Assembly: GCA_009746045.1 (NCBI GenBank)
Contig: RPFO01000022.1
Location: forward strand, 5,093,504 to 5,157,503
DNA: 64,000 nt
DNA from: Mesostigma viride
Taxonomy: Eukaryota > Streptophyta > Mesostigmatophyceae > Mesostigmatales > Mesostigmataceae
Reading direction: 5' to 3'
This document shows, one piece after another, positions 1-64,000 of the stretch (positions are counted from its first letter, which is position 1; every line of letters begins with the position of its first letter). Position numbers and translations under genes: made by a program. The notes under the pieces are model-generated. The model searched no databases, was not told the DNA's origin, and saw nothing but the letters and a program-made list of their open reading frames with translations.

Positions 1-130
1 CTAGAATGTATTAAAAGCCATATGCCCCTTCTCCCTCCCCCCTTCCCCTTTCCGCCAGGATATGTTGCACATTTTACTCCCAACGGAGTAGTGATGTTGA
101 TAACTTTAATTATATTAATTAATGACATCA
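1..130 (+). repeat. LINE 3'-end remnant
   Basis: The segment carries the 3'-UTR signature seen with other LINE tails here (24124-24165, 24598-24690, 36195-36390, 43715-43870): a tagaatgtatta block, a catatgcccctt block, a degenerate tgttgcacat block, and the hairpin ACTCCCAACGGAGT at 76-89. An A/T-rich attaat stretch follows. No coding sequence of the LINE is present, so this is a truncated tail, probably cut by the window edge. Confidence 0.5.
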
Positions 131-616
131 TATTATTTAAAATTCATTATTGATAGCACACTACCTTGTTAGCATTTTTACCATTCAGGCTCAAAAATGC
201 CTGAGGCGTGTACAAGGCTGAACAACCGAATTATTTGGCTTGTTAAGTTCCAGCTTCGTCGGGGCATATTCGTCTAACACCTAAGTGCAAACGTGTTTGG
301 AAGGGACTCATTTGGCCTTAATTAAGGATCTGAGCAGGAGCCACGTATTCCATGGACTGATGGGGTGGTGATTACGAACTGACGGAAAAGCTGCGGATCT
401 CACTCTATCTCTATACACCAAGTTCTCTCCTTGATAATATACAAAGTTTCTCTCTTAATTACAAAATCCTAACTACTCTATCTCAGTCACGCACTCCTTC
501 CTCCGGCGTGGGGGAGGGGGGGCTCTTTACATCGTCCATGGCGGTCAGGCATGATTGTCTCGCTTATGTACCACGATTGCTTCTTAATTTGACCATTAAT
601 AATGTTATATTAATTA
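131..616. other. AT-rich spacer, no gene seen
   Basis: This stretch is unique, AT-rich and has no convincing ORF, splice-bounded exon or repeat. Reading frames crossing its right end run into the adjacent microsatellite and are artefacts. Confidence 0.5.
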
Positions 617-1005
617 ATGACATCCATTCCATCCAGCCATCCATCCATCCATCCATCCAGTCCATCATCATCCATCATTCCCACCCATCCCATCTCAGTC
701 GTCGTCTCGTCCGCCGCCGTCGCGTCTCGTCCGTCCGTCCCGTGCGCGTCTCCGCGTCCGTCCGTGTTCCGTCCATCTGTCCCGCTCCGGGTCCGTCCGT
801 CGTCCGTCCGTCCGTCCGTCCCGGTCCGGGTCCGTTCCGTCGGCCGTCCGCTCCGTCCGGTCCGTCCGTCCGTCCCAAACCGTCCGGGTCCGCGTCCCGT
901 CCGTCCGTCCGTCTCCGTCCGGTCCGGTACCGTCCGTCCGGTCCGTCCCGTCCGTCCGTCCGTCCGTCCGTCCGTCCGTCCGTCCGTCCGTCCGTCGCGT
1001 CCGTT
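617..1005 (+). repeat. Compound tetranucleotide microsatellite, (ATCC)n then (CCGT)n
   Basis: The tract begins as tccatccatcc, becomes irregular, then settles into gtccgtccgtcc that is pure near 945-1002. The Ser/Pro/Arg-rich frames across it reflect the 4 bp period, not genes. It abuts the 48 bp minisatellite directly. Confidence 0.9.
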
Positions 1006-1011
1006 AATCTT

Positions 1012-4000
1012 AAGCGCGTGATCAGCCTTCTGGTTGAGCACGTTGTCCTGTCATGGGGGGCACGCGCGTGATCAGCTTCTGGTTGAGCACGTTGTCCTGT
1101 CATGGGGGCACGCGCGTGATCAGCTTCTGGTTGAGCACGTTGTCCTGTCATGGGGGCGCGCGTGATCACTTCTGGTTGAGCACGTTGTCCTGTCATGGGG
1201 GCGCGCGTGATCAGCTTCTGGTTGAGCACGTTGTCCTGTCATGGGGGGCGCGTGATCAGCTTCTGGTTGAGCACGTTGTCCTGTCATGGGGGGACGCGCG
1301 TGATCATTCTGGTTGAGCACGTTGTCCTGTCATGGGGGCACGCGTGATCACTTCTGGTTGAGCACGTTGTCCTGTCATGGGGGGCACGCGCGTGATCACC
1401 TTCTGGTTGAGCACGTTGTCCTGTCATGGGGGCGCGCGTGATCACCTTCTGGTTGAGCACGTTGTCCTGTCATGGGGGCGCGCGTGATCACCTTCTGGTT
1501 GAGCACGTTGTCCTGTCATGGGGGCGCGTGATCACTTCTGGTTGAGCACGTTGTCCTGTCATGGGGGGCGCGTGATCACCTTCTGGTTGAGCACGTTGTC
1601 CTGTCATGGGGGCGCGCGTGATCACCTTCTGGTTGAGCACGTTGTCCTGTCATGGGGGGCACGCGTGATCACCTTCTGGTTGAGCACGTTGTCCTGTCAT
1701 GGGGGGCGCGTGATCACTTCTGGTTGAGCACGTTGTCCTGTCATGGGGGGCGCGTGATCACCTTCTGGTTGAGCACGTTGTCCTGTCATGGGGGCACGCG
1801 CGTGATCACTTCTGGTTGAGCACGTTGTCCTGTCATGGGGGGCACGCGTGATCACTTCTGGTTGAGCACGTTGTCCTGTCATGGGGGGCGCGTGATCACT
1901 TCTGGTTGAGCACGTTGTCCTGTCATGGGGGGCGCGTGATCACTTCTGGTTGAGCACGTTGTCCTGTCATGGGGGGCCGCGTGATCACTTCTGGTTGAGC
2001 ACGTTGTCCTGTCATGGGGGCGCGCGTGATCACCTTCTGGTTGAGCACGTTGTCCTGTCATGGGGGGCGCGTGATCACCTTCTGGTTGAGCACGTTGTCC
2101 TGTCATGGGGGGCGCGTGATCACCTTCTGGTTGAGCACGTTGTCCTGTCATGGGGGGCGCGTGATCACCTTCTGGTTGAGCACGTTGTCCTGTCATGGGG
2201 GGCGCGTGATCAGCTTCTGGTTGAGCACGTTGTCCTGTCATGGGGGGCGCGTGATCACCTTCTGGTTGAGCACGTTGTCCTGTCATGGGGGCGCGCGTGA
2301 TCACCTTCTGGTTGAGCACGTTGTCCTGTCATGGGGGCGCGTGATCACTTCTGGTTGAGCACGTTGTCCTGTCATGGGGGGCGCGCGATCACCTTCTGGT
2401 TGAGCACGTTGTCCTGTCATGGGGGCACGCGCGTGATCACCTTCTGGTTGAGCACGTTGTCCTGTCATGGGGGGCGCGTGATCACTTCTGGTTGAGCACG
2501 TTGTCCTGTCATGGGGGCGCGCGTGATCACCTTCTGGTTGAGCACGTTGTCCTGTCATGGGGGGCGTGATCACCTTCTGGTTGAGCACGTTGTCCTGTCA
2601 TGGGGGCGCGCGTGATCACCTTCTGGTTGAGCACGTTGTCCTGTCATGGGGGCGCGCGTGATCACCTTCTGGTTGAGCACGTTGTCCTGTCATGGGGGGC
2701 GCGTGATCACCTTCTGGTTGAGCACGTTGTCCTGTCATGGGGGGCGCGTGATCACTTCTGGTTGAGCACGTTGTCCTGTCATGGGGGGCACGCGTGATCA
2801 CCTTCTGGTTGAGCACGTTGTCCTGTCATGGGGGGCGCGTGATCACTTCTGGTTGAGCACGTTGTCCTGTCATGGGGGGCCGTGATCACCTTCTGGTTGA
2901 GCACGTTGTCCTGTCATGGGGGGCGCGTGATCAGCTTCTGGTTGAGCACGTTGTCCTGTCATGGGGGGCCGCGTGATCACCTTCTGGTTGAGCACGTTGT
3001 CCTGTCATGGGGGCACGCGCGTGATCACTTCTGGTTGAGCACGTTGTCCTGTCATGGGGGGCGCGTGATCACTTCTGGTTGAGCACGTTGTCCTGTCATG
3101 GGGGGCACGCGCGTGATCACTTCTGGTTGAGCACGTTGTCCTGTCATGGGGGGCGCGTGATCACTTCTGGTTGAGCACGTTGTCCTGTCATGGGGGCACG
3201 CGCGTGATCACTTCTGGTTGAGCACGTTGTCCTGTCATGGGGGGCACGCGTGATCACTTCTGGTTGAGCACGTTGTCCTGTCATGGGGGCGCGCGTGATC
3301 ACCTTCTGGTTGAGCACGTTGTCCTGTCATGGGGGGCGCGTGATCACCTTCTGGTTGAGCACGTTGTCCTGTCATGGGGGGCACGCGTGATCACTTCTGG
3401 TTGAGCACGTTGTCCTGTCATGGGGGCGCGCGTGATCACTTCTGGTTGAGCACGTTGTCCTGTCATGGGGGCGCGCGTGATCACTTCTGGTTGAGCACGT
3501 TGTCCTGTCATGGGGGGCGCGCGATCACTTCTGGTTGAGCACGTTGTCCTGTCATGGGGGCGCGTGATCACTTCTGGTTGAGCACGTTGTCCTGTCATGG
3601 GGGGCGCGTGATCACCTTCTGGTTGAGCACGTTGTCCTGTCATGGGGGCACGCGCGTGATCACCTTCTGAGCACGTTGTCCTGTCATGGGGGGCACGCGT
3701 GATCACTTCTGGTTGAGCACGTTGTCCTGTCATGGGGGCGCGCGTGATCACCTTCTGGTTGAGCACGTTGTCCTGTCATGGGGGGCCGCGCGATCACTTC
3801 TGGTTGAGCACGTTGTCCTGTCATGGGGGGCACGCGTGATCACCTTCTGGTTGAGCACGTTGTCCTGTCATGGGGGCGCGCGTGATCACTTCTGGTTGAG
3901 CACGTTGTCCTGTCATGGGGGCGCGTGATCACCTTCTGGTTGAGCACGTTGTCCTGTCATGGGGGCACGCGCGTGATCACTTCTGGTTGAGCACGTTGTC

Positions 4001-7000
4001 CTGTCATGGGGGGCGCGTGATCACTTCTGGTTGAGCACGTTGTCCTGTCATGGGGGCGCGCGTGATCACTTCTGGTTGAGCACGTTGTCCTGTCATGGGG
4101 GGCACGCGTGATCACTTCTGGTTGAGCACGTTGTCCTGTCATGGGGGCGCGCGTGATCACTTCTGGTTGAGCACGTTGTCCTGTCATGGGGGGCGCGTGA
4201 TCACTTCTGGTTGAGCACGTTGTCCTGTCATGGGGGCGCGCGTGATCACTTCTGGTTGAGCACGTTGTCCTGTCATGGGGGCAGCGCGTGATCACTTCTG
4301 GTTGAGCACGTTGTCCTGTCATGGGGGCACGCGCGTGATCACTTCTGGTTGAGCACGTTGTCCTGTCATGGGGGGCGCGTGATCACTTCTGGTTGAGCAC
4401 GTTGTCCTGTCATGGGGGGCGCGTGATCACCTTCTGGTTGAGCACGTTGTCCTGTCATGGGGGGCGCGTGATCACCTTCTGGTTGAGCACGTTGTCCTGT
4501 CATGGGGGCGCGTGATCACTTCTGGTTGAGCACGTTGTCCTGTCATGGGGGCGCGTGATCACTTCTGGTTGAGCACGTTGTCCTGTCATGGGGGGCGCGT
4601 GATCACCTTCTGGTTGAGCACGTTGTCCTGTCATGGGGGCGCGTGATCACCTTCTGGTTGAGCACGTTGTCCTGTCATGGGGGGCGCGTGATCACTTCTG
4701 GTTGAGCACGTTGTCCTGTCATGGGGGCGCGCGTGATCACCTTCTGGTTGAGCACGTTGTCCTGTCATGGGGGCCAGCGCGTGATCACTTCTGGTTGAGC
4801 ACGTTGTCCTGTCATGGGGGGCGCGTGATCACTTCTGGTTGAGCACGTTGTCCTGTCATGGGGCACGCGCGTGATCACTTCTGGTTGAGCACGTTGTCCT
4901 GTCATGGGGGCACGCGCGTGATCAGCTTCTGGTTGAGCACGTTGTCCTGTCATGGGGGGCACGCGTGATCACTTCTGGTTGAGCACGTTGTCCTGTCATG
5001 GGGGGCACGCGTGATCAGCTTCTGGTTGAGCACGTTGTCCTGTCATGGGGGGCGCGTGATCACTTCTGGTTGAGCACGTTGTCCTGTCATGGGGGCACGC
5101 GCGTGATCAGCTTCTGGTTGAGCACGTTGTCCTGTCATGGGGGCACGCGCGTGATCAGCTTCTGGTTGAGCACGTTGTCCTGTCATGGGGGCGCGCGTGA
5201 TCACTTCTGGTTGAGCACGTTGTCCTGTCATGGGGGGCCGCGTGATCAGCTTCTGGTTGAGCACGTTGTCCTGTCATGGGGGGCACGCGCGTGATCAGCT
5301 TCTGGTTGAGCACGTTGTCCTGTCATGGGGGGCACGCGCGTGATCAGCTTCTGGTTGAGCACGTTGTCCTGTCATGGGGGCACGCGCGTGATCAGCTTCT
5401 GGTTGAGCACGTTGTCCTGTCATGGGGGCACGCGCGTGATCAGCTTCTGGTTGAGCACGTTGTCCTGTCATGGGGGCACGCGCGTGATCAGCTTCTGGTT
5501 GAGCACGTTGTCCTGTCATGGGGGGCACGCGCGTGATCAGCTTCTGGTTGAGCACGTTGTCCTGTCATGGGGGCACGCGCGTGATCAGCTTCTGGTTGAG
5601 CACGTTGTCCTGTCATGGGGGGCACGCGCGTGATCAGCTTCTGGTTGAGCACGTTGTCCTGTCATGGGGGGCACGCGCGTGATCAGCTTCTGGTTGAGCA
5701 CGTTGTCCTGTCATGGGGGCACGCGCGTGATCAGCTTCTGGTTGAGCACGTTGTCCTGTCATGGGGGCACGCGCGTGATCAGCTTCTGGTTGAGCACGTT
5801 GTCCTGTCATGGGGGGCACGCGCGTGATCAGCTTCTGGTTGAGCACGTTGTCCTGTCATGGGGGCCGCGCGTGATCAGCTTCTGGTTGAGCACGTTGTCC
5901 TGTCATGGGGGCACGCGCGTGATCAGCTTCTGGTTGAGCACGTTGTCCTGTCATGGGGGCACGCGCGTGATCAGCTTCTGGTTGAGCACGTTGTCCTGTC
6001 ATGGGGGGCACGCGCGTGATCAGCTTCTGGTTGAGCACGTTGTCCTGTCATGGGGGGCACGCGCGTGATCAGCTTCTGGTTGAGCACGTTGTCCTGTCAT
6101 GGGGGGCACGCGCGTGATCAGCTTCTGGTTGAGCACGTTGTCCTGTCATGGGGGCACGCGCGTGATCAGCTTCTGGTTGAGCACGTTGTCCTGTCATGGG
6201 GGGCACGCGCGTGATCAGCTTCTGGTTGAGCACGTTGTCCTGTCATGGGGGGCGCGTGATCAGCTTCTGGTTGAGCACGTTGTCCTGTCATGGGGGCACG
6301 CGCGTGATCAGCTTCTGGTTGAGCACGTTGTCCTGTCATGGGGGCACGCGCGTGATCAGCTTCTGGTTGAGCACGTTGTCCTGTCATGGGGGCCACGCGC
6401 GTGATCAGCTTCTGGTTGAGCACGTTGTCCTGTCATGGGGGCACGCGCGTGATCAGCTTCTGGTTGAGCACGTTGTCCTGTCATGGGGGGCGCGTGATCA
6501 GCTTCTGGTTGAGCACGTTGTCCTGTCATGGGGGCCACGCGCGTGATCACTTCTGGTTGAGCACGTTGTCCTGTCATGGGGGGCCGTGATCAGCTTCTGG
6601 TTGAGCACGTTGTCCTGTCATGGGGGCACGCGCGTGATCAGCTTCTGGTTGAGCACGTTGTCCTGTCATGGGGGGCACGCGCGTGATCAGCTTCTGGTTG
6701 AGCACGTTGTCCTGTCATGGGGGCCACGCGCGTGATCAGCTTCTGGTTGAGCACGTTGTCCTGTCATGGGGGCACGCGCGTGATCAGCTTCTGGTTGAGC
6801 ACGTTGTCCTGTCATGGGGGGCACGCGCGTGATCAGCTTCTGGTTGAGCACGTTGTCCTGTCATGGGGGGCACGCGCGTGATCAGCTTCTGGTTGAGCAC
6901 GTTGTCCTGTCATGGGGGGCCGTGATCAGCTTCTGGTTGAGCACGTTGTCCTGTCATGGGGGCACGCGCGTGATCAGCTTCTGGTTGAGCACGTTGTCCT

Positions 7001-9427
7001 GTCATGGGGGGCACGCGCGTGATCAGCTTCTGGTTGAGCACGTTGTCCTGTCATGGGGGGCACGCGCGTGATCAGCTTCTGGTTGAGCACGTTGTCCTGT
7101 CATGGGGGGCACGCGCGTGATCAGCTTCTGGTTGAGCACGTTGTCCTGTCATGGGGGCACGCGCGTGATCAGCTTCTGGTTGAGCACGTTGTCCTGTCAT
7201 GGGGGCACGCGCGTGATCAGCTTCTGGTTGAGCACGTTGTCCTGTCATGGGGGGCACGCGCGTGATCAGCTTCTGGTTGAGCACGTTGTCCTGTCATGGG
7301 GGGCACGCGCGTGATCAGCTTCTGGTTGAGCACGTTGTCCTGTCATGGGGGCACGCGCGTGATCAGCTTCTGGTTGAGCACGTTGTCCTGTCATGGGGGG
7401 CACGCGCGTGATCAGCTTCTGGTTGAGCACGTTGTCCTGTCATGGGGGGCACGCGCGTGATCAGCTTCTGGTTGAGCACGTTGTCCTGTCATGGGGGGCA
7501 CGCGCGTGATCAGCTTCTGGTTGAGCACGTTGTCCTGTCATGGGGGCACGCGCGTGATCAGCTTCTGGTTGAGCACGTTGTCCTGTCATGGGGGCACGCG
7601 CGTGATCAGCTTCTGGTTGAGCACGTTGTCCTGTCATGGGGGGCACGCGCGTGATCAGCTTCTGGTTGAGCACGTTGTCCTGTCATGGGGGCCACGCGCG
7701 TGATCAGCTTCTGGTTGAGCACGTTGTCCTGTCATGGGGGGCACGTGATCACCTTCTGGTTGAGCACGTTGTCCTGTCATGGGGGGCGCGTGATCAGCTT
7801 CTGGTTGAGCACGTTGTCCTGTCATGGGGGCACGCGCGTGATCACCTTCTGGTTGAGCACGTTGTCCTGTCATGGGGGGCACGCGCGTGATCAGCTTCTG
7901 GTTGAGCACGTTGTCCTGTCATGGGGGGCACGCGCGTGATCAGCTTCTGGTTGAGCACGTTGTCCTGTCATGGGGGCCACGCGCGTGATCAGCTTCTGGT
8001 TGAGCACGTTGTCCTGTCATGGGGGCCACGCGCGTGATCAGCTTCTGGTTGAGCACGTTGTCCTGTCATGGGGGCACGCGCGTGATCAGCTTCTGGTTGA
8101 GCACGTTGTCCTGTCATGGGGGCACGCGCGTGATCAGCTTCTGGTTGAGCACGTTGTCCTGTCATGGGGGCACGCGCGTGATCAGCTTCTGGTTGAGCAC
8201 GTTGTCCTGTCATGGGGGGCACGCGCGTGATCAGCTTCTGGTTGAGCACGTTGTCCTGTCATGGGGGGCACGCGCGTGATCAGCTTCTGGTTGAGCACGT
8301 TGTCCTGTCATGGGGGCACGCGCGTGATCAGCTTCTGGTTGAGCACGTTGTCCTGTCATGGGGGCCACGCGCGTGATCAGCTTCTGGTTGAGCACGTTGT
8401 CCTGTCATGGGGGCACGCGCGTGATCAGCTTCTGGTTGAGCACGTTGTCCTGTCATGGGGGCACGCGCGTGATCAGCTTCTGGTTGAGCACGTTGTCCTG
8501 TCATGGGGGCACGCGCGTGATCAGCTTCTGGTTGAGCACGTTGTCCTGTCATGGGGGGCGCGTGATCAGCTTCTGGTTGAGCACGTTGTCCTGTCATGGG
8601 GGGCACGCGCGTGATCAGCTTCTGGTTGAGCACGTTGTCCTGTCATGGGGGGCGCGTGATCAGCTTCTGGTTGAGCACGTTGTCCTGTCATGGGGGCACG
8701 CGCGTGATCAGCTTCTGGTTGAGCACGTTGTCCTGTCATGGGGGCCACGCGCGTGATCAGCTTCTGGTTGAGCACGTTGTCCTGTCATGGGGGCACGCGC
8801 GTGATCAGCTTCTGGTTGAGCACGTTGTCCTGTCATGGGGGCCACGCGCGTGATCAGCTTCTGGTTGAGCACGTTGTCCTGTCATGGGGGCACGCGCGTG
8901 ATCAGCTTCTGGTTGAGCACGTTGTCCTGTCATGGGGGCCACGCGCGTGATCAGCTTCTGGTTGAGCACGTTGTCCTGTCATGGGGGGCCACGCGCGTGA
9001 TCAGCTTCTGGTTGAGCACGTTGTCCTGTCATGGGGGCCACGCGCGTGATCAGCTTCTGGTTGAGCACGTTGTCCTGTCATGGGGGCACGCGCGTGATCA
9101 GCTTCTGGTTGAGCACGTTGTCCTGTCATGGGGGGCACGCGCGTGATCAGCTTCTGGTTGAGCACGTTGTCCTGTCATGGGGGCCACGCGCGTGATCAGC
9201 TTCTGGTTGAGCACGTTGTCCTGTCATGGGGGCACGCGCGTGATCAGCTTCTGGTTGAGCACGTTGTCCTGTCATGGGGGCACGCGCGTGATCAGCTTCT
9301 GGTTGAGCACGTTGTCCTGTCATGGGGGGCACGCGCGTGATCAGCTTCTGGTTGAGCACGTTGTCCTGTCATGGGGGGCACGCGCGTGATCAGCTTCTGG
9401 TTGAGCACGTTGTCCTGTCATGGGGGG
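1012..9427 (+). repeat. Large minisatellite, ~48 bp unit, about 175 copies
   Basis: A head-to-tail array of 45-50 bp units. Each has a near-invariant core (ggttgagcacgttgtcctgt, then catgggggg) and a variable hinge. Full hinges contain the palindrome CACGCGCGTG followed by TGATCA. Units before about 4900 mostly carry gatcac or gatcacc and short cgcgcg hinges; units after about 5000 mostly carry gatcagc and full cacgcgcg hinges. Unit length varies by the G run (5 or 6) and by hinge deletions. All repetitive peptides predicted here (for example VEHVVLSWG) are translations of the array. It ends at 9427 and one decayed half-unit lies at 9496-9526. Confidence 0.97.
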
Positions 9428-9718
9428 CCGCGGGGCCAGGGAGAAGTGACAAGGGCACAGCCACAGAAGAAAAACAAGAGACAGAGACAGAGAGCTCCTG
9501 GTTGAGCACGCTATCTTGTCATGGGGGAAAGGGGGGGAAGCCACGAGGGAAGGGGAGGGGAACGGGGAGGGGGTGGGGGTGGAGGTGGATGTGGGGATGG
9601 GAGAAGGTGAGCAAGTGTGTGAATGGATTGCACACGTGTGTGCATGCGCTTCTGTGTTCGCGTGTTAGGAGAGGGGGAAGAGATAAGCAACGGGGGGGGG
9701 GGGGGAGACAACAGGGCA
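9428..9718. other. Spacer between minisatellites
   Basis: G-rich, low-complexity sequence holding one degenerate copy of the 48 bp unit core (9496-9526, with cgctatctt for cgttgtcct) and a G12 run near 9692-9703. No gene seen. Confidence 0.6.
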
Positions 9719-10243
9719 GATAGAAGAGGACGAAAGGACGGATAGAAGAGGACAGAAGGGCGGATAGAAGAGGATGAAAGGGCGGATAGAAGAGGACAAA
9801 AGGGCGGATAGAAGAGGATGAAAGGGCGGATAGAAGAGGACGAAAGGGCGGATAGAAGAGGACAGAAGGGGCGGGTAGAAGAGGACGAAGGGGCGGATAG
9901 AAGAGGACGAAGGCGCGGGTAGAAGAGGACAAAGGGGCGGATAGAAGAGGACAAAAGGGGCGGATAGAAGAGGATGAAAGGGCGGATAGAAGAGGACAAA
10001 AGGGCGGATAGAAGAGGACGAAAGGGTGGATAGAAGAGGATACAGGGGCGGGTAGAAGAGGACGAAGGGGCGGATAGAAGAGGACGAAGGGGCGGATAGA
10101 AGAGGACGAAGGGGCGGATAGAAGAGGACGAAGGGGCGGGTAGAAGAGGACGAAGGGGCGGATAGAAGAGGACGAAAGGGCGGATAGAAGAGGACAAAGG
10201 GGCGGATAGAAGAGGATGAAGGGACGGATAGAAGGGGGGACAG
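9719..10243 (+). repeat. 22 bp minisatellite, about 23 copies
   Basis: Tandem units of the form gatagaagaggacgaaaggg plus cg, with small substitutions (gacaaa, gatgaa, gacaga). The strand is strongly purine-biased. The 251-residue FYPPLRPLL-type frame on the minus strand is repeat-derived and is not a gene. The array lies downstream of the last visible exon of the histidine kinase gene. Confidence 0.95.
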
Positions 10244-10505
10244 AATATCATTTTCACACTAAGCACCCTTGACTGATGTATAATTTATCATAGGAACCAA
10301 AGGCTAAAAAAGGGACCGGAAATTTCAGCAGGCGATGGGCATTCCAAGCGAAGCATTTAGAGCGAGGGCGCCTTCCCAACACTTGCCCATCATACAGCCG
10401 TCACAGAAAAGGGGATCACCACCCCATCCCGAGCGTTTTTTGTAGCGAGCCCCTTCGACCTGCAGAAAAGGCTGAATATACAGCACTCACAACTCCTGCA
10501 CCCAC

Positions 10506-22692
<12,187 letters not shown>

Positions 22693-23858
22693 ATGTAGTG
22701 ACCCAGAAGGGTTACTTACGAAAACAGCTTTGTCATCAAGTCAATCGAACGAACAAGAGAAACATGGAAGTCCAAGCTACCCAAGGGAATGGCAAACAAG
22801 CTTCGTCAAGTACAAGGTACGCGCGAACTCCGTGCCCTACAGAAAGGGCTGTATAGAATAGTAGAAAAGTGGATCATAACAATGCTTATGCGTGGGATAA
22901 GCAGCAAAAAGGACCATGACAGTACGTGGGGGAAGGAAGGTTAAGCGGGCACGCCGTGGATTCTGCGAGACGTTATCGACCGTGCAGCATGCCGCGGAAA
23001 TGCCGTGGACTCCGCGAATCAGATGCAACGCATACCAGGCGAATTACGAATCGTTGGCTATTATATCGGTGAAGGCCGCTGGTAACTTACAAGGAGGAAC
23101 AGACAGAAGTAAAACTTGACGCTCTGCCACCGTCGTGGCTTCCGCGACTCATGCAAACCTGGCCCGGCATGGGGGGCTGTCAGCACCGTAGTCATTGTTG
23201 CGGTTAATGCCAATCACCAGCGATGACGACGGCAACCCGCGCTGCTTCTCATGGCTTAGGTGAGCACATCACAAATGCCTTACGAATTGCGCACTTACCG
23301 TAACACATCATGGTTTTGGATATTCTGATAGACATCGATCGAATCCCGCAAGTAGGTAATTCCCTGGTTTACAAGATGACCGCGGCCAGCTGCCGCCTTG
23401 AATTAATAAGACGCGATCAGCTCGCGTGTAAAACTGTAAGATGGCCTCATCAGTCATCAGGTGATCACACGACAGCTACGTGTATGGCGAGATGCTATAG
23501 GAAGGGCGAGATTCTATGGCCAAGTGGCTCCGGGGACGGCGCTTTGTACGGCATTTTTCGATAGGATTGTTTTTCGGGTTAATGGGTATGGTTATTAACC
23601 AATGAGAATTTTACAGATTAGTAAAGTTGAGGCCCTGAAATTACAGATGTGTTTCCATATTTACAGACAGGTGTTTTTTATTACAGATCGCTCGGGAATT
23701 CTTTGTTCGATACGTCAGATACGTTCAAGATCCAAATCTGATTCGTTTTGTGATATTCCGTTTTCCGTCACGCCCTTTACGGAACATGCGCGAAATTTTG
23801 CGAGGTAAGTCGTCCTTTGGAATGCGATGCGCGCCTAATATTTGAAAGCGTGGGCGAT
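22693..23858. other. Region upstream of the kinase, no gene seen
   Basis: The likely promoter and upstream region of the kinase. Short frames on both strands lack domains or splice-consistent continuation. No TATA-like element is convincing. Confidence 0.4.
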
Positions 23859-23946
23859 AGACCGGTCTTGTTGTTGTTGTTGTTGACTTGTTGCCCACAC
23901 CGCACATGGGCAGAGATTTGGAAACGGCCGATTTGGAGACCGGTCT
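23859..23946 (+). repeat. Small dispersed repeat, copy 2, flanked by 10 bp direct repeats
   Basis: A 68 bp segment (23869-23936) with a GTT run, the cccacaccgcacatgggcag core and agatttggaaacggccga is flanked on both sides by AGACCGGTCT (23859-23868 and 23937-23946). The flank is itself a palindrome. It could be a target duplication of a short retroposed element or a coincidental palindrome pair. Confidence 0.6.
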
Positions 23947-24054
23947 ACCATCGTTGACTAGCTCTCGAAAATCAAGTTCGACTTTTATTTTGAGTTGCGC
24001 AATCGACAGATCTCCTTGAGAGGATTCTGATTTCTGGATCCGTCATAGACAAGC

Positions 24055-24102
24055 TTGTTGTTGTGGTGGTGGTGTCCCACGCCGCACATGGGCAGCAGAG
24101 AA
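24055..24102 (+). repeat. Small dispersed repeat, copy 3
   Basis: ttgttgttgtggtggtggtg is followed by tcccacgccgcacatgggca and gcagagaatct. The 3' part seen in the other two copies (gatttggaaacggccga) is missing. Confidence 0.6.
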
Positions 24103-24123
24103 TCTATTGAATTGAATTGAATT

Positions 24124-24690
24124 GTAACATAACTCCGTTGGGAGTACACCGTCCGCATTGGAAGTTCTAACTAAATAATTAGCTTCTGGAAAATGTTCTG
24201 GCTGAAAACCATAAAAAAAACAAAAGAAAATTAATTAATTAACTCCGGGGGCTGAGGACTGGACTCAACAAACAAACAAACAAAATTAATTAATTAACTC
24301 ATGTGGGCTCTGGGTATCACTGACCTCCACTGACTCTAGCCTATGGCCGCCGAAGGGGGGCCGCCGGGCCGGATTGCCGGCCGAATTGGGGGCGGCGTGT
24401 ACGATATCTACCAAACAAACAAAAGAAATTTATTAATTAAATAAGTACCCATGTGCCTTGAACGGCTGTAGGACAAACAAACAAACAAAAGGTTTTAATT
24501 AAATAATAAAAACCCGGGACTCTGACTGGCTCCCCAACAAACAATCCAGGGTTATTCGTAATGCAAATACGGCAAAAATTGACCCATAATAACAAACTTC
24601 CAATGCGGACGGTGTATATGTAGCACATAGCCCTTGAGAGGGGGCGGATGGCCTATCATACATCCTAAGCTACTTCCTGCAAAAAGAGAA
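24124..24690 (-). repeat. Two LINE 3'-end remnants and A/T-rich tails
   Basis: Minus-strand LINE end signatures occur at 24124-24165 (hairpin ACTCCCAACGGAGT at 24132-24145) and 24598-24690 (tgtgctacata, tacatcctaagctacttcct on the plus strand). A block tacaccgtccgcattggaag at 24143-24163 recurs inverted at 24598-24620. Between them are repeated ttaattaa and aacaaac tracts typical of LINE tails. No gene seen. Confidence 0.5.
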
Positions 24691-25433
24691 TCTATAGTGG
24701 CATCTATATACCGTAGTGGCTCTTAGTGTACGCTTAATTATTGTACGAAGAGTTTTTGGAATTTTTGTTACGTGTACGCCAACTTTTGGGAATAATTTTT
24801 ACAGTACGTACGTATATTGTCAGGGTATATTCAGGGGTACCTAGTGAGTAGTAGTTCGCTGGCACACAGGGACTGCGGCTGCAGAAACCTTTGGCGGGCG
24901 TCCAACCGGGCGTTTGATGGGCTTCATGGGCACAGCGGCCAGCCTGTCGCGCATGCGCTCAGCAATAGTGCCGGGCGCATAGCGGATCAGAGGAGGGAGG
25001 GGCCGGGACGTGGTATAGTGCCAACAACCACAGTGGGCTGGAATTTACCCCACAGCCCGTCCAGAGTCCGCTGCTTCTTCTCACCCATAGCTACCTACCT
25101 ACCGCGACGAGAGAACCCACCACGATTAGTAGGCACCTTACCTTACCGGTTATCCCCACTGACCCCACAGATCAGCGATGTTTGCGCACAAATTGTAGAT
25201 TCGCAGCCTCCCGCTCGAGGCCTCAAGCCCTCAACACAGCTCCCGCGCTGCGCCGCGCCGGTTGAAACTCGCGCCGCGCCATTGCTAGGTCTGCGCCGCG
25301 CTGCGCCGGTGGCACCTAATTTTGAGGTGTACGAGGCAAGACGGAGGTTTTTGGGGGGCATGTACGAGGTCGATACGTACATACTTATGCGTACTGATAT
25401 AAGAGCCACTACGGTATAGTGGAATCTATAGTG
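24689..25433. mobile_element. MITE-like inverted-repeat element, candidate
   Basis: Inverted repeats ACCGTAGTGGCTCTTA at 24710-24725 and its exact complement at 25400-25415 extend imperfectly on both sides. The pair is bracketed by an 11 bp direct repeat AATCTATAGTG (24689-24699 and 25423-25433). The interior has one open frame (24817-25419) with no recognisable domain. Superfamily is not assignable. Confidence 0.5.
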
Positions 25434-25445
25434 CATGGTTAGACA

Positions 25446-25490
25446 AGCTTAAGGGGGGGGGGATGCTTCGCATCCCCCCCCAAAAGAAGG
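25446..25490. other. G/C-run hairpin
   Basis: Runs of nine G and eight C flank gatgcttcgcatc, giving a perfect stem (ggggggggatgc with gcatcccccccc) and a 3-base loop. It could be a structured transposon end or a terminator-like hairpin; no associated gene is visible. Confidence 0.7.
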
Positions 25491-25868
25491 CGCAAAGCCG
25501 ACCGTAACTCTAGTAGTCGAGATTCGATTCGTCCGCCGACAGATGGCAACTCGATTCGAGACTCGAGTCAACTGAAGCTTATGAAGGGGGCTGAAAAAAG
25601 GAAAAAGTCGGGAGACAAATAACGACACGCTGTGTGGGCCTGAAGCACCGGCCGGGTCCGCCCTTCCCGGTTCAGTTCCCACCCACCCGGAGGCCGTTCG
25701 CCGCCTCAGTGAGACGCCCCGCCCCAGGCGAGGTCGTCCAGGCATAGTTGTCTCGGTTCATATAAGTTGATTTGTAGTCCAAGTTAGCTAGTATGTTGGT
25801 GAGTTAGCTAGTTAGTCAATTAATTAATTAATTAATTAATTAATTAATTAATTAATGGCTGGTTAGTA
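25491..25868. other. Spacer ending in a (TTAA)n tract
   Basis: No gene seen. A pure taattaattaat tract at about 25818-25857 resembles the tails of other LINE copies here and probably marks another LINE end. Confidence 0.45.
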
Positions 25869-26083
25869 GGTGTTTCCTCTTCGTAATCCTGAATTGAATT
25901 GGGCATGGCATAGGTGGTTGATGGCATATTATAGTTATACATATGTAAATGCATTGAGATCTGAATCGTCGCGTCCAACTTTCGCACAGGGTAGTCATTC
26001 CTCAAACGGCGGGCTCACTAGTTTAGGTATAGAATTAGACGTGGGTCCTTGGGACGTGGTTTAGGTCGCGGTATAGGTAGAGG

Positions 26084-28288
26084 CTGCAGAAACCACTGCT
26101 CCAGGCCGCCCTTGTGGAGGCCTACGAGCACGCTCAGGACGCGGAGGCGGCCCAGTGCATCGCGGATGCATGCCAAGGCCTGCCAGGCTCGCAACCAGGG
26201 CAAGGACATGTGGTACCACCTCGACCGGCTCGGCGGCCGGCGGCAGCGCACCCCGGTGGAGCACACGGGGGACGGCACGGCGCCGGTAAGCCTTGACCGC
26301 TGGTTGGCCCACAATGTTTCCTTGACCGGTGGGGCTCGCGCCCCCCCCCCGCCGCTTCACCCCGAGACGGCCGCCCGCCTCGGGGTCGCCGGACCCCCGC
26401 CGCCGCCAGCGCCCCCCTCCTCGGCCGCGGACTACCAAGTCCCCGCCTTGCAGGAGGGCTGCCTTGCCACTGACGACGTCGTCCCCCCCTTCACTTTGAA
26501 GGAATTGGACGGCGCCCTTGCTCGCCTGCGGTACGATGCGGCGGTCGGTGCCGACCACCTTTCTGCTGAGCTGCTGAAGACCCCTGATCTGGCGGTTAGG
26601 GATCTTCTGCTGGCGTTCTGCAACCGTGTCCTGCTCTCTGACGAGCCTCCGCCTGCTGAGTGGCAGACGGCCATCCGCGTCATGCTGTACAAGAAGGGCT
26701 CTGCTGCTGATCCCGGTAACTACCGGGGTGTCTGCCTCCAGAGCGCCGCGCTGAAGGTCTTCATGCGCATGATGCTGCACAGGCTCCGCGCCGCGCTGGA
26801 CCCACACCTGGGTGAGTCTCAGATGGGTTTCCGTCGTGGTCGTAACACTGTCATGGCTGTGTTTGTCGCGCGCCGGTTGATGGAGGAGGTGCGTCGACTT
26901 CCCCCTGACAGTTTGCCGCTGGTCTTCATTTTTGTTGACTATATCAAGGCCTTTGACACAGTTCTCTGGGAGGCTCTTTGGGCCATCCTAGCTCTGGATC
27001 GGGTACCACCTGCGTTTATTGCTGCCATTCGCCGTCTGTATGAGGGTTCACAGGCAGTAGTGCGGACTGCGGAGGGCACCACTCCACCATTCCCCCTTCA
27101 CCACGGGGTGTGGCAAGGTTGTGTCCTGTCCCCATACCTGTTCATTATTGTCGTGGATCACGTCATGCGCCGGGCACGTGCGCGCTTTACTGCTCTTAAG
27201 GGGTTCGAGCCAGGCTTGGACATCCTTAACGTGAAAGAGCACGGCGGGGTCAGACCTGGTTACCGCCTTGCCGACCTGATTTATGCGGATGATACCACCC
27301 TCATCGAGAGCCCCGAGCACATTCAGACCTGGCTGGACTGCCTGCCAGGGCCTGGAGGCGCGGGCGGTGGGGCTGGAGATTAGTGTCAAAACTGAGGCGA
27401 TGGTGATAGGAGCATCCAGTAAACCACCGCTGCCGCGCCTGCTCGACGGGACGGAGGTCCCGTTCCGCGACCGCTTCAAGCTGTTGGGGAGCTGGCTTCC
27501 TGACACCGCCGACGACGTGGACACCCGCATCGGCCTTGCCTGGGCCAAGCTCCGTTCGCTCACACCCTACTGGCGCTCGAAGGGCCTGAACGGGCACCGC
27601 AAGCGCATGCTCTTCAAGGTCCTCGTCCTCACGGTGCTCACATATGGCGCCGAGGCGTGGACCCTCCCCCCCAAACTGGCAGCTCGGCTCGACGGCACAG
27701 TTTACAGGATGCTCCGGCAGGTCCTTAATGTAGGTTTTTCCGAGCGTCCGTCATCAGAGTCTCTGTATCATGGCATGCCTCGTGTTTCGGACGAGATTAG
27801 ACAGCGTAGGATAGCATTTGTAGGACACCTTGCCCGCACCAGCCAGGTCGACACCACCCTTGGTCTGGCCGGCCCCCAGCGGCTTGGACAGCCAGGGCGG
27901 CACATTCTGACCTGGCCTGGCCCCAAGGACATTCCCAAAAGGGTAGGGAAACCTGTCACCAACTACGTTCAGATGCTGCTGGACGACCTCGTGGTCCCAG
28001 CCCAGTTTGAGCACCGCATCCACTCTCTCTCCCGTCTTTGGACTGCCATGCAGGACAAGACGCGGTGGAAGAAGATTGTCAAGGCGCACACGCCCGACCC
28101 TGTGGGCAAGCCACCTCCCCCATGCAAGCGGAGGAGGCGTTTTGATGAGTAGTGCAGTTAGGATTTTCTAGATAGACTTAGGATAGTTCGATCACGCGGC
28201 TTCCTCCACCCCATCCATCATGAAATATGTGCTACATGACCTCCCCACGGAGGCATGTTATAATTTAATTTAATTTAATTTTTTTTTA
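26084..28288 (+). mobile_element. 5'-truncated LINE (family 1) with 11 bp target duplication
   Basis: The copy is flanked by ATAGGTAGAGG at 26073-26083 and 28289-28299. It contains the reverse transcriptase half of ORF2 and a 3'-UTR with tatgtgctacat, the hairpin CCTCCCCACGGAGG (28240-28253) and a tttaa-repeat tail. The endonuclease domain is missing, as in typical 5' truncation. A second fragment of the same family is at 35820-36199. Confidence 0.88.
26085..28152 (+). pseudogene. LINE ORF2 reverse transcriptase, truncated and frameshifted
   Basis: The first segment (to 27383) shows the RT fingers and palm: VMLYKKGSAADPGNYRGVCL, FRRGRNT, FVDYIKAFDTV, GVWQGCVLSP (usually GxRQGxxLSP) and the catalytic LIYADD. 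Near 27340 a single-base shift moves the frame into the second segment, ending at 28152, with the thumb and C-terminal region (LTYGAEAWTL, RIAFVGHLARTS, WPGPKDIPKRVG) and a basic end KRRRRFDE. The N-terminal endonuclease is absent. Clade is uncertain (L1- or RTE-like). Confidence 0.88.
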
Positions 28289-28325
28289 ATAGGTAGAGGA
28301 GGCGGTAGAGACCCGCTGCGTAACA

Positions 28326-29553
28326 GTATCATGGTGTGAGGGCTTCAGTTAGCATCGTTTGAAATTTTTACTTGCAACATGTTGCAACGCGACCCTGCCC
28401 GTGGGCCGCGGGGGCTGCATAGTGTATGCGCCGCGCCTACTAACCGATAGCAATGCCAACACCCCCCTACTTGAGCAACTACTCACTGAGGGGGACTTGA
28501 CTGCTGCCAATACGCTGTTTGCTAAACCGCCTGATGCACTATTGACCTTTGTGGGCCCCATGCGCAGGGCGGCTGGCTCGATGCTCCCTCGGCGGCGATG
28601 TGTATGCTTGGACTACATAATGAGATTCCCAAATTCCTTTTATTCGTTACCCCGATATTCACAGTCTCCTTTCCCACACCGCAAAATATGGTCTTGTTCT
28701 TAGTCAGTTACATCGTTTTTCTCGTCTTTGTTCTTATCGTGTCGATTTCATCACGACTCTTGTTGAACTCTTGCCATCGTTTGTTGGTCAAAGACTATGA
28801 CCGAGACATTATGCTCCGTCAAGTCCGGTGTTTTTTGCAACGTCACCCACATTTGTTCGGTGGTGCCCCTTGGCACAAGCTCTACAAACAGGTCGTGGAC
28901 CGGCTGGATCGCATAGTATCTCCCCACATCTGAACCCTGTGATGCCAGATCTCCTTTGCGGCCGTTCCGAGCTCGGCACTGGATTTGTTGTCCACATCGT
29001 CGCGTCGCTGCAGCAACACGATGTTTTCTGGCATACGCGCGCTTTTGGTTCCAGTTAGATGAGATGCTTAGGCTGACACACGGATTTCCGGCCTGCGCGC
29101 CGCGTATTGCCTACCGCGGCTGAGCGGGACCCCTCAGTACAGTACGGCAGGGTGTACGGTACTGAGGTGTCATGTGGACCGAGGTGCGGTTAGTGCCAGA
29201 CTGTGCCTAGACTCTAGCTCGACCCGCCAGACCCGGGTTATCCGGTTCTGGACGGGCCGAGTGTAGTTGATGCTAGTGACGTGGTCGCATGGCATTGCAG
29301 TGTACAGTTGTCCACTGGTGAGGTGCTGCAGGTAGCACCGCCATAGGCATATAGGCGTAGCACTGGGGAGTGCCGCAGCACCCGAGTTTGCCCAGACGTT
29401 CCATTCTGAGCCCTCAGCTTCCATTGCTCTCTCATTGTATTATTGTAATACAATCATCATTCGCTCTCAGCTTCGCAGTTGTTCGTCGTCCCTAGTCTCC
29501 ATCCAACTTGGACTGAAAAGTTCGTTATTTTTTTTACAAGCAAAAAAATAAAT
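28326..29553 (+). other. Unassigned region before the first Copia-like element
   Basis: Contains an open frame at 28359-28703 (start ATG-AAA-TTT, region LLEQLLTEGDLTAANTLF) and another at 28690-28930 with no family recognised; neither has supporting context. 29105-29480 precedes the gag-like start and may hold a decayed LTR, but no matching second copy was found in the window. Confidence 0.35.
29483..29508 (+). repeat. 26 bp direct repeat, left copy
   Basis: tcgtcgtccctagtctccat plus ccaact is repeated exactly at 35201-35226, where it abruptly ends the RT frame of the downstream Copia-like element. Here it lies 46 bp upstream of the gag-like ATG. Confidence 0.85.
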
Positions 29554-31096
29554 ATGGCTTCCAACAACGGCAACAACAACAAGGGGAAGGCGCCTGCCAG
29601 GCGCACCTCACCCCGACTTTCGCCGGAGGGCACGCCCTCCACCAACGATGCGAGGGTGACGCCCAACGTCACCTTCCGCACGGTGGTCGCTGACCACCCC
29701 AGGCGTCGGACCCCGCAGGTGGGGCCCGGCGCCCGGGGATGGCGAGCGGTCGTCCGTTTGCCACTGGCGGTTCGTCCGCCATGGCACCTGGGGGGCAGGT
29801 CCCCCGGGCACGTAATTCCCCCGTCGCAGGTGACGGGGGTCGTGAGCGGAGTGATTCCTCGGAGGAGGATGGGGAGGTGCAGCCTGCGAGGCCTCGGCCT
29901 TCGCTTGAGCTTTCGTCGCAGACACCTGCGACGTCTGGCAATCTTTCCGTGGGCCGACAGATGGCCATCATGGACATTGACCGGTATGGGGAACATGTTC
30001 CGCCCCCGGTCGCGTTCGGGCGCCCACCCCATTTTCTCCCCTTGGGGAGGACGACATCCCAGCGTTCATTTCGGTGAACGGCTGGATCATACATCAACGT
30101 TTTCAGCTGCTTCCAGATGAGCCGATCCATGCGATAGAGGTTCATCGGGTGCAAACGCAGATCGAGGGGCGTTTGAGGATGCAGTTCCCCTGGTTCAGGT
30201 GGCAGTTTGGCTGTGGTGTTTCGCCAATCGGCCGAGGCGCAATCCCGGCACTGTTGATCAGTGGGCGTCCAGGCAGCGTCAGAGAGAGGCGCTGCGCGTG
30301 GTCGCCAGACAGGAGATCACGCTGACTCCGTTGGGGCCGTGGCCCCAAGTCACGCCAGTTGGCTGGGGCCCGGAGAGGCGTGAGGCGGCTGCGATGCCGC
30401 CTGCGACGGAGCGCGGGGCGGCAGACGCCCCCAACACGCCCATGGGTGGTGAAGCCACCCAGGACCCTCTGGCAGGTCAGAGGGTCCAACCTCAGCCGCG
30501 GGCTCCCCCGCCCAGCGTGGGGGGCCAGGTGGCTGAGGAGGCCACCGGGGTCGCAGGGACCCCGGCGGCGACACAAGCGCCCGGGGTCGCAGGGACCCCG
30601 GCAGCGACGCCGGCGCCTCCGGCGCTGGCGGGGGATGCAGCCCCCATGGAGGGTGTCACGGGCACCTCCAGCGGCTCTGGGGGGCAGGCCCCCTCTAGCC
30701 GCAACAAGGACAAGGCCCTGGCAGGGCCGGAGGGGCCTCAGGGTCCCACCAGGGCTGGGCAGCAGCCAGCACAGCTGGAGGCGACCTGGAAGGTCGGGAC
30801 TTCATCACCCTGGGTGATGAGGCCGTGTGGCGTGCCATACAGACAGCCACAGCCTCCTTCCGTGGGCTGGCCGACCGGAGCCAGCAGATGCACGTCGCGG
30901 AGGCGGGCAGCCTGGTGTGTGCGATTATCACGCACATCCTGGGCTGCCCAACCTCCAAGAGGGCACACGCAGGGTGTGCGACGACCTGCTGCCTGCCCTG
31001 CAGGCTCTCCTCTCAGGGAGGAGGGTGCAGGGCAACAGGGTTCGCCTGGTGCGACTCCTGGAGCTCCTGCACAATGCCATCCTGAGGGGCGGGTAG
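29554..31096 (+). pseudogene. Degenerate gag-like region upstream of Copia-like element 1
   Basis: Starts at an ATG in an A-rich context (MASNNGNNNKGKAPARRTSP) and continues as a Pro/Ala/Gly-rich, low-complexity protein through at least two frame changes (near 29740 and 30790). It ends with a more ordered segment (GDEAVWRAIQTATASFRGLA, then LLPALQALLSGRRVQGNRVR). No known domain was recognised. It may be the N-terminal part of the element 1 Gag or belong to another retroelement. Confidence 0.45.
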
Positions 31097-31383
31097 GTGG
31101 TTGCCTACCTGGCTGCATCATGATTTTACTAACCCTACTGACGATGAAGTGTCCCTCTCTCCCACCTTCCATGATTGGGAGGAGGCCCGCAGCAGGAGGC
31201 GGGAAGTGACACACACTCACACCCCCACCCAGCCCACCCCTATGTTGCCTAACCCTCCTACACAGCCCATGCTTGCCCTCCTGCTCAGCTCACTCAAGTA
31301 GCACTTCCCTCTCAGCATGTCTCTCCTGTGAATGCTGCAGCAGCAACACCATCTTCTCCCTCTCCCCCTGCATCCCCCTCTAG

Positions 31384-32231
31384 GTTGCCCACTTACAATG
31401 AAAACCGTCCTGTGGATAGGATTAATGTCAGGGGGCTGAGGGGTATACTAGGGAGCAGGGGAATCATGCACTTCTCTCTCTTCAGCTGGCTAGGGAGGAA
31501 CTGAATGTCAAGAATTGGTTTGGATCTCTCATGCAGGGGGATTTTTACCATCAGTCCTCCTCTCAGATTCAGAATCTCATCCTTGTCTTCCAGCGTAGGT
31601 ATCCCAAGTGGCAGGACACGCAGGCTAGGGCAGTTTGGGAGGCTTTCATGAAGGAGCTAACTGACCTCCTCTCCACCCCCTCATCTGTGGACATATATGG
31701 GGCATTCAGGTGGGTAGAGGAATACAGGGTCACATCAGTGGACTATGTGGCTGAGACAAAGAAATATGAGCTAGCCATCAAAGCACGTCCTGATGTCCAG
31801 CAGCTAGATCACAAGTTCTTGCTGCGTTCTTTCCTTGAGAAACTCAAACTTGACAAAAACACCTACGCTATGCTTGCTACAGGAATGGCAAAGTACTGGG
31901 AGGACATGAAGGAGGCATTGGATTATATCAAGCTGGCCTTGGCTCCCCTTAGCCAGGGGGCCATGGGCACCTCTGTAAAGAGGGTCAGGGGGGAAGAGAG
32001 GGAGGAGGAGGATAGGGAGAGGGAAGACAGGAGCAAGAGACCTGTCACCATGGCAGAAGTGAAGTCCCTGCTGGGACAAATGTTTAAGGGAAAGGGCCAG
32101 GGCAAGGGCAAGGGCAAGGGCAACGGCAAGGGCAGGGGCTGGGGCAAGGGCAAGGGTAAGGGGCAGTCTCCCTCCAAGGGGGGCAGCTCCAGTAACAACA
32201 ACAACAACAGCAACAGCAACAACAACAACAA

Positions 32232-32306
<75 letters not shown>

Positions 32307-32729
32307 GCAGGACAAGGAGGACAAGTCTTCTCAGCGGTGCACCCGCTGTGGCATGAAGTACCACTGCGGCCCACCTGCCGCAAGAACGTGGACGAGCTGG
32401 GGCATTTGGACGTCCTGTGCCACAAGTGCCACGGGCCGCCCCACGGTGACCCCAAGGACTGCAAGCGGCCTCCTTACGGCAAGAAGTGTGAGTCTCCCTC
32501 TCATGCTGGCTTGAGTGTGCCTGCTTCACCTCTTTCATCTGCATGCCCCACTGTCAGAGCAGTGAGCAGTTCTGGAAAGGTGCTACAGCTGGTTTCAGAA
32601 GATTATGTCTCTAAACCAACCTTCACATCTATGGTTCCCAAGGTGTGCAGAGTGTCCCCTCAGAGGATGCTCATATCAGTTTTCAGGAGCTTGCTTTGCA
32701 GTTGCATTTCCTTTATGGGCATGAAGTGA
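31384..32729 (+). pseudogene. Copia-like element 1 Gag
   Basis: The frame after ~31460 encodes a helical Gag-like core (AREELNVKNWFGSLMQGDFY through ALDYIKLALAPLSQ), an acidic/basic linker, a GKGKGK stretch, a ~37-residue Asn run from (AAC)n, and a zinc-knuckle region: RCTRCGMKYHC and, after a frame change near 32370, LCHKCHGPPHGDPKDCKRPP. The tail to 32729 lies in another frame, overlapped by pol. Frameshifts near 31460 and in the knuckle show decay. Confidence 0.75.
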
Positions 32730-35026
32730 GTGCAGAGGTGGTGGCAGCAGCAATAGGGGGGGCAGCACTCAGACGTGCATGCCAGGTGGTCAGATCCCAC
32801 TGCCAGCATTGTCAGTTCAATGCACCCAAACCCCCTAAGTGGCATGTAGCTACCCCACCTAAGTGCAAGGGCAGGGTGGTAGGAGATGTCTTTCATATCA
32901 AAGGACAATCTTACTTGGCACTTAAAGATGCATGGTCAAGGTACACAACCATTGAACCATTACCTGGAATGGACAAGACACAGTTGCTCAGGGCTCTCTT
33001 GATTGCTCAGGCCAGGTACTACCCTGTGGAGGCATTGTTACTGGATCAGCAGTTCACGTGTCTTGCCAATGAACCAGGGTGTGAGGCTATTGATCTGGCT
33101 GGGCTAGAAGATCATGAGAGGCAAGGCATTATTGAAAGGGCCATCAGGTCCCTTGTAGCCAAAGAAGATGGCAATCTGCTGGCTGACAGTGGGTCATATG
33201 CTGACAGAGCTCTGTGGTCCACCAGGTTGTGCCAAGTCCTCAACAGGAGGCCACTCATGAAAACCCCACAAGGGGTGATCATTACACCAGATGGATTGCA
33301 TGCAGGCATTTATCCACCTGAGGTACTAGCCCTATACAACGCACAGCGAGCACAGACCGCTAGCAGGTTAGCTGTCAAGGATGCAAAGCATCCACGTCCC
33401 ACCTTCAGAGAAGGGGATCAGGTCCTATTCTACAAGGAATCGGGACTAGGCAAGGTGGGTACCTGGCATGGGCCAGCCACCATCCTAAAATTTAACACCA
33501 CTGGCAGGACAGTGTTAGTTAAACACAATGACACGGGAAAGATTCACAGGTGTTCACCTCACAGGATGAAATTGTATTTTCCAACTGTGTCAGACGTGGC
33601 AGAGGAGGAAGAGCTGTTGGCCGACAGCCCTGTACAGTTGCCTGGCATCCCAGCGTTGCCCAGTGAGTGGTTGTTTGGAACACCCACTGGTGAGTGTGAG
33701 AGCCACACCCACTGTGACACCCAGGTCACCCTTGATGATTGTAGGCAGTCACTGCAGGCTTGGCCCCCTGCAGCAGAGGGTCACATTGGCAAAACAGGTG
33801 ATCAGCAACCTATCACCTCTTCAAGTGTGAACATAGCTCAGCCACTAGCTGCACCTTCCAAACGCAGCCTAGCAGACGCTGTTCGCATTTTACAAGCAGC
33901 TCATAGAGCTAAAGCTCAAACTGCTGCAGGATCAGCTAAGGTGGGGAAGGTTGGGCAGCATGACAATAGCCCATTTATGGTTGCAGTGGACACACAAGCC
34001 CAGGTCAGCATTATCAGTGCCCTGGCTGTGCCCCATATGCCTTTGGAACCTTCACCCTGGCACCATGTGGCTGATTTCTCAGGGCAGTCATCCCTCAAGG
34101 TATTAGGTCAGGTCATGTTGACTATACTCGGTATCCCTACTCCTTTTCAGGTCTTGGAAGGTTATAAAGGGAATGCTTTGTTGGGGGATCCTTTTCTCTG
34201 TTACCCTGGTGTCCTCATCTCCAGTGATAGACTATCCATCCAGGACATGGGTGGTGTTGATCTGAATCATTTCAAAATTTCTCTTGAAAAACTTCTTAAC
34301 ACCAACATTGCTTCTGTAAAATTTGCTACACCCAAGTATGCCCCAGGGCAAGAACCCTGTGTGGCAGACTTGGTTCACAACCAAAAACTTCATCCCAACT
34401 CATTTGGATTGGGCAAGCATGATGTGGCTAAAATGTCTCCTCTTTCTTATGAACAGATAGAGCAAGACTGTCGCACACACATAGGATTCCTAAAATGGGT
34501 GGAGGCCTTTAACAAGGCCAGGGAAGAATGGGTAGTGCCAGATCCTCTTAGTCCTTCTCATACTCCACCTGTCACACCTATTGACAAAAAGCCTGCAGGG
34601 TGCAAGCACTTGCGCCTGAAGTTTGTGTGTAAACATAAGCCAGCAGCAGATGGGTCAGTCATTTTCCATGCTCGACCTTGTGTGACAGAGTTCAAGGGCA
34701 CCACTGATCTGACAGAGGCAGAGTTGTACACTCCAGGCATTCAGCAAACATCCTTAAAAATCCTGCTGTCTGTCTTTGTGGGTCATCTCAATGATGGGGA
34801 TGACTATGTATGTAAGGCTACAGACATTAAACGGGCTTTCTTGAAAGGCTCACCTGAGATAGCACAACAAGTGTGGCATGGTCAGGTGTATGTAGTCTCT
34901 ACTCCCAGAGTTTGGGCAAAACACATCCCTCAGCAGTACCTGAAAGCTAACATAGGTGTTGAAGGGCTGCAATCAGCTCCTCGAATTTTCAGGATGTCAG
35001 CTCAGGCTGTGTTTGAAAAGCTATAG
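32645..35026 (+). pseudogene. Copia-like element 1 Pol: integrase, protease-like, reverse transcriptase
   Basis: A 793-residue frame. In order: HHCC zinc-binding region (LHFLYGHE ... CQHCQF, ~20-60); integrase core with Asp in GDVFHIKG, Asp in LLDQQF and Glu in GIIERAIR (~80-190); an SH3-like C-terminal part (EGDQVLFYKESGLGKVGTWH); a retropepsin-like domain after integrase (AVDTQAQVSIIS, flap-like DFSGQSSLKVLGQVMLT, ALLGDPFL, ~440-530); and RT fingers/palm (RLKFVCKHKP, TDIKRAFLKG). The frame breaks at 35026 by one base. The protease lies between integrase and RT, unlike canonical Copia. Confidence 0.85.
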
Positions 35027-35200
35027 GGGCTAGATATGATGACATAGACCCTTGCTTCTTTGTGGTCCCACACCCTCATGGCATACTCACCTTTGTGTGG
35101 CATGGGGATGATCAGCTGATTGCTGGGCCAAGGCGTGCTGTGGATGATTTTATTCAACAAGTGTCACAGCATTTTGAGATTGGCAAGCAAGTAGAGCTGG
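35027..35200 (+). pseudogene. Copia-like element 1 RT continuation, cut at a chimeric junction
   Basis: After the frameshift the RT goes on as DPCFFVVPHPHGILTFVWHG then DDQLIAGPRR, carrying HGDD at the catalytic position where Copia elements usually have YVDD. It continues to FEIGKQVEL, then changes at 35200 into the 26 bp sequence shared with 29483-29508. RNase H and any 3' LTR are missing. Confidence 0.8.
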
Positions 35201-35226
35201 TCGTCGTCCCTAGTCTCCATCCAACT
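35201..35226 (+). repeat. 26 bp direct repeat, right copy
   Basis: Exact match to 29483-29508. It marks the point where RT homology stops. The following ~110 bp (to 35337) stays open but shows no RT or RNase H motif. Confidence 0.85.
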
Positions 35227-35702
35227 GTTCCCGCCGCACATTTGAAAGTGCTGTCGTCCGGCTTTTTGCAATTGCACCGTGTGCAGTCATCCTTGGGCGT
35301 TTGGAATCATGGCATGGCTAACGTGATGACTGACTAGCTAGACCTTTTCAGTGGTTTTCCATTTGCGGGTATTTCCTCGTAAATGGTGGGAGAGCGATCG
35401 CAGCAATGGTGCTCACCACTAGACACTCCCGGCCAGTTAGGCTCGAAACACACGCCCTGATCAAGCATGTTGTTTCCGGCCCCACCGTCTAGTAGGTCAT
35501 CTAGTCGCTCTACACGTAAGCCAGCCATAATTTCAATGCACCCGGATACACATTTCCATCACCATTCATCTTCATCATCCTGAACGACTCGAACACGTGC
35601 GCGCACAAGATAACGGCAGGCTCGAGCTACCATGGTCCGGATTCTCCCGATTTCTGGCCTGCGCTGGTTGTCTCCTAGACATAATGAGATTAGCATAGTA
35701 CT
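35227..35702. other. Spacer, no gene seen
   Basis: Mixed-composition sequence after the chimeric junction. No LTR, ORF with motifs or tandem repeat was recognised. Confidence 0.4.
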
Positions 35703-36395
35703 CGGTATTTAATTTAATCATGTACCTGTGTGCCTATGATGTGCCACACTCCAGACGATGCCTAGCCTTATTTAGTAATGCTGTGCCCATGCAGGGAGTA
35801 ACTCTCTGCTGAGATGCAATTAAATTAAATTAAACTATAACATGCCTCCGTGGGGAGGTCATGTAGCACATATTTCATGATGGATGGGGTGGAGGAAGCC
35901 GCGTGATCGAACTATCCTAACTCTATCTAGAAATTAAGCCTAACTACACTACTCATCAAAACGCCTCCTCCGCTTGGGGGGAGGTGGCTTGCCCACAGGG
36001 TCGGGCGTGTGCGCCTTGACAATCTTCTTCCACCGCATCTTGTCCTGCATGGCAGTCCAAAGACGGGAGAGGGAGTGGATGCGGTGCTCAAACTGGGCTG
36101 GGACCACTAGGTCGTCCAGCAACATCTGAACGTAGTTGGTGACAGGTTTCCCTACCCTTTTGGGAATGTCCGCGGGGCCAGGCCAGGTCAGAATGTGCCA
36201 TGCCCTAGCTTTTTGTACAGCCATGCTGATCTTCCCCCGGCCCCATGACAGGCTCCCCCTTCGCTGGGCATAGCTTGAAATGAAGATCATGGGGATGCAA
36301 GTGCCCTGGTGCACCTAGAGCAAGGGTCCTTTACATTCCCACCCTTGCAGGAAGTAGCTTAGAATGTATTAATTAATTAATTAATTAGACTCGTG
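35703..36395 (+). repeat. LINE family 2 3'-UTR copy, split by a LINE family 1 fragment
   Basis: 35703-35819 and 36200-36395 match, in opposite orientation, the 3'-UTR of the LINE at 43692-44143 (blocks gccacactccagacgatgcc, ttatttagtaatg, ccctggtgcacctagagcaa, cccacccttgcaggaagtag). The tail is (TTAA)n at 36368-36389. The interruption is the minus-strand LINE 1 fragment. Confidence 0.8.
35820..36199 (-). pseudogene. LINE family 1 3' fragment
   Basis: Reads on the minus strand as the last ~80 codons of LINE 1 ORF2 (WPGPADIPKRVG, WTAMQDKMRWKKIVKAHTPD, KRRRRFDE stop at 35949) plus its 3'-UTR with hairpin at 35845-35858 and an aatta-repeat tail. Very close to 27900-28260. A short ATGC flanks both sides (35816-35819 and 36200-36203). 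Confidence 0.88.
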
Positions 36396-36428
36396 CTCCC
36401 GTTGGGGAGTCACGGAGCATTAACCCCG

Positions 36429-36552
36429 ATGGATGGATGGATGGATGGATGGATGGATGGATGGATGGATGGATGGATGGATGGATGGATGGATGGATGG
36501 ATGGATGGATGGATGGATGGATGGATGGATGGATGGATGGATGGATGGATGG
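36429..36552 (+). repeat. (GGAT)n microsatellite, left part
   Basis: Pure gatg units ending in the target duplication GATGG (36548-36552) of the inserted Copia-like element. The tract resumes at 42690. MDGWMDGW frames are artefacts. Confidence 0.97.
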
Positions 36553-36897
36553 AGTTAAAGCCCGACCGGCTCAGCTATGGCGGTCGGTCGCGTTGAGCTT
36601 GGGATAAGGTGAACACAGAGAACTACTATCGGAGCTGGCCCACCACTGGTTTATGTCTTAGCCAGCAAACCCTATCCGGTTAGCCGTAACCGTGGGACAA
36701 GCTAGCTGTCCGTACCGACCCGGATAAGGCCCCGGACTGGGGCCTAGGTGGCGCCGGCCCTAGGCGCCGCCCTTAGACCGGTCGACCGCATCGGACCGCC
36801 GGATTATAGCCGGCGGCTTAGCGGACGCTAGCGGAAAGCGTGCGGACGGACATGGGGAACTTAGAGCCAGATCCTAGGGCTCTAGAGTTACTCAACT
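36553..36897 (-). repeat. 3' LTR of Copia-like element 2
   Basis: 345 bp from agttaaagcccg to gttactcaact on the plus strand, matching 42345-42689 throughout. It contains GC-rich palindromic blocks (ggccccggactggggcc, ggcgccggccctaggcgcc). Confidence 0.95.
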
Positions 36898-37274
36898 CCG
36901 ACATACTCTTTTGTTCTTTGATTAATTATCAAAATAATTACATCAAATGCAGACCATACAAAACCCTCTAAGGTAGGGAACTCAAGGGGGCCTCAAGGCC
37001 GTCAAAATCACCACGGTATCGACCCGCGCCCTTGTGATCACACATGAATAGTGATGTAATAAGTATCTAGAAAAAAACAACTATGCCACCAGACAAAAGG
37101 TGACCCATTTATTAGGACCAGTGACCCGCCGACGGGCCCAAGGCACCGTCCAACGTGGCTAGGGTATGGTCAGGACAAGCAAAAAAACTACCACCATGAT
37201 ATTCGTGAATGCTAGCAACACAGGGTGAGTTATGGCTGTATTCATAAAGCGCCCGAGCCGTAACCCTGTGTGGC
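36898..37274 (-). other. Element 2 region between RNase H stop and 3' LTR
   Basis: No ORF. The purine-richer stretch next to the LTR (caaagaacaaaagag on the minus strand) is a weak polypurine-tract candidate. Confidence 0.4.
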
Positions 37275-37925
37275 TCACGGGTGTTGCATCGTCATGCGCT
37301 TGCGCAACACTGCGTACTGCGGGGCAGCCTCCCGCGCCTCCTTGGTGAGTGCATCCGCGGGATTGAGTTCATCCGCGATGTGCTGGAGACGCGTGACGCA
37401 GGAGGCCGCCTCAGCGAGTACGAGGTAATCAACGTCCTGTGACCGCGCATAGGGATTGTCAAGGAAGGCCAAACAACTTTGTGAGTCAGTGTGCACCGTG
37501 CTAGTCCAGTGAAGAGTGAACCCACACGAGCCAAATACCCAACCCAGCAAGTACCGCAGCCACATGCCATGTGAGATAGCTGAAACAATGCCCCGGCATT
37601 CAGCCGTGTTGGGGCTAGTGGCAATGCGGCTGTGCAAGCGCGAGTACCAATCTAACAACATGCCAGGCTGGCCCTCATTGCTAATAAAGAACAGTGCCCC
37701 CATGCGGGCCCGCACTTGGCTGACTGTGCGCGTCTCTAGATTAGCATCCGTCACTATCTCGAGGTGCACCGGCTGTGAGCAATCGAGCCCACGAAGCACA
37801 ATGCCGGGCGTCATGGCCAGCTGCCGCCGAACATGAATGGACCCTAATCCTTCCAGCACATCATCGGGCAGGCGAGCGAGCACCGCCAAATCAGGTGCCA
37901 CCGTGTCCGCCAACCACCCGAGGGC
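37275..37925 (-). pseudogene. Element 2 RNase H
   Basis: Follows the RT in another frame after a break near 37925. Catalytic acidic residues are visible as EIVTDANLE, NTAECRGIVSA and TVHTDSQSCLAF, followed by a QHIADELNPADALTK end typical of Copia RNase H. The stop is at 37275. Domain intact apart from the frame break. Confidence 0.88.
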
Positions 37926-39600
37926 CCATGGGACGCCAACAGCGGGGACGGGAGGTCGGCCAGCAGGTCAACCACATAGTTGCGGCTATCCTGCATGTGC
38001 ATGACCCATTCGCCAGAACGCGAATCCCGCTGCAACGTAGACTGCACGCCGCAAAACACCACGGGTTTACCCTCCTCATGATCCACCGCCCTGCCCAGGG
38101 GAAACTTAGCCGCCACTGCAGCAAGAAACTGGGTAGCAAATGTGCGAGGTGCCACCAGCTTGAAGTCATCGCCATGCCACACGAAGAGGGCTGGCTCGCC
38201 AGGGACGCCGGTGGGGACCACAAAGAAGTTAGGATCAGCGCGATGGTACGTGGCCCCTAAGCTCTGCAGGACCTCCTCCGCGGAAATGCGGAAGATGATG
38301 GGAGAGCTCTGCAGCCCCTCCACCCCTGTCAACAGCTCGATATACTCGCTGCCAATGGTGCCATCCTGCCAGACCACCGGGACCTTCACCACGTAGCGGG
38401 TGCCTTGCCATGTTTGCTGCGCGACCCCAGCGTCGCTGTGGAGGAATGCCCGCTGAAAGTCACCGCACCACATCCCGTAGTCCTTGCCCGCGTTCCGCTT
38501 GCCCAAGTAGATGACCGTCAGTAGCCGATGCGAAACATGGTTGAGCCCAGGGGTATAAAGATCCTTGGCGTCCAGCGGGGAGGACCCCTTCGTCTCCGTG
38601 ACCACGGGCCTAACCCGGAACACCACCGAAGAGTTGGTCTCGTCCGGCTTGTAGGTGAGCACGAACTTCAACCGCAACCGCGTGGCCCCGGCTGGCACAC
38701 TCTCCAATCCTCGGTAGACCTCGCGCTCTCGCCACTGCTCCTTGGCTCGAATGAACGCGTCGCGCCACAAAGCAAACTTGAGAGGATCTTGACAGTCCAG
38801 GACAAGTTGCTCCCACGTCACAGGGCTATCCGCCGCCAGTGAGTGTGAGTGGAGGCCGAAGCTGCGCGGGTGCCAATCCTGAGGCTGAATGATGGACTGG
38901 ACGAGCGGCGGTGTGGAAAACGCCGCCATCGGTAAGCGCCGCACGACGCCGGGCTGCCCGACCACCACCCCCAATGGAGCGTGGTACTCGCGAAGCGGGA
39001 TGCTGCCCACCCCCGCGACTGACAGCAAGTCAGCGGACACTGAGAACCCCGGGTATGATACGAAAGGTTCGCCCAGCAAGGCCACATCCTCGTAGCCATC
39101 CACGACGTGAAACGGCGTGTCAATGCCCAACACCGGCAGCACCACCATCCCGGTAACTTGATATGCCGAAGTGCCTGCAAAGTCGGTCACCGATTTGTAC
39201 GGCGACTCTAGCACTGGATACAGGGTGGCTGCCCGACGAGAGATAATAGACACGGATGCTTGCGTGTCCACAGCCACCAGCTGCCACGGTCTACACGTAG
39301 GAAACAAGGCTGACTTAACCGGCCTGACCCCCTGTGAGAGAGTTTTGACCTGAGCCACCCCTGATGCAGCTTTCGCTTTAAGCGCCTGAGCACGCCACAA
39401 GGCCGTGACCGTTGAAGCCAGGTCCCTAGGTGGGCGAGGCGCATGGGCAGGACCCTGACCCTCCGGCGAGGCCACGCTAGGCGGGCCTCCCACATTATCC
39501 GTGGCTAGCACAGGAGGTGAGTCACTACGTGCACTAGGTCCCGTCAAACCCACCCCATCCTCATCCCACCCATCCACGGGGTCATATTGGGGCCCAGGGG
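37926..39600 (-). pseudogene. Element 2 protease-like domain and reverse transcriptase
   Basis: Within the 39577-37844 frame: retropepsin-like LVAVDTQASVSIIS, flap-like DFAGTSAYQVTGMVVLP, and VALLGEPFVSYPG (~115-205); then RT with RLKFVLTYKPDE, CGDFQRAFLHSD, LTGVEGLQSSPIIFRIS and the catalytic LFVWHGDDFKLV. The protease triplet is DTQ rather than DTG, and the RT box is HGDD rather than YVDD; both agree with element 1. Frame breaks at both ends (a C8 run near 39605, and near 37925). Confidence 0.9.
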
Positions 39601-40672
39601 AGGGGGGGGTGTAGCTGTGTCTGCCCCTGGGAGCGACCCGTGGGGTACCACCTCAGATGCTACGACAGGCGCATTATCCTTCACTACCCACCCCAGTGCC
39701 CTGTTGGCTGCCAGCTCACTCTCCATGCTATCCCCTTGCTTATAGCCTGCCACCGATGCCCATGGTACCCTATACACCCGATCATTCCACTCTATGTCTA
39801 TGACCCGCAGCGGCCAGTCTAACTTTGTGATGGCCCCAGGCCCCTGCATGGTGCCCCGTTTGCCGCTGGGCGAGCTCTCCTTGTGGAACATGACCAACTG
39901 CCCGACCTCAAAAGCGCTAGACAAATCAGGCAGCGTGGCATCCTTGAGCCGCAGCTTGGCGGCGGTATCCTGTAGATGCTGCTGGTATGCCTCTACTACC
40001 TCGGGTGAGTAGGTGCCCGCTGACAGCCCCCGAGGCGTGACTAGCCCAAAGCCCTTGACATCAAGCACGTGCCTATGGTTGCACACATGCATGAGCTCCT
40101 TGCACCACGCCGTCTTGACCGCGTAGGATTTGCCATGTGGGTTATCCTGTCGCTTGGCTGCCACAGTCTTGACATAGCTTACAGTGCGATCTATCATGCC
40201 CATATTGCCGTGATCCTCACGCCCCACGATGACCACGGCCTCCATCCCCGGCAAACCTTGCACACAGCGGAACTGCTGGTCTAGCATGAGCTCCACTACG
40301 GGATGAAAGAAAGCCAGGCTGATCTTGATAGCCCTGTGCAGGTCAGCCTCATACATGTGGGGCAGCGGCTCAATGTAGGTGCCTTGCTGAACCTATCCTT
40401 GACTATGAAATAGGTGTCCCCCCCTTCCATGTGCATGACATCCCCCACAAGGTACCCTCGCTCCAAGGGTGGAGTCTTGGCATGCCGCCTACGCGACTTC
40501 TTCCTGATCTTGATGCAGGCAGGACACTGAGCACGCACATTCTTCAGCTCGTTGTATAAAGGTGCCCCCAACATGTGTGCCCCCTCTACCTCGGCTTGGG
40601 CCTCATGCCCGTATGCACGGTGCATCTGGTATGCTAACAGTTTCAGGGTGACAGCCTGAGGTGCAGTGGCAT
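39601..40672 (-). pseudogene. Element 2 integrase
   Basis: Two frames joined near 40385. The first has the zinc region (MHRAYGHEAQ ... CPACIKIRKK) and GDVMHMEGGDTYFIVKDRFS; the second has VELMLDQQFRCV, EDHGNMGMIDRTVSYVKT and the C-terminal QLVMFHKESSPSGKRGTMQG. The third catalytic residue aligns with Asp (MIDRTV) where element 1 has Glu (IIERAI). The pol frame overlaps the Gag end by about 40 nt in the -1 frame. Confidence 0.85.
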
Positions 40673-42325
40673 TGTCAGGTTCTCAACAGGTGGGGTGACT
40701 ACTGGGGTAGTGACATTGGCTAACTGGGCAGCTTCAGAGGCTGCACGAAAGGCCGCCCGTGTGAGCACCTTGCCAATGTGAAGATCCACACTAGGGTGGT
40801 GTGTACCGAGAACATCTGCCCGCCCAGCATTCTCTTGCACTGTCACAACATTCCTCATAGGCCCAACCGCCCCAGTATCTAGCTGGGGTGCTGCAGTAGT
40901 GCTTGGTCGCTCGGCGTTGTACACACCCGACCTAGAAGACACCACATTGCTTAGGTCACGCATTGTAGACCCGTGCTCAGGAAGCACGTGATCCTGGCGC
41001 GACAGAGCCAGAGCAGCATCAACGGATTGCGTGAGCACATCACGGAATGAGACAGAGGATGCAGTCACGTTGCTTTTAGGAACGACGTCAGGCTCTACGA
41101 CGGCCCGGTTCAGCGTGACGCATTGAGCAAAAGAAGGGGTATCGAGCGTGCTCTCACCTGACTTTCGTGCTGCCCGTCGCTCTGCCCACTCCTCGCGTGT
41201 GCCGTGGACGACGATGCGCTTGGCCTTGCACGCCTCCACGCTGTGACCACGCAGAACGTCGTGGCACTTGCGGCAAAGGTTGTCCTCGAGCTCCAGGTCC
41301 GGGCGAACTCGGCAGTCATCCCGGACATGGCGACGTCCGAAGCAGCGCTCACAGCGTTGCTTGCGGTCAGTAGACGCCCCCTGCTGCCGCTTGGCCGGGG
41401 GATGATCACCCTGCTTGGCGTCGCCACCATGCCCGCGCTTGCGCCCTCGCTGGCCCCCGTTGTTGCCGTGGCCGACGACCTTTTTCAGGATGGCCGTAAG
41501 CTCCGACCGCGTAATTGGAGCCTCTGCGCCTGAAGAAGAAGACGCGCCGGCATCCACCTTGCGCAGGGATGGCAGAGCAGCCGAGGCAGCCGGCTTGGAC
41601 TGCGCACTCTTGAAGCATGAGATCAAATACAGCATGCCCTCGTCGAAACTGACGGCACTCTTCTTTTTGAGTTCCGTCGCTATGGTCAGATGCACATCCG
41701 ACGACAGGTCGCATTTCTTGAGAAATCGATTGCACAGGAAAATGGGCTTGAGAGTATCTAGCAGCTTGTGCTTGTGCACGAAGACCTGGAAATCACGTGC
41801 AGCCCCGGGCAAATTTGCCTTATTAACTGCATAGCCCTCGAAGTCGTTGAAGGCTTGCTCGTCGGCCTCTTCCTTAGACCGCGACAAGTGGGCATCTAGA
41901 CCGTTGTAAAAAACTTCCCAGGTTTGTTTGTTGTCGTCCGCAATGCGAACTAGATTGGCAATGTTTGGGTGCTTTGTTGTACTGCAGAATACTGCACGGA
42001 ACTTGCCAATCAGCTCCGAATCTTTGTCTGCGCGTCCATCGCGCAGACGCTTGAGAGCAGCTAGAAAATCTGCTGCGTCGTCCGCCGTATAGTCGGCCGG
42101 TAGATCAGCGGGCACCTCCGTTTGCTTGAGAGGGCCGCGATTTAGTGCATCGTCAGCAGCCAGCATGAGATGCTTGAACTGCTTGGCCAGTTCAGGTTGC
42201 GCCACGAGGGTTTGCATCAACCTCGTGGCCTCGTCCGCACTAAAGCGTGGCAGGACGGACCCTGCGGCCTCGCCACTTGGCGTATCTGTGTGTTCGCCCG
42301 TGCGGCTCCGTGTACCGGAAGCCAT
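40643..42325 (-). CDS. Element 2 Gag
   Basis: An intact 560-residue frame starting at ATG 42325, 20 bases from the 5' LTR. A helical N-terminal capsid-like part (DEATRLMQTLVAQPELAKQF, ~30-240) is followed by a basic linker (RGRKRGHGGDAKQG) and an unusual cysteine region CERCFGRRHVRDDC ... CRKCHDVLRGHSVEAC (~345-390), similar in spacing to element 1. The last ~170 residues have no known motif and in particular no protease, although a chance DTGA occurs in a Pro-rich stretch. Confidence 0.88.
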   Translation of the reverse strand: MASGTRSRTGEHTDTPSGEAAGSVLPRFSADEATRLMQTLVAQPELAKQFKHLMLAADDALNRGPLKQTEVPADLPADYTADDAADFLAALKRLRDGRADKDSELIGKFRAVFCSTTKHPNIANLVRIADDNKQTWEVFYNGLDAHLSRSKEEADEQAFNDFEGYAVNKANLPGAARDFQVFVHKHKLLDTLKPIFLCNRFLKKCDLSSDVHLTIATELKKKSAVSFDEGMLYLISCFKSAQSKPAASAALPSLRKVDAGASSSSGAEAPITRSELTAILKKVVGHGNNGGQRGRKRGHGGDAKQGDHPPAKRQQGASTDRKQRCERCFGRRHVRDDCRVRPDLELEDNLCRKCHDVLRGHSVEACKAKRIVVHGTREEWAERRAARKSGESTLDTPSFAQCVTLNRAVVEPDVVPKSNVTASSVSFRDVLTQSVDAALALSRQDHVLPEHGSTMRDLSNVVSSRSGVYNAERPSTTAAPQLDTGAVGPMRNVVTVQENAGRADVLGTHHPSVDLHIGKVLTRAAFRAASEAAQLANVTTPVVTPPVENLTMPLHLRLSP

Positions 42326-42344
42326 CGGGATTTTTATGAATACA

Positions 42345-42689
42345 AGTTAAAGCCCGACCGGCTCAGCTATGGCGGTCGGTCGCGTTGAGCTTGGGATAAG
42401 GTGAACACAGAGAACTACTATCGGAGCTGGCCCACCACTGGTTTATGTCTTAGCCAGCAAACCCTATCCGGTTAGCCGTAACCGTGGGACAAGCTAGCTG
42501 TCCGTACCGACCCGGATAAGGCCCCGGACTGGGGCCTAGGTGGCGCCGGCCCTAGGCGCCGCCCTTAGACCGGTCGACCGCATCGGACCGCCGGATTATA
42601 GCCGGCGGCTTAGCGGACGCTAGCGGAAAGCGTGCGGACGGACATGGGGAACTTAGAGCCAGATCCTAGGGCTCTAGAGTTACTCAACT
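42345..42689 (-). repeat. 5' LTR of Copia-like element 2
   Basis: Matches 36553-36897 base for base by eye and carries the same AGTT/AACT ends. It is followed on the right by GATGG of the microsatellite. Confidence 0.95.
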
Positions 42690-43251
42690 GATGGATGGAT
42701 GGATGGATGGATGGATGGATGGATGGATGGATGGATGGATGGATGGATGGATGGATGGATGGATGGATGGATGGATGGATGGATGGATGGATGGATGGAT
42801 GGATGGATGGATGGATGGATGGATGGATGGATGGATGGATGGATGGATGGATGGATGGATGGATGGATGGATGGATATGGATGGATGGATGGATGGATGG
42901 ATGGATGGATGGATGGATGGATGGATGGATGGATGGATGGATGGATGGATGGATGGATGGATGGATGGATGGATGGATGGATGGATGGATGGATGGATGG
43001 ATGGATGGATGGATGGATGGATGGATGGATGGATGGATGGATGGATGGATGGATGGATGGATGGATGGATGGATGGATGGATGGATGGATGGATGGATGG
43101 ATGGATGGATGGATGGATGGATGGATGGATGGATGGATGGATGGATGGATGGATGGATGGATGGATGGATGGATGGATGGATGGATGGATGGATGGATGG
43201 ATGGATGGATGGATGGATGGATGGATGGATGGATGGATGGATGGATGGATG
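42690..43251 (+). repeat. (GGAT)n microsatellite, right part
   Basis: About 560 bp of gatg units with one 2 bp slip near 42874. Together with 36429-36552 it was one tract before the LTR element inserted. On the minus strand it follows the 3' end of a LINE ORF2 fragment and may be that LINE's tail. Confidence 0.97.
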
Positions 43252-43690
43252 GGTGCAAACAGTCCTTGTCCTACCGGTCTAATCTATCTACATTGGCTAC
43301 ATACTACATCTATCTAACAGCATTCTAACTACAACATCTGTCTAGGCAGCCGCACGCTGCCCTAGGGGAGCTATCTGGCGTGCCTCCCACGGGATTGCAC
43401 ACGCGGGCGCTTCCCCACTGGAGGGGGCTCGTTGTCCTCTATGACCTGGGCCCACTTGGACTTGTCCATCATCTTCTTCCAAATTACGGAGAGGCCTAGG
43501 CCCCCCATGTCCTCTACTAGCTGTTCTTTGAAGGTGCGGGCCTTGCGGCGTCTAACATCACTGGGCCCCGCCCACGTCAGGAGGTGCCGGCCAGGCTGGG
43601 CTGGTCGCAATCCTGCGGGGGGGCCACGTGAGGTCGGGTGTCTACCTGGTTGGTGCGAGCTAGGTGCCCTACTAGCTGCAGGCGTCGTTG
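43252..43690 (-). pseudogene. LINE family 3 ORF2 C-terminal fragment and 3'-UTR
   Basis: The minus-strand frame ending at 43371 (QPGRHLLTWAGPSDVRRRKA ... WKKMMDKSKWAQVIEDNEPP) is colinear with the LINE 1 C terminus (RHILTWPGPKDIPKRVGK ... WTAMQDKTRWKKIVKAH) but clearly diverged. The short 3'-UTR runs into the GGAT tract. Confidence 0.8.
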
Positions 43691-43691
43691 C

Positions 43692-45407
43692 TTAATTAAT
43701 TAATTAATTAATTAGGAACATAACTCCGTTGGGAGTATATATGTAGCACATAGCCCTGAGAAGGGGCATATGAGCCTATAATACATTCTAAGCTACTTCC
43801 TGCAAGGGTGGGAATGTAAACAACCCTTGCTCTAGGTGCACCAGGGCACCCGCACCCTCATGGTCTATCACGCTATGCCCGGGTAAGGGGGGAGCATGCC
43901 TGTGAGGGGGAAGATCATCATGGCTATACAAGAGCTATGGCATGGCTTCTCAGCAGAGAGTGACTCCCTGCATGGGCACAACATTACTAAATAAGGCTAG
44001 GCATCGTCTGGAGTGTGGCACATCATAGGCACACATGTACTTGATTAAATAAAGCACGGGGCTTAGCTGGGATAGTGCCTCTAGGAGGCGTACATGTACA
44101 TGGCCACGGTCTATCTATTCTGCACTACTACTGCTGTATTCCCCTAAGCCGGGGCGTCTGGAGTTGCTGGGGCCGCGGGGGGGGGGGGGGTCGCCTGCCA
44201 GGGCTTGTGGCCGACGTAGATGGCCGCCCCCTTCCAGTACACCGGCTGCCCCGCCTTGGTCTGCCGGAGCTGGAGGTAGGTCGGCCATAGCTCCCGTCGC
44301 CGTTGTTGCTGCGCCAGGGTCAAGTCGTCATCAAGGGTGAAGAGAGTCTTCTCGAGCCGCTTGCGGCGTCTGAGAAAAGAAATCTTGTCCGCCGGGGTCT
44401 TAAAGGTGAGGAGGAGCGGGGGCGGCCCTGCCTTACCCCGCGCGCGGGGAAGGCGGTGGGCAGCCAGCTCGATCTCACCGTTAAGGCCCATGCGACCAAG
44501 GATTTCTCTCTCAAACGCACGCAAAAGCTTCTCGGAATTCTCACCTCACCTCCATCTTGAAGTTCTTGACAGTGACGTTGAGGCTGCGCTTGGCGAGCTC
44601 GGCCTCCTCGCGGAGGTCAAGCGTCTGCCGTTGAAGCTGGGCTGCGACGGCGGAGGTGGTGGAGGTGGTATGTTGCCCAGGTGGTGATGGGAGGAGCATC
44701 GCCGGCCAGGCCAGCCGAGGCTGGCTTGGCGGCAATGTCCTTCACCGCCTGGGCGGTGAGGCCTGCGGTGTTCTGCAGAACCTCGATAGCAATGGCGTTG
44801 TCCTTAAGACGCTGGTCGATGTCACGGAGCTGGGCGGTGATGGCGTCGGAGGTGGAGGTGGTGGCGGTGGAGGAGGCGAGGAGGGTGGAGGTGGCGGTGG
44901 AGATGGTGGAGGTGGCGGTGGAGAGGAGGGGGAGCTCGGCAGCCAACGTGCTGCCCATGACCGCCACATCTGCTGCGATGGGGGCCACGTGCTGCTCGAG
45001 GGCCTCCTTGAGGAGTGAGCGTATGGAGGATTCGGTTAAGGTGGTGGTGAGGGGCTTTGGGGGCCAAAGCTCCTCGAGGGAGCGGCCAAGGAGGGAGAAA
45101 TTAAAGGACGCGTTGCTGAAGGTGGGGGCGGCGGCATTTGAGGATGGTGTCGAAGTTTTGCATGGGCGCGTCTCTGGAAAGAATCGGTGAGGCGGCCCTG
45201 ATGGAAGAGTTGCTTGCACAGTTCGAGAAGCGAGGCATACGATCCCCAAAACACGTAGCCCAGGATCTTGTCGGGGTTGAGCTTGTCAAAAAAGCCGGGC
45301 TGGCTGGCGTCAAAGTCGAACTCCTCCCAGGTCGGCTCGGCAGGGTGACTGCGCTTGGGTTCAGGCGACGCTGCTGGCGAGGCGGCCAGAGGGGGCTGGG
45401 CGACCAT
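43692..45407 (-). mobile_element. LINE family 2 copy with ORF1 and 3'-UTR but no ORF2
   Basis: On the minus strand ORF1 (45407-44144) is followed by ~450 bp of 3'-UTR with the hairpin ACTCCCAACGGAGT (43723-43736), then (TTAA)n. No reverse transcriptase lies between ORF1 and the tail. This could be an ORF1-only LINE family or an internal deletion. It lies beside the family 3 fragment. Confidence 0.75.
44144..45407 (-). pseudogene. LINE ORF1p-like protein, frameshifted
   Basis: Starts MVAQPPLAASPAASPEPKRS; a short ordered part follows (FFDKLNPDKILGYVFWGSYA). A Ser/Thr-rich, coiled-coil-like middle (LKEALEQHVAPIAADVAVMG, DAITAQLRDIDQRLKDNAIA) leads to a C-terminal domain resembling L1 ORF1p (LRAFEREILGRMGLNGEIEL, PPLLLTFKTPADKISFLRRR, AQQQRRRELWPTYLQLRQ, VYWKGAAIYV). 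Three frame changes (near 45130, 44640 and 44545) break it. ORF1p of L1-like elements binds RNA; that is family knowledge. Confidence 0.72.
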
Positions 45408-45689
45408 GCACTAGAGCTTGGCTAGTGGCGCCGCTGCCTTCTGGGCCGGTTGGCGAAGCTGCAGCCGGGGCTGCAGACGTATTTTCATTGCTAAGCGCAG
45501 CCGCCAGGCTGCGTTGCGTCGAGAGGCGTTTGCTCATCGTATATTGCGTAATAGCTTCGAAAAATTATATCAGCATGTGCGTCGTAAAAAGACGCGTCGA
45601 TTGTGATATTCACGGCTAAATTCGGTGCTCAAACGTGAAAGTTATGAGCTCCGCCGTCAGCCATGGCTACCTCGTGGCTCGTGGCTCGT
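45408..45689. other. Spacer, no gene seen
   Basis: Possible 5'-UTR of the family 2 LINE at its left end, then unique sequence. No motif recognised. Confidence 0.35.
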
Positions 45690-45989
45690 CAACAATCGAC
45701 GTTGGTGATATATCGCGTTGCTGAATGGTGCTGGTGATATAGGGCATGCCCTGGTACAGGTCCTCATTGCGGACATGAGCAGCATGTCCTACTCTGAAAA
45801 TGGAACGCAGCATGCTGGTGACCGCGCCGTCCAGCTTGCGGGCCAGGTCGGCGGTGAGGGTCCACGTCTCGGGCTCTCGGCTCCATACGTGAGGACAGGA
45901 AGGACGAGGACCTTGAACAGGTCCTGTTTCTCGATCTTGCCCAGGGGCTTGCGCCACAGGGCCCGGTACTGGCGTAAAGCGTGCCTGGC
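45690..45989 (-). pseudogene. LINE ORF2 C-terminal fragment
   Basis: The minus-strand reading (ETWTLTADLARKLDGAVTSM, LYQGMPYITSTIQQR) matches the AEAWTLPPKLAARLDGTVYR region of LINE 1 at lower similarity. It is cut on the right by the LTR of element C. Confidence 0.72.
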
Positions 45990-46707
45990 TGTAACGACTA
46001 GAAATGATCATCAGCATCATCCACAGTCCAATATGAAAAATCTTTTACCTGGGTTGCTTTCTTGAGACTGTTGCAGAACTTCAAGTATCCGAGCAACGTT
46101 GAGATGGAAATTCCACAGCACGTGATTTAGGGAATCACAACCCCTTGTAGACACAAAGACAAGCTCGTGTATAGACGACCTCTGTGGAACTGAAGGACGT
46201 CTATAGCCAAGGGGCTCTTATGAATGGACAACAAAGACAAGCTTTATTATACCATGATGAATCAAAACCAACGTAGCAACAATGGCGACCCCACGTCCTT
46301 GATATCGACGTGCTTGTCGAGCATGCCTCAACCTTAGCCTGAAAAGAACCAATCAAAATCATGGAATTCTAAACAAGATCCTCGTATCCATCCTAGTCAC
46401 ACAAAACAGAACAACAACGCCAACAGCCTGGCAGAATCTGTACATGAGATCCTGAATCTGTAGTAAGCACCAAAGTCCCAAAGGAACATTTAAGACTTGG
46501 TAGTACCGACCAACAAACTATAACCCCACGTGGATCAGGCCACGACCAATAAGGGCTTCTAACAGTCGGTTGACAAAGTACAAGTTTCAAGTACCGCCTT
46601 CTTGGAAACCTCATAACTTTCCCAATACTGATCCAAAAGTCCTCGAATAAAAGTCAAACATTCACAAAACAAAGGATGTAACAACAAAGTCATTTTTGCT
46701 TGTTACA
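45990..46707 (-). repeat. 3' LTR of LTR retroelement C
   Basis: 718 bp with inverted ends TGTAAC/GTTACA. On the minus strand it is preceded by the purine tract cttgagggggagata, as expected for a 3' LTR. A tataataaagc motif lies near 46240. It is inserted in the LINE ORF2 remnant. The second LTR is not in the window. Confidence 0.7.
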
Positions 46708-46722
46708 TATCTCCCCCTCAAG
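46708..46722 (-). promoter_or_regulatory. Polypurine tract of element C
   Basis: Minus-strand CTTGAGGGGGAGATA lies directly upstream of the LTR start TGTAAC, the usual plus-strand priming position. Confidence 0.6.
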
Positions 46723-47069
46723 ACTGGAACCACCAGTTCCCCAAAATCAACTACTCTTTAAGGAGGAGTGACACTGAACAGAAATCCACCATCTCTTGGG
46801 AAAAGCAGGTGGGTTTTTACATCCCTGAAGCCAGGGCCTCCTATCTCATAAACATCTAGTCACAGGTGCTTAAAGAAGACAAGTCACATCCTTATCCACT
46901 ACAAGCCCAGATAAACACAGCAATACTGGAAGTCATCCCGTCATCATTCTGGAATTCTGGAACTCTGGACTGAAACATCAGAACTGGAATGGAGCCCCCC
47001 CATCATCCATCCTGGAATCCTCCCCTCACACCACAATCCAAAGCCCCCTTTCCTTCTCAGCCCTGTTCC
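46723..47069 (-). other. Element C untranslated region
   Basis: No ORF. It separates the element C ORF stop from its polypurine tract by ~350 bp, much like the spacing seen in element A. Confidence 0.4.
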
Positions 47070-47885
47070 TCACAGGCTATACCAATCCCCATTCAGGCCA
47101 TCCTTGCCCTTGAGTCCACACATGGGAAACTGCTCCACCATGTGGGCCAACTCTGGCCAGTTCCTGCTGACCTGCAACACCACGCAAGTCTCAGCAGCTC
47201 CTGCCACCATCTGGGCAGCATAGCGAAGGCATGCCCCTGGATAGGAGAGGAGCACCACAGACTGACTCTCAGGGTCCATCACCCAAGTAGAGGACGTCTT
47301 GTGCCTGCTCACCCATGATCTGTACGCCCACCAGAACTGCAGAAAGGTCTTGACCACCGACCACTTAGCACCTATCAGAGGCACCAGCACCCTTAGTGGC
47401 GTCTGACGGACCTTGAGTTCCACAGTGTACTTGGGCAACCCTGGATTGCAAAAGAGGTTAGAAGTCTCCAAAGGAAAACACCTTCTGGCAGAGCTGGAGG
47501 AAGAAGGAACCAAATCAAAGTCACCCTTCTGAATTACTGAAAACTCCAACAGCTCCATGTAGGAAGCCTCTCCCATACTCACTGGCTGCAACTGAGTAAA
47601 TGCCTCCTTCAAGGCCTCAGGTAAGGCTGCCAGCATGTCCTGCCCCTCAGCAGGCCTCATGTCAATCTCAGGTCCTGGTGACAATGCATACATCCTATGC
47701 AGCAGATGAGCCACAAAAGGGGAGCCACTCTCATACAGGCTTGTGTGCAGCTGAGATAGGACCTCCTCCACATAGCCTTCAGAGCTCACCTCCCCCTCCT
47801 CTCTGTTGGGTGCAGCCAACGCCTTGGCCAAAGTCTCATAGTGGTCACAGGGGCCCGTGCAGTTCCTATGATCCACATAGGCCAC
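47070..47885 (-). CDS. Unrecognised ORF of element C, 5' incomplete
   Basis: About 271 codons open on the minus strand, preceded directly by a stop and lacking an ATG at the start, so it is the 3' part of a longer frame. Mixed acidic/hydrophobic composition, with WSVVKTFLQFWWAYRSWVSR and VVLLSYPGACLRYAAQMVAG as the most ordered parts. No retroviral domain was recognised. Its position just before a 3' LTR parallels ORF3 of element A, but no sequence similarity was seen. Confidence 0.45.
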   Translation of the reverse strand: MAYVDHRNCTGPCDHYETLAKALAAPNREEGEVSSEGYVEEVLSQLHTSLYESGSPFVAHLLHRMYALSPGPEIDMRPAEGQDMLAALPEALKEAFTQLQPVSMGEASYMELLEFSVIQKGDFDLVPSSSSSARRCFPLETSNLFCNPGLPKYTVELKVRQTPLRVLVPLIGAKWSVVKTFLQFWWAYRSWVSRHKTSSTWVMDPESQSVVLLSYPGACLRYAAQMVAGAAETCVVLQVSRNWPELAHMVEQFPMCGLKGKDGLNGDWYSL

Positions 47886-48154
47886 TCAGCAGCACCAAGG
47901 TAGAAACCTCCAGGTATATACTATTGGTCTGGTACACGAAGACGTGCATGCAGGACATGAACCACGTGTCTTAATCATACCAGGAATCAAGCCCTAGGTG
48001 AACCACTCCATATGTCGAGGGTACAACACAGAAGTCACTCTCCATGTGCCATCCAAGCTCAGATCCCCTCAACCATCCTCAGAAACTGGTCACCAAAATC
48101 TGGATGTCATCTCAGCTTAGTCCAATTAACCAAACTCCCACCAGAGTCCATCCC
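47886..48154 (-). other. Element C internal sequence interrupted by element A
   Basis: No clear ORF. The right edge is the end of the element A LTR. The rest of element C is expected beyond the other end of element A, outside the window. Confidence 0.4.
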
Positions 48155-48725
48155 TGTTACGCCGCGGGTATCTACCACTACCTCTACCTCTAGCTGGCCT
48201 GATGCTACCTAAACTAGTCAAGCCTCCTCTAGTCAAACCTCTAGCGAAAGACGAACGAGACGATCCAGATCTCAATGCATTAACGTAAGTGTTGCTATAA
48301 TACGCCATAAGCCATTTACACAACCCGTTTATTCCAGGAATAGAGGAAGGAAACACAACTACACTGCCGTGACCCAAGCCTATATGTGTCAATTCATTTA
48401 ACACACGCCGAGTGCACACACGAGGGGTAGAACGTGCATAAATGGTCACCAACGGTCCAACACGCTCGGGCCGACATGGCCCTCGCCTACAGATGCACGC
48501 TGGTCCACTACATCTACAGATGCACGCTGGTCCACTACATTCTACCAAAGGATCAGGACCACTAGTAAAGTACGCGGCGCGGCGCCCCAAAGACACCCAA
48601 TGTACCACGGTACTGTTACGAGGACAATAATGTCCCGGTAGGAGCTACACGTAAACCTAGGGACAACCGAGGCAAAAGACCTAATTTACGTCCGTAACTA
48701 CAACGAATTGCTACGCGACGTAACA
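48155..48725 (-). repeat. 3' LTR of chromovirus element A
   Basis: 571 bp with inverted ends TGTTACG/CGTAACA and a G-rich polypurine tract just outside its minus-strand start. It contains a 24-27 bp tandem duplication (gtagtggaccagcgtgcatc, twice). A diverged relative lies at 25869-26083 plus 28300-28325. Confidence 0.85.
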
Positions 48726-48742
48726 CCTCCCCCCCCACAAAG
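48726..48742 (-). promoter_or_regulatory. Polypurine tract of element A
   Basis: Minus-strand gtgggggggggagg is immediately followed by the LTR start TGTTACG. Confidence 0.75.
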
Positions 48743-49095
48743 GTAGGGAGCCCTCTCCCTACGCACAGGGAGGAAACAAAGGAGTAGGAAACCTAATGCA
48801 CCCAGCACACACCAACACAATCGGCAGACCATCCAAGATACAAAGCACCAATAGTTCACACGGTCTCCACCACCACGCCGGGAGTTGTAGGGTTAGCCAG
48901 CACCAAGCCTGGTGGTAGGTTCCCCTAACTGCCTGGAACAAAGTCCTTGCCGGGGGGGAACGGCACTGGGCAGGACACACAGAGTAAACACATCAGCACC
49001 AAGGACCAAGAATGACCAGTCAACTGGCCAGAACGTGAGGGCGACTCTATATACCGGAGGGACAACACCCTCAGGTCGGGCCTAAGGCCCTCTAT

Positions 49096-49413
49096 CTAAT
49101 GGCCATCCGTCTGGTAGGTACCACGGGAGGCCAGCAGGACATCCACGTACGCCTGGTAGTGAGACACATCCTCAGCATTGTCGTGCCTATCTACAGTGAG
49201 GAAAACATCGGCCCACACGCCGTCAGGGAAAAGACCCAGGAAGGCCCAGTAATACCTATGCTGCGTAAGGACGACCTGGCCCCGGGCCCAGTCCAGGAAA
49301 CCACAGGCAAAGAGGCGTAGGAAAGGCTCTACCGCGATCAGGCAGAGAGCCCGCAGGAGCAGGCGATGGTACCGGATCCGAGGGCGCATACCCGTCGGGA
49401 AAAACAAATCCAC
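49096..49413 (-). pseudogene. Element A ORF3, C-terminal part
   Basis: About 105 residues (LFFPTGMRPRIRYHRLLLRA, HRYYWAFLGLFPDGVWADVF), ending TYQTDGH. It is separated from the rest of ORF3 by the small LTR element. Removing that insertion and one CAAGG duplicate joins the reading frame without a shift. The end lies ~350 bp before the polypurine tract. Function unknown. Confidence 0.8.
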
Positions 49414-49418
49414 CAAGG

Positions 49419-49930
49419 TGTCAAGAATCCTGTCTTGAATATGCCCATTATGCTGACCGTGCAGAAATCTATAATACGGGCAACTGTATTCGAGCCCTAA
49501 TTAACAAATAGATATGCTCGGATAGTAGTACCTAAGTGGGATTTGTCCTACGTGAACGGACACTATGACTATGTGCCAAGTTGTACAATGGCACTAGGAC
49601 CATTGGTCACTATCTTCACCAGATTATAGTATTGTGTCATGTGCATGTCATACCATGCCGTACCGAGTCATGCATGCGCATGCACCATGTTCCAACATAC
49701 CAGCTGTCGTTATCGACCCATTGTCGGCCCATGCGCATACCAGGGCCGCCGCCACCACTCACCTACCATAATTACCAATGTTCACGCTACCTTGAGGTAG
49801 CCATGGAAAGCCACACCATATGGACGTAATAAATAATTTTCCTGGCTCCTGACGCTTAAGTTGGCAATGATTCACCACCTACAAATTATTAATTTAAGTC
49901 CCCATAATAATAACCCCATGCCCTTTAACA
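49419..49930 (+). repeat. 5' LTR of small LTR element
   Basis: Begins tgtcaagaatcctg and ends ccctttaaca. Matches 51582-52093 throughout by eye, consistent with a recent insertion. Confidence 0.95.
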
Positions 49931-49950
49931 TGGCATCGGAGGTCCGGGGC
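49931..49950 (+). promoter_or_regulatory. Candidate primer binding site
   Basis: TGGCATCGGAGGTCCGGGGC starts with the TGG expected to pair with a tRNA 3' CCA and lies directly after the LTR. It does not match the common initiator-Met site TGGTATCAGAGC; the tRNA is unidentified. Confidence 0.5.
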
Positions 49951-51581
49951 AAGATCTTTCAACGGAATTAACCAACCTCTAAGCGGCAGCTCACATTTTA
50001 TTGAGCGCCTTGATCATAGTTTATATTTTCATATACGGAGCAGCTTGGTCGAATTCTTGTACTTGATACGACCATGATTATGGCGCAGATGCTACCGTGA
50101 AATTCAAGGCTTTCAATCGACTTACTTCAACGTGTGGTAACACCAAATGTTCGGGGTGACACCTACCGTCGCTAAAATCCGTCAAGAATTTCCCAAGCTC
50201 CGGTGCGCAGGCCAGATCTACGCTTTTATAGTTATATATGCCCGAAACTGATCAAACGCCAACATTTCGGTGATGGGGACGTCGGCACTGAAGTCTGGCA
50301 CTCAAAAGGTGCCGGCTCTGGTTCCAGGCAGCGCCAGTGATTTTTTACCTGGCAGCACATTTTTGGCCGAGTGCAGTGCGTTCAATCGGCGTGGGGTCAC
50401 TGACGGGCTCCCACTGAGCCGCGCGAGCTGTGAGCATCGACGAGAAATCGGCGGAGCTGTTTACCTCAAGAATTTTTCATGAGAACCGGTCTTTTTTTTG
50501 TACCGGCACCATTTCGCGTGGCATCAACATTCTTTTGGGCGCATTCTTTTAAACCGGAATTCTTTTTAAACGGTCATCACTTCAAGAGCCCAGAGCCTGC
50601 CATGCTCCAAGTTTCCAAGAAAAAGGGGAACATTCCCTGGGTCCTGCTCTCAAGGCCAGCCTGCTGACACAGCTGCACACCACACTAAGGAGGGTGCTCA
50701 CTAACCCCCACGTTGTTTTCAGCACTAGTTGCAGTTTTATAATTCAGTCACATTTAACTAGTTGCAGGCACCACTAGCAGCAGTAACAGCTAGTTGCATT
50801 ATCACGTGCCAGCACTAGACACCCACTAGCAACCAGTTGCCCCATAATGTAAGCAGCAGTAACAGCACAGTCCCATCAGCACCATCACACTGGCATCAAC
50901 AAGCACAGCAGGCAACACCAGCAGGAACAGAGTACACTGCATAGTCCATGCAGGCAGCTACCCACACTTGCCTAGCCAGCAAGGAGAAGTAGTAGCACCC
51001 AGCAGCACATGCATGACTCTCCAGTGACCACAGGCGTAGAGTAGATAGTAGCTGCAGTCAGCTGCACGCACTTGTCTAGCTAGCAAGTAGCAGTCCAGCA
51101 ACCAGCTCTACATCCTCACGTCACAGTTCACCTTGTAGTAGTTGCAGTAATTTGCATCAAAACCTGTTGGCAAACAAGTCAAAGTAGCACTACCAGCACC
51201 ACACAAGAAACTGTACCCACACACAGCATAGATCGTGTGTGCACACACAACAGCTGACGTCACCGGTTTACCAGCCGCTACCAGTTCCCAACGTTTCGAG
51301 CTGCAACCCTGGCATCAACCAGTACCGGCTACAGTCTGCATCCAGCCTCAACACTGAGCAACCAGTCTTTCCAGTTTAAGAGCCTGTTTCCAGTTTGGCT
51401 CCACCCTCGTGTGGCGCACTCCATGTGACAATATGGGGCTACACAACCTTGCCCTCATTTTTCTTGCTGTTTTATATCAAGACCAGGGTGTCGTGTAAGG
51501 AGGGAATCCACTTAGGTACCCGACTACCCTCGCCCAGGATCTAGCATTTGTATTTATAGACAGCATCATGTGCAAGGAGGG

Positions 51582-52093
51582 TGTCAAGAATCCTGTCTTG
51601 AATATGCCCATTATGCTGACCGTGCAGAAATCTATAATACGGGCAACTGTATTCGAGCCCTAATTAACAAATAGATATGCTCGGATAGTAGTACCTAAGT
51701 GGGATTTGTCCTACGTGAACGGACACTATGACTATGTGCCAAGTTGTACAATGGCACTAGGACCATTGGTCACTATCTTCACCAGATTATAGTATTGTGT
51801 CATGTGCATGTCATACCATGCCGTACCGAGTCATGCATGCGCATGCACCATGTTCCAACATACCAGCTGTCGTTATCGACCCATTGTCGGCCCATGCGCA
51901 TACCAGGGCCGCCGCCACCACTCACCTACCATAATTACCAATGTTCACGCTACCTTGAGGTAGCCATGGAAAGCCACACCATATGGACGTAATAAATAAT
52001 TTTCCTGGCTCCTGACGCTTAAGTTGGCAATGATTCACCACCTACAAATTATTAATTTAAGTCCCCATAATAATAACCCCATGCCCTTTAACA
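51582..52093 (+). repeat. 3' LTR of small LTR element
   Basis: Preceded by the purine run gcaaggaggg (51572-51581). The target duplicate CAAGG follows at 52094-52098. Confidence 0.95.
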
Positions 52094-54106
52094 CAAGGGC
52101 TCCACGTTGGACGGCCACAACCTGATATGCCGAATCTCACGGGAGCGCCACCGACGGGCACACTGTCGCGACCCGAACGTCTCGAGGTAGTCGCTAGCCC
52201 GAGGAGGAGGATGACCCCGAGAGTCCAAACCCTGGCCCGGGATGGGCGCTGGACGACGGGCATCCCACTCTAGTAGGATGGGCTGAAGGACCGTGCTGTA
52301 CGTGGCACCCGGCACCGCAGGAAACTCTACCGTAAGGGCATCTGAGGCCGTAATGCCCAGAGGCGGAGGGTAAGCCCACTGGAACCCGCCGTAGGTGTCC
52401 AAGTCATTGTGGCGCCTAGCCCAGCGATACAGGACGCGCCGCACCAGGATCTCACCCTGGAACACCGGATCAGCTAAAATAACCATGTCGAAAGGAGGCC
52501 GATCAGTCTCAACTGGTAGGCCACGGTCCCGCGGCGCCCGACACACCTGAGAGAAACCGTAGGACATGGGCGAAATGGCAAGCTCGGCGGAGGCGCGCGG
52601 CAGGTCACACTGGCGGCAGGCGAGCGCAGACATACCATACCCAAAGACAGGCGTGTCGCGCGACTCCGGAGTCGCATGCACCACAGAAGGGGCCCGATCC
52701 CGATCGCCCTCTGACAACTCCCGAAGGGAATCGGCAGCGCGGGTGGCGCGCGGGTCAGCGCCACTGGACCGAACAACCGCAGCCAAAGATCGCGGGGCCG
52801 AAGGGAAAGGGGCCGACGAAGGGGTAGGAACCGGCACAGACGCAGACGGCGCCGGTACAACAGGGGGCCGCGTCGGACCCGATGCCGCAGGGGGACGCGA
52901 CGGACCTGCCTCCGCAACTGGCGCGCCGGTCTCTGGGGGCGGGGCACCACCAGGCCACATGTTGAAAATAGGGCCCGTGGGGACAGGCAAACCGGCATAC
53001 GACTGGTTACCGTCCAAGCTCCAGTCAGGCACCGGGATCCTCTGCGGAGGACCGCCCTCCCAAAGCCTGGGAAGACCGCCCGGGTCGCTGAAGAAACCCC
53101 GCGAGGGCGGCGCTGACGTGGTGGGCGGCTCGGACGCGGCGGCGACGGGCGCGGCCGCTGGGACGGTGGACTCGCGCCGAGGCACAGGTACGTCAGTAGC
53201 AGGCGCAGAGGTAACCGAAGGCGTAGGAGCCGCAGCAACAGAGGGAGCCGCAGCCGCCGAGGGCTCGCGCGGCCCAGACGGACCCGTAGACGCCGAGGCG
53301 ACCGAAGGGGAAGGGGACACAGCTGCGGCAGACACCCCACCTGGCGTGGCTGGAGCGTGCGCCTGGGCCGCCATGAAGGCCCCGAAGGCCGCCGTCAGGG
53401 ACTGGATCTGCGCCTGCATCGCAGAAACTGTCGCCGCAAGAGGATCAGGCTCACGACCAGAGCCCAAAGGGGTAGGCTCCACCGATGCGCACAGGACCGA
53501 CCTCGGTGAAGACGGGACAGGGGAAGGCGCCGACACTGAAGAGGAGGACGCCGCAGGGGAGGCCGAATACTCAGGGGAATACTGTGCCTCTACCGGCGCG
53601 TCCGTAGGAGTAGTAGGGTCGCCCAATCCTACGCCCGCTGTCTGGTCTGCTATCTCCATGAACTCTACGGCCCGTAGAAGGTCGCAGGGGTTCTCATCTA
53701 TTTCCGCATCACCCTCGGCCGGAAGCCAGGGGAACACATCCCGTAGGCAGGAGCGGCCCACAGGGGTAGAAAGGTAGGAAAACACCCTGGGGCACTGGAG
53801 AATCGCAGCTATCTGTCCCAGGGCTGGACAGCTGGAGCCACATTCTAGCAAACAGTGGCCGGCATCGTCGAACCCGTGCAAAACAAGCTGATGTGGTTCA
53901 GCAGGGGAGGGACCGGACCACGTGACCCCGAAGAGAGCCGCCCTGACTATGCCCGAATGCTGGGCCTGGAGGGCCGGATGCACGACGCCACCCGGGAAAC
54001 TGGACCGTGACACCCAACGGCCCGGAAGGGCCTCGAAGTACAGCTCAGGGTCCGGTAGGGGCAGGGACGGCAGCGGGCTCTCAGCCGGAGGGGTAGGCTC
54101 TGACAT
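52094..54106 (-). pseudogene. Element A ORF3, main part, split by an insertion
   Basis: Starts at ATG 54106 (MSEPTPPAESPLPSLPLPDP), 76 bases after the pol stop, and runs 671 codons to the insertion point; with the downstream part it totals ~776 residues. N-terminal ~160 residues look globular (PGRWVSRSSFPGGVVHPALQ, CPRVFSYLSTPVGRSCLRDV). A Ser/Ala/Pro-rich region follows, with one short amphipathic segment (ATVSAMQAQIQSLTAAFGAF), then a C-terminal ordered region (ILVRRVLYRWARRHNDLDTY, GATYSTVLQPILLEWDARRP). No TM segment or signal peptide was seen, so an Env role is not supported; a second Gag-like protein is possible. Confidence 0.8.
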
Positions 54107-54182
54107 GACGGCTGCGGAGGGGAGGGGACAACCAACCACCCGTCAACAGCAGACATAACATAAGAGAGGAGAAGGCCTACAA

Positions 54183-55102
54183 CTAGAGCTTGTGCAGGGT
54201 TTTATATTCCTGCAGCAGGCGACTACACCCATCTAGCTCACTCTCCGTATACCAAACCTTATCTAATTCACTACGAGCATACATCCACTTCACTTTATAC
54301 TGACGCTGGGTACCGCGGCCCTTTTTGATATCTCTATGGGCCACGATGCTTTCTACTTCGTCTTCTACTTCCCCAGTGTCAGGGTTATGCTCTAAAGGGG
54401 CAGGCGCTAGCTCTCTACCAGCGAACGTACTAGGGTGGTACAGTTTCAGCTGGCTCCTATGGAAGGTGTTCGAATGTGTCTGCCAAGAGGTAGGGATATC
54501 GACTTTATATAGGAAATTTCCTACTCTAGACAAAACATGGAAGGGTCCTAAGAAGGCGGGCCTAAGTTTGACCTTAAGTTCTGCTTCAAACTTATGAGCA
54601 AAACGGCCAACACGGGGGCCTTCTACTAATACTAGATCTCCTATTTCTATCTCAGGTGCTCTTCTATCTAAGGAGGCACGCAACCTAGCAAGGTACTTAG
54701 ACTGAGCTTTTTGGTACCCTGAGATCGCGTGGTCATGAGCAGTTTTCATTCTATCTAGTAAGGACTGTACACCTTCTACAGTATCTCGGGACACATCATC
54801 CTTGTCCCGTAGAGGACTAGCTAAGAGAGAGGTAGGGGTAAGGGGCTGTCTACCAGTATCTAGGAAGAAGGGCGTATATCCATGCGCAGCCTGGGGGCAA
54901 TTGTTGAGGGAGAATTCTACTAAACATAAATAATCCTCCCAATCACTTCCCGAGCCATTCACATAGTGCCTAAGCGCTTCTTCCACTACCCTATTAAGAC
55001 GCTCTACTAAATGAGAGGAAGAGGAGTGCATGGTAGGCAGTACCGTAGGTAACCTTGGTACCGATGGCAGCGAAAAACTGTTGCCAAAAATCTGAGGTAA
55101 AT
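54183..55102 (-). pseudogene. Element A integrase C-terminal half with chromodomain
   Basis: Resumes after element B with FTSDFWQQFFAAIGTK and, after a one-base shift near 55040, carries the catalytic Glu (HLVERLNRVVEEALRHYV), a GPY/F-like segment (LRPAFLGPFHVLSRVGNFLY) and a chromodomain (VESIVAHRDIKKGRGTQRQY, KVKWMYARSELDKVWYTES) ending at 54183. Chromodomains direct integration to marked chromatin in chromoviruses (family knowledge). Confidence 0.9.
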
Positions 55103-55157
55103 TGTCGCGTCTGCGTGCCACAATCTCCGGCGCCACCATGGCGGCTGGCCACTCAGC

Positions 55158-58100
55158 TTAATTTGGTAAAACCCAAATGAGCTGAGCTGATGTGCCTGCC
55201 TTAACTGCATGCCCTGTGGGGTGGGCGAGGACCTGTCCCATGATGAGCGACCACTGCGTGCGCATCTTGGCAATGCTCGCCGTTGGCTGGGGCAGCACCG
55301 TCCGATGCTTGTCCCACGCCGATGAGCCCGCCGCCCGTACCTCCACCATGCTGACCTCCACCACGCCCGCAGCCGCGGAAGGGTTGAGGCGTGCAGCCCC
55401 GGCTGAAGAACTGAAGCATGAGACCGGCACGCTGGCCCGCTTCAGGCCAGCCCCATCCCAATCAGGGATGTAAGATGCCTCCTCCGCCCTATAGTCCACC
55501 TGAACCATGGCGCGAGCAAGGACATCCACCCCGAGTAGTGCGGAATATCCACACTTGTTGACCACCAGCGCATACGCGGACACGGTGGTCATGCTAGAGG
55601 CGCGCAACGGATTGAAAATCACGTTGACTTTAACCGCCGTCATAGCGTACGGCTTACTAGCCGGACCCTGCCAACCTGACACAGACACGGGGCTTTCCAC
55701 TAAGCCACCGTTCTCGTAGGTCAGGTTCAGCATGGTGGCCAAGTCCGTGCTGATGACTAGCGGCTGAGCACCGCTATCAAGCTTGACTGCGCCAACCAAC
55801 GGACATGTCACCATGTCGCTCCATACATCTCCACAGGCTCCAACTGCTTGGAACGCCATGGACGGCTCACCATTGGGGTATGGAACCACCGTGGGAACCT
55901 GGGGGACTGCACTAGTGCGCTGCTGGCTACTTGTGCTGACCACTCCCGCTTGCACCACGGGCACTGCGGCTTCTACCGGCTGGCGCCCGTAGGTGACGGA
56001 CTCAGAATTGCGCAAGGTGCGCACATCATGCCCATCTGCGAACAACTGGATCTCGGACACAACCGACCCCAGCCACTCAACCCCCTTCTGCCCGAAGGTG
56101 TCGACCACCTGCCGTGCTGAAAACATGGGTACGTCCACAATGAACGGCATTGGGTACACAGGCGCCAATCGCCTACGCTGCTCCAGCCCAGCAGGGTTCG
56201 CATGCTCAAAAGCAGATTGCACCCCAGCCAGCGGCATGGAAAAGGACGCGGGCAACTGCCCGGCAGGCAACATGGGTGCCTGCTGAAAAGAAAGCGGGCT
56301 GCGTGCCTGCTTGCCTTTGGTAGCCTCCGCAGCGTTGATCTCGACGTCACCCGGCATGGGCGCCCAGAATGGGTCCTCCCGGTACACCGTCTCGAATTGG
56401 TTGGGGGGCGCCGTCGCCTCCTCACCATGCTTGATGGCAGCCACCTGGGCTTCCATCGAGTCGGTCTTGCCCGCCATCTCGGCGAAGTGGACCGTCTTGA
56501 TGCCCGCGGCTGGACACTTGTTCATCAGGTGCCACTTCGTGTCTGCCCCATGCGGCTTCGTGCAGCGGCTTGGACACTCGCGACTAAGGTGCCCATCCTT
56601 GTCGCAAAGGAAGCAGCCCGATTTGCGCGCATCCGTCCTAGTACCCGTCTGTGAGGACGTGCCCCCCCCAGCTCGCGTCGGGGCGGCAGCGTCTTTGTTG
56701 CCGCCAGCGGCGTTACCCTGGGTTGCATCATGCGATGAGGCGTTGCGAGACCCCCCTTGGTTCCTGCTAGCACCGTGGCCGCCTTGCGGGCGCGCTTGTC
56801 TTGTGGCAGACGACTCACCCGACTTGGCCTTGGTCAGCGCGTCGACCTTGGCCTGCAGCTCGGCCACCACCGTGCTTACCGAGATCCGGCCTTGCGCGTG
56901 TCGTCGCATCATGGCCCTGACCTCAATGCACAGTGACCGCAATCGCCACGGCTGGCCGTTGGGCGGCGTGGGCAGCTCCATCTCCTTGGAGCCTAGCGCT
57001 TGCAGCCATTTCTGACACGCCAGCTTTTCGGACCAGTCCTCCACTTCGCCGGCGAACTCCATGAGGCGCTCGTAAGATTGCTCCGGGGTTTCACCCTCGG
57101 CTATCTTGAAACTGCGCCACTCACGCTCTGCCTTGATGGTCTCCACCGGGTATTCCTGGCGAAGGAGGCCCCACAGTTCCTCGGCAGGGTCGACACCATA
57201 CATGATGTTGTCATAGTCGGGCTGGCCACGCCCGTCGAAGCCGAACCACACGTCCGTGTGACGCGTGTACAGCGAGACCTCTCTCCACTGCTCCACCAGC
57301 CTAGCCACTCGCCTCAGCGTAAGGCCGTGAAAGAAAAAATGCATGTTGTTCATCACAAACTCATGCATTACAGCGCCTTGCGTAGTCATGTATTGCAGAT
57401 CAATCCATGACTTGTACGCGTTGTAGGCCTGCGCCAGCGTGGCCAGATTGCCGGTTGTGGAGAACTTCTCGCGCATGTCCACCCGTGGTAGGGTGGGCAT
57501 CTTCGCGCCTTCCGGTATGAGGCGCACCCTTTGCGGGTACTGCACCCCATCGGCATCCTCCGGCGGTCGCTGAGCTGCGCGTCCCTGCGCCAGCGTGCTT
57601 GGTCGTGCTGCCTCCCGTACTCGGAAAGCCAGCGGCGTGGTTATGTCCTCCATGGGCGGAATGCGCCCGATTGGCACACTTGACCACCGTGCAGTCGACC
57701 CGCCGGTCAGCGCCCCACCGCCTCGCCCAAACGGAATTGAGGCCCCGCCTGGCAGCATGCGTCCTGGTGCACCCCTGTGTGGGTCCATCGCGCGCGCCAG
57801 CCCTGCCCCGTTCTCCTCGTGCAATCCGTCTCGCGCTTGATCGAAAGGCAGGCGCCTGGGCGCCAGCGTATACTCGCCCCGTGGCTGACCATCCGCCTCA
57901 CCAAGCAAGTCGTGTTGGGTTAGCGACCCAGCCAAAACCCCCGGTTCCATCGAAGCCCTTCCCGCCGCATTACCTGAGGTTGGCGGCTGGTCCCGCTCCC
58001 TCGGCTCCGCGGCAACACCACTGGGGCCCGGCATCGATGCCTGCCCGTCCCATGGTGTGGACTGCAGATGACGACCCTCTACGGCCACCAATCTGTCGGT

Positions 58101-58334
58101 CACTTCCCGCATCTGCAGCGCCAATTGCTGCTGCAACTGTTGCGACTGTTGCTGCATCTGCGCTTGCATCTGCGCGAACAGCGCCACCATACTCAGCGGC
58201 GCTTCTTGGTCGCGACTCTCACCCACTGCGGGTACGGCGGGAGGAATCCCGCCATTCGACCCCGGAGCGGACGTGTCGGCATCTGCTCTATTTGCATCTG
58301 CCATGGCTCGAGTCTGCGCTCGCGTCAGTGGCAT
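55158..58334 (-). CDS. Element B Gag-protease polyprotein
   Basis: About 1,058 residues from ATG 58334 (MPLTRAQTRAMADANR). A Gln-rich coiled coil (FAQMQAQMQQQSQQLQQQ, ~55-90) precedes a Pro/Gly linker and a Ty3-type Gag core (MHFFFHGLTLRRVARLVEQW, GETPEQSYERLMEFAGEVED, ~310-460). A CCHC knuckle (CFLCDKDGHLSRECP, ~575) follows, then a retropepsin domain (AVKLDSGAQPLVIS, flap-like VSGWQGPAS, ALLGVDVLARA, ~850-950). The frame is intact and stops at 55158 with no RT following. Not related in detail to the element A Gag. Confidence 0.88.
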   Translation of the reverse strand: MPLTRAQTRAMADANRADADTSAPGSNGGIPPAVPAVGESRDQEAPLSMVALFAQMQAQMQQQSQQLQQQLALQMREVTDRLVAVEGRHLQSTPWDGQASMPGPSGVAAEPRERDQPPTSGNAAGRASMEPGVLAGSLTQHDLLGEADGQPRGEYTLAPRRLPFDQARDGLHEENGAGLARAMDPHRGAPGRMLPGGASIPFGRGGGALTGGSTARWSSVPIGRIPPMEDITTPLAFRVREAARPSTLAQGRAAQRPPEDADGVQYPQRVRLIPEGAKMPTLPRVDMREKFSTTGNLATLAQAYNAYKSWIDLQYMTTQGAVMHEFVMNNMHFFFHGLTLRRVARLVEQWREVSLYTRHTDVWFGFDGRGQPDYDNIMYGVDPAEELWGLLRQEYPVETIKAEREWRSFKIAEGETPEQSYERLMEFAGEVEDWSEKLACQKWLQALGSKEMELPTPPNGQPWRLRSLCIEVRAMMRRHAQGRISVSTVVAELQAKVDALTKAKSGESSATRQARPQGGHGASRNQGGSRNASSHDATQGNAAGGNKDAAAPTRAGGGTSSQTGTRTDARKSGCFLCDKDGHLSRECPSRCTKPHGADTKWHLMNKCPAAGIKTVHFAEMAGKTDSMEAQVAAIKHGEEATAPPNQFETVYREDPFWAPMPGDVEINAAEATKGKQARSPLSFQQAPMLPAGQLPASFSMPLAGVQSAFEHANPAGLEQRRRLAPVYPMPFIVDVPMFSARQVVDTFGQKGVEWLGSVVSEIQLFADGHDVRTLRNSESVTYGRQPVEAAVPVVQAGVVSTSSQQRTSAVPQVPTVVPYPNGEPSMAFQAVGACGDVWSDMVTCPLVGAVKLDSGAQPLVISTDLATMLNLTYENGGLVESPVSVSGWQGPASKPYAMTAVKVNVIFNPLRASSMTTVSAYALVVNKCGYSALLGVDVLARAMVQVDYRAEEASYIPDWDGAGLKRASVPVSCFSSSAGAARLNPSAAAGVVEVSMVEVRAAGSSAWDKHRTVLPQPTASIAKMRTQWSLIMGQVLAHPTGHAVKAGTSAQLIWVLPN

Positions 58335-59770
58335 GCACCAGCTGACCGATGGGCAAAACAAGAACCAACAAGCCTAGGTTTCGCTGAGAAGAAGCAACAA
58401 CCAAAGGCTTTATAACAGGTGTCAAGGATAACGACTCGACTAGCCTGCCAGAAAAAGACAAGAGCCAGCAAATTCTGGCTAGTTCTATTTTCTTAAAATC
58501 TGTCTCAAGACACTTCCTTTACAAACTGTCAGCCAGGCCGTTCCCTGTACTGCTGATGGTTGCTAAACACTAAAGCCAACGTCTTGGCTTCGAACAGAAG
58601 GAAGCAGACTACCGGGTAGTCTCTTCGAGTAAAGAAAGGAGGGCTCTCAGCCGAGGACAAGGAACTGTCCCTCGTGCCTGATAACCACCTTATTGCCTCC
58701 CCTGCTATAGAATAATGCTTTCAAAACACATACTTTGCACAGTCTGATGATGAAGCCGCACATGCGGAGTTTATTGAGAAAGTTAATACAATTACAACAC
58801 GTTGATAGTCTCAATATCGATGCACTCCATGCTCACGAGCCCGCAGTTAGGCAGCGCTCCATGACATGCTACCGGCCTTGCTCCCAAGGAAAGGGAGAAA
58901 CACGAAGGCCACTAACGAGAGACTCGAAGAGACTACTACACGCTGCGTGAGAGTCCTCTTCGACTATGAACCAAACCATTCGTCATGCCACACGCATGAC
59001 ACACGCCACACTTGTCAGTCCAGCCAGGAATGCCAAAACTATCTTGCTGCCTGAACCATGCGAATAGAAACCGCATTCCAGTTGCCGTCCTGGCTTTCTA
59101 CCACACATGCCAACAAAAGCAGGAAGGCATCCCGACAAATCTAAATTGCTACCCTGTTGCCGATCTCATCTCCTAGAGGCTCCGGCATTTCTGTCCCTGG
59201 GAATGTCCGACATTGAGTCACGTCCAGCAAGGTCGAAGCATAATATCCTTCAGACAATCTGCACGCTCACACCTTGCGTGTGAGTGGCCCAGCAAACATT
59301 GCGTCTAATCGTTCCTTTCTAGAAGAAATCCCTTTTTAGGGCTGCCAGCGATTTCGCATTCATTCCAGCGATCTGGCTCCGCACCGCAAATTGTCCTTTT
59401 CCATTTTCTGTCCAGTCCTCATAACGTTGACCCGCTATTCTACACCACAAAGACACCTGGCCTGTCAATAGCCTCGGCGCTGTTGAAGTCCAGCAGTCCA
59501 GCTTCAGCTCCAGCTGTCCACTAACACGCGTATGATCCTCTCGACGCTGCACACTTGTGCTGCCGTCCGCTCAAGTCAGTGCTGCGCGCCCAGCTGTGCC
59601 TGGCCCGGCGCGCGTGCACGTACACTTTCGTCCGCTCTTATGCTGCAAGTGCTAGTGTCCCCCCCCGGTCACTAGCCTTTGTCGAAAATGCGTAGAAGAC
59701 AAATTCCTTGCGCACGTCACCGGTCTTGTGCATAGTGGGCGCCCGGATGACATAGCGCGCGTCCGTGACA
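58335..59770 (-). other. Element B 5' region
   Basis: 1.4 kb between the 5' terminus TGTCACGGACGCG and the Gag ATG. No ORF with motifs and no sequence repeated at the other end as an LTR. A cccccccgg run lies near 59660. Confidence 0.5.
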
Positions 59771-59774
59771 AAAT

Positions 59775-60127
59775 AACTTATCCTTATCACTAATAAACTG
59801 CCTACTCAAACCATGATATCTGTATACATTATTGAGGTATAGGCGTGCGCAATCACGTGCTGTGAGTTCTAAAGGACACGGCACGAGATGGCACATGCGA
59901 GTAAAACGATCTATAAACACAAGGATCTGGGCATTGCCCTTCTCATTCTTTCTAAAAGGTCCTACAAAATCCATCATGATAGAATCCCAAGGCATGATGG
60001 GGTCAGGCAAGGTCCTAGGTTCTGCTATCTGTCCTACATTATTGGGTTTCATTTCCTGGCAAGATTGACAAGTTCTAACATACTCATCTACATCCTTATA
60101 AAGGGAAGGCCAGTAATAAGAGCGGGC
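59775..60127 (-). pseudogene. Element A integrase N-terminal half
   Basis: Reads ARSYYWPSLYKDVDEYVRTC QSC (zinc-binding cysteines) after an in-frame TAA at ~60130, then the core MMDFVGPFRKNEKGNAQILV and FISDKDKLF with the first two catalytic Asp residues. It is cut by element B right after DKDKLF. Confidence 0.9.
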
Positions 60128-61335
60128 TTAGACTAGGTCCCGTACCCGTTTACCACCCTGATGAGCAGCTAAGTCATGCAACTCAAAGAGCAAGGAGGAG
60201 CGACAGATAGGAGGGACATACAGGCGCCATTGAGGGGGAGAATCTGCTATCTGCACATATAAAAACCCACCTACAAATTTACAAGGGTGCTTGCCTAATT
60301 GTTGGGGATGTGCAGCAATGGCAGCTAATGCTTCCGGCTCAGTGGCCGTAAATCTACTAATAAGGCGTTCAAGATCAGAGGTAGGCATCGCTACAGAGGT
60401 ATCCAGAACAGGTTTAAAGAGATCTCCTACCGCCTTGCCAAAGAGAAGGGGAGGTCCTAGAGGGACTATGTTTTCATAAGACTTTCCTGACCTAGTCGCT
60501 ATATGGCTAAGCGGTATAGAAATTTTATTTTTCCCCTCCCCCCCCACCGAGGCCACGGGAAGGGCCTCACACGGGAGAGAGAGTCCTACGTGAGAAAGGA
60601 GATCAGGCATGCGAACAGCTGTATGAAAGAGGTAGGCATAGGATTCATCATCAGGTAGTTCACCATAAGGGGTTACACCCATAGTAGTAGGAACTAGAGT
60701 AGTATTGAGAACATCAAGGTCCTCGAAAAAGGAGTAATCTGCACGACGAGAGAGTGCATCTGGTACTATGTTATCTACACCCTTAACATACTGAAGTTTA
60801 AAAGGGGAAAACTGTGCTAAAAATTCCATCCAGCGCGCTTGCCGAGGGGTAAGGTTGGGTTGGGAGAGAAGATGGGTAAGGGGACGATGATCCGTTTGGA
60901 TAACTAACCTATAAGGATCTAGCTCACAGGGTTCATTCAGGCAGACATCAAATTGAGCACCTTTAAGAAAGTGCTGCCACGCGTGGCAACAATACACCAC
61001 CGCTAAGAGTTCCTGCTGGTGTACGGGATAGTTACGCTCCGCAGGGAGCATTGTCCTAGAGATATACTCAATTGGCTGTAAGCCCTGACCCTGATCCTGG
61101 AGAAGGACGCCCCTATAGCTACTTTACTAGCATCTGTAGCTACAACAAAGGGTTTAGTAGTATCCGGTAGGATGAGTACAGGAGGGGAAAGGAGTAGGGA
61201 TTTTAGACACTGAAAAGCCGACTGACATTCACTACTCCAAACAAAGGGGATATCCTTCTTTAATAAATGATTAATAGGGGCTGCTATAGTTGCGAAACGC
61301 GGGATAAAACGCCTATAGTAAGAAGCAATTCCTAG
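60128..61335 (-). pseudogene. Element A RT end, RNase H and integrase zinc region
   Basis: After frame breaks near 61340 and 61090 the RT-connection region reads SYYRRFIPRFATIAAPINHL and VVATDASK. RNase H continues with LPAERNYPVHQQELLAVVY and VIQTDHRPLTHLLSQPNL. A ~150-residue spacer precedes the integrase zinc region (LLFELHDLAAHQGGKRVRDL). The acidic residues of RNase H are visible (ATDAS, QQELLA, QTDHRPL). Confidence 0.88.
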
Positions 61336-62813
61336 AAACTACGTACACCTTTAACGTCGGTAGGAGTAGGCCATTCCTGAATTGACTTAGTTTTATCCGG
61401 GTCGGTAGCGACCCCGGCATCTGACAGAACGTGCCCTAAAAATGGGACACTCCTACCCGAACGCACTTTAGCACGGCGCGCCCACAAAGAATTTTCAGCC
61501 ATTATTTCTAATACTTTCTTTAAATCACGTAGGTGCGTTTCAAAATCAGGAGAGTAAATAAGAATATCATCTAAGTAAGCTTGAGCACAAGAACGGTCAT
61601 GCTCAGATAAAGAAACAGAGGAGAAGGAAGGATCCTTTAAATCAGAGGACACCTGAGGAAGGTGAGAATTTCCCATAACAGGTCTAAGCACTTCATTCAT
61701 TAACATTTGAAAAGAGGCAGGCGAGTTACAGAGTCCCATAGCCGCTACTCTAAACTGGTAATGACCAAAAGGGGTAGCAAAGGCGGTTTTATGGCAATCC
61801 TCAGGAGCTATCCGCAACTGCCAAAAACCATCCGCACAATCCAGTACTGTGAAACAAGTGGAACCTTTAACCTTATTAAATATATCATCAATACGAGGTA
61901 GAGGGTATTTAGACTTCACAGTAATATCATTCAACTTCCTATAATCAGTAACTAGGCGAAACTTGCCATTTGGCTTAGGAACTAACAGGACACCAGCTGA
62001 GTAGGGAGAGTTACTAGGCTCTATCAATCCTGCTTCTAATAGTGACACTAAAATCTGTTTTAGTTCCTTTAAGGTAGGGCCCATTCTATACATCGGAGAG
62101 TGCGTAGGAACTGCACCGTCCTTGATAACTACACGGTGTAAAACAGAACGAGGAGGAGGATAAGAAGGAGTCTTTTCTTCAAAAACTTTTGAGGAATCTA
62201 TCACAGCCATGTATCTTACTATTTCATTTTCAGTAAATCCCACTCCTATTGTATCCACTGTGTTTATATCTATATCCACACTATTATTAGTGATAGGTAT
62301 CTCCTGTACTTCTAACTGAAGGAACATACATAATAAATATCCATATTCCTTTAGTTCAGAACGCAACTCATCATTGGACATTAATACTTCAGGTATAGGT
62401 CTTACAGGAGGATCAACAGGTGTAGGAGGAGTAATATCTACCAAGGATAAATTTTCCAATCTATAATGACGTTCCGGTACCCAGTAAGAGCTATCTGGAA
62501 ACCAAATGACCATGGTATCATAATTAATAGTAATCTTATTATCCTGGTGCCAATCTAATCCTAGTAATACATCAGCGGTAGTGATAGGGCCTATAGTGGC
62601 CGTCAGGTTGACAGTACGTCCTTGTATGACCAGGGGAAGGGACACCGTACCCGGGGAATGACTGGTGCGACCATCAGCATAATGAACAGTGACAGGTTTG
62701 GTGTGAGGGGTAGGGACTAGTCCTAAACGCCTAACTAGGGCCTCGCTCACAAAGGAGCTAGCCGCACCGCTATCTACCAACACAGAGACATTCAAGAGTT
62801 CATCAGCATGCAA
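61336..62813 (-). pseudogene. Element A protease and reverse transcriptase
   Basis: Begins with a retropepsin domain (VLVDSGAASSFVS, DVLLGLDW, ~8-95), a linker of ~120 residues, then Ty3-type RT: GLIEPSNSPYSAGVLLVPKP, FRLVTDYRKLNDIT, TVLDCADGFWQLRI, FGHYQFRVAAMGLCNSPASF and the catalytic AYLDDILIYS. About 27 extra residues (around SHLPQVSSDLKDPSFSSVSL) sit just before YLDD. The frame is open for 493 codons and then breaks by one base. Confidence 0.92.
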
Positions 62814-64000
62814 GAAGGGTCTACAACAGTGTGAGGGACGGTTAAACCACCATTCAAGAACATAAGAGGACGCACACGTAGTGGTAGGGAAGATTCAGCT
62901 CCTACAGAGGTTATAAAAACAGGCAGGCAAAAATTTTTATCTGGGGTACTATCTAAGGACCTGTCCAGGTTACCCCCGGCTGACAGGCCTACTGTTCCCC
63001 CTCCCCCCCAAATCCATAGGAACTAACCCCGAAGAAGACCCTGGCGAAAAAGCCACTGCTGGAGGGTCACGAGGGAGCGAAGAGGGTGCGGGAGCCTGAT
63101 TATCATAGGGGAACCCTGGGGTCCTGCCTGCACAGCATTCAGCCTACTAGGGGTAGCTGAGGGAATGCGTCCTGAAGTAGGACGAATAGGAGCACGCTGA
63201 GGGGTACGAGGAGGGCGAGCGTCGGGATGAGGGGGAGCACCCGAAAGGAACTTGGGGCACTCACGTTTAAGATGACCTACTTCCTTACAATGATAGCATG
63301 TGATATGAGAGACATCAAGGGCTGAAAGGTCAGTAACACAGATATCTAATTCTTCTACATAGGAGTTCTCCTCCTCAGGGGTAAGGATAATATTATTAAT
63401 ACGGGAACGGGTAGGAAGAGAAGGGGTGGTGAAGAAATCTGCTACACGCAAGAGATGCTGGCGCACATGCTTGAGGGGCAGATCAGTAAAACGGTAGGCA
63501 GAGAACTGGCGCTTGACTTCACGTAATAAGGTCTACTGAGGCCTTGGAGGAAGCGAGCACGTACTTCTGCACCCGACAAATCCCTAATTCGTACCATCTG
63601 AGCATCAAACTCTTTCATATACTCCTTAAATGATTTAGTACCCTGCTGCAAGGTACCAAAGGCTAATCTATCCTGCCAATCTGAATCAGGAGGGACTAAA
63701 TGGTTCTCTAAACGCTTAAACAATTCTGCTACAGAGTTAGGGTAGGCATGAGAGGCCAAAGACTCACACTGAATGAGGTTAGCAAGCTCAGGAGTAATGC
63801 AGGTTGTAAGATAGTGAGGAACTAATACAGCATCAGAGAGACGCCATCTATTATGATTCTGCCACGACTCTGTGTTCTGGGTGAGCAACATAATAAAGGT
63901 GAAAAACTGTTGAGGGGTAGACTTGACATCCAGCTTGGGAAGGTTAGCAAAGAGGGGAAGAGCAGGGGGCTTAGGGGGATTAGAAGAGTCAGTTTTTCCC
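62814..64000 (-). pseudogene. Element A Gag, 5' part beyond window
   Basis: Two frames joined near 63530 encode a Ty3-type Gag core (YPNSVAELFKRLENHLVPPD, FGTLQQGTKSFKEYMKEFDA) and a CCHC knuckle (CYHCKEVGHLKRECP). A Pro/Arg-rich tail follows, then a second frame break near 62815 before the protease. The frame is open to the window edge. It is likely cleaved from Pol by the element protease in an intact copy. Confidence 0.85.

Follow-up and report, generated by a model that had tools for sequence, protein, structure and literature searches.

A probable LTR retrotransposon lineage of Mesostigma viride with a retropepsin-like domain between integrase and reverse transcriptase

Introduction

The order of domains in Pol is one of the main features by which LTR retrotransposons and reverse-transcribing viruses are assigned to families. 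Ty1/Copia elements feature zinc knuckles, an integrase (IN) before the reverse transcriptase (RT), an RNase H (RH) after it, and LTRs that start with TG and end with CA. In foamy viruses the protease (PR) is located immediately upstream of RT and IN is at the opposite end of Pol. The retroviral-like protease domain of Ddi1 is part of a host protein and not of a retroelement. The Ty3/Gypsy order is given as PROT-RT-RH-INT in a large plant survey (PMC6317226); a passage of that survey reports that elements with an unexpected order were studied and that all were removed as likely mispredicted, so the method can lose such lineages. A passage in Llorens 2009 (PMC2642776) states that Ty1/Copia proteases usually carry the distal motif ILS and that almost all others carry ILG. 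The foamy virus protease motif is described as DSG in a section of PMC6669543.

The streptophyte alga Mesostigma viride stands close to the base of Streptophyta. Its genome paper assigns the biggest share of the repeats, 27.9%, to LTR elements; neither copia nor gypsy occurs as a word in the main text (PMC6947507). The window, a 64,000-nucleotide stretch of the M. viride assembly, contains two elements that the original prediction took for a Copia-like lineage with a protease-like domain between IN and RT, an interpretation that the analysis supports, with RT nearest to Copia. Like Ty1/Copia, the lineage features zinc knuckles, IN before RT and RNase H after RT, in family 1 an RT of the RVT_2 kind, and in families 2 and 3 LTRs with 5-bp target duplications. 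It differs from Ty1/Copia in that a protease of a non-Copia kind separates IN from RT, the RT motif is HGDD, and the LTRs of families 2 and 3 have the ends AGTTG...AACT. Because neither the Copia order nor the Copia protease type is found, the lineage is not filed as a member of Ty1/Copia despite its Copia-like RT. With Ty3/Gypsy it shares the PR-RT-RH block in that order and an LLG-type distal protease motif; however, its IN is ahead of PR and its RT has no RVT_1 match in families 1-3. As in the foamy virus PR-RT, the protease is immediately upstream of RT, to which it may still be joined.

Layout of the two elements

The features of element 1 are as follows.

29798..35200, plus strand: element 1 (family 1), a 3'-truncated copy with a ~97% DNA match to L033 and L042
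31426..32511, plus strand: Gag frame with a poly-Asn tract and knuckle region, broken near 32350
32681..33583, plus strand: integrase (HHCC, D, D, E), 474.7 bits with the lineage IN profile
33959..34270, plus strand: retropepsin-like domain, AVDTQAQVSIIS ... NALLGDPF, from alignment, the fold predicted for its element 2 homologue and a dN/dS of 0.082 between two family 1 branches
from ~34586..35200, plus strand: truncated reverse transcriptase with the HGDD motif, RVT_2 E 1.8e-5

Element 1 had been predicted to span 32645-35200. The family match does stop at 35200, but the 5' end lies well upstream, at or before 29798. L033 carries the unbroken equivalent of the Gag frame. The IN profile match covers residues 23-323 of the ORF at 32615-35023, and the aspartate codon of the retropepsin-like domain is 33989-33991. 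The Pfam search suggested with the prediction found rve on the integrase (E 0.027) and RVT_2 on the RT, the latter at 24.9 bits and thus below the cut-off of 31.6. The final part of the RT is in a different frame. RNase H is missing from element 1 because the copy diverges from its family at 35,200; family 1 itself has RH.

The features of element 2 (family 2) are as follows.

42345..42689, minus strand: 5' LTR, 345 nt, AGTTG...TTTAACT, identical to the 3' LTR
40646..42346, minus strand: Gag and a long spacer, with two zinc knuckles at ~41220-41353
39727..40646 (about), minus strand: integrase (HHCC, D, D, D), from the lineage IN profile, unbroken in L031
38987..39301, minus strand: retropepsin-like domain, AVDTQASVSIIS ... 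VALLGEPF, aspartate codon 39268-39266
38048..38692 (about), minus strand: reverse transcriptase, WHGDD at 38179-38165, 352 bits with the lineage RT profile
37278..37967, minus strand: RNase H region, 390.9 bits with the lineage RH profile, frame change near 37900
36553..36897, minus strand: 3' LTR, 345 nt, identical to the 5' LTR

The integrase of element 2 has a frame change near 40390, and rve was matched in four of five family members. The RNase H that had been predicted for this element was borne out by the profile match at 37967-37278. Across 405 aa of PR-RT, starting in the AVDTQA domain, the two elements are 39% identical. Frame changes are present in both window copies, so natural relatives were needed to read the domain order.

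Relatives in the same genome

Relatives were sought in the 440-Mb M. viride assembly that contains the window. Element 2 gave at least 81 matches (of 6891 candidates from a first look, 81 were scored), element 1 at least 59 match rows (56 of 8305 candidates scored), and a third family, represented by protein P0002, at least 71 match rows (64 of 8133 candidates scored). A 26-base RT signature pattern matched the genome 1,025 times (509 + 516), and the reversed control gave 0 matches. Nucleotide variants of the signature led to four more groups, families A to D, with two copies each (L043-L050). Outside family 1 the PR domain is 43-74% identical to that of element 1, and 'family' is therefore a loose rank here.

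IN, the PR-like domain and RT follow one another in this order in all seven families examined, and in four of them within a single frame. L033 (family 1) features one open frame of 1507 aa that runs from Gag through RH, L031 (family 2) one of 1321 aa from the knuckles through RT, and L050 one of 1371 aa from the knuckles through RH. L034 (family 3) has a Gag of 423 aa, a TGA, and an in-frame pol of 1249 aa. In families A, B and C (L044, L046, L048) the same order is read across at least one frame change. The order is not due to chance, because natural copies elsewhere in the genome carry it in one frame. The predicted order of Gag, IN, retropepsin-like domain and RT in both window elements was thereby confirmed, by mapping of the element domains and by uninterrupted relatives in the same genome, and the view that two such diverged copies do not reflect a one-off rearrangement was supported.

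Both L031 and L034 are flanked by LTRs and 5-bp target duplications, GCGTA and ACGCT, respectively. The LTR ends are AGTTG...TTTAACT in L031 and AGTTG...CAACT in L034, and the LTR pairs in families 2 and 3 are identical or near-identical. No LTR pair for family 1 was found in L033 or L042. The many near-identical copies point to recent movement; the lineage is abundant and, judged by these copies and the LTRs, recently active.

The retropepsin-like domain

A retropepsin fold is predicted for the element 2 domain, at the site (~39250) where a missing fold had been named as a possible refutation. In an eight-row alignment of the seven families the aspartate, the threonine, an alanine and the distal glycine are invariant, even where identity to element 1 falls to 43%. 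The catalytic motif is D-T-Q in six families and D-T-M in family 3, with Q or M where ordinary retropepsins have glycine; the canonical D-T/S-G is absent. The distal motif is LLG or LIG in all eight rows and starts 62-63 residues after the aspartate. DTQ is found in 30 of 30 near-identical family 2 copies (L001-L030). Of the 16 copies L031-L034 and L039-L050, 15 carry DTQ or DTM and L047 gave no match.

Triple identity among families 1-3, scored over windows of 40 columns, ranges from 0.20 to 0.38 in IN, with 0.15 where IN starts, and from 0.25 to 0.30 in the PR-like domain; most windows in RT give 0.25-0.40. It falls to 0.05-0.08 in the spacer between knuckles and IN and 0.05-0.10 in the spacer between IN and PR. 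Between two family 1 branches that are 86% identical (L033 and L039), dN/dS is 0.058 for IN, 0.806 for the IN-PR spacer, 0.082 for the PR-like domain (bootstrap 0.038-0.152), 0.060 from PR to RT and 0.088 for RT. The low value for the PR-like domain indicates that selection kept it during replication of the element in family 1.

The stretch between knuckles and IN is 69 to 215 aa long in six families (1-3 and B-D; in 2, 3 and C part of the second knuckle is counted in), and at 69 aa that of family 1 is too short for a retropepsin. A D[TS][GA] string occurs there once, as DTGA in family 2, and is absent from the other five families checked. This string was rejected as a protease, being outside any conserved stretch and without a counterpart in those five families. 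The prediction that no protease lies between knuckle and IN thus holds in that none is conserved in the six families, although the spacer of element 2 does contain the DTGA string; a conserved protease motif upstream of IN, which could have overturned the proposal, was not found in these families. As read from these alignments, a Copia-type protease ahead of IN appears to be missing from the lineage.

Four canonical Copia elements of the same genome (L035-L038) were taken for comparison out of a set of 150 RVT_2 matches with strong scores of 148-178 bits; of 1981 candidates, 150 were scored. In all four the protease, read by eye, is before IN and carries DSAASSHM or DTGATYHM together with LLS. 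L035, the sole Copia scanned, features Pol_BBD, rve and RVT_2 in sequence; Pol_BBD has no match in families 1-3. The domain with DTQA and LLG is probably not of the Copia type, and its D-T-Q/M and LLG/LIG motifs look closer to those of the wider clan AA (Gypsy/Ddi1-like). Comparing PR sets profile against profile told little: a pair of window Gypsy proteases reached just 2.6% with each other.

Affinities of RT, RNase H and integrase

The intact family 1 copy L033 matches RVT_2 at 37.0 bits (cut-off 31.6); in a scan that covered families 1-3, the RTs of families 2 and 3 had no Pfam match. RVT_1 gave no match in families 1-3 up to E 10, and gives E 9.1e-29 with the Gypsy element of the window. 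The best matches of the lineage RT profile outside the lineage are all four canonical Copia elements (E 0.00045, 0.0031, 0.041 and 0.055). Two of these matches pass the inclusion threshold. Up to E 10, the profile does not list the window Gypsy RT. The RH profile is weaker, with three of the four Copia elements at E 0.21, 0.23 and 2 and another window frame at 1.7. These profiles suggest that the RT is nearest to Copia, and the RH weakly so.

An RT tree of 13 rows, drawn open and with just four Copia elements and a single long-branched Gypsy for reference, places the lineage on one side of a branch with support 89/98. The RT branch to the local Copia elements is ~4.6 changes per column. The tree that had been proposed as a check thus separates the lineage from the four local Copia elements, but with so few references it does not fix where the lineage would stand among Copia.

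The integrase is rve-type, with four of five segments matching rve (best E 5.3e-6). SH3_retrovirus has no match in any of the five segments, four of them rve-positive, and the domains are so divergent that a missing match carries little weight. The lineage IN profile finds none of the four canonical Copia elements up to E 10. A by-eye impression of affinity to Gypsy was not borne out, since the profile finds the window Gypsy IN at E 4.7 only. To the eye, the end of the lineage IN looks like a GPY/F module.

Proposed explanation and alternatives

A multi-family lineage of M. viride LTR retrotransposons with the order Gag - zinc knuckles - integrase - retropepsin - RT - RNase H, including the mechanism below, very likely explains these data; four families show the order itself in natural frames free of interruptions. 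The element would be transcribed from its LTR and translated in family 1 as a single Gag-Pol chain, and in family 3 by read-through of the TGA between gag and pol. Gag particles would package the element, which would undergo reverse transcription and be inserted by its own IN. As Pol chains meet inside the particle, the internal retropepsin would dimerize and cleave the chain, with cut sites most likely in the fast-evolving spacers that flank IN. Cleavage would free IN, and PR would remain near RT-RH, as in the foamy virus PR-RT.

It is possible, albeit rather doubtful, that the domain is a pseudoprotease, a retropepsin fold that does not cut and is kept for folding, dimerization or RT support, with processing by a host enzyme or none at all. 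The replacement of D-T/S-G by D-T-Q or D-T-M in every family fits this explanation, as does the alignment, in which structural residues are conserved as much as catalytic ones. However, the invariant aspartate and threonine, the dN/dS of 0.08 and the lack of any other conserved protease motif ahead of IN in six families argue against it. A passage in a survey of human ERV-K proteases calls variants 'potentially active' whose third residue is R, E, V, D or A, a prediction that includes no DTQ (PMC6058741). It is quite unlikely that recombination shifted the own protease of a Ty1/Copia element behind IN, as the RT, the weaker RH affinity and IN before RT might suggest; the local Copia proteases read DSAASSHM/DTGATYHM and LLS, with Pol_BBD in L035, in contrast to DTQA and LLG here, and ILS is the usual Ty1/Copia form (PMC2642776). 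An artefact of unrelated or nested elements or of assembly joins is extremely improbable. Frame changes in both window copies and the repeat-rich window could mimic such an order, but it recurs in seven families on different contigs, in four within one natural frame, and L031 and L034 have LTRs and 5-bp duplications at their borders.

More tentatively, and on balance improbably, the lineage with the internal retropepsin could represent a third basic Pol order and a deep separate branch, in which IN is ahead of a Gypsy-like PR-RT-RH block with a working D-T-Q/M retropepsin. If true, it would be a side branch or a surviving intermediate between the Gypsy and Copia orders, not a scrambled Copia.

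An abundant and recently active lineage with a new order makes the origin of the Copia and Gypsy orders directly testable, as well as whether a retropepsin works without the glycine of its catalytic motif.

Searches beyond the genome

As far as literature and database searches reach, the order is new, and it is found in one species with divergent sequence. The statement of the original prediction that no lineage with this order was described agrees with the open-access literature searched, in which no listed title or abstract start gives this Pol order; most subscription journals and Repbase are outside this scope. Two pattern scans of genome contigs gave 9 and 87 matches and one of viral contigs gave 40, none of them confirmed, and two proteins had no match in PHROGs. 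By sequence, the PDB contains no match for the element 2 PR-RT ORF or the IN profile. The PR alignment had a single PDB match, a ribosomal one that was rejected as due to chance. Element 1 (803 aa) had no match at E <= 0.01 among 5.8 billion proteins; the alignment-based searches were limited to scoring the 7999 or 8000 candidates with the most words in common, which makes absence elsewhere weak evidence. The PR-RT of the window elements had two matches among these proteins, both M. viride gene models, which are 98% and 46% identical to element 2. The second gene model is P0002, the family 3 protein, with a 100% match in the assembly of the window.

Catalytic residues of RT and integrase

The RT catalytic box of the lineage is WHGDD in 46 of the 46 fetched lineage loci (L001–L034 and L039–L050), whereas the four canonical Copia elements examined from this genome feature HVDD. 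The third acidic residue of the integrase differs among the families. Where it was matched in the same loci, this residue is Asp in families 2 and 3 and Glu in family 1 and in families A–D, the four further groups of two copies each; this count is without a match in one of L001–L030, the near-identical family 2 copies, and in L040 and L047. In element 2, the family 2 copy in the window, the two sites are located as follows:

38165–38179, minus strand: RT catalytic box, WHGDD
about 40190, minus strand: third acidic residue of the integrase

The two Gypsy-like elements in the window feature ordinary protease motifs:

54186–58373, minus strand: first Gypsy-like element, LDSGA
60131–62894, minus strand: second Gypsy-like element, VDSGA, with an RVT_1 match

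Organization of the coding frames

A 797-aa frame is common to 63 of the 81 family 2 matches listed, and in L011 and L032 this frame contains PR-RT-RH and is separate from the Gag and IN frames. The split-frame copies have thus themselves multiplied. In family 3, gag and pol are in the same frame and are separated by a single TGA (L034, 1928–1930), which suggests that this stop codon is read through.

LTR ends and flanking repeats

The LTRs of families 2 and 3 do not have TG...CA ends. The family 2 LTRs, at 36553–36897 and 42345–42689 in the window and in L031, have the ends AGTTG...TTTAACT, and those of family 3 (L034) have AGTTG...CAACT. Target duplications of 5 bp flank L031 (GCGTA) and L034 (ACGCT). 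Element 2 is surrounded by a long four-base (CCAT)n array (36333–36552 and 42690–43280), and its target duplication is unreadable because the insertion lies within this array.

Element 1, the 3'-truncated family 1 copy, has inverted copies on both sides (27890–28280 and 35818–36210) that are 95% identical over about 396 nt. Two further inverted pairs are present:

35709–35820 with 43942–44053: inverted pair
36284–36371 with 43779–43866: inverted pair

A 32-nt direct repeat (94%) has one copy upstream of the Gag frames of element 1 (29477–29508) and the other at its breakpoint (35195–35226), and is perhaps the scar of a deletion or template switch.
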